Origin: a virus
Virus record (IMG/VR): IMGVR_UViG_3300033998_000441
Location: 1 to 50,907 of that record
DNA: 50,907 nucleotides
Direction: 5' to 3' (one strand)
In this document: positions 1 through 50,907 of the stretch, piece by piece
How the letters are laid out: each line of letters begins with the position of its first letter
Position numbering within the stretch: position 1 is the stretch's first letter
Notes under the pieces: generated by a model
Database searches by the model: none
Seen by the model: the letters and a program-made list of their open reading frames with translations, nothing else
What the model was told of the DNA's origin: nothing
Position numbers and translations under genes: made by a program

Positions 1-162
1 TTATCGCTCTAATTCTTCCGGTTCCGACATTCCCGGCATACTTGATTTGGCATAGTCTTTGTCCTGTGTGCCATAGGATGTCTGCAAACGGTCATAGTCA
101 ATGGTGGGAAGCACCTTTTGATTTAAGTGTTCCACATAAATACTGGTTTTATCGTGTTCCAT
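1..162 (-). CDS. 53-aa hypothetical protein of the conjugative-element operon
   Basis: This short open frame reads MEHDKTSIYVEHLNQKVL... and ends in -EELER just at the left window edge. It starts at an ATG with an AAGGAG ribosome binding site and lies 9 bp downstream of the DUF4314/DUF3846 gene, so it is translated as part of the same leftward operon. The protein is charged and acidic, with no membrane segment or recognisable motif. Its tail (-ELER, then stop) resembles the ends of two upstream genes in this operon (-EIER and -DFER). I do not recognise its family. The gene is supported by context and start signal only. Confidence 0.6.
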   Translation of the reverse strand: MEHDKTSIYVEHLNQKVLPTIDYDRLQTSYGTQDKDYAKSSMPGMSEPEELER

Positions 163-171
163 ACTCACTCC

Positions 172-867
172 TTATCGTTCAAAATCATTTTCGTCAGCTT
201 CCGGTACAATCCCCAGCATTCGCAGAAATTCTTCTTTACTATCTGCATATCCAACTTCCATGGAAAAGCTGTGGGCTTCTGTATTAGAATAAAACTCCGG
301 CTCATGAAAGCGGTTGCTGAAATAAGTAATCTGCTCATTGGAAAGGGAGGCGTCGTTACCCTCTCCATCATCAGTGCAGATGAAAAATGTGCCGCAGATA
401 ATGTCACCATTATCCATTCTTCGGTTTCCGGTTAATCCATTCAGTTTGCCTTCGTCATTGCAGTAAAGGTGGCAGTTAAGCTCTGACAACGGCACAAACT
501 CTATGCAGCCGCCTACCAGCTCCTGCATTGCCCTGTAATCATTTCTGACTGTGGAAACAAAGGGGTTCTTATGCGGCTCCACCACAAGTACCCGAATGTA
601 GCCATCCGGGCATTTGTCATTTTCACTATTTTCATTCTCGGCTTCCCTCAGAATATGAAAGCTGTCCACATTAGGTACAAGCGCCAAATTTTTTCCATTC
701 TGCCATTTCATATGAAGCTGCCCCTGATCGTCCACGAATTTTATTTCGCCCGACAGACCGTCCGGCATATCTCTCTCACCGTCCATATGGTCAAGTTGAA
801 TTTTGGTACCGACAGGATACTTTTTCTTAATCTGTTCTACCTGATAGGGCTTTAGAAATCCTTCCAT
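172..867 (-). CDS. DUF4314/DUF3846-type conjugative-element protein
   Basis: A 231-aa cytosolic protein of unknown biochemical role. Residues about 1-65 look like the small beta-rich DUF4314 fold (GTKIQLDHMDGE, then a GxIKFVDDQGQLHMKW stretch). Residues about 90-190 look like DUF3846 (IRVLVVEPHKNP, then CIEFVPL and a CNDEGKLNGL stretch). This pair of domains is common among accessory genes of Tn1549-like conjugative elements in clostridia. The ATG follows AAGGAGGCACT immediately after the stop of the surface-protein gene, so the two are coupled. The domain names come from memory of the families, not from a search. Confidence 0.75.
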   Translation of the reverse strand: MEGFLKPYQVEQIKKKYPVGTKIQLDHMDGERDMPDGLSGEIKFVDDQGQLHMKWQNGKNLALVPNVDSFHILREAENENSENDKCPDGYIRVLVVEPHKNPFVSTVRNDYRAMQELVGGCIEFVPLSELNCHLYCNDEGKLNGLTGNRRMDNGDIICGTFFICTDDGEGNDASLSNEQITYFSNRFHEPEFYSNTEAHSFSMEVGYADSKEEFLRMLGIVPEADENDFER

Positions 868-876
868 AGTGCCTCC

Positions 877-3800
877 TTACTCAAAGTAATATTCCACCGT
901 ATAGGTGATGTTTGATTTGTTGTACATGCAAGAATGATTGGTATAATAGTACATTTCCAGCTTGGAATACGTACCTGCGGTCAGTGTTCTGGTAAAGGAA
1001 ATGCCATTGCTCGTGGTTCCGTAGTCCAGCTGATCCCACGCACCTGTTTTGATATTGTAACCGCGCACTCTACCGTAATCCTGCCCACTGTGACCGGAAA
1101 CAGGAGGCACGGTAAAGGTGTACTTGGTAATAGTCGCACCATCAATACCGTTTTCCATAATAGTAGAATCAGGGTCGGTAAGCATCATGCCGCCAGACCC
1201 GTTGGAGTCCATGACAAAGAATACAATCGCTGCCCATGGGGATTCTGCACCAGTGCTGTCTACCGCCTTTACTCGTACCGTATGCTTACCCAAAGCATAC
1301 ACAGCTGTTTCGGTCGGGCGTCCCTCCCAAACATAGGTAATGGCGTCACCATCGGGGTCGGTACTGCTTGCGGTGATGGTAACTGGTGTACCTGGTGCAA
1401 CGCTGTTACCATTCGGTGCTCTTGTGATAATCGGTCTTGATGGCGCTGAATTTGCCACAGTAAAAGTAGCCTGTGACCAGTCGGAGATACCACCGTAATT
1501 GTCCTTCGCTCTTACTCTAACCGTATGTGTGCCAATGGCATAGTAATTGTCGCTTGCCTTGCCCTCATACTCATAGCTAACCACATCGCCATCGGGGTCG
1601 GTGCTGTTTACCGTAAGATTGACAAGGAACTTACCGCCTTTTGCTGTTCTTGTCACATTCGTCGTAATGGTAGGCTTCATGGGTGCCGTATTCACCACAG
1701 AAATGCTCTGCGTAGCGTTAAATACTCTGCCCAGCTGATCAGCGATGGTAGCTGTCAGCATATAATTGCCGGACACATCCACATGAACCGTACCGCCGCT
1801 GTTGCCCAGTGTTCCCTTAAAATACTCGGAAACAGCAATACTCTGACCGTCTTTGGTGACCGTCCATACAACATTGTTACTATTTAGATTGGTAGTGCTG
1901 CTCATATTCACAACAAAGCTCTGACCGGTGCGAACCGCTTGCGGCATGGTAAAGTTGCAGTTATACAGCGGATTAATGCTGATTTTTTCTGTGTGAGTGA
2001 ATACTCTGCCAAGGGCATCAAACATGGTGGCAGTCAAGCGATATTCGCCACTTTCGGTAAAACGGATTTTACCGCCCTGTGCATTGAGCGTGCCGCTAAC
2101 AGCCTGCTCCAAAGAAACGGCTGTACCGTTTTTCATCAGCGTCCATTCAATAGGAAGAACACCGACATTGCCCCTTGTGCGTACATCTATCTGCGTATCG
2201 GTATAGCCCGTTTCTGGCAGTACAAAGGAAAGCTGAAGCACAGGCAATACCTCGATTTTTCCACTGTTAAAGCTAAATACTCGTCCTGTGGCGTCGGTGA
2301 TTCTTGCCTGTAAATCATAGACACCGGCACGGGTAAAGCGGATTGAGCCGCCGTTATTGCTCAGCTTACCGTCAATGTAGGTATCCCAATCTTGAAAGCC
2401 GTAGGTGTTGTCTACATACCAGACTGTTGTCAGATTTTCCATATCGGTGAGAATCGTATCTACCAACACTTGATCGTCAGTATGGACAGCACCTGGTACA
2501 GAAAAAGCAATGTTAGGAATAGGATAAACCTTGATGGATTTGCTTACGCAGAAAGTTCTGCCTGCTTCATCGGTAACGGCGGCTGTTACGGTGTAATCAC
2601 CCTTTTCAGTGAAGCTGATTAGACCGCCGGAATTCGTCAAACCATTTTCGGGAGTGACAACTACATCATTTTTTGTCACGCTCCACGCAACCGGCAACGC
2701 CCCTGCATTGGTCAGTTTAGATTCAGCTGTTATAGGTCGATCGGTGTGGGTTTGCTTTGGTAGCTCTAACGAAACCGTAATCACCGGATAGACTTTGGTC
2801 GCTGCGGTATAGGTAAAGCTTCGTCCTGTATTATCGGTAACTGTAGCTTTTAGCTCGTAACTGCCAACGGTACGAAATTGAATTTTACCGCCGTCATCAG
2901 TGAGTGTTCTTTCAAAACCATCTGTCAGCGAAATTGTCTTTCCGTCCTTAGTCAAGCTCCATACTGCGTGTAAGTCCTGCGTTTCCTTAAACGAAGTTTT
3001 GACCTCTACTGTGGTATCGGTGTGAGTCATAGTCGGCAGATAAAAACCCGTTTCTGCTACAGGATACACCACCGTGGTTGCTTCATGGCTGTACATTCTG
3101 CCTGTTGCATCGGTAAGCGTTGCTTTGAGGGTATAAATACCTTTCTGCGTAAAGCGAATGGAACCACCATCATTATTCAGCGTTCCCTCTATCACTGCGG
3201 TAGGCTTCACGATTTTGCCGTCCTTGATGACTGTCCATTCGGCAATCATATCCTGTAATTCAGAGGACTTTACCAGAATATCAATCGTTTTATCGGTATG
3301 TGTGGTTGCTGGCAGAGTAAAATCGAAGGCAGCAACTGGATAAACCGTAATTTCCGCTTTTGCAGTAAAACTTCTGCCTGCCTTATCGGTGGCTGTGGCA
3401 GTCAGTTTGTAGCTGCCTTTTTCTAAAAGACGGATAGAGCCGCCTGCATTGGAAATCGTTCCAACAAAACAATCAGAAAGCATGATCTCTTTTCCTTCCT
3501 TTGTAACTGTCCAAACGAGTGGCAAGTCGCCTAACTCCTTGGTATTCACCGCCACGGTAATTGGCGTATCGGTATGGGCAGTTTTAGGAGCCTGTACCTC
3601 GATCTCAATGACAGGATATACCGTAATATCTGCTTTACCAGAAAACTCACGGCTGGTTTCATCAAAAGCAGTTGCTTTGATGGTGTAGCTGCCCTTTTCC
3701 TTTATTTGAATGGAACCGCCTGCATTGGTGAGCGTACCGGTTACCGTGTCCTGCCACTTTATTTCCTTGCCCTCTTTAAAAATATGCCAGTTAATCTGCT

Positions 3801-4704
3801 GTGTGACGTTATCGGAAAGCGTGGTTTTGACGGTAAAGGTTTTATCTGTGTGAGCAGTTTTATCCGCTTCTACACTGATTTTAAAGGTGGGGTAGATGAT
3901 AATCTTTTTGGAAAAGATATAGGTATGATTGCCGTAGTTTTGAGCCGTAGCGGTAAGAAGGTAGTTGCCCGGCTGGATAATGGTAATTTTGCCACCCTCC
4001 TTATCCAATGTACCTATTAGAAATTCGCTTTGTGGTGTGTTCTTGCCGTCCTCGATAACGCTCCATTCCAGTGATTTTACGGAGCGAAGCACCGTTTTTA
4101 CTTCAAATTCTGTATCGGTATGACCGTATTCAGGCGCAACGATTTCCACCACTGCGGCTGTATAATTCACGCTTCCGCCACTTCCACTGGAGCCACCACC
4201 ACTTGGCTTGTCGGGTTTATCGGGCTGTTCCGGCTTAATTGGCGGTGTTGTCGGGGCAGTGGGTTTAACCGGTTCTGTGGGATTTATCGGAGGGTCTGTC
4301 GGTTTTGGCGTTGGTGTTGGACTTGGGGTTGCTATAGGAATTGGTGTAGATGTTGGATTCTGAGTCGGTTTTTCCGTTGGTTTAGTAGGTTTTTTATCCT
4401 GCGTATCCTTAGAAGGACCGTTATCAGAATGGTCACTTTCCTTATCAGCGGTCGCATTATCTGTATCGTCCCCGACGTTCGTATCCTCATGCTCAATTTC
4501 CGTCACAATGGGATTGTCGGAAGAGATTGGTATGGTATCGTCCGTTTCTACCCCGATGGACGGCGTATTATCTTTCTGACTAAGCTGCATGGAACAGCTC
4601 ACCAATCCTATGATTAAAATAAGCAGGGCGATGATAGAAAGCACCATCACCGCCCGTTTGGTCTCTTTATTCATGTTGAGTTTGAAAAAATCTTTATTCT
4701 TCAC
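877..4704 (-). CDS. Large membrane-anchored surface protein with about nine 85-aa repeats
   Basis: A protein of about 1275 aa, probably displayed outside the cell. It begins with a short basic segment and one hydrophobic helix (MVLSIIALLILIIGLVSC), which could be an N-terminal membrane anchor; the C after it could be a lipobox-like cysteine. Next comes an acidic stretch, then a long Pro/Thr/Lys-rich stalk. About nine beta-sandwich-like repeats of roughly 85 aa follow, each with HTD near the start, W-x-V-x-K-x-G in the middle, a GTL-x-N-x-GG turn and an A-T-x-T-D-x-x-GR strand. Two PKD/FnIII-like repeats with DPDGD motifs and a distinct C-terminal domain end it. There is no LPxTG motif. The GTG at 4704 is preferred because AGGAGG lies 12 bases upstream; an ATG at 4674 has no such site. 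Its place inside a conjugation operon suggests a role in adhesion or mating-pair contact, which is inference. Confidence 0.8.
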   Translation of the reverse strand: MKNKDFFKLNMNKETKRAVMVLSIIALLILIIGLVSCSMQLSQKDNTPSIGVETDDTIPISSDNPIVTEIEHEDTNVGDDTDNATADKESDHSDNGPSKDTQDKKPTKPTEKPTQNPTSTPIPIATPSPTPTPKPTDPPINPTEPVKPTAPTTPPIKPEQPDKPDKPSGGGSSGSGGSVNYTAAVVEIVAPEYGHTDTEFEVKTVLRSVKSLEWSVIEDGKNTPQSEFLIGTLDKEGGKITIIQPGNYLLTATAQNYGNHTYIFSKKIIIYPTFKISVEADKTAHTDKTFTVKTTLSDNVTQQINWHIFKEGKEIKWQDTVTGTLTNAGGSIQIKEKGSYTIKATAFDETSREFSGKADITVYPVIEIEVQAPKTAHTDTPITVAVNTKELGDLPLVWTVTKEGKEIMLSDCFVGTISNAGGSIRLLEKGSYKLTATATDKAGRSFTAKAEITVYPVAAFDFTLPATTHTDKTIDILVKSSELQDMIAEWTVIKDGKIVKPTAVIEGTLNNDGGSIRFTQKGIYTLKATLTDATGRMYSHEATTVVYPVAETGFYLPTMTHTDTTVEVKTSFKETQDLHAVWSLTKDGKTISLTDGFERTLTDDGGKIQFRTVGSYELKATVTDNTGRSFTYTAATKVYPVITVSLELPKQTHTDRPITAESKLTNAGALPVAWSVTKNDVVVTPENGLTNSGGLISFTEKGDYTVTAAVTDEAGRTFCVSKSIKVYPIPNIAFSVPGAVHTDDQVLVDTILTDMENLTTVWYVDNTYGFQDWDTYIDGKLSNNGGSIRFTRAGVYDLQARITDATGRVFSFNSGKIEVLPVLQLSFVLPETGYTDTQIDVRTRGNVGVLPIEWTLMKNGTAVSLEQAVSGTLNAQGGKIRFTESGEYRLTATMFDALGRVFTHTEKISINPLYNCNFTMPQAVRTGQSFVVNMSSTTNLNSNNVVWTVTKDGQSIAVSEYFKGTLGNSGGTVHVDVSGNYMLTATIADQLGRVFNATQSISVVNTAPMKPTITTNVTRTAKGGKFLVNLTVNSTDPDGDVVSYEYEGKASDNYYAIGTHTVRVRAKDNYGGISDWSQATFTVANSAPSRPIITRAPNGNSVAPGTPVTITASSTDPDGDAITYVWEGRPTETAVYALGKHTVRVKAVDSTGAESPWAAIVFFVMDSNGSGGMMLTDPDSTIMENGIDGATITKYTFTVPPVSGHSGQDYGRVRGYNIKTGAWDQLDYGTTSNGISFTRTLTAGTYSKLEMYYYTNHSCMYNKSNITYTVEYYFE

Positions 4705-6070
4705 GGCTATATTCGTCCTCCTGTTCTTGACCTTCCGGTTGTGCCGACTGTGGCATGGCACACTCCAGCTTGTGAATGATACTATCTAAAAGCTTCGCCT
4801 TGGCAGGGTCATTATTCATTCCTTCCTGCACTGCCAATGTGCACAGCTCTTGCATTTCCTCACCGGAAAACAGCGGAACAACGTCCTGTTTAAAATACTG
4901 CAAAAGCTGTTTTTCCGCCGCTGTCATGCCATACAGTCCACCGCTGAAAAGATGCTTCTGATAGACATCTTTGTCGGCAATCAGTTCTTTTGTTCCGTCT
5001 TTTTGCAAAGCGTAGCAGCACAAATGATTTTGAACGGCTTTTTCTGCATCTATGGGACCGGTCAGCAGTAAGTCATCTGCTGTGTAGCCATAATCGTGTA
5101 ATCGGTCATGGTCTAAACGCTGCACAAAATCCGCAACCTTCATCGGCTCCGTGGCTTCCCAATACTGTCCCTGTGCTAAAATTGCAATTCGAGCAAGTTC
5201 ATGCTGATCCTCCGGCAAAAATTTATGGCGTTCTACCGTGCCATAACGCTGAGAAATAGACTGCCAATTCTGGTTATATTCCTGATAGGAAAAGGTTCGT
5301 ACATCGTTAGGACTTTTGAACACCACCTCCACCGCTACGGGATCAAAGGCGTGGGTGCAAAGATAGTCCAAATGCTTTTGATAATCCATTTCCAGCACAT
5401 TGCCGATGATGGTTTTGTCCTCGTTCATGCGTAATATCTCAATCCAAAAAGTTTTGACATTTTCGCTTCTGCTTGCTCCGTAATACTCCCATGTGTTGTG
5501 GGCATTGGTATTTCGGAGATAGACATCACGTTCTGGGAAGCACCATGTTCCGTTTTTTCTGCTCAGCCAGAAAAAGTTTCGGTAACCGCCTCGATCCTCG
5601 GCAGCCTCTCTGATCTGCTTTACATCGTACTGAAAATCCGTTTGATAAAAATCGGTGTTATGCTGCATAATTTTTTGCAGCGTAGCAAGTACATCCACTT
5701 CTAAAAAAGAAGCGTTGCCATGCAGGGAATACCCCTGAACCTTTACTGCTTCCCGTAGCTCCGCCATGATTTCCTCTTTGGAGCCACGGACAGAGGAGCC
5801 GTTATGGCGGTTCCTGTTCACAAAGTCCCCGCCCATATCCACGGTATGGAGCTTCAAACCGGCACTATGTGGTAAAACAAAGTTTATCAGCGATTCTGAC
5901 TGCTCATCATGGGCGGTGGGAATTTCTCCGAATACTCTGCGCATATCGCCGTCAACCACTGCCGGGTGTTGCCTGATCTCATGGATTTTGTCTCGGGGCA
6001 TGGTCAGTGTCCACAGGGAGTAATCATCAGAGCCAAACTTGGTAACGGCGTTGATTTGGCTATATTCCAT
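4694..6070 (-). CDS. Conjugative-element accessory protein, family not firmly recognised
   Basis: A soluble protein of about 458 aa, with no membrane segment. The ATG at 6070 is chosen because AGGAGG stands 6 bases upstream, within the last codons of the preceding gene. The middle contains a short segment about unit length 60 (LLLTGPIDAEKAVQNHL) that resembles the YodL/LPD-type small domains carried by polyvalent proteins of Tn1549-like elements, but I cannot name it. The last 90 residues (LFSGEEMQELCTLAVQEG...) resemble the C-terminus of the next protein upstream, including the ending EQEDEY. These shared tails suggest an old duplication. The reading frame is intact and the gene is coupled on both sides. 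Confidence 0.7.
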   Translation of the reverse strand: MEYSQINAVTKFGSDDYSLWTLTMPRDKIHEIRQHPAVVDGDMRRVFGEIPTAHDEQSESLINFVLPHSAGLKLHTVDMGGDFVNRNRHNGSSVRGSKEEIMAELREAVKVQGYSLHGNASFLEVDVLATLQKIMQHNTDFYQTDFQYDVKQIREAAEDRGGYRNFFWLSRKNGTWCFPERDVYLRNTNAHNTWEYYGASRSENVKTFWIEILRMNEDKTIIGNVLEMDYQKHLDYLCTHAFDPVAVEVVFKSPNDVRTFSYQEYNQNWQSISQRYGTVERHKFLPEDQHELARIAILAQGQYWEATEPMKVADFVQRLDHDRLHDYGYTADDLLLTGPIDAEKAVQNHLCCYALQKDGTKELIADKDVYQKHLFSGGLYGMTAAEKQLLQYFKQDVVPLFSGEEMQELCTLAVQEGMNNDPAKAKLLDSIIHKLECAMPQSAQPEGQEQEDEYSREE

Positions 6071-6728
6071 ATTCGTCCTCCTGTTCTGGCATGGGCGTTT
6101 GCTCATGCTCAAAAATAAGATTGGGGATATTGCTTTCCACCTTTTCCATTACCGAATGCAGCATTTTTTCATCCTCATAGCTGATGCTGTCATCGTTACG
6201 GCCTCGGAATACGCAAGCGTCATGCAGCACCACCAGCTCCTCCTCGGAAAAGAGCTTCTGCTCCTCAATCAATCCTGACCGTACCGCAAAATCCTGTTTT
6301 GCTCCTTCATAGTTGGTTTCAAAATAATGTCCCCACATCACACCTGTGCGGTCGTAATCATACTGCCATGTGGTAAAACGCACTTCATTGTCCTTTGTCA
6401 TCTTCGCCGCCAGAATGTAATCTCCAAAGTTGGAAATCAGTCGAAAATCGCTGACCCCATCAGCCTGTAATTGTGGTGCGTCCGCATACAGGTCATGGGC
6501 CTGCTTCATGGCAGTAAGGGTACGGTATATCTTATTTCTCTCTTGCTCCGGCGAGGCCTCCGGAAGAAAACGCATATTACCGTCATGGTCAACTTTGCAG
6601 ACCTCCTGCCCATCTTTGAAAACAGACAGCAGGGTATTCTCACCGGCTTCCTGCTTTGCCGTAAATCCCAGCCCGGAAATTCGCCTTGTAAAAGCGGATA
6701 AAAATTCAGGTGTTACTTCATGTTTCAC
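6060..6728 (-). CDS. Conjugative-element accessory protein with C-terminal module shared with its neighbour
   Basis: A protein of about 222 aa. The GTG at 6728 (VKHEVTPEFL) is preferred because the strong site AGGAGGT lies 6 bases upstream, whereas the ATG at 6734 would abut that site. The N-terminal 110 residues contain an LPD-like segment (VSDFRLISNFGDYILAAKM). The C-terminal 70 residues (LFSEEELVVLHDACVF...) match in pattern the tail of the following gene product, ending in EQEDEY. The codons for that ending carry the AGGAGG used by the next gene, so the coding end doubles as a ribosome binding site. The function is unknown. Confidence 0.7.
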   Translation of the reverse strand: MKHEVTPEFLSAFTRRISGLGFTAKQEAGENTLLSVFKDGQEVCKVDHDGNMRFLPEASPEQERNKIYRTLTAMKQAHDLYADAPQLQADGVSDFRLISNFGDYILAAKMTKDNEVRFTTWQYDYDRTGVMWGHYFETNYEGAKQDFAVRSGLIEEQKLFSEEELVVLHDACVFRGRNDDSISYEDEKMLHSVMEKVESNIPNLIFEHEQTPMPEQEDEYGI

Positions 6729-6739
6729 GCTCATACCTC

Positions 6740-9700
6740 CTATCGTTCTATTTCCTCGGAATCATCTTCCTGCTCATAGACGTTGACTTTTACCGGCTCA
6801 AAGCCCTGATCTTTGATGTTGGTAAACCACTGCGACATAAACTGCTTCAAATCCTTTACCTTGGCAGGGGATGCGGTATCTGTTGCATAAAAAATCCCCA
6901 TATCGTCTTGTAGGTACGATGTGGGGTCGATAGACCTGTTATCCTTGTCCACGGTAAAAGTGATTTCCGGGTCACGCATGGCGTCTCCGTTGCAGTCATA
7001 ATAGTGAGCAATGCTGTACTCACCACCGCCGATGGCTTCTATCGCCAAATCCTCAAAGCCTTCCGATTGCAGCTTCATATAATAGGCTTCGCTATTTAGA
7101 ACCGGAGCTGCAAACAGCATCAGCTTTTGATAAAGCCGTTGTTCTAAGGTCATAGCTGTGCTTACAGACGGGCGGTCAGAAGCACCTTCTTCCTCGTCTG
7201 CCGTCATCATATCCTCGCCATCGTCCTTAAACTCCAGTGCAAGGTCAAGCTCCACCTTTTTCTTTTGCAGCTCCAACAACCGCTCTTCGTCAGGGAACGG
7301 CTTTTCCATTTCCTCCTTGGCGTCTGTAAGCTGCTGGTTCAGGCTGAGTAGGTTGTTTTCCTCTTCTGTTTTCGCCTTTTCCATGCGTTCTGCCAGATGT
7401 TCCAAACGAGTAATATTACCTAACGCTGCCTCGCCCATATCGGTAGAATAGGTGCATTTTCCACATAGCTGGATGGAAACACCATCGCCCCATTGACGAA
7501 CCAAGCGGATGGGAAAGCCTGCGTAGGTTCCCAACTCAAGGGTTGCACCGGTGTCACGCCCCAGCTTGCGGGCAAAAACCATGAAATGCTCCGCTGCTTT
7601 GGTGCGTTCCTCATGGAGCCTGCCGTCAATCACCATCTGAAAGTCAGCTGGTGCATGTTGACCATAGGCGGCAATATCAGCGGTCATACCCTCGATTTTT
7701 CTGGTAGCTGCTGCAATCTCCTTGGGATAATACTGGCTGATACGGTATTGCATTTCGTTCCTTTGGCTCTGCCATGAGGATTTCAGCACCGTAAGGCGAC
7801 TGATTTCGTTATCGGTTTCCATCTTCTGCTTGATTCTTGGGTCAGAGGTGGCAAGTGCTTTAAACTCTGCATACTGCAAAACAGTATCGTCAATGTCCTC
7901 ACAGCTTCTAAGTGCAGAGCGACCAGTCATAATCTGGCTGATATAGCGCTGCTTCTGCTCTAAAATCTGCCACAAATAGCTGTCGAATGTATTTTCGGTG
8001 ATGTAATTAAAGATAGAAATTTCCTTGTTTTCATTGCCTTGACGGAGGATTCTGCCGTTGCGCTGGGTTAGGTCTGAGGGGCGCCAAGGCACATCCAAAT
8101 GATGGAGAGCAACTAACTTTTGCTGCACATTCATGCCTGTGCCCATTTTTTCGGTGCTGCCCATCAGAACACGGATTTCACCGCTACGCACCTTGTCAAA
8201 GAGCTGTTCTCGCTGCACGTCGGTTTTTGCGTCGTGTATAAAAGCGATTTTCTCCGATTTTACTCCCTTTGCAATCAGGGCTGTTTTGGTAGCTTCATAG
8301 AAATTGAAGCTGCCGTCATACTTCGGTGTGCCTTGATCGCAGAAAATAAGCTGTGCCAGCTTTTCATCAGCCGTTTCATGGTAAATTTCAGCCACTTTTC
8401 CAGCACAAATATTGAGCTTGGTGTTTGAATCATCAGGGATTGACGGGTCAACGGCTCTTGGGTCAACAGACAGCAGCCTTGCTTCATGGGTCAGTTTGAG
8501 AAAATTGTCCTCGGTGCTGTCCACTTCACCGTTACGAATCAGCTCCGCACGTTCGCCCAGCTCCATGACAATCCGCTTTTGTTCTGGCGTAATAGCGGTT
8601 TTAATGACCTGCACCGCACCGGTTTTCAGTTCTGGCACCGGCAAGTCCAGCATATCTGCGGTTTTGATGTCCGCAATCATCTGGAACATACTCATCAGCT
8701 CCGGCAGATTGTGAAACCGAGCAAAACGGTTCTTCATCTGGTATCCGTTGCCCTCCGGCTTAATTTCTAAAGAGGATTCTACTTTGCCAAAGGTGCTTGC
8801 CCAACTATCGAACATCAGCAGTCCACGACGTTCCAATTCCTTGGGCTGCAAGGTCTTTTGGAGAACATACAGCTCTGCCATGGAATTGGATACAGGGGTG
8901 CCGGTGAGATAAATAACACCCTTGCCATTTCCGATTTCATTGATATACTGACACTTCATGTGCATATCCATGGCTCGTTGGCTGCTGGCTCCGCTTACAC
9001 CGGCAACATTGCGCATTTTGGTATAGGAAAAGTTGTTTTTGTATGCGTGCGCTTCATCTACCACCAAGGCATCTACACCAAGCTCCTCAAAATAGATAAC
9101 ATCATCTTTTTTCTCCGATTTAAACAGTCTGTCATAGCGAAACTGGAGGTTAGAACGAAAAATTTGCATCTGCTTTAAAGACCAATCCTTGCCATCACGG
9201 AGCTTTTGCTCCTCGATGGCATCCGAGATTGCGTCAAGCTCCGCTTGCATAGCTGCAAGCTGCCGTTCTCTGGATAGACCAATCAGCTCAAAGCTGGAAT
9301 GTGCCATAATCACGGCATCGTAATCGCCTGTGGCAATACGGCTGACAAAGCGGCGGCGGTTTTTTCGTTCAAAGTCCTTTTTCTCTGCCACCAGAATATT
9401 TGCATTGGGATACAGGCGCATATATTCGTTTGCCCACTGTCCCACCAAATGGTTAGGAACCGCAATAAGCGGCTTATGAATTTTGCCCAGCCGTTTCAGC
9501 TCATAGGCCAGAGCAATGGAACTGAAGGTCTTTCCAGCCCCTACCTCGTGAGCAATCAGCAGATTTCCATCACCGTACAGACCGTGTGCAATCACATCAA
9601 GCTGGTGCTGTCTGAGGGTAATATCATCTGCCATACCCGGCAAAGCCAAGTCTGTCCCGTCATATTTGCGGGGACGGACGTTATTGAATTTCTCATTGTA

Positions 9701-12700
9701 GAGCTTGGTGAGCCTTGCACCACGCTCCGGGTCTGAAAACAGCCAGCTTTCAAATGCCAGCTTGATTTGGGCCTGCTTCTCACGGGCAAGAATAGTATCA
9801 CGCTTGTTTAGAACGTATTTAACCTTATCCTCACCGGTGTCCGGGTCAACGTAGTCCACACGGTCTTTTACCTCCACAGAACGCAGATTCAGGGTGTTTT
9901 CCAATATCTCGTAGGCATTCATGCGGTCGGTACCGTAAGTTTGATTGACGGCAATAGAGGTCTTTTCGGCACTTTTATTGGCGATAAAGTAGGCGCCACT
10001 GTAATTGGAAAATTCCACGCCGATGGCATACCTCCCTGTCTGGTTATATGCCATCGTCTTGAAGGTGTCATACATAAACTGCTGGTACACATCAACAGGT
10101 ATCCATGTGGAGCCAAGAGTAAAGCTGATTTCCTGCGGAGTCAGCGGCGTAGGCTGCACGGATTTCAGGGCTTCCACATTTCGGGCAAACCGCTCCGGTT
10201 CTTCCTCGGCTTTCAAAATGGCTTCGGTCAGCTTATCCTTTACATAGCCACTCAAATATTCCCCGGCGGTCTGCCAGCCGGTGTGAGGACTGCCCGTGTA
10301 CTGTGCCGGGTCTTGATAAATCCGGTCACCCAACTCTGCAATGATTTCATCCGGTGTCGCCTTACGGTGTTCCGGCAACTGATACAGCCACGACATATAG
10401 GAAAGGTCTACTCTGCCCTTTACATTGAGGGATACCTTTAAGGCTTCCTCTGCGGAAAACACTACGCTGGGCATTACCTTGGGCTTAATCGTAGCTTTGT
10501 AGAACATGGGCGTTTTTTCATATACGCCTTTTTCTGTTTTGCTCTCCTGCTCAATGGAACGAAGCAAGGGTGCATTGCTGTCCCTTGAAAATGCGATGAC
10601 ATTACCATAGGAATTGAGATATCCGTATTGCTTCACAAAGTCATCGTATACTTGGTTCAAATATCCAATATGCTCCTGTAGCTGCTTTTCATATTCAGCA
10701 GTAGGCAGATCATGACCGTCTGCATAGACACTGTTTTGAAAGTCAATCAGACTGCGGACAGCGGCGGTGATTTCAATCATGCCACGGATACGCTCTGCTT
10801 TTTTACCGGTAATGTCCTGCCGGTACATACGGGAATTTTCCTGATAATACAACGCATTTTCCACTACGGTATAACTAAAATTGCGTACCGCAGGGTCAGC
10901 AGGCATGGAATCTCTTAAAACGGTTTTTTCTTCCGCATATTCCGATATAGCCTCCGTATAAGTACCTTCCAGATAGGAAACGGCTCTTTCCAGCCGCTCA
11001 TCTAAAACATCGCCGGGGATTGGGCGACAGGCGGTCGTTTTTTCGTTACCGAACATGGACTCATCAAAAACCATCTCGCCTAGCACCATTTCTGAGTGAT
11101 TCACAAAATAGCTGTTGAGCGGAATGCCACCTGCATTTTCCTCCACGGAAAGCCAAGGACTGTTTTCCTTGTCCGGTACAATTTCCCGCTCTCGTTTTTG
11201 TAAAAATAAAATATCCGTGGTAGCTTCAGTTCCTGCCACCTGTTTGAATGCATTATTAGGAAGACGGATTGCTCCCAAAAGCTCCGCCCTCTGTGCAAGG
11301 TATTTTCGGATGGTTGGATTGGATTTATCCAGCGTGTACTTTGAAGTGATTACCGCCACGATTCCACCGAGGCGAACCTGGTCTAAGGACTTCGCCAGAA
11401 AGTAATCATGAATACGGAAATTGTGCCGGTTATAGCGTGGGTCATCCACACGGATAGAGTTAAAGGGTACATTGCCAACCACTACATCAAAGAAATGGTC
11501 AGGAAACTTTGTTTTTTCAAAGCCCATTACCTGAATATCCGCATAGGGATACAGGTGCTTTGCAATGTTTCCGGGAATGGTATCAATTTCTGCGCCGTAG
11601 AGCTTAGAACCGCTCATGCTTTCCGGCAATACGGAGTAAAAGTTACCGGTTCCCATGGCTGGGTCTAAGATATTTCCTCCATGAAAACCGAAACGCTCCA
11701 GCGCATGATAGATGTGCCGGATTACACTCTGCTCCGTATAGTAGGAGGTCAGCGTGCTTTGCTGTGCAGATTCAAATTCTTCCTCAGTGAGCAATCCCTT
11801 GATTTCCTTGTGTTCCGTTTCCCAGCCGGATTTTCCCTGTGTCAGAGCGTTTGCAAGACCGCCCCAACCGACAAATCTAGCAAGGGTAATCTGTTCTGCG
11901 GCAGTGGCCATGCGTCCCTGCGACTGTAAATCCTTTAACAGACGAATGGCTTCAATATTATTACGGCACTTGGTTTTCTGACCGCCCTCGTACAGATGAT
12001 GATCAGGGGAATAACGATAATGAAAGCCATCCATGGTGCGTTTATGAAAATCTTCCATGACAGCCCGGTTATAATCCTCGTTGGCTTGATTGACAAGAGT
12101 TGCAGCGTTTATTTCCACCTTTGTTTCTTCGCTGTTATCACTGCTTTGTACGGCATCCACCACCATGGAAACAATCTCCCCATCGGTGTAATGGTCTTTC
12201 AGCAACTTGCAGTCTGCAATTTCAGAAATAGGTACTCTTTCCCGGATGACAAATTTGGTGAGGTTCTGAAGCTGCGAAATATCCCCGATTTCCACCGTGC
12301 GCCCATCGTGCATGAACTTAAGGATTTCAAATACCTTGTCATGATAAGAAATACGGTCACCTTCCTGAAAGGGAAGCGGTTCCGGCTCGGTGCTGCTCTC
12401 ATTTAGCAAGGCATCGTTATCCTCACCGTCATTGGCCTCATAGGTATCCTGTGGCTGGGAAAATACTTCAAAGAGATTGAGCTGGGCGGACGGCTCCGTG
12501 AGAATAGATGGCGCATCTAGGGAAACCAGTTGCCCCGCAGCCTCCAGTTCCACTTTTTCTTCGGCGATCAGGTAGCTTTCTTGCTGAATGAGCTGGAGAA
12601 TTCGTGCTTCAACCTTTTCCCAAGTTAGATGCTCGTGAAAATCAACCCCATCGCTTTTGTACTCAATATCAAAGCCACTGCCATTATAATTGATTCTTTT

Positions 12701-14599
12701 ATGACCACCGTTTTTCAGACTACCGCTGACACCACCAATCCCATACTCATTTTTCAGCACGGCAATGCGGTCTTTTCTGGCAGGCAGCGTGAGCATTGCG
12801 TTATAAATTCTTTGCTTACCGCCTTGAAATGAAATGTGACTGGACAGAATTTGATTGATGATGTCATCTTTGGAAATGATCGGTTCTTCATCTGGTTCAT
12901 AACTATCTTCATCCGTAGTGCCTTTCATTTCTTCCGCTTCATCAGGAATGGAGTAATCATCTAACATACTGTCTGCAGCACTAAAGGGATAGGCTCCCAT
13001 TAAAATAAGCTGGTCAATTTTTTCTGCCAGCTCCCGGTAGGTAAAGGCAAACTGCTGTCCCTCGGTTTCAAAAGTAATATCATTCTTGCCGGACAAAAGG
13101 TACAGATACTCACCGGTCTTAGTGGTGTAATCGGTATCCAGCTTGCCATAAAAGGCTTTCAGGGCATTGGCTTTGGTGCTTTGCTTATGACCACCGCCCC
13201 AAAAACGATATAGTTCTGACTGCCATTCCCGTGTATCTGGGGTAATATCGTCGGCACATAAGACCACATCCACTAGGTCAGATATTTCTTCCTCGTCCAA
13301 CCGAGAAACCAGTTCTGCAACGGGCGTTTCTAGTGCTGTTTTCGTCACGGTTTCGGCAGGTACTTCCTGTGTTTTCTTCGGCGGAACAACGAAAAAACCG
13401 CCCACAGACGGTTCTTTACCATCTGTGGGCGGTTCTGTATGTTGTGTGGGTTGTGTTATCTGACCTTGAGTGCCACTTCTTTCATAATCAGTTCCTCCGC
13501 TGTGAGGGTAATCATGTTCATGTGACTGGCTCTCTCCAGTGTGTCCTCGGTGTCTGGCATCGGCTGCACCGTGAGAAGCTCCTGTATCAGAGCTTCTTTG
13601 CGCTTTTCCGCTTCCTCGTCCACTTGAAGAATCATTTTGTTGATTTCGCCCTGTGCTATCAGCTCCGACAGGCGGTGGGGATGGTGTTCCATCATATAGG
13701 CTTTCCACGCTCTGCCGAATTTGCCTACCGGCATTTTGTCGATCTGCACTTCCTGCGAAATCTGTATTTCGGGATACATCATCCCGTCCTCGGCCTGACG
13801 ATAGCTGAGATTCATCAATGGCTCTGTTCTCATAGATTTGGCTCCTTTCAATTTTGATTGCTTTGATTTCCTGATTAATTTCCCTGAGAATGGGGCGTGC
13901 CAGCGAAACGGTACAGCTACCAATGGTCATAAATAACTCTAAGCTGTTAAAATGGCTGATATTCACAAAGGCGCCATCCTCAATAGGGGCAGTATCAATT
14001 CCGCATTTTCTGAACACAGTATAGGCTACGCTGTCCGTAACAAGCTCGGTAAGCTCCGCCTTGACCGCTTCGATAGGCATACCATAGAGCATACTGCTTT
14101 CATCATGAACCCGAAAATCCTCCAAATACTTTGGCATATGTTCCCGCACCATACGCTGTGCTAATTTATACAGACACTGTTCGATACTGGAAGTAGGCGT
14201 ATTGTATTTCTCATGGAGCTTTAGCAAAAGGCTTGGTTGATACTGTTCCTCTAGTTCCCACAGAAAACCCATGACAGTGCGGAAGCTCTGCGGTGTGCCG
14301 TTAGTGTCCATGAAATCAAACAGATACTTGATACTAGCATTGGGATTTGCCATATCAATTACGGCAATACCCTTTGCGCCCTTGTTGATACTGCGGTTAA
14401 TCCGTTTATCGTGCCATTCATCAAAAGTAGCAAGCTGTGTGGCATCGGGGCGCTGTGCATAAATCAGCACGGAATTGTCAAAGGAACGCTTATAGAACCG
14501 TGCAACACAGGATAACAGCCCCATCCACTCAGCAGGAGTTTTTGTATACTCCTGCACCGACTGCTTATAAAGGTCGGCAAGTAGGGTTGCTTTGCTCAA
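6740..14599 (-). CDS. Giant N6-adenine methylase-SNF2-type helicase protein of conjugative elements
   Basis: A 2619-aa cytosolic protein typical of Tn1549-like elements and large clostridial plasmids. The N-terminal 300 residues look like the ArdC-like region found at this position. A low-complexity Gly/Arg/Ser/His-rich linker follows, then LPD-like segments. A class I methylase fold carries motif I (ILDPAMGTGNFYSVLP) and a catalytic-loop motif VVGNVPFN, a variant of the NPPY motif. The C-terminal third is a superfamily 2 ATPase, with Walker A (AHEVGAGKTFSS), DEAH box (VVDEAHAYKNN), GTPVSNS and a C-terminal helicase motif (QRNGRILRQGNENKE). Proposed roles are protecting incoming DNA from restriction and remodelling DNA during transfer; the exact reaction is not established. 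It overlaps parB by 4 bp. A different frame inside the linker codes for a TnpV-like protein. Confidence 0.9.
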   Translation of the reverse strand: MSKATLLADLYKQSVQEYTKTPAEWMGLLSCVARFYKRSFDNSVLIYAQRPDATQLATFDEWHDKRINRSINKGAKGIAVIDMANPNASIKYLFDFMDTNGTPQSFRTVMGFLWELEEQYQPSLLLKLHEKYNTPTSSIEQCLYKLAQRMVREHMPKYLEDFRVHDESSMLYGMPIEAVKAELTELVTDSVAYTVFRKCGIDTAPIEDGAFVNISHFNSLELFMTIGSCTVSLARPILREINQEIKAIKIERSQIYENRAIDESQLSSGRGRDDVSRNTDFAGSADRQNAGRQIRQSVESLYDGTPSPPPVGADSTGRNQQNDSSSGRGSGKAQRSSDTGASHGAADARHRGHTGESQSHEHDYPHSGGTDYERSGTQGQITQPTQHTEPPTDGKEPSVGGFFVVPPKKTQEVPAETVTKTALETPVAELVSRLDEEEISDLVDVVLCADDITPDTREWQSELYRFWGGGHKQSTKANALKAFYGKLDTDYTTKTGEYLYLLSGKNDITFETEGQQFAFTYRELAEKIDQLILMGAYPFSAADSMLDDYSIPDEAEEMKGTTDEDSYEPDEEPIISKDDIINQILSSHISFQGGKQRIYNAMLTLPARKDRIAVLKNEYGIGGVSGSLKNGGHKRINYNGSGFDIEYKSDGVDFHEHLTWEKVEARILQLIQQESYLIAEEKVELEAAGQLVSLDAPSILTEPSAQLNLFEVFSQPQDTYEANDGEDNDALLNESSTEPEPLPFQEGDRISYHDKVFEILKFMHDGRTVEIGDISQLQNLTKFVIRERVPISEIADCKLLKDHYTDGEIVSMVVDAVQSSDNSEETKVEINAATLVNQANEDYNRAVMEDFHKRTMDGFHYRYSPDHHLYEGGQKTKCRNNIEAIRLLKDLQSQGRMATAAEQITLARFVGWGGLANALTQGKSGWETEHKEIKGLLTEEEFESAQQSTLTSYYTEQSVIRHIYHALERFGFHGGNILDPAMGTGNFYSVLPESMSGSKLYGAEIDTIPGNIAKHLYPYADIQVMGFEKTKFPDHFFDVVVGNVPFNSIRVDDPRYNRHNFRIHDYFLAKSLDQVRLGGIVAVITSKYTLDKSNPTIRKYLAQRAELLGAIRLPNNAFKQVAGTEATTDILFLQKREREIVPDKENSPWLSVEENAGGIPLNSYFVNHSEMVLGEMVFDESMFGNEKTTACRPIPGDVLDERLERAVSYLEGTYTEAISEYAEEKTVLRDSMPADPAVRNFSYTVVENALYYQENSRMYRQDITGKKAERIRGMIEITAAVRSLIDFQNSVYADGHDLPTAEYEKQLQEHIGYLNQVYDDFVKQYGYLNSYGNVIAFSRDSNAPLLRSIEQESKTEKGVYEKTPMFYKATIKPKVMPSVVFSAEEALKVSLNVKGRVDLSYMSWLYQLPEHRKATPDEIIAELGDRIYQDPAQYTGSPHTGWQTAGEYLSGYVKDKLTEAILKAEEEPERFARNVEALKSVQPTPLTPQEISFTLGSTWIPVDVYQQFMYDTFKTMAYNQTGRYAIGVEFSNYSGAYFIANKSAEKTSIAVNQTYGTDRMNAYEILENTLNLRSVEVKDRVDYVDPDTGEDKVKYVLNKRDTILAREKQAQIKLAFESWLFSDPERGARLTKLYNEKFNNVRPRKYDGTDLALPGMADDITLRQHQLDVIAHGLYGDGNLLIAHEVGAGKTFSSIALAYELKRLGKIHKPLIAVPNHLVGQWANEYMRLYPNANILVAEKKDFERKNRRRFVSRIATGDYDAVIMAHSSFELIGLSRERQLAAMQAELDAISDAIEEQKLRDGKDWSLKQMQIFRSNLQFRYDRLFKSEKKDDVIYFEELGVDALVVDEAHAYKNNFSYTKMRNVAGVSGASSQRAMDMHMKCQYINEIGNGKGVIYLTGTPVSNSMAELYVLQKTLQPKELERRGLLMFDSWASTFGKVESSLEIKPEGNGYQMKNRFARFHNLPELMSMFQMIADIKTADMLDLPVPELKTGAVQVIKTAITPEQKRIVMELGERAELIRNGEVDSTEDNFLKLTHEARLLSVDPRAVDPSIPDDSNTKLNICAGKVAEIYHETADEKLAQLIFCDQGTPKYDGSFNFYEATKTALIAKGVKSEKIAFIHDAKTDVQREQLFDKVRSGEIRVLMGSTEKMGTGMNVQQKLVALHHLDVPWRPSDLTQRNGRILRQGNENKEISIFNYITENTFDSYLWQILEQKQRYISQIMTGRSALRSCEDIDDTVLQYAEFKALATSDPRIKQKMETDNEISRLTVLKSSWQSQRNEMQYRISQYYPKEIAAATRKIEGMTADIAAYGQHAPADFQMVIDGRLHEERTKAAEHFMVFARKLGRDTGATLELGTYAGFPIRLVRQWGDGVSIQLCGKCTYSTDMGEAALGNITRLEHLAERMEKAKTEEENNLLSLNQQLTDAKEEMEKPFPDEERLLELQKKKVELDLALEFKDDGEDMMTADEEEGASDRPSVSTAMTLEQRLYQKLMLFAAPVLNSEAYYMKLQSEGFEDLAIEAIGGGEYSIAHYYDCNGDAMRDPEITFTVDKDNRSIDPTSYLQDDMGIFYATDTASPAKVKDLKQFMSQWFTNIKDQGFEPVKVNVYEQEDDSEEIER
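13456..13833 (-). CDS. tnpV: TnpV-like protein overprinted inside the giant helicase gene
   Basis: A 125-aa protein read from the same strand as the giant methylase-helicase gene but in another frame, lying over its low-complexity linker. The ATG at 13833 has a textbook ribosome binding site, AAAGGAG, 8 bases upstream. The sequence has the layout of the transposon protein TnpV: an N-terminal YRQ...DGMMYPE segment, a PVGKFGRAWKAYM segment, then LSELIAQGEINKMI, a central VDEEAEKR helix and a final HMNMITLTAEELIMKE stretch. The normal family motifs I recall are PIGxYGxxRxxYL, LLxSGKLNxxL, IDxxAxxRxE and MNxIRxxAxEIV. The role of TnpV is not well defined; the family was named from Tn4451. That the frame is real rather than a shadow rests on family resemblance and start signal. 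Confidence 0.65.
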   Translation of the reverse strand: MRTEPLMNLSYRQAEDGMMYPEIQISQEVQIDKMPVGKFGRAWKAYMMEHHPHRLSELIAQGEINKMILQVDEEAEKRKEALIQELLTVQPMPDTEDTLERASHMNMITLTAEELIMKEVALKVR

Positions 14600-15606
14600 T
14601 CTACCACCTCCGTATTCAGATTTTCAAAGTACATAGCAAGTGCCTTATCAATGGTATCCTCAATCTCTTTTTTGCTCTGCTCGTTGGTGAAATACTTGGA
14701 AATCACTGTAGGCTTGACCTTAAAGGACTGGGGCTTATTGCTCTTTGGTTTGCGGGTTTTCTCTCCGGAAAGGATTTGTACCATTGCGGTATCGGTCAGC
14801 TTTCCTGTTTCATAGTAGCTGCGGAGTAATTCCGCCTTTTTCATATCCACTTTGTAGTTGTCGGACTCCATGAGGTCAAAAATCTGCTGTTGCTGATTGA
14901 TGTCCTCTACAAAGGAGAGGTCATAGCCTGCAAGAAACGCAATTTCACCGGTATCAACCTTTTCCAGTAAGCCGAAAACCAGCCCTGCAAGACGAATATA
15001 TCGTGCAACCTTGGCATGAGAAAGACCATATTCTCCACCTAATTTTTCGTCTGTTCTCAACTTCGTCTCAACTTGTGACGAAGTTGAGTTTCCCTCGCAG
15101 CCATGAGGATTTAAGAAGATTTCTATCTCTGCTAAAAGGTCGTTTCTCTTACCCTGTGATTTGAGTGCTTCATAGTGTTGGGCAAGGCAATAGGCACGTT
15201 CCGAATGGCTCATATCAGAAAAGGAACGCTGCCGCAGATTGGTTTCTGTGACAATCAGCACGGCTTCATCATGAGTCAGATTTTCCTTAATGATAACAGG
15301 ACCTTTGGTAAGACCTGCTAGCTGACCGGCATTTCGGCGGTTATGACCGCTAAGTATCAGATACCGCCCATCCTCCGTATGCCAGAGGATAATGGGAAGC
15401 AGAATACCAAACTGGCGAACACTATCCACCATGTCGGCAAGCTGCTGTCCCTCATATAGCTTGAACCTGTGGTTCGGAAACGGCTCCATTAAAGAGAAGT
15501 CCATTTCCGTGATACCTCCCTGCACAGGAGCAGGGGCGGTGTCCTGTGCAGGCTCAAAATTGAGCATATCTGCAAAATCTTCAATAATAACTTTTGGCTT
15601 AGCCAA
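14596..15606 (-). CDS. parB: ParB/Spo0J-type partition protein
   Basis: A 336-aa DNA-binding partition protein that would load at parS-like sites and stimulate the neighbouring ParA. The N-terminal ParB/sulfiredoxin-fold domain is clear at residues about 35-125: a MEPFPNHRFKLYEG start, SVRQFGILLPIIL, the CTPase-type motif SGHNRRNAGQLAG, and ETNLRQRSFSDMSHSERA. A central helix-turn-helix follows (LGGEYGLSHAKVARYIRL), and the C-terminus is basic and helical. The start is probably the TTG at 15606, which overlaps the end of parA by 8 bp and has AAGGAG about 10 bases upstream. The downstream overlap is also 4 bp, so the block is translationally coupled. This is the maintenance function of the left-hand element. 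Confidence 0.9.
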   Translation of the reverse strand: MAKPKVIIEDFADMLNFEPAQDTAPAPVQGGITEMDFSLMEPFPNHRFKLYEGQQLADMVDSVRQFGILLPIILWHTEDGRYLILSGHNRRNAGQLAGLTKGPVIIKENLTHDEAVLIVTETNLRQRSFSDMSHSERAYCLAQHYEALKSQGKRNDLLAEIEIFLNPHGCEGNSTSSQVETKLRTDEKLGGEYGLSHAKVARYIRLAGLVFGLLEKVDTGEIAFLAGYDLSFVEDINQQQQIFDLMESDNYKVDMKKAELLRSYYETGKLTDTAMVQILSGEKTRKPKSNKPQSFKVKPTVISKYFTNEQSKKEIEDTIDKALAMYFENLNTEVVD

Positions 15607-16417
15607 CTCCGATCAGCTCCTTTCCGTCTGTTTCTTCACAGGAAAGAAGTTCATCTGCAAACTGACTGTAAGCAATCGCCGCCGGATTTTCTGGCAGGAA
15701 CTCACAGATGGTTTGATGATACAGCACTGCTTCTGCGACCTTGATAGAACGAGGGATACGAGTGTTGAAAATCGGCACTTTTCCGGCAAAGCCCTGTTGA
15801 ATCATTTTATTAACCTGTGCGGACAGAATGGTGTTAGGTGAATCCATGGTGATAAGGATACCATCAATACGCAGACGATGGTTGCTGTTTTTGCTGATAA
15901 CCTGATAATGTTTCAACAACTCAGCCAACCCCTGTGTAGACAAAAGCTCCGCTTGTGTTGGCACAATAATGCTGTCGGCACACATCATCACGTTAATCAT
16001 TGGCGTACCCATTTGGGGCATACAGTCAATGATGATGTACTTGTATCTGTCCTTGATGGTATCCACATACTGCGACAGCATACGCTCACGGAAATCCACG
16101 TTGCACAGATTTCGTTCCAGTGTAAAAAGCTGTGAATTTGAAGGGATAACATCCACACCGCAGTTGGTTTTTATAATATAACTATCGGGATCAGGCAAAG
16201 GCTCGTCCTCAATCAGCTTGCGAATAATGGTGTTGATGGTTACCTCTAGTTTGTTGGTGTTCTTCACACCAAAGATGATACTGGAATGCCCCTGACCGTC
16301 AAAGTCAATAAGAGCAGTTCGGTGTCCCCGCTGGGACAAGAGATAGGCAAGCGTGGTGGCCGTGGCCGTTTTTCCCACGCCGCCCTTCTCGTTCATGATT
16401 GCAATTACTTTTGCCAT
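15599..16417 (-). CDS. parA: ParA-family partition ATPase
   Basis: A 272-aa ATPase that powers segregation or intracellular positioning of the element together with ParB. It has the deviant Walker A motif MNEKGGVGKTATA near the N-terminus, the switch segment LIDFDGQGHSS, a Walker B-like YIIIDCMPQMGTPM, and the usual C-terminal ParA fold. The ATG at 16417 (MAKVIAIM) is chosen because AAGGAG lies 8 bases upstream; a TTG 6 bases earlier is too close to that site. It is the first gene of the leftward operon. Four GGGTA repeats and a long hairpin lie immediately upstream and may take part in its control. Confidence 0.93.
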   Translation of the reverse strand: MAKVIAIMNEKGGVGKTATATTLAYLLSQRGHRTALIDFDGQGHSSIIFGVKNTNKLEVTINTIIRKLIEDEPLPDPDSYIIKTNCGVDVIPSNSQLFTLERNLCNVDFRERMLSQYVDTIKDRYKYIIIDCMPQMGTPMINVMMCADSIIVPTQAELLSTQGLAELLKHYQVISKNSNHRLRIDGILITMDSPNTILSAQVNKMIQQGFAGKVPIFNTRIPRSIKVAEAVLYHQTICEFLPENPAAIAYSQFADELLSCEETDGKELIGVG

Positions 16418-16434
16418 CGGCAAACTCCTTTCTT

Positions 16435-16469
16435 GGGTAAAAAATAATTTGGGTAGGGTAAAAAGGGTA
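16435..16469 (-). repeat. Four GGGTA short repeats in front of parA
   Basis: GGGTA occurs at 16435, 16451, 16456 and 16465, giving TACCC when read in the direction of parA. The repeats lie in an A-rich stretch immediately upstream of the parA ribosome binding site. Clustered short direct repeats in front of parA are often ParA/ParB operators or a centromere, so an autoregulatory site is plausible. The repeats are very short, and chance in a low-complexity stretch cannot be excluded. Confidence 0.35.
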
Positions 16470-16471
16470 AT

Positions 16472-16531
16472 AAAAAAATAGACGTAATCGGTGAAAACCC
16501 TCTTGTTTACTGGGTTTCTCTGATTACTGTC
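16472..16531 (-). terminator. Long hairpin with U-tract between recombinase and parA
   Basis: GACGTAATC...AAAACCC at 16481-16500 pairs with GGGTTT...GATTACTGTC at 16511-16531, with a small internal loop. On the minus strand the hairpin is followed by TATTTTTTT, so it looks like a Rho-independent terminator for the recombinase operon. A TATAAT at the promoter-like position just upstream (minus strand, 16533-16538) means it could instead be an attenuating leader for parA. Confidence 0.6.
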
Positions 16532-16540
16532 TATTATAAC

Positions 16541-17296
16541 TCAGTCATTGGTAAGGATACTTTCCACAGTTTTTGCATGCCATTTTTTCTGGCCTCCAGG
16601 TGTCTGGGCTCCAATTTCCATAAGCCTTAGAGAAATTTTATAGTAAGACATTCCTTCAAGAAAACATTTATAAATATATCTTACAATCTTAGCTTGTTCT
16701 TCGTTTACTACAAATCCTCCATTGGGACCTCTGTCATAACCAAGGAACCTTTTATACGCTACACTAGCTTTTCCATCTGCAAAACGTTTCCGTTGACCCC
16801 ATGTGGTGTTCTCAGAAATGCTTCGACTTTCCTCTTGTGCCAAGGATGACATGATAGTAATAAGAAGTTCCCCTTTTGCATCAAGTGTCCATATATTTTC
16901 TTTCTCGAAATATATCTCTACACCCTTTTCTTTTAATTTTCTCACTGTCGTAAGACTATCTACCGTATTTCGTGCAAATCGGCTAACCGATTTCGTTATG
17001 ATAAGATCAATCTTTCCTTCTAAAGCATCTTCCACCATTTGTTTAAACCCTTCACGACGGGCAGTGCTTGTAGCTGAAATTCCTTCATCACTATACATTC
17101 CTACAAAGACCCAATCATCTCGGCTTTGGATGTAGTTCGAATAATAATCCATCTGAGCCTCATAACTGGTTTGTTGCTCTTCAAGTTCTGTTGATACTCT
17201 AGCATATCCCGCCACTCTTCGTTTCCTTGCGTTACCAATCGGCTGAGCAGTAACTCTGCTTATGGTAGCTGGAATCGTGGTTACTCTCTTTGCCAT
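16541..17296 (-). pseudogene. Large serine recombinase, truncated after the catalytic domain
   Basis: A 251-aa remnant of a large serine recombinase that would normally be about 500-550 aa. The catalytic resolvase domain is present: nucleophile Ser35 in GYARVSTELEE, DEGISATSTARR, and SVSRFARNTVDSL. The start of the recombinase DNA-binding domain is also there (AYKRFLGYDRGPNGGF...). The frame then stops right after KTVESILTND, where family members normally continue into a KYKGD-like stretch and the zinc ribbon. The DNA-binding half and coiled coil are missing, so it is unlikely to act alone. It overlaps the upstream recombinase by 16 bp. The break coincides with the edge of the parA element and with a change in base composition, which points to a recombination junction. 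Confidence 0.8.
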
Positions 17297-18873
17297 TCTA
17301 GTTTCCTCCCATCTTTAAGATCAAATATAGCTTTATCATCAAACAGGATAACCTCATCTACCTCTTGGATGAACCTCACTTCGTAATTTGCCTTATCTCT
17401 AAGTAATACTACCGTAGCCTTTCTCAATTCATCCTCATTTAATGACTTCAAATCACAATAAGCCATTTTATGTTTTCTCTGGCCGTCACAAGTCCACCTC
17501 TCGTAATATTCTCGGAAAGTCGTTTTACTGTGAGCAATAGGATTTCTAATACATTTGGATCCGCATTTGCCACATTTAATCTTTCCTGTAAAACATGTTC
17601 TACCCCTTGGCATACAGGAGTAATCCCTTGACCAGTTTTTTATCTTTCCATTCTTAAAGTGAAATTCTATCCTATAATCGTAAACTAAGATCCTATCAAT
17701 TTCCTTTTGAAATCGTTCTTCATCCAACTCCTTTTCTCCTAAAACATATGCTGAAGCTGTCCGTAGTAAATCCTCATCGACCGGATGTAAATCCTCATCG
17801 ACCGGATGTAAATCGCAGCATTTGATTCCCTTGGTTTCACGAGCATTGCATACCCATCTCTTATAAGAATTTTTTTCTGTTGTTTTACTATGGGTGATAT
17901 TCCTGCGGCTACATTTGTATCCGCATTTGCCACATTGGACTTTACCAGTAAAGCAAGTAATCTGCTTGTTTTTATTTGATGCGTTTTTGCCACGCTCCAC
18001 ACGAGCATTCTGCACTTCCTGGAACAACTCTTTACTAATAATCGGTTCATGTGCTTCTTCCACCCGATACTTTGGTAATTCTCCGTAATTCAAAGTTCTC
18101 TTTCGTATCTTGGGTGAATAACTTTTCTGTAACACTAGGTTTCCAATGTATATCTCATTTTGGAGTATGTCTTTAATGGATGCCCTTGTTAGTGAATTTC
18201 CATTTATTCCTACAACCCCTTTTTCATTAAGTAACTTAGGTAACTGAAGTGTTGAAATGCCAGTAAGGTATTGCTCAAAAATAAACCTAACTGCTTCAGC
18301 TTCATCGGGAACAATCCTGTATTTACTCCCATCCCATTCATAACCAAAAGCTCTGCTCGGTGAATGGAGTTCTCCTTTTTCAAAACCTTTTTTGATGGCC
18401 CATTTTATGTTTTCGGACATACTTCTGCTTTCTTCCTGTGCGAAGGATGCCAGAATGGTTAGCAATAGTTCTCCGTCCCCACTCATAGAGCTGATGTTTT
18501 CTCTTTCGAATCGCACTTCAACTCCAATATCTTTCAGATGTCGAACCGTCTCCAAGAGATCTACCGTGTTTCTAGCAAACCGGCTTATTGACTTTGTAAG
18601 TACAATATCAATCTTACCTGCATCGCAGTCTACAACAAGACGCTTGAAATCGTCACGTTTTTCTGTGTTGGTACCAGTAATTCCTTCATCAGCGTAAACA
18701 CCAACATAAGTCCATTCCGGATTTTTTTGTATTAAAGTGCTATAGTAACTAATCTGTGCTGAAAGGGAATGTAGAAGCACTTCTGAATCTTTGGATACAC
18801 GAGCATATGCTGCGACCTTTTTCTTTAGGTGCATTTTCGGTATAGCTGCTCCTATTTTGCTGATTTTTCGCAT
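17281..18873 (-). CDS. Large serine recombinase (integrase) with two zinc ribbons
   Basis: A 530-aa site-specific recombinase, probably the prophage integrase or one partner of a recombinase pair. The resolvase domain spans about residues 18-165, with nucleophile Ser27 in AAYARVSKDSE, DEGITGTNTEKRDD and KSISRFARNTVDLL. The recombinase domain follows (RAFGYEWDG, then SIKDILQNEIYIGN). The zinc ribbon is present twice: CGKCGYKCSRR with a later CNA...CCD, and CGKCGSKCIRN with a later CDG...YCD. A 21-bp tandem duplication between them gives DLHPVDEDLHPVDED. A GGAAAGGAG site precedes the ATG. Both the duplicated ribbon and the absence of a long coiled coil are unusual for phage integrases. It follows the SHOCT gene by 44 bp. 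Confidence 0.88.
   Translation of the reverse strand: MRKISKIGAAIPKMHLKKKVAAYARVSKDSEVLLHSLSAQISYYSTLIQKNPEWTYVGVYADEGITGTNTEKRDDFKRLVVDCDAGKIDIVLTKSISRFARNTVDLLETVRHLKDIGVEVRFERENISSMSGDGELLLTILASFAQEESRSMSENIKWAIKKGFEKGELHSPSRAFGYEWDGSKYRIVPDEAEAVRFIFEQYLTGISTLQLPKLLNEKGVVGINGNSLTRASIKDILQNEIYIGNLVLQKSYSPKIRKRTLNYGELPKYRVEEAHEPIISKELFQEVQNARVERGKNASNKNKQITCFTGKVQCGKCGYKCSRRNITHSKTTEKNSYKRWVCNARETKGIKCCDLHPVDEDLHPVDEDLLRTASAYVLGEKELDEERFQKEIDRILVYDYRIEFHFKNGKIKNWSRDYSCMPRGRTCFTGKIKCGKCGSKCIRNPIAHSKTTFREYYERWTCDGQRKHKMAYCDLKSLNEDELRKATVVLLRDKANYEVRFIQEVDEVILFDDKAIFDLKDGRKLEWQRE
17767..17808. repeat. 21-bp tandem duplication inside the recombinase gene
   Basis: The unit TAAATCCTCATCGACCGGATG occurs twice in direct succession (17767-17787 and 17788-17808) and starts again as TAAATCG. 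It preserves the reading frame and duplicates seven residues (LHPVDED). It looks like a recent replication-slippage event. Confidence 0.9.
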
Positions 18874-18917
18874 AGTATCGACTCCTTTCCAACACTATAT
18901 ATCACTCTATAAGCTTA

Positions 18918-19094
18918 CTAATTCAAGCTAATGTCGGTGAATAATGTGCCGAAAATCGGTTGGTATTTCTCCAGCATAATTGTATCAAATTCATGATAGT
19001 CCTCTTCGGATATCACACCTTTTTCTAGCATTGATCTAGCAATACTCATTGTGGTCTGATACAACAATTCATTTCTAAATTGGTCTTCACTCAT
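18918..19094 (-). CDS. SHOCT-like small protein of the recombinase module
   Basis: A 58-aa helical protein, MSEDQFRNELLYQ..., ending in a SHOCT-like motif (ARSMLEKGVISEEDYHEF). SHOCT segments are short oligomerisation helices found alone or at the ends of bacterial proteins. The ATG at 19094 overlaps the stop of the upstream zinc-ribbon gene and has GGAGGT 7 bases upstream, so the longer frame starting at 19205 is not used. Similar small proteins sit between a zinc-ribbon HTH protein and serine recombinases in many clostridial prophages, which suggests a helper role in integration or excision. That role is inference. Confidence 0.75.
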   Translation of the reverse strand: MSEDQFRNELLYQTTMSIARSMLEKGVISEEDYHEFDTIMLEKYQPIFGTLFTDISLN

Positions 19095-19518
19095 CCCGGC
19101 CACCTCCAAATCGGTCAGCCACATAGCATTCATGACAACAATACTTCCTACGGGAATTACCATAGACCATGAATTGCTTTTTACTGTGAGGACAGGTAAA
19201 TTCATACAAAGCTTTCCGCTTTACCATATCAAGATTGTTGTTCCACCACTCCATTCTGCACTTATCAGAGCAAAACTTCTTCTCTTTTCTACCTGGGTTT
19301 TGTTCTACAGAAACACCACAGCACTTGCAGTAATACACGCCATTAGCTACTCGCACTTGCATTTTTGCTATATCTACTTTTGCCTTATTCGTCAGATTGT
19401 TTCTTCTACAAAAAGACTTTACAGTATTCTCTGAAACACCAAGTGCTTGAGCAATTCTAATATATCCGTACCCTTCAGCACGTAGTTTTGCAATTTGTAG
19501 CTTCTGTTCCTTCGTCAT
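19087..19518 (-). CDS. HTH protein with two cysteine clusters, start of the recombinase operon
   Basis: A 143-aa putative DNA-binding protein. Residues 1-37 form a resolvase- or sigma-like helix-turn-helix (IAKLRAEGYGYIRIAQALGV, then SENTVKSFCRR). Two treble-clef-like cysteine clusters follow: YCKCCGVSVEQN with KFCSDKCRMEWW, and FTCPHSKKQF with KYCCHECYVADR. It opens the operon with the SHOCT and recombinase genes, so it may regulate them or take part in recombination directionality. The ATG has GGAGGT 9 bases upstream, and one copy of the bipartite CCGTYCAA-N12-TGTCCTTAGG element lies about 45 bp in front. Such proteins are frequent next to clostridial serine integrases; no activity is established that I know of. 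Confidence 0.8.
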   Translation of the reverse strand: MTKEQKLQIAKLRAEGYGYIRIAQALGVSENTVKSFCRRNNLTNKAKVDIAKMQVRVANGVYYCKCCGVSVEQNPGRKEKKFCSDKCRMEWWNNNLDMVKRKALYEFTCPHSKKQFMVYGNSRRKYCCHECYVADRFGGGRDE

Positions 19519-19550
19519 TGAAATTACACCTCCAATCGTTGAGGAATTAT

Positions 19551-19593
19551 CCCTCTAACTTCCTAAGGACAGAAATCATCAATTTGAACGGAT
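19551..19593 (-). promoter_or_regulatory. Bipartite element copy D, upstream of the HTH gene
   Basis: Read on the minus strand this is ATCCGTTCAA, 12 bases, TGTCCTTAGGAA, GTTAGAGGG. It matches three copies at 36.8 kb in both half-sites and in the 12-base spacing, and ends about 45 bp before the start codon. A small GAGG/CCTC hairpin follows it. This is a promoter or operator candidate; the binding factor is unknown. Confidence 0.65.
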
Positions 19594-19601
19594 ATTTTTA
19601 C

Positions 19602-19640
19602 AAAAAAAATAACCACCAAGTGAAATTAATCACCTAGTGG
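19602..19640 (-). terminator. Terminator downstream of the LysM/GH18 gene
   Basis: CCACCAAGTGA and TCACCTAGTGG (19613-19623 and 19630-19640) form an 11-bp stem with two G-U type pairs. On the minus strand the stem is followed by TTATTTTTTTTG, a standard Rho-independent terminator. It separates the GH18 cargo gene from the recombinase operon. Confidence 0.8.
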
Positions 19641-19739
19641 CTTTAGGAGTATAGTTATTCTGTTTTGGAATGAGAAAACTTACTGTTAAATATGCAAAGA
19701 GAAAATATGATAATCTTTGTGCTCGCATCTCCAATATAG

Positions 19740-21038
19740 CTATTCAAATAGAACTTTTTCAATTTTGTATTGTGAATTAATAATCAACCATAATTGTGGA
19801 TTATAAATCGTAATATTCCAGATGCCTGTTCCTAGTAAACTATATTTAGATACCAACTCTAATAAAGCATTTATACTTCTTGCATCGATAAACCACACAA
19901 TATGTTCTATTTTATTTCCATAATTATTATTAACGCTATATCTAAAAAACGGTGTTTGAGATTTTTCGTCAAATTGTATGACTACGCCTACAGTGCGTGC
20001 TAAATCGATAGCTCTTTCGAGGGTCAGACAATTAACACTGGAAATACCTGCTGAATAGGGAAGTTCCCAATCGTAACCGATGGTCGCTAATCCTGCAATA
20101 ATTTTATCAGGTAAAATAAATTCCAATTGGTATTCTAAATACACATTCATGTTGTAGATAGAACTGATAGGCGAAGGGGGATTAGTATTCTTTGCCCATT
20201 CGTAGTTCATAAAAATGATGTTATGAGCTATATGGTCTAATACAGTATAATCCGCCGTTTCATATCTTATATCATTACCAATAGCAGTTATATTAGGACT
20301 GACTATTGCAAAAACAAGATATCCCTCTTCTTTTAATCGATTTGCTATTTTAATAAAATAATTTTCATATACTTGTAAAGATGAAACACTTATATATTCA
20401 AAAGAGATATTTATTCCATAATAACCTTTCGTTCTTAGGATTGATAGGATATTTTCAATTTGCTTATTTTGAAAATCTTCGTTCAATAATAGGTCATATG
20501 CAGTTCTTATATTAGCTTCACCTTGAATAGTTAATGTAGTTAATAACATAAGCGGCATAACACCGTAATCCTTAGCTATTTGTATAATTTCTGTTTCATC
20601 GTAATAAGAGATTATGTCACCTTCAATTGTTGCTGTATAGTTCAATACTGAAAGATAAGTCAGGTATGGCAATGTCTTTCTTAGGGTGACTTTATCTATA
20701 TAGGGAACCGTATTACCATGTGTTGTAATATTTCCTTTCTTATTATAATTTATTACAATTTCATCTCCTGGGTAGATATACTCTCTTTCTGCAAGATATG
20801 GATTATTCTGCAATAATTGCATTACAGTAACATTATGAAATTTAGCGATATCCATTAACAAATCACCATCTTTAACCGTATAAGTAAGTTCTGGGGATAC
20901 AATAACAAGAGACTGCCCAATAACTAAGTCATTTTCATTTTCTAATCCATTATCTTGAATTAAGATTGTCTCTGAGACTCCATAAAAATCAGCAATTGAT
21001 TGTATGGTCTCATCTTGCTGTACTACATGTATTATCAT
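19740..21038 (-). CDS. LysM-LysM-GH18 peptidoglycan hydrolase (SleL/YaaH-like)
   Basis: A 432-aa cell-wall enzyme resembling the spore cortex N-acetylglucosaminidases SleL and YaaH. Two LysM peptidoglycan-binding repeats (about 1-48 and 52-97) precede a GH18 barrel (about 105-432). There is no signal peptide, as is common for spore-coat members. The GH18 catalytic strand reads YYGINISFEYI: the general acid Glu214 is kept, but Ser212 replaces the aspartate usual in NIDFE. Activity may therefore be reduced. The gene sits between the phage lysis module and the integrase module, the usual site for cargo genes of temperate phages, and has its own terminator. It could also be a host gene caught at the prophage edge. 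Confidence 0.8.
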   Translation of the reverse strand: MIIHVVQQDETIQSIADFYGVSETILIQDNGLENENDLVIGQSLVIVSPELTYTVKDGDLLMDIAKFHNVTVMQLLQNNPYLAEREYIYPGDEIVINYNKKGNITTHGNTVPYIDKVTLRKTLPYLTYLSVLNYTATIEGDIISYYDETEIIQIAKDYGVMPLMLLTTLTIQGEANIRTAYDLLLNEDFQNKQIENILSILRTKGYYGINISFEYISVSSLQVYENYFIKIANRLKEEGYLVFAIVSPNITAIGNDIRYETADYTVLDHIAHNIIFMNYEWAKNTNPPSPISSIYNMNVYLEYQLEFILPDKIIAGLATIGYDWELPYSAGISSVNCLTLERAIDLARTVGVVIQFDEKSQTPFFRYSVNNNYGNKIEHIVWFIDARSINALLELVSKYSLLGTGIWNITIYNPQLWLIINSQYKIEKVLFE

Positions 21039-21046
21039 AAATAATC

Positions 21047-21184
21047 TCAGAATTCTTGATTTATTATTACTAATATATTCCTGATATTTTTAATAATTCC
21101 AATCTTATTCAGTTTGCTTGAGATGCGACTTAAATTTAACATTAATTGTAGCCTCTGATTTGAATTAAACAATGAATTTATCAT
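21047..21184 (-). CDS. 45-aa basic hypothetical protein upstream of the GH18 gene
   Basis: A small frame, MINSLFNSNQRLQLML..., ending 8 bp before the GH18 start. Its ATG at 21184 has GGAGGT 5 bases upstream, clearly better than anything before the GH18 gene, so the two may be coupled. The product is rich in Ile, Asn and Arg/Lys and could be a short amphipathic helix. I do not recognise it. The ribosome binding site is the main support. Confidence 0.45.
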   Translation of the reverse strand: MINSLFNSNQRLQLMLNLSRISSKLNKIGIIKNIRNILVIINQEF

Positions 21185-21236
21185 CCTGCACCTCCACGCG
21201 GAAAATAACTTAACTCGAACGCCCAATACAAAGCAT

Positions 21237-21270
21237 AAAAAATAACCCAAGGAGATTCACACTCCTCGGG
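21237..21270 (-). terminator. Terminator downstream of the phage amidase
   Basis: CCCAAGGAG (21246-21254) and CTCCTCGGG (21262-21270) form a stem with a 7-base loop. The minus-strand transcript then reads TTATTTTTTAT. It closes the late tail-lysis operon just after the endolysin. Confidence 0.8.
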
Positions 21271-21285
21271 CTTTGTTTTATCTTA

Positions 21286-21990
21286 TTAATCATACCTTAT
21301 AACTGCATCTTTAAATCCCAGCTTTTTTACTTTATCAAGTTGCGCATCAGCGTTTGCTTTTATAGAATAAGCACCAACCTGCACTCTATAATATTTCTTA
21401 TCTTCCTTCTCTTCTTCTGCCTGAAGTCTTTCTTTTACTGCATTTCTAAATGAGTCCATGGTCTCACCATGCCTTGGAAACCAGTGCATTACATCCGCAT
21501 GATTACTGGCTATTCCAAGTTTATATCCTTCGCTGTGACAGATAATATTGTTCTCATTCAGACCATATAGCTTACAAAGATACACGCAAAGTTCTATTGC
21601 CTCGTTAAATACCTTACGGAAGTATGATCTATCGGTTAAGTTATCCTCACAAATCTCAAAACTGATATGAGTGTCATTGCCAGACCCTTTCCATCCGCTA
21701 CTACAATGCCACCCACGATGGTTCCAAGGTAACGTTTGATAGGTAGCTATAGAACCATCCGCCAGCTTACCAATAAAGGCATGGACACAAACTTGCTTTC
21801 CACCTGGTTTATCCTGATTCCAGTGGTTATTGTATTGGTTCTTGCCAAGGAGTCCATCATCAGGACCAACATAACGTTTCAGCCATGGGTTACTTGCTCC
21901 AGTGGAGTGAACCATAATCCCTTTTGGTGTTATGGTTTTGCCCGCTTTATAGCAGGCATTTTTCGTAAGTATCAATTTATGCAAATTCAA
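21286..21990 (-). CDS. Phage endolysin: N-acetylmuramoyl-L-alanine amidase with SPOR domain
   Basis: A 234-aa endolysin that cleaves the MurNAc-L-alanine bond of peptidoglycan. Residues about 15-165 form an amidase_2 (T7 lysozyme-like) fold. Metal-binding candidates are His28 in GIMVHSTG and the later CHSEGY and NHADVMHWF segments. The C-terminal 40 residues (YYRVQVGAYSIKANAD...) form a SPOR-type repeat, probably for wall binding. There is no signal peptide, which fits release through the neighbouring holin. It is the last gene of the phage late operon and is followed by a terminator. Confidence 0.9.
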   Translation of the reverse strand: MNLHKLILTKNACYKAGKTITPKGIMVHSTGASNPWLKRYVGPDDGLLGKNQYNNHWNQDKPGGKQVCVHAFIGKLADGSIATYQTLPWNHRGWHCSSGWKGSGNDTHISFEICEDNLTDRSYFRKVFNEAIELCVYLCKLYGLNENNIICHSEGYKLGIASNHADVMHWFPRHGETMDSFRNAVKERLQAEEEKEDKKYYRVQVGAYSIKANADAQLDKVKKLGFKDAVIRYD

Positions 21991-22008
21991 TTTTATCGCC
22001 TCATTTTT

Positions 22009-23562
22009 TTAATTGGCTGGTAAAGTTACTGGGTACAGATGATAAGTAAATTTCAAATCACAATAAGCATTAGCCGAAGTACCATCACTTCCCATACTGA
22101 TATACAGCCCATAACCTGCAGGCACTCGGCCTTGACGCATTTGAATATCCGTATGCAACCCTGCATTTGAACTTTCAGCGCCGATTGGTGTGCTGCGTGA
22201 GATTCTGGTAAAGTTAACTTCATCGTTTGAGATATATAAGTCTAGTTCCTTTTCACTTGTATCCGATTGACGGCAAAGGGTAACCAAATGACAATCATAA
22301 GCCGTCGGATAAAGCAATCCGTCCTGTCCACCTATAACCACACTACCAATGGGCAATAATGTGTGCAATGGTCCTCGAATACTATTAGCACCGCCTGATC
22401 CGGTAGCATTGCCACTAAGTACATATCTTAAATAGCTTGCTCTGGTGAACGCATTGATCGTAGCCGTTGCAGTAGAGGTAAGCGTCAATGGTGACGTCGA
22501 ATTTTCCGCTCTTTCCAATAAGAATAGACTCTCACCAGAAGGAATGGTAACATCACCAATGGAGAAAATCCGACTCGTCCAATAGGCTGTGCAAGCTGGA
22601 TTTGGTGATGTTCCTGACCCATAGGTAATGTTAGCTACATCTTGGATGCCCCTTATAGCTTCAGCAAGTTTCTTGACAGTATTGCGGAGGGTACCTTGGA
22701 TTAACACCTGCACATTGTTTGCAGCAGGGCTTCCTAAAGTCGTAACAAGAGTATATGTTACCGTGCCGATTACTACGTTATTTCCGCTATTTATGCTCGT
22801 AAAAGTGATGGCCCCTCTTCGGCTAACCATATCCGGTGCAGTAGCAGTTTCTATCGGATGCAAATGGTTGAGAATAATCCCTGTTCGCGTGTATAATGTG
22901 TCACGCATATCCTCGATTAGACCATGAGTACTGTTGAGCAAATTATAGTTATCATTTAACAGACCATGTGTGGTATTTAATAATGTATAATTATCCTCTA
23001 GCAGATTGTGAGTAGTAGTTAGAAGTTCATAGTTATCATCAACTAGATCATACGCAGTGGTAAGCAGACCATAGGTATCATTTAATCGTTCATGTGTGGT
23101 GTTTAATAAATCATAGTTGTTATTTAGCAGACCATAGATGAGATTAAGTAGACTATTTATTTCATCAACATCTAGTGCGGATAGTGCCGATAGGACTTGA
23201 TTTAGCCATTCTTGTGCAGGAGGTTCCGGTGGCTCGGCAATCCCGTCTACAAGAGCATCCTCGACTACGGTTAAAACTCGAACGCTTTTTCCTACCACAT
23301 CACCGTCCGTAACTCTTATTTCTAGCCTTCCTACTCCTACCTGTACTGTATCTGTTGCACTTGGGGACCAGGTAAGAGCTCCATCCATGTAGTTCGTTAC
23401 AACAGGATAGGCAGCCCCATCAGGCCTTCTATAAATTGCATTTAAGGATGCTCCAGAGTATTTATCTTCCAATAGGTTAGATACATCAAATTCAATATTT
23501 CTATAGTGATGCTCACCGCGCCGACCAATGAACACTGTTGCTACTTTCGTTAAATCAATCAT
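22009..23562 (-). CDS. Phage baseplate/tail-fibre protein with heptad-repeat coiled coil
   Basis: A 517-aa structural protein. The N-terminal 105 residues resemble the BppU-type baseplate domain (NIEFDVSNLLEDKYSG, then RLEIRVTDGDVVGKSVRVL). Residues 138-219 are eleven near-perfect heptads, mostly alternating D-N-Y and T-T-H endings (GLLNNNY, DLLNTTH, NLLEDNY and so on), which predicts a parallel coiled coil, probably trimeric. The remaining 300 residues are beta-rich and likely form the receptor-binding tip. The ATG overlaps the holin stop in a TAATG arrangement. The heptads come from tandem 42-nt units and could change length by slippage. Confidence 0.8.
   Translation of the reverse strand: MIDLTKVATVFIGRRGEHHYRNIEFDVSNLLEDKYSGASLNAIYRRPDGAAYPVVTNYMDGALTWSPSATDTVQVGVGRLEIRVTDGDVVGKSVRVLTVVEDALVDGIAEPPEPPAQEWLNQVLSALSALDVDEINSLLNLIYGLLNNNYDLLNTTHERLNDTYGLLTTAYDLVDDNYELLTTTHNLLEDNYTLLNTTHGLLNDNYNLLNSTHGLIEDMRDTLYTRTGIILNHLHPIETATAPDMVSRRGAITFTSINSGNNVVIGTVTYTLVTTLGSPAANNVQVLIQGTLRNTVKKLAEAIRGIQDVANITYGSGTSPNPACTAYWTSRIFSIGDVTIPSGESLFLLERAENSTSPLTLTSTATATINAFTRASYLRYVLSGNATGSGGANSIRGPLHTLLPIGSVVIGGQDGLLYPTAYDCHLVTLCRQSDTSEKELDLYISNDEVNFTRISRSTPIGAESSNAGLHTDIQMRQGRVPAGYGLYISMGSDGTSANAYCDLKFTYHLYPVTLPAN
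22906..23151 (-). repeat. Heptad repeat tract in the fibre gene (period 21/42 nt)
   Basis: About eleven consecutive 7-codon units, paired as 14-codon units ending alternately in Asn-Tyr and Thr-His. DNA similarity between units is high but not perfect. The tract encodes the stalk of the fibre. Confidence 0.85.
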
Positions 23563-23999
23563 TATTTTTCCTCCTGCGAACCGTCCTCTTCTCGCTTATG
23601 CAGTTGTTTTAGTACATCCTTAAGTTTTTCCGGGATAGGCAATCCGATGTGAGCTGCATTTTCGAGGATAGAAATTCCTTCATTACTTAAATAAAAGAAA
23701 ATCACTGCTGTACGCAGAACATTTGTATCTGTATTACCTACAACTCCTAAAACATTTGTATCTATCACATGCGACACACCTACCAATACAAAAATAAGCA
23801 CCTTTTTAAAGATGCCTTTGGCTCCAATCTTACTGCACAAGTTCTTATCAATGATTGCACATAACACACCCGTTATATAATCAATTACAACAAAGGTAAT
23901 GAGCGCATAGAGAAAACCATCAAAACCACCGAGAAACCAACCAACAAACCCTCCTGCGACTATCAATGCGGCCTGTATCTTGTTCCATATCTCTTTCAT
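23562..23999 (-). CDS. Phage holin (phage_holin_4/TcdE-like)
   Basis: A 145-aa membrane protein that would permeabilise the membrane and release the endolysin. Three hydrophobic segments are visible: around AALIVAGGFVGWFLGG, FLYALITFVVIDYITGVL and VLIFVLVGVSHVI. The motif DYITGVLCAIIDK with GAKGIFKK is typical of the Cph1/TcdE-like holin family. The C-terminus is short and charged. The ATG at 23999 (MKEIWNK) is preferred, with GGAGGG 7 bases upstream. It is placed between the tail-tip and fibre genes, upstream of the amidase. Confidence 0.9.
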   Translation of the reverse strand: MKEIWNKIQAALIVAGGFVGWFLGGFDGFLYALITFVVIDYITGVLCAIIDKNLCSKIGAKGIFKKVLIFVLVGVSHVIDTNVLGVVGNTDTNVLRTAVIFFYLSNEGISILENAAHIGLPIPEKLKDVLKQLHKREEDGSQEEK

Positions 24000-24029
24000 T
24001 CTCAAACCCTCCAATCATATTTTTGCATA

Positions 24030-24057
24030 GAAAAAGCGCCCTGGTAAAAAGAGCGCT
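24030..24057 (-). terminator. Possible terminator or attenuator before the holin
   Basis: AGCGC (24035-24039) pairs with GCGCT (24053-24057), followed on the minus strand by TTTTTC. The stem is only 5 bp with a 13-base loop, so read-through into the holin and lysis genes is expected. Confidence 0.45.
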
Positions 24058-24063
24058 ATAACA

Positions 24064-26532
24064 TTATAGTATCTGTATCAATTCCTGTAGTTGTATCATT
24101 ACATTAGCCTTTGGTCTACCTACTCCAAAAGGTATCCATTCCACTGGTGGTATGTCAAACGTGGATGTACCATCAAATTCATTAATCCTAGTAATAATCG
24201 GTTCAAGAGCTGCGCGAAGCTCTTCTATGTGTTGTGGCCACCTTTCTATTGTGGTTTTTGAAGAAATGATTTCTTCTCCCCATACAATCGGAGGCATACA
24301 GTGGAATTCACGAATGGTATTAACAGTAGTGCGAAGAGTATTAATATGCGTTGCCTTAACCGTAGTTACATTTGCCATAATTAACTCAAAAGGTGATGAC
24401 TGAACATTGAATGTTTTTACTATCTCTGTACTTGATGTCATTAAGTCACTATCCAAGCACCGAATGGTCACTGTATGAATTCCGGTTGATAACGTCGGTG
24501 CTTTAAATACCGTTTTTGTGTTATCTCCAAGATAGCCATTAGTAGAGAACATCTCAGGATTATTAACACTGCTATACCACGCACCCGAGTTAAGTCTTAC
24601 TTCAACAATCTGCGTCTGACCATCCGGCTCTATACCCGTTGTGATCATAAATCGTGGTGTTCTATTGAATGTTGTTCTGCCAGATATTGGGCATTCGATT
24701 TTAGGTGCTGTGGGAGGACTGTTTTTCCTGACTGTATTACTATTCACATATGCGGACACTGCATCTAGTGTATCTGTAACGCTGATACGATATCTTGTTG
24801 ATGTCCCAGGAATATTTGATGCATCCGCTATATAAGTGCCAGATGTATCACTAGATACAATCGTTGCCAATGTTTCGTATGATGACCATGGTGGATTACC
24901 CATATATGACGTACTACGTTGAATAACATAATGTTTGATTGGACTGGTTCCAGGTAGCGTTCCACTCCAAGTTATTGCTACAGTTGGAGTTTCATATAAA
25001 GGCGGTGAAACCGTCAAAATCGAAGGTGGTGTTGGTAGAATATTTTTGCGAACACTATTTGCTGAGGTCTTCCAATTAGAATAATAACTACTACCTGCTG
25101 TTCCCAGTGTACGAATTCTGAACCTTCGATAATACCCACGTGTTGATGAAGGTGATGCGCTCGTTGAGCCACTGGTTCCAGAAGTCATAACCGTTTTAAG
25201 TAGACTCCATATACCCCAGTTGCTATCATCACTAGAGTCGCTGTATTCTATTTCATAACCTATAATTGCATTGCCAGCTCCCGCAGTCGCTCCATTCCAA
25301 GAAAGAGTAAGACTTCCTTCCGCTACTGTGGTACTTAAAGAGAATACAGTCGGTTCACCACAAGCTGTAATATTGCAAAAAATACTATTGCTAATTTTCT
25401 CTGTTGAAATAGCCCCGAGAACATCAACGGTTCTAATGCGAAACTGCGTATAGGTTCCTGAAACATTAGTTACTACGGGATTATAACTACCACTACTGGC
25501 ATTAAGATTAAGTGTTATGAGTTCATCCCATTCACTCCATGTATTGTTATCAGTGGATGTTCGGCTTGAAATCTGATAGCCTTTAATTGCACTTGTTCCT
25601 CCTGCTGCTCCAGACCAAGTTAGTGTTATAGTCTCATTGCTGTGAATTTCCGGTGAGGCTATTGCTGTTGTAGGAGCAGATGGCAGCGTATTCTTCCTAA
25701 CAGTATTTGACGAGACCTTCCACCCCGAGTAATAGGAACTACCTGCAGTACCACGTGTACGGATACGAAATCTTCGAAAGTTACCTCTGGTAGTTGGAGG
25801 AGAGACTGACAAACTTCCACTGGTAGCAGTAGAATTTATAACAGTAAGCGCCGTCCAACTCCCCCATGTAGAATTATTCGTAGAATCACTGTATTGAATT
25901 TCATAGGCTGATATGTCATTATTTGCTCCGGACTTTGCACCGCTCCAGGATAGGGTTACATTACCCTCGGCAAGTGTACTACTAAGTGAACATGACGTTG
26001 GTGCACTAGCTGCAGTCGTACGGCTTTCCCAGTTAACTGTTAGTACAATCTTTGTAAGGTCGTTTCTCCCCATAAAAGACATGTAATGAGTTGTGCTAGA
26101 CCCTGCATCAATAAAAAGGCAATTACTAGCTCCACTTCCTATGGAATCAATTAACGACGTTGAAATATTTATAATTTTATCACCCTGCCCTGCAGAGATA
26201 TCATAATTGTAGGCAGAACTTACTTTGGTTGGACGGGGAGCATTTATATTCGTTGAAGAGCTCAAAGACGGGATACCAGTTTGGTTTCCAGCATAAAGCG
26301 TCATCGTGCGCTCGCTACCCCAGGCACCAGCTCCTGTTCGTGTAAGTGCAAGGGACACACTTGTCGGGTAATAGTCCTGGTATTGATTTCGTATAGATGT
26401 CAGATTAAATATCATAACACCGACGCATTGACCTAAATCTTCAAATACCCCTTGCCTTATATCTTGCGTAGTGCCTGGAATATATCTCCCATCACGCCAA
26501 GTACATGCATTTGTAGCTTGGTAATTTGCCAT
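24064..26532 (-). CDS. Tail-tip protein with multiple fibronectin III-like domains
   Basis: An 822-aa phage tail protein. An N-terminal beta-sandwich of about 185 residues (MANYQATNACTWRDG...) precedes at least four FnIII-like repeats, each opening with a LTWSGA or LSWSGA strand and containing a YEIQYSDS or YQISSRTS strand; Ser, Thr and Asn are abundant. The C-terminal 150 residues form a different domain. Repeats 1 and 3 are close copies (each with a RRFRIRT segment and SSYYS), showing internal duplication. Such proteins form surface decorations or bind carbohydrate at the tail tip. It lies just downstream of a smaller tail-tip protein. The specific receptor cannot be told. Confidence 0.75.
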   Translation of the reverse strand: MANYQATNACTWRDGRYIPGTTQDIRQGVFEDLGQCVGVMIFNLTSIRNQYQDYYPTSVSLALTRTGAGAWGSERTMTLYAGNQTGIPSLSSSTNINAPRPTKVSSAYNYDISAGQGDKIINISTSLIDSIGSGASNCLFIDAGSSTTHYMSFMGRNDLTKIVLTVNWESRTTAASAPTSCSLSSTLAEGNVTLSWSGAKSGANNDISAYEIQYSDSTNNSTWGSWTALTVINSTATSGSLSVSPPTTRGNFRRFRIRTRGTAGSSYYSGWKVSSNTVRKNTLPSAPTTAIASPEIHSNETITLTWSGAAGGTSAIKGYQISSRTSTDNNTWSEWDELITLNLNASSGSYNPVVTNVSGTYTQFRIRTVDVLGAISTEKISNSIFCNITACGEPTVFSLSTTVAEGSLTLSWNGATAGAGNAIIGYEIEYSDSSDDSNWGIWSLLKTVMTSGTSGSTSASPSSTRGYYRRFRIRTLGTAGSSYYSNWKTSANSVRKNILPTPPSILTVSPPLYETPTVAITWSGTLPGTSPIKHYVIQRSTSYMGNPPWSSYETLATIVSSDTSGTYIADASNIPGTSTRYRISVTDTLDAVSAYVNSNTVRKNSPPTAPKIECPISGRTTFNRTPRFMITTGIEPDGQTQIVEVRLNSGAWYSSVNNPEMFSTNGYLGDNTKTVFKAPTLSTGIHTVTIRCLDSDLMTSSTEIVKTFNVQSSPFELIMANVTTVKATHINTLRTTVNTIREFHCMPPIVWGEEIISSKTTIERWPQHIEELRAALEPIITRINEFDGTSTFDIPPVEWIPFGVGRPKANVMIQLQELIQIL

Positions 26533-26543
26533 GCTTACTCACC

Positions 26544-27047
26544 TCACTCATACACTGCTGTAACTAGTGAATTCACTGTTCCGCATAAAGTAGAATTCAA
26601 TCTCGTATCCGTGATATTTCCTATAGTTATAGACGTAGCTGCCTGCGGAACCAATACCTCTGCAAGGCACAATTCATAGACATCCGTGTTACGTGTTAGA
26701 GCAGGAGCACTTGGTGAGGCGGTTGCTGTCCCAGTCAGAACTGCTACAACGATATTCCTTTCAAGAAAGCTCCATCGCATAACAATTCGATCAATCCTTG
26801 GGAAGGAACCATTTGCAGTTTCTAGTGTCTTGCTAAGCACTGCTGTATTCTCATAATGATATCCGTTAATCCAACCACTTCCAACTGCTATATTTACTGC
26901 CATTCCAGAACCTGGAGTCACTTGCAGATTTGTAGTATCCTTATAAAATATGCCATTCGAAACTAAGCTGCCAAAATAGGTAGCAAAATCAGTGGCATCG
27001 TAAATCCGGTCACCGTTCGAAGAGTTGAAAAATCCACTCTTTTCCAT
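26544..27047 (-). CDS. Phage tail-tip/baseplate protein, hypothetical
   Basis: A protein of 167 aa, MEKSGFFNSSNGDRIYD..., beginning like structural proteins found just after the tail-associated Gp37-like protein in clostridial siphophages (DATDFATYFGSLVSNGIF, then a GSGWINGYHYEN strand). The ATG at 27047 has AAGGAGGG 7 bases upstream, so the earlier start is not used. It is beta-rich with no catalytic motif. The likely role is adaptor or receptor binding at the tail tip; family assignment is by context. Confidence 0.7.
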   Translation of the reverse strand: MEKSGFFNSSNGDRIYDATDFATYFGSLVSNGIFYKDTTNLQVTPGSGMAVNIAVGSGWINGYHYENTAVLSKTLETANGSFPRIDRIVMRWSFLERNIVVAVLTGTATASPSAPALTRNTDVYELCLAEVLVPQAATSITIGNITDTRLNSTLCGTVNSLVTAVYE

Positions 27048-27074
27048 AACAAAACCCTCCTTCATTAATATATG

Positions 27075-29339
27075 TTAGCTCGGATCAGCTAAAAAACATA
27101 CGTTAAACGGAAGCCACTCATTACCTGTGATGTTCGAAGCATACTCGTTAGTACCATAACGTGCTGCAGTACATTGTCCGTTTTCACCTACTACAAACAG
27201 CCACTTATTCGTACTTGAGCCTTGACATAAGGTACGAAAATCATAATTTGGCCTGAACCCTACTGGCAATGTGAACATACTCGTCGCTGAAGCCGAGTTT
27301 ATGGTAGCACCAGTAGGCGGAGAACATGCACCAAATAAATGCACCACCCGTCCAACTCTTCGGTATCTAGGCCGCTGTGCTGTTCCTCCTGTATAAGCTG
27401 TAAAACCATTCTGAAATTCTGCATCCTGTACAAACTGCCACCCAGTATCTCCACCATAAATAATACCTGTGGTAGCGTCTCCATTAACACAAACGGGACC
27501 TCCCTCTAGATTTAAATACATAGGCGATGACAATCCGTTATTTCGTGTCATAATCTCATTACCGTCAAAGACCATATTTACTCCACCAGATACACCTATC
27601 TGTAATGGATTATCGGACGACGTAAGACTTATATCTCGATTCGGTAACTGTATCGAATTAAACTCACCTTTCTCGCTATAAGTAGATGTTCTTACAACTC
27701 CATTATCAATAGCTGTTACCGTAAAATTCTCGCTCCCATAGGTGAATGTACTTGATACAATAGGCAGGTTAGCCACAAGAAGTAGGTCTCCATTTCTGGG
27801 GTCAGCTAAAAGATTTCCTGATTCAGTGAGTGCATATAATCCATTTACATATGCAGTACCATAGTCTGATAACCAAACATATATATCCCATATCGTTTTT
27901 GTAATGCTGGTGGACTTAACTACTTTGATATCAGTCGGTAAAAATGGACTTTTATCTCTTGTATAAGCTTGCACAAAGGATTGAATGGATATGGTCGAGA
28001 AAGATGATGTAGAATAAACATATCCTTCAATGGTACCCATTTTGGGAGTTGTTCCAGTACCAATATAATCGAACTTAAAGGCAATACGATTAAATGAACC
28101 ATTAATGACAACCCTTGCAACATGGTAATATTTTGCCAGTGTTGGGTCATTGCCTCCTGCTGTTGATGTATTTGCAGCAAGTCTAGCAGAACTAATCATG
28201 ACACCACCTGAGAATTTTTGAAGATCCGTCCACTCATTTGATTCACCGAGCATTTCAGTAAGGCCTGTCGGAGCTCCAAGAGATGTTCGTACTTGGCTAA
28301 ATTCAGATTTAAGTTTTTGTGCAATTGTAAGCTCAGCCTTTCCAAAGGTTACATTAATTCTCTGTCCTTCCGCATCATAGCTTTCTTCCACTTCTTCGAT
28401 ACGAGCTGTCATGGTAACACCCCACTTTTTTGATATAACCTGTACAATCTGACCGAGGTCATAATCTGTCTTATAGGTTAAGTTACTGTGGTTATTGACA
28501 ATTACATCAAAGGAATGAGACATGGAAAGCTCAGAGAGCCTTGTCAGCCCACGAAAGGTTAACGCTTCATCATAGTCTGTTGGAAAATCCGTAACACGGA
28601 GATCTTTTGCATCTACAAATACTTCTCTGCGTTCCTCTCCCGTGCCATTTGAGATATACTCAAAAATACGACCATTCTCACCTTCTCCCTCTCCTCCAAT
28701 CTTAGCTGTATTGGCATAAGATGTTGTGTTTTTTGTTAATGTTTGATCCAGTAAGTTATCATACTCCTTTGAAAACACAGCCTGAGATGATGTTCCCATA
28801 TACAAGGTGACCGTTAAGTGACCAGACTCCGGTGAAAAGATAGTTTTGATTCCAACGGATGCTGCTGTGCATAGTTCCTGTATTTTATCTAAAAGGTTGG
28901 TATACGACACTTGCTGTTTCCCCGGGATATCTAGATTAGGTGATGAAAAACTAATATCTGTTATTTGCCTATCGGGATCAGATGGCGATATGACATTGTT
29001 GTTTATTAATTGTCCTATACAAGCTGATAAGTCTCCATTCAGCCTCTCTGTATTCCAGATAATTCTCCGCCCTAATAGCACTGTTGCAAACCTTCCACTG
29101 ACAGTTATAATTTCACTATCTGTTTGAGATAGCTGTTGAAACTCAATTAACCCAATTTCATCATCGTCGTTCTTCCAGATATAATTTCCCACCTGAAGTA
29201 ATGCTGCATTTTCAGTTGATGCATTGGCCTTTAATTCAAATGACCCGCACTGGGAGTAACGTCTAGTCCATCGTAGGTATTCAAATGATTCTACAATTCC
29301 GATTAAGGCTCGATGTTGATTAAATACATATAGCTCCAT
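27075..29339 (-). CDS. Tail-associated protein, ReqiPepy6 Gp37-like
   Basis: A 754-aa tail-tip protein. The first 350 residues follow the pattern of the siphovirus ReqiPepy6 Gp37-like family (MELYVFNQHRALIGIVES, then RRYSQCGSFELKA, GLIEFQQL and a KTDYDLGQIVQVISKKWG segment). That family is structurally related to the tail hub proteins gp27/gpD. The C-terminal 400 residues add beta-rich modules, including a final domain (QRPRYRRVGRVVHLFGACSP) often seen in phage fibre tips. It directly follows the distal tail protein, as expected for the hub or Tal position. No peptidase motif was recognised. Confidence 0.8.
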   Translation of the reverse strand: MELYVFNQHRALIGIVESFEYLRWTRRYSQCGSFELKANASTENAALLQVGNYIWKNDDDEIGLIEFQQLSQTDSEIITVSGRFATVLLGRRIIWNTERLNGDLSACIGQLINNNVISPSDPDRQITDISFSSPNLDIPGKQQVSYTNLLDKIQELCTAASVGIKTIFSPESGHLTVTLYMGTSSQAVFSKEYDNLLDQTLTKNTTSYANTAKIGGEGEGENGRIFEYISNGTGEERREVFVDAKDLRVTDFPTDYDEALTFRGLTRLSELSMSHSFDVIVNNHSNLTYKTDYDLGQIVQVISKKWGVTMTARIEEVEESYDAEGQRINVTFGKAELTIAQKLKSEFSQVRTSLGAPTGLTEMLGESNEWTDLQKFSGGVMISSARLAANTSTAGGNDPTLAKYYHVARVVINGSFNRIAFKFDYIGTGTTPKMGTIEGYVYSTSSFSTISIQSFVQAYTRDKSPFLPTDIKVVKSTSITKTIWDIYVWLSDYGTAYVNGLYALTESGNLLADPRNGDLLLVANLPIVSSTFTYGSENFTVTAIDNGVVRTSTYSEKGEFNSIQLPNRDISLTSSDNPLQIGVSGGVNMVFDGNEIMTRNNGLSSPMYLNLEGGPVCVNGDATTGIIYGGDTGWQFVQDAEFQNGFTAYTGGTAQRPRYRRVGRVVHLFGACSPPTGATINSASATSMFTLPVGFRPNYDFRTLCQGSSTNKWLFVVGENGQCTAARYGTNEYASNITGNEWLPFNVCFLADPS

Positions 29340-29342
29340 ATA

Positions 29343-30200
29343 CTACACCCCCAAAAACTGTGGTCGGAAGTTTATAATAACATCCAATAATTCCAAATTC
29401 GCTGATGCATCATAGCGAAGATTATTCATGCCGGGTCCTAATTGAAAGAAATTAGAGGATGTATCTAATAAATAAAAGGCGTTGCTTTCTGTACCATTTA
29501 TGAAGCTTATTACTCTTTTTTCAGCAAAGTGAGTGTATATATGATATTCATCCCCATTATTCATTGTTGTAAGAATTCTTATATACTCACCAGTATCCAT
29601 AAGTAGAAGCTCTGGATTAGTAACTGGCCCTAATGCTCTAAATATAACTTCACAACCACAAGGTACATCTCCGAAATTATCCACTGCAATTATCTGACTT
29701 GGCTGTCTCATCCCAAACTCGATGCCTTCCTCCGGTATCTCTAATTCAAACTCTAGCAAAGGCTCCCAAGAAGCAAGGTCATGCCATACATCATCCAAGG
29801 TTTCAAAGAAAGGGTTTGGACATAGAAGGCTTATAAAGAACTTTGGTATCCTCTCTCTTGAGGAGACTGATAATACTGCCTCCTCAACAACGCAGGAAAT
29901 CTGTCTCTCACGGAATCTAATAACCCCCGACTTCTTAGGGCTGAATAATCTTAGGAAGCTTTTACGCAGCTCATATGCTTCATCTGGTGTATTTGCTATA
30001 ATCGTACCCTCTAATATAATGTTTCGCATATCCATCGTAGATGACACATAAAAAGCACCGTCCTGTTCCGGTGCCTTGAAAGTATTAACGGTCTGGCGAA
30101 TGTTTCCTGTACCGTCTATCTTGGTAATGAAAAATGGGCGGCTTTGATTTAGCGTGATGCTTTCACCACTCGAGTTGATATAGGTAACTTCCATAGCCAT
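29343..30200 (-). CDS. Distal tail protein (Dit, Sipho_tail)
   Basis: A 285-aa protein forming the ring at the end of the tail tube to which the hub attaches. The N-terminal half has the Sipho_tail pattern (VTYINSSGESITLNQ, then PEQDGAFYVSSTMDMRNIILEG and AYELRKSFLRLFSPK). The C-terminal half is a galectin-like extension (GFGDVPCGCEVIF-type strand, written here NFGDVPCGCEVIFRA). It sits between tape measure and hub genes, as in most siphophages. A GGAGAGG site precedes two in-frame ATG codons 6 bases apart, and either may be used. Confidence 0.87.
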   Translation of the reverse strand: MAMEVTYINSSGESITLNQSRPFFITKIDGTGNIRQTVNTFKAPEQDGAFYVSSTMDMRNIILEGTIIANTPDEAYELRKSFLRLFSPKKSGVIRFRERQISCVVEEAVLSVSSRERIPKFFISLLCPNPFFETLDDVWHDLASWEPLLEFELEIPEEGIEFGMRQPSQIIAVDNFGDVPCGCEVIFRALGPVTNPELLLMDTGEYIRILTTMNNGDEYHIYTHFAEKRVISFINGTESNAFYLLDTSSNFFQLGPGMNNLRYDASANLELLDVIINFRPQFLGV

Positions 30201-30207
30201 CCTCTCC

Positions 30208-32631
30208 TTATAATTCTAGTAACAATTTACGTGATAGGTTTTTAAATTCCCTGGACAATTCCTTTTCAGACAAAGCCTTAGGTGTAACAACCGATATGTT
30301 TTGTGTGATGCCTGCACCAGCGGTATTTACACCACCCTGCCCTATATTTCTATAATTCATATCAAAGCCTGTTGGTATCACGTTTTGCATATCTCTTGAT
30401 ACTGTTGCCATTGCATCTTCAAATCCGACACCAATACCTTCACCCATATTGCGCCCAAGTCCTGCAAATAACTCTGATGGAGAGGAAATGCCAAAGAAGT
30501 TTTTAATTTTTGAAACTACGTTTCCAAAAAATCCAGATATCTTATCCCATAGCCACGCTCCCGCATCTGATATCCCCTGCCATAGTCCTTTAATTAGATC
30601 ACCACCCATATCGGACATATCACTTATATAATCAGAGAATGCATTAATAAGTCCTTTGATGATCTGCGGTACTGCTTTTACTACTTCCACAATAATCTGT
30701 GGAAGATTTTCAATCAGAGCTATAAACAACTGAACGCCTGCAAGAATGATCTGGTCGATGTTATCAACAATTGCACCTACTAATGAGGTTACAATCTTTG
30801 GAATCGCAGCTACAACTGTCGTAATAATCTGTGGTAATGCTTGAATTAACGATATTAAAAGACGGATGCCCGCATCGATAATCATTGGAATGGAATCAAT
30901 AACTGCATTAATAATATTATCGATGATTTCTGGAATTGCTTTTAATATTGCATCAATGATCGTAGGGAGTGCTGTTACTAATGAAGTCAATAACTGAATA
31001 CCGGCATCAATAATCTGGGGAATAGCTTCGATTAAAAAATCCACTACTGCTGAGATAATGGTTGGTAAAGCTAAAATAAGCTGTGGTATAGCTTCCACTA
31101 AGCCTTGTGCTAACCCTAATATTAGTTGCAAAGCCGCATCTAGGATCAGAGGTAAGTTATCAATCAGTCCTTGAACAATCTGTATAACAGCAGAAACTGC
31201 TGCGGGTATAAGTTGGGGTAAGGCGATGCTAATACCCTCCACAAGCGCAGTTACCAGCTGTATTGCTGCACTTATGAGTAAGGGAAGATTTTCAATTAAC
31301 GCTCCTACAATCGTCATAAGAGCAGTAACCGCTGCCGGAATTAGTTCAGGTAAGAGGTTCAAAATTGTTTCTAATACCTGCGTGAATATACTTGTGACAG
31401 TTTCAAGAAGCATAGGAAGTAAATCTGCAACCGCTTCTAGAATCGCACCTGTTGCTGTCGGTAATGCGATTACGATATTTTCTAAAACTGGCACGATGTT
31501 AGCGACAACAGCTTGGAACGCATCAACGAGATTTTCAGTCAGATTTGTCATGTCCGCATTTGCATTGCCAAGTCCAGCAGTAAATGATCCAAGTGAAGCT
31601 TGTAACAATCCAATAGAACCTGTTATTGTCTCCGTTGACTCTCTCGCAAAGTTACCAGCATACTGCTCTGTGTTTTCAAAGAACATCTGCATTGCAACTT
31701 CAGTTATTTCTGCTTGTGTAGCACTTCTCCAAGTAAAGTCTAATCCCTTTGCAAGAGCATAGGCTTCAATGTTTGTAGCGTTCATCGCAACACCCAAGTT
31801 ATCCATCATGGTAAAGTTGCCTTTTGCCGCACCAGTGACTGCTTCCATCGCAGAGGACATATCGATACCCATAACGGACGCCATATCAGCAGCACGTTGC
31901 ATTGCTTTTTCAGTTAACTCAAGGCTTTTTTGTTGTTCGATACCAGAACCTTGGAACAATGCGCCCATTTTGTTGGCAGTTGCAAGATAATCGCTTTGGG
32001 AAACACCAAGGTTTTTATAGGCTTCCTCGCCTGTTTTCTGAATCGATAAAGCATATTTGCCGAAGACTGCCTCTGAACCACCCAAATTCTGTTCCAACTC
32101 TCCGAACTGTGTAACTACCTCTTTGCCTAACTTAATTGCAGCAGCTCCGGCAGCAACTGCTACTGTACCCATTGCTACACCGATACCACTCAATATGCCA
32201 CCGAGCTTATCAAACTTGCTACCAGCATCTTCTGCACTTTTGCCCGAGTCTTCAAGTTCATCTCCAAGATTATCTGCTTCAACTGTAGACTGCTCTAATT
32301 CACGCTCCATGCCATTTAGTTCTGCTTGAGCCTTGTTTAGTTGTATCTGCCAGTTTTGGGTACGACGATCATTTTCACCAAACGAGGTGGTGGCATTATC
32401 AAGGGCAGCCTTAAGTGTAGATATTTTATCTTTCTGTGCATCAATTTCTTTATTCAGAACGGCATTCCGAGCGGTGACAGACTTTATGGTTTTATCGTTT
32501 TTATCAAACTGACTGGTTACTAAAGACATTTCACTTCCTAGAACTTTAAAGGATTGATTGATTTCAGAAAGTGCCCTCTTAAATTCACGCTCTCCCTCAA
32601 CGCCTATCTTTAATCCAAAATTATCTGCCAT
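30208..32631 (-). CDS. Tail tape measure protein
   Basis: An 807-aa protein that sets tail length and is ejected ahead of DNA. The first 130 residues are coiled coil (LKIGVEGEREFKRALSEI). Residues about 150-360 hold the conserved PhageMin_Tail-like region (SDYLATANKMGALFQGSG, then AADMASVMGIDMSSAM). Residues about 370-690 form a remarkable hydrophobic array of roughly 38-aa units such as IPQIIDAGIQLLTSLV and ALPTIIDAILKAIPEII, probably membrane-active helices. The C-terminus carries a SPSELFAGLGRNMGEGIGVGF motif typical of these proteins. A short tape measure for a siphophage implies a tail in the range of 120 nm, an inference from the usual 0.15 nm per residue. Confidence 0.93.
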   Translation of the reverse strand: MADNFGLKIGVEGEREFKRALSEINQSFKVLGSEMSLVTSQFDKNDKTIKSVTARNAVLNKEIDAQKDKISTLKAALDNATTSFGENDRRTQNWQIQLNKAQAELNGMERELEQSTVEADNLGDELEDSGKSAEDAGSKFDKLGGILSGIGVAMGTVAVAAGAAAIKLGKEVVTQFGELEQNLGGSEAVFGKYALSIQKTGEEAYKNLGVSQSDYLATANKMGALFQGSGIEQQKSLELTEKAMQRAADMASVMGIDMSSAMEAVTGAAKGNFTMMDNLGVAMNATNIEAYALAKGLDFTWRSATQAEITEVAMQMFFENTEQYAGNFARESTETITGSIGLLQASLGSFTAGLGNANADMTNLTENLVDAFQAVVANIVPVLENIVIALPTATGAILEAVADLLPMLLETVTSIFTQVLETILNLLPELIPAAVTALMTIVGALIENLPLLISAAIQLVTALVEGISIALPQLIPAAVSAVIQIVQGLIDNLPLILDAALQLILGLAQGLVEAIPQLILALPTIISAVVDFLIEAIPQIIDAGIQLLTSLVTALPTIIDAILKAIPEIIDNIINAVIDSIPMIIDAGIRLLISLIQALPQIITTVVAAIPKIVTSLVGAIVDNIDQIILAGVQLFIALIENLPQIIVEVVKAVPQIIKGLINAFSDYISDMSDMGGDLIKGLWQGISDAGAWLWDKISGFFGNVVSKIKNFFGISSPSELFAGLGRNMGEGIGVGFEDAMATVSRDMQNVIPTGFDMNYRNIGQGGVNTAGAGITQNISVVTPKALSEKELSREFKNLSRKLLLEL

Positions 32632-32646
32632 GCCATCACCTCCTCC

Positions 32647-33224
32647 TTATATACCCGGTGGAATAATATCATCAATCGTTCGAGTTCTTCTTGGTTTCTC
32701 AATTCCGTGCCATTGCTTATGGCAGGTCCATAAATCAAAAAACAGTCCAATTGGCATGAGCCAAAACTCCTCTGAATCCATGCCCATCTGAACTGTTCCA
32801 TAGTAAAAAAGCCGGGTAAAGACTTCAGTGTCTGTTACCCGACTTCTACGTTTTTTGGTGTTTCATCTTCGCTTTCTACATTTCGCTTCGTACCTTTAAA
32901 CATAGCTTCTGTGATTGCATTTTTATATTCTGCTAGATCAAATGGTGTGGTTAGGAGTTCTACCTCTTCCTCGGTTAGTAATTCTTCTGGTGAATTTTTT
33001 TTTCTAAGATTCCGGATTAATATAGACTGGTTTGCAAGTATTGTAATTAACCATATAATCTCATCCAGTGCCATCTCGAAGTTTTCAGACTTCATTAGCT
33101 TTTCACCTAGGTTTTCAAGTCCACCGTATCGACCAGCAATCGCCTTTGTAGCACGTGTAGTTAATATCAGCTCATACTCTTTTCCACCAATATTGATTGC
33201 CGCACTTCTCTCATTCTCCATCAT
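32647..33224 (-). CDS. gpGT tail assembly chaperone made by programmed -1 frameshift
   Basis: The extended form of the tail assembly chaperone. Translation follows the gpG frame to the slippery heptamer A AAA AAC at 32850-32856, slips back one base, and continues to a stop at 32647. The added 66 or so residues contain EEFWLMPIGLFFDLWTC, HKQWHGI and IDDIIPPGI, the T-domain pattern seen behind gpG in many Firmicute siphophages. The extension bypasses the gpG stop codon at 32835 and ends 15 bases before the tape measure start, whose AGGAGG overlaps its end. Lambda gpG/gpGT works the same way: gpGT recruits the tape measure protein and tail tube subunits. Confidence 0.88.
32813..32856 (-). promoter_or_regulatory. 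-1 ribosomal frameshift signal: slippery heptamer plus hairpin
   Basis: On the minus strand the codons CCA AAA AAC contain A AAA AAC in the correct phase for simultaneous -1 slippage. An 8-base spacer follows. Then a hairpin pairs CGGGTAA (32835-32841) with TTACCCG (32813-32819), extended by AGAC/GTCT after a one-base bulge. Heptamer, spacing and hairpin all match the standard -1 signal. Confidence 0.9.
32835..33224 (-). CDS. gpG tail assembly chaperone (unshifted product)
   Basis: A 129-aa helical, acidic protein (IGGKEYELILTTRATKAIAGRYGG...) of the family that follows the major tail protein in Firmicute siphophages. It would coat the tape measure protein before tube assembly. GGAGGG precedes two adjacent ATG codons (33224 and 33221). 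The last codons hold the frameshift site, and its stop TAA lies within the stimulatory hairpin. Most ribosomes are expected to terminate here; a minor share make gpGT. Confidence 0.88.
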   Translation of the reverse strand: MMENERSAAINIGGKEYELILTTRATKAIAGRYGGLENLGEKLMKSENFEMALDEIIWLITILANQSILIRNLRKKNSPEELLTEEEVELLTTPFDLAEYKNAITEAMFKGTKRNVESEDETPKNVEVG

Positions 33225-33232
33225 TTTCCCTC

Positions 33233-33823
33233 CTACGGTTCAGGTGTATATACTGGTTCATAAACTTCCGTAAACCAACCTGTTATAATAGCAGAAGAAA
33301 CACCTGCATCACCTTCTGTGACCTCTGCTTTCCATGGATGTTTTCCCATACCGTCCAGCTTGTTTCTTCGCATTACCGTCCCCTCAATCGTGGGTGTAGA
33401 GAAGGTGATGGTATCTGCCTTTGTCTGTAAGTTGGTTGCTGGTAATCCAAACATCACTTTGTATAGCCAAAAATATCGGTATGTGCCATTAGCCTTTTGA
33501 GCACGAAATCCTACCGCGACAGGGGTTCCCACGTTCTCACTTGCTGAGATTAATACTCCGTTGTCGTCTGTAGTCGCACCAGTTAAATCTGCTGCCACTG
33601 TAGGGCCAATGTCATCCACACCAAGAGTGAGTGTGCCACTGTTAAAGTCCTTCACGACCTCGGCCGCGCCATCATCCGCATATAAAATTGCTTCTACCAA
33701 CTCCACCGAGAGTTCTGCAGTAATGGCTTTTGCAAGAACTGAAGGTACAGCATAGGTTTCTTCACCATTTGTATCTTCCGTTATTTTTGAATAGTACAAT
33801 CTATCAAGACCGATTGTTGCCAT
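33233..33823 (-). CDS. Major tail protein
   Basis: A 196-aa tail tube subunit of the phi13-type family: MATIGLDRLYYSKIT at the N-terminus, then FNSGTLTLGVDDIGP, VAVGFRAQKANGTYRYFWLYKVMF and FSTPTIEGTVMRR. It lies between the tail terminator and gpG genes as expected. The gene is intact with no visible insertion. It is separated from gpG by 8 bp with a GGAGGG site, and from the terminator gene by 3 bp, so it is part of one late transcript. Confidence 0.9.
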   Translation of the reverse strand: MATIGLDRLYYSKITEDTNGEETYAVPSVLAKAITAELSVELVEAILYADDGAAEVVKDFNSGTLTLGVDDIGPTVAADLTGATTDDNGVLISASENVGTPVAVGFRAQKANGTYRYFWLYKVMFGLPATNLQTKADTITFSTPTIEGTVMRRNKLDGMGKHPWKAEVTEGDAGVSSAIITGWFTEVYEPVYTPEP

Positions 33824-33826
33824 AAG

Positions 33827-34168
33827 TTACTCCTCCAATCTATAGTTTTTTGCCACATCGATGGCATAATGGTGATATCCGGTATCGTCCTCGTGGCCAA
33901 TATACCGACGCTCAGTCACCGTGAAGTCTGCATCTAGTAAAGCTTGTATGAGCTGCCTTTTCCGTTCTAAGTAATTAATTTTTGAGAACAGAGATATCCT
34001 AGCTTCCTGCACATCAAATCCCGGGCGATTATCCGCATGGACTTCGAAGATGTCTGAAAGAGGAACTATCACAGCATACTCATCCGGTGCTAAACCTGAA
34101 AAGACCCCGGTTTCCACGGGGAGCGATATAGCGGTTATGAGGGTATTCAGTTCTTCTAAAATATTCAT
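33827..34168 (-). CDS. Tail terminator / tail completion protein
   Basis: A 113-aa protein (MNILEELNTLITAIS...) in the position of the siphophage tail terminator, between the gp10-like neck protein and the major tail protein. The alpha/beta pattern with PDEYAVIVPLSDIFEVHADNRP and a central ARISLFSKINYLERKRQLI stretch fits the terminator family. It would cap the tail tube and join it to the head neck. The ATG overlaps the previous stop by 4 bp (ATGA). Confidence 0.8.
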   Translation of the reverse strand: MNILEELNTLITAISLPVETGVFSGLAPDEYAVIVPLSDIFEVHADNRPGFDVQEARISLFSKINYLERKRQLIQALLDADFTVTERRYIGHEDDTGYHHYAIDVAKNYRLEE

Positions 34169-34602
34169 ATCTTACTAATCTCCTCCTCTAGCTTGGCTAT
34201 CATAGCATTCATACAAGCCTTTCTAGATGTAGTTCTCGCTGGTTTAAGGAAGGGTTTTGCAGGTTGACCATGCTTTCCGTATTCAATAATACTAGCAATT
34301 TTAGCATTGCTTTCTCCATCTGAACGTGGTTCTGCAAAACCAACTTTCACATTGAAGTTGCCGCCTCTATCCTGCTTTGCACTAGAAAGACCCAATGATG
34401 ATAGCAGCTCACCACTGCTTCTTGATGGATACTTCGTATCCCTGCCGATTGCTTTACTAAGATTACCTTTGACTTTATCCAGAACCACTTCACCACCAAC
34501 TTCTAAAACCTTTGGCAGAATTACATCAGTCTGGTCAGATAACCTGGATACCTTTAAAAGAAATTCCTCTGGCATCTTGATATTTACTCTTGCTATATCC
34601 AT
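34165..34602 (-). CDS. HK97 gp10-like neck protein
   Basis: A protein of 145 aa (MDIARVNIKMPEEFLLKV...) of the HK97 gp10 family: VLEVGGEVVLDKVKGNL, then SRSSGELLSSLGL, a VKVGFAEP strand and SIIEYGKHGQPAKPFLKPA. The last motif is the best hallmark. Such proteins act in the head-tail joining region. The ATG at 34602 shares a base with the upstream stop (TGATG). It has lost its usual partner upstream, the head genes, as described for the connector. Confidence 0.87.
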   Translation of the reverse strand: MDIARVNIKMPEEFLLKVSRLSDQTDVILPKVLEVGGEVVLDKVKGNLSKAIGRDTKYPSRSSGELLSSLGLSSAKQDRGGNFNVKVGFAEPRSDGESNAKIASIIEYGKHGQPAKPFLKPARTTSRKACMNAMIAKLEEEISKI

Positions 34603-34937
34603 CACCTCACAGTTGATTCTATCTTTTCAGCTAAAACCTCAATATACATCCCACGGCTTCTTACATCCTCTACACTTAAAATTTGATATCTACCGTCATC
34701 ACAGACTATGACCATTTCTGTTGTAACCTTAAGACCAGGAATTTTCCTAAATCGAAATAGGCAAGAGGCAGTAGAAAATGAAGCCATATTTGTCCACCGC
34801 TCACTGCCGTGACGATCTTCCTTATAAGCACGTACACTAGCGAGTATGTCATCTCCCTTTATAGAAAAGCCTTCCTTATCTTTAATTGGCACGGTGCTGA
34901 TAATATCAATAAAGGTATTCATCTTTCCAAAGCTCAT
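34602..34937 (-). CDS. Phage head closure protein
   Basis: A protein of 111 aa (MSFGKMNTFIDIIST...) of the SPP1 gp16-like head closure family, which seals the packaged head before tail joining. Visible family features are the VRAYKEDRHGSERW segment and the strands LFRFRKIPGLKVTTEMVI and YQILSVEDVRSRGMYIEVLAE. The ATG at 34937 lies one base after the connector stop and is preferred over a TTG at 34961. With no capsid, it has no head to close. Confidence 0.85.
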   Translation of the reverse strand: MSFGKMNTFIDIISTVPIKDKEGFSIKGDDILASVRAYKEDRHGSERWTNMASFSTASCLFRFRKIPGLKVTTEMVIVCDDGRYQILSVEDVRSRGMYIEVLAEKIESTVR

Positions 34938-34938
34938 G

Positions 34939-35240
34939 CTATACACCCCACTCTCGGTCAAGGCGTAAAAGTAAGTTCACTGTGTTCCATACTTGTTGAC
35001 CCGCCTGTACACTATCAGCGAAGAAACCAGCCGTCGAACCATCCCTACTTTCATAGAAATGGCTCGACAGCATTATAACTGCTTGTTCTGTTGTAGGTGG
35101 CATGGTATTGGTTTCATAATAGCTTTCAGAGACGTGCTGATAACTCTGGGCATACGACAATGCTGCAGTGATTAAACTAATAAGGAGATCATCATCTTGG
35201 TCATGCGCTAGGATTAAGTTCGCCTTAACTTTAGGTAAGA
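34939..35240 (-). pseudogene. Head-tail connector (gp6-like), 5' end lost
   Basis: The frame reads ...KVKANLILAHDQDDDLLISL-ITAALSYAQSYQHV and ends DREWGV, the core of gp6-like connector proteins, which normally begin with a few residues before the KVK helix. No ATG, GTG or TTG is in frame before a stop at 35257-35259. Homology appears to begin at about 35235, inside the end of the primase frame. The first usable ATG (35160) would drop half of the helical domain. The 5' end was therefore lost by the deletion that joined this gene to the primase gene. Confidence 0.82.
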
Positions 35241-36329
35241 GATTTGTAGTGATTTTTCAAACTTCTTTCCACCAGCTCTCACATCATCCTTTGATACTCC
35301 ACTTGTTAGAAGAATATCTAAGGTTCTCTGCACTTCATCCAAAGCATCTGCAAGCTGTAAATCCAAGAATTCCTCCATTGCACCTACCGCTTGCTGTTTT
35401 GACTCCACCCAATACTCACCATTGAAACGAAGGTAGTCAGTCGCATCTGTGTAGCAAAGTTCATCTCCATATTCACGGGTTAGGACCTTTGCCTGACCGA
35501 TGTCTGAGAAGTCGGAAGGTTTCAACGATTCACAGTTAAAATCATTATTAAACTCTTCCGGGTCAACATATCCCTCCTGGTTCTGCACCTTTCTGGCAAA
35601 CTTTATAGCGCTATTCCATATCGTTGTAAGTTCCTCATCCTCCAACGGTGGATCACATTTCTTTGACTCATCAAGAAATATTTGATGTGCTTTATCCGTA
35701 GCGCCATAGCGTTTTACTACTCTTCCTGCAAAGCGGGATATGGTACTGTTTCTCTTTCCTTCTGGAATTGTAAATCTTGCTACTTCGGTACCTTCATCAT
35801 TTTGAAACACAGGTAATTCTTCATCAATGGTCAACCAACCTTCGTGCCATATCACCTCATCACAATTAGCACCATAGATGAAGCGTCCTGCATCCAAAGC
35901 ATTATTATCAAAGAATGGATAGGCTTTTTGCATCGCTATTTTAAATTCTGCATACTCATCTGCATCGTCACATGGATGGATAAGGAAGTACACATGAAAT
36001 CTTGGCCTTGCTGATTTATTAGCCTTCTGTTTCATATGATTACGACTTGGGGCAATCGCATAAGAAACATCCGGGAATAGTTCATCCAACTTTTCAAAAG
36101 TAATCCATTCATTGCTATTCTCAGAATGGTCATTGTCACAATCCATGACCAATACTACCGATTCAATAAAATTCTCTGCACTACGGTAGTTGTTCTTATA
36201 TTCCGCACAAACGTGATCGCTTCTGACAACCTCTTTTAGTTTCTCAGCACTCGTAACCTCAATGCGATTTGGGTAGTAACAGTTTTTTACATCGCTTACA
36301 CAGTTTGCTGTATAAAGTACTAGATTCAT
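35214..36329 (-). pseudogene. Phage primase-helicase, truncated: primase kept, helicase lost
   Basis: A 371-aa remnant of a phage D5/VirE-type replication protein. The N-terminal half looks like an archaeo-eukaryotic primase-polymerase domain (ESVVLVMDCDNDHS carries the acidic catalytic motif, then SRNHMK, RPRFHVYFLI, DAGRFIYGA). A PriCT-like helical segment follows (CDPPLEDEELTTIWNSA). The start of a D5_N domain is present (YLRFNGEYWVES). The frame then ends in KKFEKSLQI and a few more residues, before the SF3 helicase Walker motifs expected in full proteins of 750 or more residues. The final residues come from the connector gene read in another frame. The ATG overlaps the upstream gene by 4 bp. 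Confidence 0.82.
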
Positions 36330-36742
36330 CTGGTCACCTCCTTAAAGTCCTCCGTAAAATAACGAATTCTCATGCGTTTTCGTTTGGCTCTTAGAATTTC
36401 AGCTGCCATACCTTCCGATATCCTTCCTCCAAACACCCACAACTCTGCACATCTTCCCAGCAGTACCATGTTCATGAACATTGCCAATTCCCTCTCGGTG
36501 GCTTCATCCATAAATTGCGGAAACAACAGATGTGGGGCAATTGGTATTACTCCCATGTTTACTGCAAATCTGCTATACTCTCTGGCCTTCATTGTATTCC
36601 ATTTCTCATTTCCAGCGTAAGGAGAGCAGATATAAACAAGTGGTCTGTAATTACTCTTTCTTTCTTCACGCTCTATGCCATTGATCGCTTCAAAGGGTAC
36701 AGGGTCTTTGTAGCCTTCTGAGTTATATAAGCCAATTCCCAA
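36326..36742 (-). CDS. DUF4406-type nucleoside deoxyribosyltransferase-like protein
   Basis: A protein of 138 aa. It has the DUF4406 / nucleoside 2-deoxyribosyltransferase-like pattern: YICSPYAGNEKWNT near the N-terminus, then AREYSRFAVNMGVIPIAPHLLFPQF, and a RCAELWVFGGRISEGMAAEI stretch with the SEGM motif. It may act on nucleotides during phage replication; activity is not established. The TTG at 36742 is preferred because AGGAGGT lies 6 bases upstream; the earlier TTG at 36775 lies before that site. It is the first gene downstream of copy A of the bipartite element. Confidence 0.78.
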   Translation of the reverse strand: MGIGLYNSEGYKDPVPFEAINGIEREERKSNYRPLVYICSPYAGNEKWNTMKAREYSRFAVNMGVIPIAPHLLFPQFMDEATERELAMFMNMVLLGRCAELWVFGGRISEGMAAEILRAKRKRMRIRYFTEDFKEVTR

Positions 36743-36780
36743 GGTCTCACCTCCTTCAAAAATATTCGAGGACAAAATAT

Positions 36781-36822
36781 CCCCCTAACTTCCTAAGGAC
36801 AGAACCCTTGCTTTTGGACGGA
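36781..36822 (-). promoter_or_regulatory. Bipartite element copy A (leftward)
   Basis: On the minus strand: ATCCGTCCAA, 12 bases, TGTCCTTAGGAA, GTTAGGGGG. It is oriented towards the DUF4406-primase-tail transcription unit and ends about 40 bp before the TTG start. Copy A and copy B form an inverted pair around an A/T-rich centre, so the region acts as a symmetric divergent control site. Confidence 0.7.
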
Positions 36823-36845
36823 TAATTTAAAAACTTTTTTATTAA

Positions 36846-36888
36846 ATCCGTCCAATCTTACCTTATCTGTCCTTAGGAAGTTAGAGGG
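36846..36888 (+). promoter_or_regulatory. Bipartite element copy B (rightward)
   Basis: ATCCGTCCAA, 12 bases, TGTCCTTAGGAA, GTTAGAGGG, pointing towards the replication genes at 37.0 kb. It is the inverted partner of copy A and lies 81 bp in front of the directly repeated copy C. Confidence 0.7.
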
Positions 36889-36926
36889 ACCTGAGTCAGA
36901 AAAGATTTTCAAAAAGTTCTAAGAAA

Positions 36927-36969
36927 ATCCGTCCAAAGCTCAGACTTTTGTCCTTAGGAAATTGAGAGG
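36927..36969 (+). promoter_or_regulatory. Bipartite element copy C (rightward)
   Basis: ATCCGTCCAA, 12 bases, TGTCCTTAGGAA, ATTGAGAGG, ending about 30 bp before the ATG at 37000. A GAGG/CCTC mini-hairpin follows, as after copy D. With B this gives two tandem elements in front of the replication operon. Confidence 0.7.
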
Positions 36970-36999
36970 TAATAAACCCTCGGAAAGGCGGTGCTAATT

Positions 37000-37164
37000 A
37001 TGCAGTCTGAATCAACTGCAGGTGCAGATAGCAAGCAGGACATCGGTTTAGATGAAGAACTTGCTGATGTACTAATCGCAATTAGTGTTATTTCAAAGCG
37101 ACTTGCAAGGAAATTAACCGAGCAAGAACAATCAAATAAGGAAGGAGAAAACAAGCATGAGTAA
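37000..37164 (+). CDS. 54-aa phage hypothetical protein
   Basis: A short frame MQSESTAGADSKQDIGLDEELADV... ending in GENKHE, overlapping the next gene by 8 bp. The core (ELADVLIAISVISKRLARKLTE) is a single amphipathic helix that recurs at this position in clostridial phages. An AGGCGGTG site precedes the ATG. It is the first gene of the rightward replication operon controlled by elements B and C. The function is unknown. Confidence 0.7.
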   Translation: MQSESTAGADSKQDIGLDEELADVLIAISVISKRLARKLTEQEQSNKEGENKHE

Positions 37165-37507
37165 GATGAGCGAATTATCCGCGGAACTTGATGAGTTAAG
37201 AAGATGTGGTGAAATCTTAATTGGAATTTCAGATACTCTAAGAGAACTTTTTTCTACGTATGTAGAAGAAAAAGCTACATGTAAGCCTAAGAATCAGAAG
37301 GCTACGACAAAAGTACCACCAGAACCTGCAATGAAATCAATCTCTCTTACCGATGTCCGAGCAATCCTAGCGGAGAAGTCCCGCAATGGATACACAGCAG
37401 ATGTCAAAGCTCTACTTTTAAAATATGGAGCTGATAAACTGTCCGACATTGATCCGGCTGACTATGAAGCTTTACTCGCAGATGCGGAGGTGTTTGGAAA
37501 TGCCTAA
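37157..37507 (+). CDS. Small phage protein, helical N-terminus (rrp5-annotated family)
   Basis: A 116-aa protein with an N-terminal coiled helix (MSKMSELSAELDELRRCGE), a Lys/Pro-rich linker, and a C-terminal helical domain (TDVRAILAEKSRNGYTADVKALLLK-type repeat, ending ADKLSDIDPADYEALLADAE). Proteins of this design before DUF2800 in clostridial phages are often labelled rRNA biogenesis protein rrp5, a name with no support in function. The GAAGGAG site upstream and the 8-bp overlaps on both sides show tight coupling. It may assist the recombination or nuclease proteins that follow. Confidence 0.72.
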   Translation: MSKMSELSAELDELRRCGEILIGISDTLRELFSTYVEEKATCKPKNQKATTKVPPEPAMKSISLTDVRAILAEKSRNGYTADVKALLLKYGADKLSDIDPADYEALLADAEVFGNA

Positions 37508-38615
37508 ACATGCATTACTCTCCGCTTCATCTAGTAACCGATGGCTTCAATGTCCACCTTCAGCAAAGCTATGCGCTGAAGAGGATAATCAATATAGCCC
37601 TTATGCACAAGAGGGTACCGATGCACATAGCCTCTGTCAGTTTAAATTAGAACAGGCCCTTGGCATAAACACAAAAGACCCTATGGAGAATTTGGATTAC
37701 TACAATGGGGAGATGGAAAACTGTGCTGAAGAATATGCTTCATTCGTCATACAGCAATTGGCAGAAGCAAAGCGCTATTGTTCTGATCCTGTAATCTTAA
37801 TCGAACAGCATCTCGACTTCTCTAAATATGTAGAGAATGGATTTGGAACAGGTGACTGTGTAATCGTTGCTGATGGTATTCTTCAAGTCATCGATTACAA
37901 ACATGGGCTTGGAATACTGGTTTCGGCAGAAGAGAACCCACAGATGATGTGTTATGCTCTTGGAGCTATAGAACTCTTCGATGGTATTTACGATATCGAT
38001 ACCGTTAAGATGACCATCTTCCAACCACGAAGGGACAATATCAGCACCTATACCTTGTCAAAGGAAGAACTTATAACCTGGGGTAATGAGGTACTCTCTC
38101 CTATCGCAAAACTGGCTTATGCGGGTGAAGGTGAATTTAAAGCTGGTGACCACTGTCAGTTCTGTAAGATTAAGGCTACCTGTCGTAAACGAGCTGAATA
38201 TAACCTTGAACTAGCAAAGTATGACTTTGAGATGCCTCCTAATTTAGATGCCACAGAAATCAGTGTTATTCTCACTAAGGTAGATAACCTTGTCACCTGG
38301 GTCAATGACATAAAGGAATATGCATTACAACAAGCACTTCGTGGCACAAAGTATGATGGCTTTAAAGTTGTTGAGGGACGTTCCACCAGAAAATACACCG
38401 ATGAACAGGCAGTTGCAGATGCAGTCACATCAGCAGGTTTTGATCCATATGAAAATAAGCTCTTAGGTATTACTGCCATGACTTCCATACTTGGTAAAAA
38501 GAGATTCGAAGAAGTTCTAGGAAGCCTTGTAATGAAGGCGCCAGGTAAACCAACTCTCGTTCCGGAGAATGATAAGCGTCCGGAATTTAATACAGCACAA
38601 ATTGATTTTAAATAA
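37500..38615 (+). CDS. DUF2800 phage nuclease (PD-(D/E)XK, Cas4/RecB-like)
   Basis: A 371-aa protein with the features of a RecB/Cas4-like nuclease. It starts LSASSSNRWLQCPPSAKL, with motif GTDAHSLCQFKLE, a FGTGDCVIVADGILQVIDYKHG segment holding the D...D-x-K active-site residues, and a C-terminal cysteine cluster (DHCQFCKIKATCRKRA) for an iron-sulfur cluster. A first Cys near residue 18 could complete it. The family lies next to DUF2815 and polymerase genes in phages and probably acts as a recombination exonuclease. The ATG at 37500 overlaps the previous gene by 8 bp; a longer frame starting at 37425 is not used. Confidence 0.87.
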   Translation: MPKHALLSASSSNRWLQCPPSAKLCAEEDNQYSPYAQEGTDAHSLCQFKLEQALGINTKDPMENLDYYNGEMENCAEEYASFVIQQLAEAKRYCSDPVILIEQHLDFSKYVENGFGTGDCVIVADGILQVIDYKHGLGILVSAEENPQMMCYALGAIELFDGIYDIDTVKMTIFQPRRDNISTYTLSKEELITWGNEVLSPIAKLAYAGEGEFKAGDHCQFCKIKATCRKRAEYNLELAKYDFEMPPNLDATEISVILTKVDNLVTWVNDIKEYALQQALRGTKYDGFKVVEGRSTRKYTDEQAVADAVTSAGFDPYENKLLGITAMTSILGKKRFEEVLGSLVMKAPGKPTLVPENDKRPEFNTAQIDFK

Positions 38616-38628
38616 GGAGGACAATAAT

Positions 38629-39192
38629 ATGTCAAACGTAGCAAATCCAACGAAAGTGATTACCGGTCCACAAACAAGATGGTCATATGCAAATGTATGG
38701 GATGCAAAGTCAATCAATGGAGGTACACCGAAGTATAGCGTTAGCCTTATAATTCCAAAGTCTGATACCAAGACAGTTGCGCTAATAAAGACAGCCATTG
38801 AAGCAGCGTATAAGGAAGGTGAGTCAAAGTTAAAGGGTAATGGTAAAACAGTCCCTGCTCTTTCCGTTCTTAAAACTCCTCTTCGTGATGGCGATGTAGA
38901 AAGACCAGATGACCCAACGTATGCAAATGCATATTTCATCAATGCCAATAGTGCTACTGCACCGGGTATTGTTGATGCAAATTGCAATCCAATCCTTGAC
39001 CGTTCTGAAGTTTATTCAGGAGTATATGGCAGAGCCTCCATCAACTTATACGCCTTCAATTCAAATGGAAATCGCGGAATTGCATGCGGCCTAAATAACC
39101 TTCAGAAGATTTCAGACGGGGAACCTTTGGGTGGTAAGTCTCGTGCAGAGGATGATTTTTCTACAGATGACGATGATGATTTTCTTTCATAG
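38629..39192 (+). CDS. DUF2815 phage single-stranded DNA-binding-like protein
   Basis: A 187-aa protein (MSNVANPTKVITGPQTRWSY...) of family DUF2815, thought to be an OB-fold single-stranded DNA-binding protein. The support visible here is the conserved N-terminal block (TRWSYANVWDAKSINGG, YSVSLIIPKSD), a central strand set, and a strongly acidic tail (EDDFSTDDDDDFLS) like the partner-binding tails of SSB and gp2.5. An AAGGAGG site stands 8 bases before the ATG at 38629. It follows the nuclease gene by 13 bp, as nuclease and SSB genes often pair. Confidence 0.85.
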   Translation: MSNVANPTKVITGPQTRWSYANVWDAKSINGGTPKYSVSLIIPKSDTKTVALIKTAIEAAYKEGESKLKGNGKTVPALSVLKTPLRDGDVERPDDPTYANAYFINANSATAPGIVDANCNPILDRSEVYSGVYGRASINLYAFNSNGNRGIACGLNNLQKISDGEPLGGKSRAEDDFSTDDDDDFLS

Positions 39193-39216
39193 ATGTATAC
39201 CGTTAATCTCTGACTG

Positions 39217-39243
39217 GGGCGGTGGCAATGCTGCCGCCCTTTT
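39217..39243 (+). terminator. Hairpin between DUF2815 and the HNH gene
   Basis: GGGCGG (39217-39222) pairs with CCGCCC (39234-39239), followed by TTTT. It is a compact GC-rich stem, probably a partial terminator that lowers expression of the HNH and polymerase genes relative to DUF2815. Confidence 0.6.
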
Positions 39244-39261
39244 ACATTAAGGATGGTGAAT

Positions 39262-39789
39262 ATGATAGAAGAAATATGGAAAGACATACCTGGGTTTGAA
39301 GGAAAATATCAGGCAAGCACAATGGGACGTATTAAAAGTCTAGATCGGTTAGTTAGGGGTAAATGTCATTTCACAGGACATGATTTTTACAGAATGATTC
39401 ACGGCAGAATCTTAAAGCCAGGACGATTCTGTAAAAGTGGTCATGTTTCTGTAGTATTAGGACGTGGTGGCATTGGGAAACCAGTACATCAATTAATTGC
39501 ATTGACCTTCTTAGGTCCTTGTCCTAACGGTTGTGAAGTTCTCCACGAAAATGGTATTCCTACCGATAATCGTGTCTGCAATCTCCGATATGGTACACGT
39601 ACAGAAAATATTCTTGATGTATATAAAGATGGGGGGCGATGGAGAAAATTATCGACTGACGATGTTGAAAATATTCGTTTTGGCTTATCCTGTGGAATTA
39701 CAGGAGTTGAGCTTGCTAGTATGTATGGTGTTTCTTCATCAACAATATCTCGCATCAAATTAGGGAGGAGTTTTGGATGGCTGAAATAA
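39262..39789 (+). CDS. HNH homing endonuclease-like protein (NUMOD4-HNH-HTH)
   Basis: A 175-aa free-standing nuclease. NUMOD4 is at the start (EEIWKDIPGFEGKYQASTMG, then IKSLDR). The HNH_3 region follows (VHQLIALTFLG, CEVLHENGIPTDNRVCNLRYGT), with the His and Asn residues of the fold. A C-terminal helix-turn-helix (VELASMYGVSSSTISRIKLG) completes it. It is inserted between DUF2815 and the DNA polymerase, a favoured site for homing genes, and overlaps the polymerase start by 13 bp. The ATG at 39262 is chosen over 39253 on ribosome-binding spacing, with modest certainty. Confidence 0.87.
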   Translation: MIEEIWKDIPGFEGKYQASTMGRIKSLDRLVRGKCHFTGHDFYRMIHGRILKPGRFCKSGHVSVVLGRGGIGKPVHQLIALTFLGPCPNGCEVLHENGIPTDNRVCNLRYGTRTENILDVYKDGGRWRKLSTDDVENIRFGLSCGITGVELASMYGVSSSTISRIKLGRSFGWLK

Positions 39790-41768
39790 AATATATGAGT
39801 TGCGATATCGAAACATATTCTGATGTGGATCTAAAGAAATGCGGTATGTACAAATATGCAGAGTCACCCAACTTTGAAATACTTCTCTTTGCTTACTCCA
39901 TCAATGGTGGTGAGGTTGTCGTTATCGATCTAGCTAATGATGAGAAAGTTCCTACAGAGGTAATCATTGCTCTATCAGACAAAGAAGTTATAAAGTGGGC
40001 ATATAATGCTGCTTTTGAACGTATCTGTTTGTCCGAGTGGCTTAGAAGAAATTACCCTAAATATTTCAGTAGCTACAGCACCAGTGATGACACGGTCGGT
40101 AATTACTTAGATCCATCCTCGTGGAGATGCTCTATGGTTTGGTCGGCATATCTTGGATTTCCATTATCCCTTGAAGGTGTGGGAGCAGTGCTTGGATTGA
40201 AAGAACAGAAAATGAAAGAAGGAAAAGACCTCATCCGCTATTTTTGTGTTCCATGTAAGCCTACAAAATCAAACGGTGGTCGGACTAGAAATCTTCCTAT
40301 ACATGACAAAAATAAATGGAATACATTCATCTCCTACAACCGCAAGGATGTTGAAGTAGAAATGTCTATTCAAAAGAAGTTAGCCAATTTTCCTGTTCCA
40401 GAGTTTGTTTGGAAAGAATATCATTTAGACCAAAAGATAAATGATAGAGGAATTACTATTGATATGGACATCGTTGAACAGGCGATTATGATGGATGAGC
40501 GTTCCAAAGAAGAACTATCAGCAGAAATGAAGAAACTAACTAATCTGGATAATCCAAATTCTGTAGTACAGATGAAACAGTGGTTATCTGATAATGGTCT
40601 GGAAACCGACACTCTTGGGAAAAAAGCTATAGCTGAAATGCTTAAAGATGCTTCCGATGAACTAGCTGATGTTCTTACTCTTCGCCAACAACTTGCCAAA
40701 TCAAGTATAAAGAAATATCAAGCCATGAAAAATGCCGTATGTGTTGATAACCGGGCAAGAGGAATGTTTCAGTTTTATGGTGCCAATCGTAGTGGTCGGT
40801 GGGCAGGGTGTATCATTCAATTACAAAACCTTCCTCAAAACCATATGCCTGATTTGGAGCAAGCTCGTAGCCTTGTAAAGGGTGGTAACTATGATGCATT
40901 AGAAATGCTATATAATTCAGTGCCAGAAGTATTATCAGAACTTATTCGTACTGCTTTTGTTCCAAGAGAAGGATATAAGTTTATTGTAGTCGATTTTAGT
41001 GCAATAGAAGCTAGGGTACTCTCACATCTAGCAAAGGAGACATGGAGAAATAAAGTTTTTGCTAATAATGAAGATATTTATTGTGCAAGTGCTTCTGCCA
41101 TGTTTGGTGTTCCTGTTGAGAAACATGGTCAAAACAGTCACCTTCGCCAAAAGGGTAAAATAGCTGAACTAGCGTTAGGATATGGTGGTTCGTGTGGTGC
41201 TCTTAAATCAATGGGAGCCTTAGATATGGGTATTTTAGAAGAAGAACTACAACCTCTCGTTGATGCCTGGAGAGCTTCAAACCCTAATATCGTTCAGCTT
41301 TGGTGGGATGTTGATACCGCTGTTAAAAAGGCTATTACTCAAAGAACAGCTACTGAATGCCATGGAATCTGTTTTATTTATCAAAGTGGTATGCTCTTTA
41401 TCAAACTTCCCTCTGGTAGAAAGCTTGCTTATGTAAAACCTAAGATTGGCACAAACCGATTCGGAGGAGAAGCCGTGACCTACGAAGGCATCGGAGCAAC
41501 AAAAAAATGGGAGCGAATCGAATCATACGGTGCCAAATTTGTGGAGAATATCGTTCAAGCAATCTCCAGAGATATCCTTAGCTATGCGATGCAGACTCTC
41601 TCACATTTCCTCATTTGTGGCCACATTCATGATGAATTAATTATCGAATGTCCCATGGATGAATCTTTGAATTTTATTTGTGAACAGATGGGAAGAACTC
41701 CTCCATGGATAAAAGGTCTATTATTACGAGCAGATGGCTTTGAGACTTCGTTTTATAGGAAAGATTGA
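39777..41768 (+). CDS. Phage family A DNA polymerase
   Basis: A 663-aa DNA polymerase I-like enzyme for phage replication. The N-terminal 3'-5' exonuclease carries motif Exo I (CDIETYSD, residues 9-16) and a later YNRKDVEVE exo III-like motif. The polymerase domain has motif A (IVVDFSAIEARVLS), motif B (RQKGKIAELALGYGG) and motif C (CGHIHDELIIEC). All key residues are present and the length is normal for this phage type, so the protein looks complete. GGGAGGAG precedes the ATG, which overlaps the HNH gene. With the helicase missing from the primase gene, replication of the prophage is still probably impaired. Confidence 0.93.
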   Translation: MAEIKYMSCDIETYSDVDLKKCGMYKYAESPNFEILLFAYSINGGEVVVIDLANDEKVPTEVIIALSDKEVIKWAYNAAFERICLSEWLRRNYPKYFSSYSTSDDTVGNYLDPSSWRCSMVWSAYLGFPLSLEGVGAVLGLKEQKMKEGKDLIRYFCVPCKPTKSNGGRTRNLPIHDKNKWNTFISYNRKDVEVEMSIQKKLANFPVPEFVWKEYHLDQKINDRGITIDMDIVEQAIMMDERSKEELSAEMKKLTNLDNPNSVVQMKQWLSDNGLETDTLGKKAIAEMLKDASDELADVLTLRQQLAKSSIKKYQAMKNAVCVDNRARGMFQFYGANRSGRWAGCIIQLQNLPQNHMPDLEQARSLVKGGNYDALEMLYNSVPEVLSELIRTAFVPREGYKFIVVDFSAIEARVLSHLAKETWRNKVFANNEDIYCASASAMFGVPVEKHGQNSHLRQKGKIAELALGYGGSCGALKSMGALDMGILEEELQPLVDAWRASNPNIVQLWWDVDTAVKKAITQRTATECHGICFIYQSGMLFIKLPSGRKLAYVKPKIGTNRFGGEAVTYEGIGATKKWERIESYGAKFVENIVQAISRDILSYAMQTLSHFLICGHIHDELIIECPMDESLNFICEQMGRTPPWIKGLLLRADGFETSFYRKD

Positions 41769-41771
41769 GCT

Positions 41772-41815
41772 AAAATGGTAGCAACACTGAAACTATATAG
41801 TGCTGCTACCATTTT
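41772..41815. terminator. Strong bidirectional terminator
   Basis: AAAATGGTAGCA and TGCTACCATTTT form a perfect 12-bp stem, extended by CACT/AGTG across a single mismatch. The A and T flanks let it work in both directions. It lies between the converging polymerase and sigma-like genes. Confidence 0.88.
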
Positions 41816-41817
41816 GA

Positions 41818-42435
41818 TTAAATCATGTTATCCAATAAATCCATTACTATTACTTTTATCTTTGCTACCTTATCTGTGACTGTGCTCTTACCCATTCCAA
41901 TTTTATCCCCTATTTCCCTATGGCTGAAGCCATCAGATAATAACTGGAGTATTTTACCGTAGTTAGGATCGATTTTTTGTACATGACTTATCAGTTCTTT
42001 TAGCATATCCAAGTAAATATCTGCTGCACCATAGGTAGGTGGTGCTGCTGCTTCGAAATTCATCTCTTCATTTTCTGCTGCTAGGCAACTATAGGTTAAG
42101 GTTCCAAAGTTTCTCTTATCCAATGAGATGGCGTATGGACACTGACTACATTTGTTGCTTTCTGGGCAGCGAATCAGTTTCCCTTTTCCGTTGCTAATCT
42201 CACAGCGTTTGTCGCGATCTTTGGCTTTAAACTCTGCTGAATAGGAACTCATTACAGCATCGTACTGTGCCTTAGTGCCTGGAACTAACACCACATCCAC
42301 TAATCTGTTACCAATTCTCCATTTTCTAATCTGAGATTTCTTTACCCCTGCGATTATCCCATGTTCTTCAATTGAATCCCTATCAACAATCATTGGGATT
42401 AATACCTGTTCCTCTCCATTTACTCTGATTTCCAT
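41818..42435 (-). CDS. Sigma region 4-like HTH regulator with cysteine cluster
   Basis: A protein of 205 aa. The C-terminal 60 residues look like a sigma-70 region 4 helix-turn-helix (LSDGFSHREIGDKIGMGKST, then VTDKVAKIK). The middle holds a cysteine-rich segment (RCPESNKCSQCPY, with CEIS before it), which may bind zinc. The N-terminus (MEIRVNGEEQVLIPM) matches a family common in clostridial phages and conjugative elements and annotated loosely as an RNA polymerase sigma factor. It lacks a clear region 2, so it is more likely a co-regulator than a full sigma factor. The ATG at 42435 is preferred over the longer frame. It is one candidate for recognising the bipartite element. Confidence 0.72.
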   Translation of the reverse strand: MEIRVNGEEQVLIPMIVDRDSIEEHGIIAGVKKSQIRKWRIGNRLVDVVLVPGTKAQYDAVMSSYSAEFKAKDRDKRCEISNGKGKLIRCPESNKCSQCPYAISLDKRNFGTLTYSCLAAENEEMNFEAAAPPTYGAADIYLDMLKELISHVQKIDPNYGKILQLLSDGFSHREIGDKIGMGKSTVTDKVAKIKVIVMDLLDNMI

Positions 42436-42540
42436 AGATTGTCTCTCTTTCCGACCGGGAGAGACTGAGGTAGGGCAGATACCTTTTGACCTAGAATAGA
42501 AGCATCCCAAGACCAGGCATTAGAAAAAGAGCGCAGGAAA

Positions 42541-42696
42541 TTATAGGGGTACTTCCATCTGCTTTTCCATAACTGTCATAATGACAGCTACTTCTATTGC
42601 AATATGGTCATATCCACCTTCCCAGCGCTCTGTCAGGTCTATATGAATTTTTTCAACGGATAAGAGAACTATAGCTAGTACTATTCCGTTGTGATT
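42541..42696 (-). other. Possible remnant gene in a 520-bp gap
   Basis: The gap 42436-42955 has no clear gene. A 51-codon open stretch on the minus strand reads ...GIVLAIVLLSVEKIHIDLTE, then RWEGGYDHIAIEVAVIMTVM and EKQMEVPL. It has no ATG, GTG or TTG start before a stop at 42697, so it is either a gene fragment or chance. The rest of the gap holds two tandem terminators and two similar dyads. Confidence 0.3.
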
Positions 42697-42727
42697 TCAT
42701 TCTACTTCATATTAATTAGAGACACAC

Positions 42728-42742
42728 GGACATGGGATGTCC
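42728..42742. promoter_or_regulatory. Dyad GGACATGGGATGTCC
   Basis: A near-perfect inverted repeat with 6-bp arms. A similar dyad, AGACATGGCATGTCC, lies at 42932-42946 on the other side of the two terminators. Shared core: GACATGG-x-x-TGTCC. It could be an operator pair; the protein is unknown. Confidence 0.35.
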
Positions 42743-42755
42743 TATTTTCTTATAC

Positions 42756-42784
42756 AAAAAAAAAGACCCGTATAATAAAATACG
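42756..42784 (-). terminator. Second terminator downstream of the ImmA/IrrE gene
   Basis: CCCGTAT (42767-42773) and ATACG (42780-42784) form a short stem, followed on the minus strand by a run of nine T. It acts behind the terminator at 42798-42838, giving tandem termination of leftward transcripts. Confidence 0.65.
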
Positions 42785-42797
42785 AGCCATTCAAAAA

Positions 42798-42838
42798 AGA
42801 GCCATAACATCTATAATTATCACTGATGCTATGGCTCT
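42798..42838 (-). terminator. Terminator downstream of the ImmA/IrrE gene
   Basis: AGAGCCATAACATC and GATGCTATGGCTCT form a 14-bp stem with one mismatch. On the minus strand it is followed by TTTTTTG. It ends the XRE-ImmA/IrrE operon. Confidence 0.85.
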
Positions 42839-42931
42839 ACATATTATATAAAATCTTAATTGTCATATTTCTTTCTGTCCTTTTCTTTATCTGATTGTCT
42901 CATTCCATAATCTTTCGGTAAAAACATAAAC

Positions 42932-42946
42932 AGACATGGCATGTCC
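42932..42946. promoter_or_regulatory. Dyad AGACATGGCATGTCC
   Basis: Inverted repeat GACATG/CATGTC, matching the dyad at 42728 in most positions. It lies just after the end of the ImmA/IrrE gene. It is a possible partner operator, weakly supported. Confidence 0.35.
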
Positions 42947-42955
42947 ACACAAAGA

Positions 42956-44848
42956 TTATTTTATTGCTCTATTATTTCGTCCGAGTTGTTTCAAATTCTG
43001 CGCTTCCAGCATATTATTACATTCATAAATCGATTTTGTATAACAGGAAGTTAATAAAAATTGATACATAATATGTTGCTCTGTCATCATAAATGATTTA
43101 CCAGATGCTTTTAACAAGCAACTACTTAAAACAGGTGGTAATTGCATACCAATTGATAACTGAACCACTTTTTCTATCGTAACATTATCTGGCTCGTCAT
43201 TTCTTAATCTTTGAATCGTTTTTTCACTAATACTTGCCGCTTCTGCCAACTTTTCTTCCGTCATCCTAGACCACTCAATTAAAGCATTCAGTGTTCCCGA
43301 AAACGTAGCTGGTAACTTTCTTGCTACATTCAGTAATTCTGTATTATACTGCTTTATCATAACTGCTTGGTTAGGATTCTCCTTATTGTCAGATGAATAA
43401 TGGGCCTCAAAAACTATGTTTGAAGCTGCATCCCTATATAGAACGCATTCTGTAAAAAACTCCTCCCCATATTTATTGAGCGACTTAATCCTCAAATCAA
43501 AGACTAGGCAACATTCATCCATATGGAATCTAGCATAGTCAGTTAATACAGTTTCACCTTGGTCATTTACAGTAATGTATTTAGGATGGTTAAAACAAAA
43601 ATGAGAATCAACAAATAAATAATTCCCACTTTCTAGTTTCTTCTTTAGTTCTGGATTAAATGCACTTTCAATTAATGCATCTTTTATACTGATGGAAAAT
43701 GTCTGGTCTTTTCTAATAAAGCCGTTCTTAAAACAATGGGGTCTGACATAGCGACCATCAATATAGGTAAAAACACCAATTGCTTCATCATAACCCACAT
43801 CAACCATTCTTATTTTTGCTGCGCAACGTGATACACCATAAAACAACGCTATTTCATCAATGATACATTCCATCATATCAATTAAGTGAATATTTCCTAT
43901 TTCATCTCGATATTTACGAATCAATTCATGTACCTTCATCTTAAACGGAGCAAGTGGCATCTGAATCCTCGGGGCAAGTGAATTTGCCTGCCATTCCATC
44001 CATCCCGTTGCATCTCTATCATTGTCTTTTATACCACCAACCACCTGGCATTTAATCTGTGTAGCACTGCTATTATATAACCGTTCTAGTTCAAATGCTT
44101 TCCTATGTAAATCCCAATGTACACATTCATGTACAATGGTGTTATTTACAGAACCAAGATTACGAAGGAAATATGCCTTCGGATCAACTAAAATAGTACG
44201 TGCTTCTACCTGGGTTTGTACCATTTTATCATTACTTTTATCATAAAACTCTGCATCGCATCCATGAAAGTAGATTTGACCAAATACGGAGAAGTCTTTC
44301 GTAATGTCTCTCACAATGATTGAAAGTCCCATTTTTTTCGCTAAAATATGTGGTTCCACTGCTATTGGGGTTTTTAGTGCCTCAGGATAATATCTTCGCA
44401 GGAAGTCTGTAGCAACAGTTTCAAGCTCATCCTTAGTAATGATGGGGACAAGAGAATCCGACAGAGGTTTTGAAGTCTTATTTTTACTGGTATATTCAGC
44501 TACACTAGAGATTAAGAAATCATCCAAATTGCTATCCAAATCTCCAGAGCACTTCAGCATAAACCATTGGGTACAATATTCAGTCTCATCATAATGGTAA
44601 TCCGATTCACGGTCTTCCAATTCTGCTGCTACAACAACATGGAACTCTATTCTCATATCCGGCAAATCACTAATCGATAACGATTTCACCTCTATATCTG
44701 ATAATTCTATAACACCAATATTTCGGATTCTATAAAGCCTTAAATCTAATCTATCATAATTTTCCTCAACATAACTTTGAATGGCATTGAACAAGTCATT
44801 TTCAAATCTATCTGCCACATAGTCTGTAAATGAACGATTACCTGCCAA
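42956..44848 (-). CDS. Large ImmA/IrrE-family metallopeptidase with C-terminal HTH
   Basis: A protein of about 630 aa. A zinc peptidase motif (IVHECVHWDLH; His240, Glu241, His244 counted from the TTG start) lies in an ImmA/IrrE-like domain with an upstream EPHILAKKMGLSII segment. The N-terminal 140 residues and the part from about 330 to 500 are not recognised. Near the C-terminus MTEEKLAEAASISEKTIQRL looks like a helix-turn-helix. ImmA-type proteases cleave or inactivate partner XRE repressors on DNA damage or phage signals. It is transcribed with an XRE protein upstream (55-bp gap), which would be its natural partner. The TTG at 44848 has GGGGAGGTG 6 bases before it. It could regulate the prophage or the adjacent restriction genes. 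Confidence 0.78.
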   Translation of the reverse strand: MAGNRSFTDYVADRFENDLFNAIQSYVEENYDRLDLRLYRIRNIGVIELSDIEVKSLSISDLPDMRIEFHVVVAAELEDRESDYHYDETEYCTQWFMLKCSGDLDSNLDDFLISSVAEYTSKNKTSKPLSDSLVPIITKDELETVATDFLRRYYPEALKTPIAVEPHILAKKMGLSIIVRDITKDFSVFGQIYFHGCDAEFYDKSNDKMVQTQVEARTILVDPKAYFLRNLGSVNNTIVHECVHWDLHRKAFELERLYNSSATQIKCQVVGGIKDNDRDATGWMEWQANSLAPRIQMPLAPFKMKVHELIRKYRDEIGNIHLIDMMECIIDEIALFYGVSRCAAKIRMVDVGYDEAIGVFTYIDGRYVRPHCFKNGFIRKDQTFSISIKDALIESAFNPELKKKLESGNYLFVDSHFCFNHPKYITVNDQGETVLTDYARFHMDECCLVFDLRIKSLNKYGEEFFTECVLYRDAASNIVFEAHYSSDNKENPNQAVMIKQYNTELLNVARKLPATFSGTLNALIEWSRMTEEKLAEAASISEKTIQRLRNDEPDNVTIEKVVQLSIGMQLPPVLSSCLLKASGKSFMMTEQHIMYQFLLTSCYTKSIYECNNMLEAQNLKQLGRNNRAIK

Positions 44849-44903
44849 GGTGCTCACCTCCCCTTATCTCCGTGCACTAGTTCAATAGGATCCTATTTCG
44901 TAT

Positions 44904-45290
44904 TTAATTTATATCACAAATTTCGTCAATAAAATCCTGCCATTGTTCCTTGGAGATATTTAGGTCACGAGCTTTGCGTAGAGCAACGCGAGCTATCTCC
45001 GTTTTTCCTATGTATTCGATTAAATCGGGGAAAATATCATTCCTACTTTTCCCAGCCAAGTCATAGAAAAAGTCAATGTCATCTCCTGATATCCTTAGTA
45101 TCTCAATCATTCTTTCAAGATACTTTTCCGGTGCATAACGATTCCCTTTTTCAATATCACTTAGATATACCGGTGTCATACCCAGTTCTTGAGCTAGTCC
45201 ACGTATGGACTTTCCTAGTATTTCTCTACGTGCTTTAATATACTCTCCAAACGATTCATGGCAATCCTTGGAAACTAATTTAGTCATCAT
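44904..45290 (-). CDS. XRE-family regulator paired with the ImmA/IrrE protein
   Basis: A 128-aa regulator. Residues about 12-70 are a Cro/C1-type helix-turn-helix (FGEYIKARREILGKSIRGLA, then MTPVYLSDIEKGNRYAPE). The C-terminal 55 residues are helical (IEYIGKTEIARVALRKARDL) and could be the protease target or a dimerisation part. It starts the two-gene operon with the metallopeptidase, from the promoter at 45337-45365. A TAAGC/GCTTA dyad just downstream of that promoter is a likely self-operator. Confidence 0.83.
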   Translation of the reverse strand: MMTKLVSKDCHESFGEYIKARREILGKSIRGLAQELGMTPVYLSDIEKGNRYAPEKYLERMIEILRISGDDIDFFYDLAGKSRNDIFPDLIEYIGKTEIARVALRKARDLNISKEQWQDFIDEICDIN

Positions 45291-45318
45291 GTACTTTTAT
45301 CCACCTTTTCAATAATAT

Positions 45319-45365
45319 GTAAGCTTTCATGCTTATATATTATCATTATATCACATTCCAGTCAA
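45319..45365 (-). promoter_or_regulatory. Sigma-A type promoter and dyad for the XRE-ImmA operon
   Basis: On the minus strand TTGACT (45360-45365), 17 bases, TAATAT (45337-45342). Just downstream TAAGC-ATGAAA-GCTTA forms an inverted repeat near the expected start of transcription, a plausible repressor site. Confidence 0.65.
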
Positions 45366-45469
45366 TAACCTTTTGTTGATTATTTCCACTTAATAAAGTC
45401 CAATTATTTCAATTTATACGGTATGGATGATCAGACATAGTGTAATAATTAAGCTCTCTAACAAATGAA

Positions 45470-46870
45470 CTATTGAACCAGTTTTTGGAGATCAATTAAA
45501 AATATCTGCTTAATTATATCTGTCAACTGTTGTCTTGTCTTTTTCTCATCATCCTCAAAAATAAAAGGTATTCGTATGAAATGAACATTAATATTTACAC
45601 TGGGGCTTTCACTTACCGCAATAGGAAACGCTTCTTCTTTTTCTTCATAACGATACATAGGATAGAGCAAATACACATCATTAATATCTCTTTTTCTCGC
45701 GTATTCCAGTACTTGGTAAAGGTCTCCTTGTTTGACCTCATTGTTAATATCTTTTGCATAGTCAGGATTGTCTTCAAACCGGGATAGTTCCTTATATTTG
45801 GTGTCAAGAACAAATATTTTACCATTAAGCTCAGCCAATATATCATGTCTCATTGTAAAAGCAGCTCCACTAATTGTGCCTTTGTACATGATTTTTTCAA
45901 CAAGACTCATTCGACTCTCTTGAAGCGTAACCTTGCCACCATGATTGCTAAGAACTTCTTTTATAAATCCGCCGATAAAACCTTCGAACAGAATATCTGT
46001 AGGGAACAGAAAACAGAAGGATTCATTCATATCTGTGTTAAAATTTGACACCTTATTAAGTAAAAACATCTTGCTAATGCTTATAATTATCCCATAATGT
46101 TTATGCATCTTGCTCAAGTGAATATTATTACAATCATGTGGTGTACAAGGCATATCTGACACTGCATCCAGCCTCGATAATATTGTTCTGAGAATCTTTT
46201 GATTTCTTTTCGATGCAATATTATATATTTGCTTACAAGTGAATTTGATAATACGATTAATCCTATTATCAAATTCAAAATTAGAATATGTACATCTAAA
46301 TTTGTTTGCTTGTCCATTGGGGACTTTTTTGTTAAAATAGTCTGCAATATCAAATTTCCCCTTAATAGCGTTACAATCCTCAGTCCCATCCACATATTGA
46401 TAGAACAAGCCTCTTTTTATCGCACTACGCACGTATCCAATATAAAGTGTTATAAAGAGTTCCTTTAAATCCTCCGAATCGCTGAGTTCACTTGAGATAC
46501 TAATAAATGGGTATTCTAATTTGTTGCAGTATTCAATCCACCGAACAAGGTTATTCAGCAGGTGCTTTTGTGTTAAATCATCTGTATCATGATCCTCTGC
46601 TTCGGTACGAAAAACTTTAGGGTATATATTCAACTGTTCGCCTTTAAAAACAATTGTTCCAATATACTTTTTCGTTCTGATAGATCCTTGACCAATAAAA
46701 TCGATAAATTGCTGTTGACTCGTTATTTCACCATCATCATAAAAAACAGCTCTTTGCTCCCAGTTTTCTTGAAGGAAATCAAATAATTCATCTAATGCGT
46801 TTTGGGACTGCCAGGAACTTGGTAATTTGTTGTTACCAATTTTGCTATACTCATACCTATTCAGTACCAT
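45470..46870 (-). CDS. mcrC: McrC-like subunit of a modification-dependent restriction system
   Basis: A 466-aa protein of the McrC family, the nuclease partner of the McrB GTPase. The N-terminal part (YEYSKIGNNKLPSSWQ, then YIGTIVFKGEQLNIYPKVF) and the middle are typical. The C-terminal PD-(D/E)XK-type motif is visible in GKIFVLDTKYKELSRF with the upstream LAEL segment. The frame looks complete. Its start overlaps the end of mcrB by 14 bp, the usual order. Since mcrB is cut, the complex cannot cleave modified DNA unless another McrB is supplied. Confidence 0.87.
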   Translation of the reverse strand: MVLNRYEYSKIGNNKLPSSWQSQNALDELFDFLQENWEQRAVFYDDGEITSQQQFIDFIGQGSIRTKKYIGTIVFKGEQLNIYPKVFRTEAEDHDTDDLTQKHLLNNLVRWIEYCNKLEYPFISISSELSDSEDLKELFITLYIGYVRSAIKRGLFYQYVDGTEDCNAIKGKFDIADYFNKKVPNGQANKFRCTYSNFEFDNRINRIIKFTCKQIYNIASKRNQKILRTILSRLDAVSDMPCTPHDCNNIHLSKMHKHYGIIISISKMFLLNKVSNFNTDMNESFCFLFPTDILFEGFIGGFIKEVLSNHGGKVTLQESRMSLVEKIMYKGTISGAAFTMRHDILAELNGKIFVLDTKYKELSRFEDNPDYAKDINNEVKQGDLYQVLEYARKRDINDVYLLYPMYRYEEKEEAFPIAVSESPSVNINVHFIRIPFIFEDDEKKTRQQLTDIIKQIFLIDLQKLVQ

Positions 46871-47577
46871 TTGCTTCTCCCTTTACTTTTACCCTAAGCC
46901 TTCCGATATTCTCATCGATAATTTCAATGTTTACACCTGCTTTATCAATAACATCTGATAATATATTTGCAACTTTTTTTCTATTATCATAAAAATATTC
47001 ATATAATAGCGGGATAATATTATTGTTCAAAATATCACAAAGTTCTGGTTCATTTTTATTCATAAAATAAGAATGGCCAACAAGTAAATCTGTACTATCC
47101 AGCTCCTTTACCAAGTTCAGGTTAATATTCTCGAGTACTTTTTTGAGGTTTTCATTTTGAACTAAATTAACATCTGGTTTTTGTTCAATGAAGCAGAATC
47201 TTCTTCGCAATGCTGCATCAATCAAAGATATTGATTTGTCAGCTGAGTTCATTGTTCCAACAATGTAAAGGTTATTCGGTACGGCAAAAACATCTCCAGA
47301 TTGAAGGGTAACACTTGCTTCATTAATTTCTCCCCACCGTTTATCATCTTCAATAAGAGTAATAAGTTCACCAAAAACTTTAGATATATTTGCCCGATTT
47401 ATTTCGTCTATGATAACGACAAAGTTCTTACCGTCTGTATTGTTCAGTGCTATGTCAGCAATCGTTTTAAACACCCCATCAACCGTTTTAAACGCTAATG
47501 TTTCGCGATCTTTATCTGGCCTTAATCCCTGAATAAATTCCTCATATCCGTAATTTTGATGGACCTTCAAAACCCGC
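46857..47577 (-). pseudogene. mcrB: McrB GTPase, N-terminal half and Walker A missing
   Basis: About 238 residues of the AAA+ motor of an McrBC system. Kept are the segment after Walker A (HQNYGYEEFIQGLRP), Walker B (FVVIIDEINRANISKVF), sensor 1 (IVGTMNSADKS) and the arginine-finger region (IDAALRRRFCFIE). Lost are the DNA-binding N-terminus and the GxxGTGKT nucleotide-binding loop, so it cannot bind GTP normally. Homology ends at about 47577, where the sequence changes to a more GC-rich stretch, and an in-frame TGA follows upstream. A TTG at 47570 is available, but the product would be inactive. Confidence 0.85.
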
Positions 47578-47625
47578 CTCTGGGCAAGATTCCCACCTCA
47601 TATTAATAATAAACAAGGAGAACAT

Positions 47626-47979
47626 ATGATAACCAAAACAGAATTAAATTCTTTTGACACCCAGTATTTCAATATACTGCACTTGGGGTGTTTTGCCATC
47701 TATGTGCAGTCAAAGAATACAAAGCACTTCTGGGCTATTCATATAGAGGAATATCCAACCTTTAGGCATTTCAAAATTTATCATAAACACAACATCCCCG
47801 ACGAATATCACAGGCACAGAGACGCTCGGAGCCTTTCAGTAGCCATCGAGCATATTAAAAGTCATGATGCCTTTCAGCTAAATGGAAGGAAACCAGTAAA
47901 GAATTTATGCTTAGCAAGTTCCACATTTTCCAGCTCCCCTGCCACAAAAAAGCACCCATCACATTCTGACAAGTGCTAA
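47626..47979 (+). CDS. 117-aa hypothetical protein of mobile-element type
   Basis: A soluble protein (MITKTELNSFDTQYFNIL...) with a conserved-looking core, HFWAIHIEEYPTFRHFKIYH, then HRHRDARSLSVAIEHIKSHD and FQLNGRKPVK. Small proteins of this look are met in clostridial conjugative elements, where they lie near transfer genes; I cannot name the family. AAGGAG stands 7 bases before the ATG. It lies immediately beyond the broken mcrB end and is read in the opposite direction, so it probably belongs to the element whose junction cut mcrB. Its last codons overlap the terminator of the neighbouring XRE gene. Confidence 0.65.
   Translation: MITKTELNSFDTQYFNILHLGCFAIYVQSKNTKHFWAIHIEEYPTFRHFKIYHKHNIPDEYHRHRDARSLSVAIEHIKSHDAFQLNGRKPVKNLCLASSTFSSSPATKKHPSHSDKC
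47946..47977 (-). terminator. Terminator downstream of the second XRE gene
   Basis: AGCAC (47951-47955) pairs with GTGCT (47973-47977), followed on the minus strand by TTTTTTG. It lies between converging genes and inside the last codons of the plus-strand gene. Confidence 0.65.
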
Positions 47980-47989
47980 AATTAAATTC

Positions 47990-48739
47990 CTACTCTTCTT
48001 GAGGAATTGTATAATTAATGCAATTTTGCATTTTAGCCTGAGCTATACATTCTTCCTTACTTTTACCGTGACCCCTAATTCTATCATTTTCGTCAACCCA
48101 ATAATACAGATCCTCAGCTCCGAACAGTTCCGCTCTTACTTCTTTCAGAATTTCCATTTCTGTTACATCCACTCTGTCCTGCGCTTTTTCAGAAAATGAT
48201 ACTGCTTTTCGTTGTTCTTCATGATGCATAAAGCCATCATCAATAATATTATACAATATTCTAGAAAACTTCTGTGCCTGTTCATCCGTTTCAAAATAAA
48301 TGCCAAACCCGTTAGCATAAATAGAAACAATGTTATATCCGTATACCTTTAATTCTAATGCAATTCCCATAATACGAGCAAATCTTAATTCTATAATTGG
48401 GAAGAATTCCTGTATATCCTCCTCAAGAACATCATAGAATCCTTTTTCTTTAATAGTTCTGATATATTCATTACTGCAATCCTCTATGATATTATATCTC
48501 TTTGTACTAACTATCTTTGTTTCCTGAGCCTTTCCAAACAGTAACTCATCTGTTGATATATTAAAAATCTCACTAATTCTTGCTAGCATATAAATGTCAG
48601 GTTTTCCAATATTGTCTTCCCAGGTAGAAATTGTTTGTCTTGCAACATTTATTTGTTGTGCCAATTTCTCCTGTGATAACTTGTTTTTGTCTCGAAGAAC
48701 TCTCAGATTCTCTCCAAAACGTACATTTTTTCTAATCAT
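47990..48739 (-). CDS. XRE-family transcriptional regulator
   Basis: A 249-aa regulator. The N-terminal Cro/C1 helix-turn-helix is textbook (FGENLRVLRDKNKLSQEKLA, then INVARQTISTWEDNIGKPD and STDELLFG). The rest (about 85-249) is an unrecognised alpha/beta domain rich in acidic residues, ending in a SKEECIAQAKMQ stretch. It may sense a signal or bind a partner. AGGAGG precedes the ATG, and a promoter is visible at 48774-48802. It stands alone and faces the small mobile-element gene. Confidence 0.83.
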   Translation of the reverse strand: MIRKNVRFGENLRVLRDKNKLSQEKLAQQINVARQTISTWEDNIGKPDIYMLARISEIFNISTDELLFGKAQETKIVSTKRYNIIEDCSNEYIRTIKEKGFYDVLEEDIQEFFPIIELRFARIMGIALELKVYGYNIVSIYANGFGIYFETDEQAQKFSRILYNIIDDGFMHHEEQRKAVSFSEKAQDRVDVTEMEILKEVRAELFGAEDLYYWVDENDRIRGHGKSKEECIAQAKMQNCINYTIPQEE

Positions 48740-48773
48740 AAATGGATTTATCCTCCTATAAATTGATATATCT

Positions 48774-48802
48774 ATTATAGCATTGTCCTACCAATTCACC
48801 AA
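48774..48802 (-). promoter_or_regulatory. Promoter of the second XRE gene
   Basis: On the minus strand TTGGTG (48797-48802), 17 bases, TATAAT (48774-48779), about 35 bp before the start codon. The remaining 48803-49014 is A/T-rich with no gene; TTTAAC, 16 bases, TATAAT near 48958-48985 is a possible promoter for the amidase. Confidence 0.6.
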
Positions 48803-49014
48803 GCTAATGGATTTAACATTACCGCAATTCATTTTAACAAAACGTGAGATACAAAGAGTTCAACTTAACTTAATAACAGCACGCATACTAGCCTTAGTGC
48901 ATTTGAAATAATGACTATAACAATCTATGAAGGAATTATATTAGCCTTAATAGCAACATTTAACATGAACTTGAATACAATATAATAACAGTTTTATAGA
49001 ATAGGAAGTATTTC

Positions 49015-49590
49015 ATGGCTATTAAAATTTTTATAGATCAAGGTCACAATCCGACTGGTTACCACAATACTGGTGCCAGAGGTCTTGGGTTAATAGAAGA
49101 AGATATTACTTATCAGGTTGGAATCTATCTTGCCAATTTATTAGGAGCTGACCGAAGATTTTCCGTTTTGTTATCAAGACCTACGCCTACTACGGTTTTA
49201 GGAACTACAAATGCAACCAGCCTGGCTGAAAGGGTTAGAATGGCGAATGAATGGCCTGCTGATTATTTTATCAGTATCCATGCTAATGCAAATGTAAATC
49301 CTGCAATTAATGGAGCTGAGATCTATATATACCAATACAATACTCAAGCACATTGGCTAGCACAGCATATCATGGATGCTATTGTCCAATTTACAGCCTT
49401 AAAGAATAATGGTATCCGTATAAATCAATCCTTATATGTTTTGCGCAGAACTAATATGCCTTCCTTACTGATAGAAATGGGATATCTTACGAATGAACAT
49501 GATGCCGCTATTCTTAGAGATAATCAATGGCTGATTGCTTATGCAATATATATCGGTATCTTAAATTATTTTGGATTTGAACCGATTTAA
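49015..49590 (+). CDS. N-acetylmuramoyl-L-alanine amidase (amidase_3, CwlD-like)
   Basis: A 191-aa zinc amidase that removes stem peptides from peptidoglycan. The family motifs are all present: the first ligand in IFIDQGHNP, the Glu region GARGLGLIEED, SLAERVRMAN, the second His in FISIHANANV, and the catalytic Glu in LLIEMGYLTN. There is no signal peptide and no wall-binding domain, similar to short spore-cortex amidases such as CwlD, though CwlD has a signal. AGGAAG precedes the ATG. It is followed 24 bp later by a SpoIID-like protein, which suggests a spore or cortex function. Confidence 0.87.
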   Translation: MAIKIFIDQGHNPTGYHNTGARGLGLIEEDITYQVGIYLANLLGADRRFSVLLSRPTPTTVLGTTNATSLAERVRMANEWPADYFISIHANANVNPAINGAEIYIYQYNTQAHWLAQHIMDAIVQFTALKNNGIRINQSLYVLRRTNMPSLLIEMGYLTNEHDAAILRDNQWLIAYAIYIGILNYFGFEPI

Positions 49591-49614
49591 TATTAATAAA
49601 AGGAGGGATAAAGA

Positions 49615-50907
49615 ATGATGAAAAATAATAATATTAATCGAAATTTAAATAATAAAATTCGTGTTTATCCAGCTGAAATGGGAACACAGACCTTCGGGAG
49701 GTTACAGGTTCGCTGCACAACCAGAGGACTGGTACCAATTGATAGTGCAATCGTCCAAATTTCCACTTCGGCAGAGCCGGAGGTAATTATAGAAGAGCTT
49801 ACTACCGATTTTAACGGGCTCACACAAGAAATTGAATTACCGGCACCCCCAATTGATTATAGTCTGAACCCAGCTCCAGCCACACAACCTTATTCAGAAT
49901 TTAACCTTAGGGTAAGCGCACCGGACTTTGAACCGGTTACCGTATCGAATGTTGAAATACTCACCCTTGTAACAGCTCTGCAGGAATTAACCCTAACCCC
50001 TGCAGAAATTCCTACTGGAGGTAAATTATATGTAATACCACCTCATACTTTATATGGCGATTACCCACCAAAAATAGAAGAAGAAGAGATTAAAACTATA
50101 GGTGAAACCGGTGAAATTGTATTACAAAATGTAGTGATCCCAGAATATATCGTAGTCCACGACGGTCCTCCTACTGATACTGCTGCACAGAATCACTATG
50201 TACGGTACCGTGATTATATTAAAAATGTAGCTTCTAGCGAAATCTATGCCACATGGCCGGAATCAACCATTATGGCAAATATTCTTGCTATCCAGTCCTT
50301 TACCCTAAACCGAGTTTTTACGGAATGGTATCGTAATCAGGGATATAATTTTACCATAACCTCATCCACGGCCTTTGATCACAAATGGATTCCGGGCAGG
50401 AATATTTACAGTAATATCGGCCTAGCGGTGGACCAGATATTCACCAATTATTTATCCAGACCTAATGTTAAACAACCCATATTAACCCAGTACTGTGATG
50501 GTTATAGAGTACAGTGTCCGAACTGGATGACCCAATGGGGATCTAAGGAATTGGGAGAGAATGGTCTGAATGCAATCCAGATACTTCAACATTTTTATGG
50601 AGATTCCATGTTTATTAACACAGCACCTCAAGTATCTGGTGTTCCAGCTTCCTGGCCGGGAGTAAATCTGACAATAGGTTCCACCGGAGTCAGTGTACGG
50701 ATGATTCAAGAACAGCTAAACCGTATTTCAGATACTTATGTAGCGATTCCTAAAATGGCTGTGGATGGACAGTATGGACCACAAACCGCAGAGGCGGTAA
50801 GAATCTTCCAACAAATATTTAATCTTCCCCAAACCGGTGTGGTAGATTTTGCTACATGGTATAAAATATCTCAAATATATGTGGGGGTTACGAGAATTGC
50901 GGAATGA
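49615..50907 (+). CDS. SpoIID-like protein with peptidoglycan-binding domain
   Basis: A 430-aa protein ending exactly at the window edge with its own stop codon. An N-terminal beta domain (about 20-130, GRLQVRCTTRGLVPIDSAIV) resembles a carboxypeptidase-regulatory-like fold. The middle (about 185-345) follows the SpoIID/LytB lytic transglycosylase pattern: YIKNVASSEIYATWP, then ANILAIQSFTLNRV, and CPNWMTQWGSKELGENG. The usual catalytic Glu would be in the ASSEI segment. The C-terminal 70 residues form a PG_binding_1 repeat (GSTGVSVRMIQEQLNRI, DGQYGPQTAEAVRIFQ). There is no signal peptide. AAGGAGGG precedes the ATG. With the amidase it probably works on the spore cortex. Confidence 0.82.
   Translation: MMKNNNINRNLNNKIRVYPAEMGTQTFGRLQVRCTTRGLVPIDSAIVQISTSAEPEVIIEELTTDFNGLTQEIELPAPPIDYSLNPAPATQPYSEFNLRVSAPDFEPVTVSNVEILTLVTALQELTLTPAEIPTGGKLYVIPPHTLYGDYPPKIEEEEIKTIGETGEIVLQNVVIPEYIVVHDGPPTDTAAQNHYVRYRDYIKNVASSEIYATWPESTIMANILAIQSFTLNRVFTEWYRNQGYNFTITSSTAFDHKWIPGRNIYSNIGLAVDQIFTNYLSRPNVKQPILTQYCDGYRVQCPNWMTQWGSKELGENGLNAIQILQHFYGDSMFINTAPQVSGVPASWPGVNLTIGSTGVSVRMIQEQLNRISDTYVAIPKMAVDGQYGPQTAEAVRIFQQIFNLPQTGVVDFATWYKISQIYVGVTRIAE

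Follow-up and report, generated by a model that had tools for sequence, protein, structure and literature searches.

Four copies of a bipartite element in a temperate phage form a likely promoter set read by a sigma-region-4-like phage protein

The stretch of viral DNA analysed here (50,907 nt, termed the window at its whole length) contains four copies of a bipartite element, and comparison of sequences among related phages makes it likely, with a probability of roughly 0.8, that this element is a dedicated phage promoter read by a sigma-like protein encoded on the minus strand of the same phage (41818..42435). An earlier note on this DNA had proposed a dedicated promoter or operator read either by this sigma region 4-like protein or by a zinc-ribbon HTH protein; only the first of these candidate readers is retained here, as a putative binder, on the strength of its co-occurrence with the element and of the covariation between its recognition helix and the left half of the element.

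A search of the window with the pattern CCGTYCAA-N12-TGTCCTTAGGAA returned four exact matches, each with both half-sites and a spacer of exactly 12 bases, as first described, and 100 dinucleotide shuffles yielded no match even when up to three mismatches were allowed. Scored with a weight matrix built from 43 unique sites of class I, the element type of the window, these copies reach 35.7-48.0 bits and the fifth-best site in the window -5.4, a gap of about 40 bits; the number of elements in the window is four, with no others. They are copy A (CCGTCCAAAAGCAAGGGTTCTGTCCTTAGGAA; 36790..36821, minus strand), copy B (CCGTCCAATCTTACCTTATCTGTCCTTAGGAA; 36848..36879, plus strand), copy C (CCGTCCAAAGCTCAGACTTTTGTCCTTAGGAA; 36929..36960, plus strand) and copy D (CCGTTCAAATTGATGATTTCTGTCCTTAGGAA; 19560..19591, minus strand), so that the earlier note was right about the copies and off by 2-9 bases about their starts, which it had placed at 36781, 36846, 36927 and 19551. 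Coordinates and strands bear out its description of A and B as an inverted pair serving divergent operons and of B and C as tandem copies, 81 bp apart. All four stand at operon starts. From the end of the element to the start codon there are 47 nt for A (TTG at 36742), 39 nt for C (ATG at 37000) and 41 nt for D (ATG at 19518). The DNA upstream of the element is AT-rich, and an intrinsic terminator (19642-19611) directly precedes copy D. Two boxes at fixed spacing, in a single orientation and upstream of genes, have the architecture of a sigma-70-type promoter.

Copy A heads a minus-strand operon whose first gene encodes a DUF7768 protein resembling nucleoside 2-deoxyribosyltransferases (36326..36742; Pfam and PHROG profiles) and whose second encodes the N-terminal part of a primase/helicase (35214..36329), matching positions 1-363 of 756 in phrog_1883. 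On the plus strand, copies B and C precede the replication/recombination operon: the first gene after C specifies a small conserved protein (37000..37164; phrog_3280) that is kept in relatives, and the genes that follow (37157..41768; PHROG and Pfam matches) specify a phrog_408 protein, a DUF2800 exonuclease, a Gp2.5-like ssDNA-binding/annealing protein, an HNH protein (read from the sequence) and a family A DNA polymerase. Copy D heads the serine-integrase operon (16541..19518, minus strand), which contains genes for an HTH/zinc-ribbon protein, a small protein and two serine recombinases, with matches to phrog_2308 and phrog_95 in the operon and the second recombinase read from the sequence. 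In the region 34939-36329, the primase part is 371 aa long against a profile of 756 positions, and no genes for terminase, portal or capsid were seen separating it from the tail-type genes; we read this as either a misassembly or a defective prophage in which a deletion has occurred. Positions 1-16500, with ParA/ParB-like genes and a 2619-aa ORF (a reading of the sequence), are not phage-like and resemble an integrative conjugative element, which suggests that the virus record extends beyond the end of the prophage.

The exact pattern recurs in 13 viral stretches and in seven stretches of bacterial contigs, including those of Anaerocolumna, Mobilitalea and an uncultured Clostridia bacterium; in one of the viral stretches (L001) the match is single, its surroundings are not conserved, and it is probably due to chance. 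When up to three mismatches are allowed, there are three or four copies in most related prophages, and host chromosomes outside prophages show weak three-mismatch matches only. A regulon of the host itself was considered and rejected: in Anaerocolumna sedimenticola, all matches with at most two mismatches fall in two prophage regions. The fixed-spacing motif precedes the same types of operon in about 14 related prophages, which have in common one element before the primase operon, a tandem pair before the replication operon and one element before the integrase operon. The place of copy A is kept in relatives with the divergent layout, where it heads a DUF7768 gene or one that we read from its sequence as antirepressor-like, and copy D heads two different integrase modules, one of the HTH/zinc-ribbon type and one with a small gene of 72-80 aa. 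The genes found downstream in relatives thus indicate that the element set is a regulon, in support of the earlier claim that recombinase, replication and primase operons belong to one. Copies B and C lie 72-83 bp apart in phages of class I; in other classes the distance is mostly 78-83 bp. Between these two copies in G001 and G012, the B leader encodes a possible short peptide (MSQKR...), whose frame crosses element C and whose conservation does not extend to all phages.

More distant loci were collected in the neighbourhood of genes for related sigma-like proteins and DNA polymerases. In these relatives, which include Streptococcus phage phi-SsUD.1, elements occur in the same places and with the 12-bp spacer, but with different letters: left and right halves are paired as CCGCTGAA/TGTCCTTTCAGA, TCGTTCAA/TGTCCTGGGACT, CCGCCCAA/TGTCCATTGGAT, CCGGTCAA/TGTCCTTACATA, CCGTTCAA/TGTCCATAGGAA, CTGATAA/TGTCCTTTGAGG and TTACTCAA or GTACTCAA/TGTCCTGTGRA, and the left half TCGGAAAA occurs with right halves such as ATACCTAGAC, some consensuses outside class I having been assigned by eye and many of the records being fragments. 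An automatic triple finder gave chance-level scores at some loci, owing to region limits, and those loci were read individually. When the spacer was left open to 11-13 bases, it was 12 at every operon-start site, and the few spacers of 13 all lay elsewhere. Four elements are present in each of the class IV phages G015-G017, the fourth before the integrase module, and the same number occurs in phi-SsUD.1: three copies of RCGGAAAA-N12-NNTACTTAGTAAG lie in the divergent region, and a fourth, which has one mismatch, precedes genes for site-specific recombinases. One integrase leader module is shared between a phage with a class I element (G011b) and one with a class IV element (L251): the downstream DNA is identical at 73 of 78 positions and the spacer at 11 of 12, whereas the element differs at five of the seven positions that follow TGTCC and at one position in the left half, each time toward the class of the phage concerned. 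In four further records (L211, L202, L203 and L219) the sigma-like gene is located just ahead of B and C, and B itself falls within a strong inverted repeat, GCCCTCTG...CAGAGGGC.

Two of the distant relatives, phi-SsUD.1 and the Terrisporobacter phage TPDSL_ph1, are phages of Ca. Heliusvirales whose replication operon is homologous to that of the window (DNA polymerase 64-74% identical) and whose element letters differ from those of the window. The phi-SsUD.1 counterpart of the sigma-like protein is ORF14, annotated as hypothetical, and the early operon of TPDSL_ph1 holds an annotated RNA polymerase sigma factor. In TPDSL_ph1 (L239) and NatCom_43819 (L240), where the gene order is another, the sigma-like protein encoded early in the operon is a different one, and these phages have their own repeated element, GGTWAAAA...GCCTGTRACTT. 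Annotations of the related phage records examined mention no promoter of this kind.

The proposed reader is a protein of about 205 aa with a C-terminal four-helix HTH and a central Cys cluster. A tblastn search located its gene in all relatives whose early region is complete, and the encoded proteins are 80-89% identical to that of the window, or 30-34% in G006 and G008. Members of the family have weak sigma matches among PHROG and NCBIfam profiles; against TIGR02937 the best relative scores 32.1 bits, short of the curated cut-off of 42.9, and the protein of the window has no match. Nor did Pfam, PHROGs or NCBIfam detect sigma region 2 in it, an absence of homology with which the function may nonetheless remain. 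In an AlphaFold model, the N-terminal half is of low confidence (mean pLDDT 66.8) and the C-terminal four-helix domain reaches about 88-93. This domain superposes on the -35-binding domains of SigD (3vfz, TMt 0.82) and SigR (5fgm, TMt 0.79), the Foldseek E-values of the whole model being weak (0.2 or worse); as modelled, and together with the covariation of its helix, it has the features of a region 4 HTH of the -35-binding type. A scan with the class I weight matrix assigned no element to the sigma-like gene itself, which is probably expressed from another promoter, its product then switching on the four units.

If this protein reads the element, the letters of the one should change with the residues of the other, and this is the pattern observed among the 22 phages for which a sigma-like protein was available and an element had been assigned (the translated references L114 and L128, which were out of frame, were dropped). 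Distances between left halves correlate with distances between contact residues of the recognition helix (r=0.65, P=2e-4), permutation P values here and below treating phages as exchangeable and relatedness being controlled by partial correlations only: the correlation is 0.62 when the rest of the protein is controlled for and 0.63 with the DNA polymerase, which served as the control for relatedness, and the rest of the sigma-like protein, given the helix, adds nothing on the left half (0.00, P=0.47). When the protein was scanned blindly over its whole length in seven-column windows, the peak fell in the recognition helix, at GKSTVTD (r=0.72, max-statistic P=3e-4). The right half correlates best with the windows KAKDRDK and AKDRDKR of the middle helix (residues about 70-77; r=0.54-0.58), a correlation that weakens to 0.26-0.45 after control. 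Individual pairings follow the same pattern: proteins with KST..D(K/R) keep CCGTCCAA even at 30-35% overall identity, L117 and L234 have in common both QTT.HGR and CCGTTCAA, and QKT.NNR pairs with TTACTCAA and QKA.NKR with GTACTCAA.

The spacing of the boxes, the AT-rich upstream DNA, the constant orientation and the covariation with the helix together fit a promoter in two parts, with a left box that the sigma-4-like domain would read. Positions 1-8, the left half, would act like a -35 box, contacted by the C-terminal recognition helix, and positions 21-32, the right half, would correspond to a -10 box, their centre-to-centre spacing being close to that of a sigma-70-type promoter; example boxes would be CCGTCC-N17-CCTTAG, with TGT at the extended -10 position. 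The sigma-like protein would direct the host RNA polymerase to the four sites, such that, once it is made, the integrase, replication/recombination and primase operons would come on together. We further infer the actual transcription start, direct binding, an early or middle timing, and reading of the right half by the middle helix of the protein.

A variant with the same element and the same reader but another mode of action is less likely: the sigma-like protein might be an activator bound to the left half, with the host sigma-A RNA polymerase taking the right half as a degenerate -10. RinA, ArpU and T4 MotA are described as activators, region 4 alone is recognisable in the protein, and the half-sites evolve partly independently (left versus right, r=0.13-0.29). 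The right half, however, is unlike TATAAT and changes with phage class, which host sigma-A would not impose, and it also tracks the phage protein, if weakly; because of this right half, class-dependent and unlike TATAAT, we favour a sigma-like role.

The prospect that the element is instead an operator, through which a phage repressor silences early promoters in the prophage, appears slim. Sites at early operons recall CI-type operators, and an XRE gene (44904) and an ImmA-like gene (42956) lie nearby, but the XRE gene is not universal, being missing from several phages with sites, including G002 and G003. Moreover, the element is asymmetric, keeps one orientation relative to the gene, and follows in its letters the helix of the sigma-like protein. 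Nor was a separate sigma-A promoter found around copies A-C for a repressor to block: as had been noted, standard sigma-A boxes are lacking, with none found in 36600-37200 (TTGACA-N16-18-TATAAT) and one weak 9/12 match, at shuffle expectation, upstream of D. The dyad TCCTTAGGA that had been pointed out in the second half does occur in the window, but a functional role is not borne out, as relatives show TTAGAGA or TTAAGAA at that place. A dimer model, in which the left half is complementary to the right, was likewise rejected, complementarity across classes not being significant (permutation P=0.15).

Slightly less credible still is a role of the conserved sequence as RNA, i.e., as a leader hairpin or antitermination signal. 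Many leaders have a small GAGGG/CCCTC-type hairpin right after the element, in the window in the leaders after A (36743-36789), C (36961-36999) and D (19519-19559), ahead of the ribosome-binding site, but the mean folding z over relatives is only -1.2, and it is with a DNA-binding helix that the element covaries most strongly. As a reader, the zinc-ribbon HTH protein (19087), although it has an HTH and is encoded by the first gene behind copy D, is highly improbable, having no close homologue in the site-bearing G002, G003 and G011b, where copy D heads another small gene.

Sigma factors that phages encode and that serve promoters of their own, such as SPO1 gp28 and gp33-34 and T4 gp55-gp33, are comparable in that a phage protein, as we propose here, redirects the host RNA polymerase to phage promoters without sigma-A boxes. 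In contrast to these, the protein described here has a recognisable region 4 only, plus a Cys-rich middle, the system resides in temperate prophages, where it would control the integrase genes along with those for replication, and the element letters vary between related phages. ECF (group 4) sigmas likewise use a region-4-like domain for a -35-like box, and their -35-binding domains are among the Foldseek matches, but no region 2 was found here, relatives stay below the TIGR02937 cut-off, and the element differs from the usual ECF promoter, GGAAC/CGTC. RinA, ArpU and Xpf are small phage proteins with a sigma-4-like HTH that control phage transcription, described for late genes, whereas the proposed targets here are the integrase, replication and primase operons; profile searches of Pfam, PHROGs and NCBIfam gave no match to these families. 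We found no description of this element in the literature searched: TGTCCTTAGGA appears only in 13 papers with unrelated titles, and the words promoter and sigma are absent from the phi1207.3 paper.

These widespread temperate phages, for whose gene control we found no earlier description, thus gain a concrete putative promoter set, a named candidate reader and a readable specificity code. About ten element types are naturally paired with different recognition helices, which makes the code directly testable, and the element/protein pairs could serve as orthogonal transcription switches. The system is also relevant to the question of how RNA polymerase can be directed by a minimal sigma-like protein that lacks an obvious region 2. 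To judge from the sequences, each virus lineage seems to use a private code for starting transcription. We give about even odds to the wider proposition that temperate phages of Firmicutes include a large family in which small proteins resembling sigma region 4, with no recognisable region 2, are self-sufficient promoter-specificity factors, each lineage having its own orthogonal dialect of about four promoters per genome that have changed together with the recognition helix.
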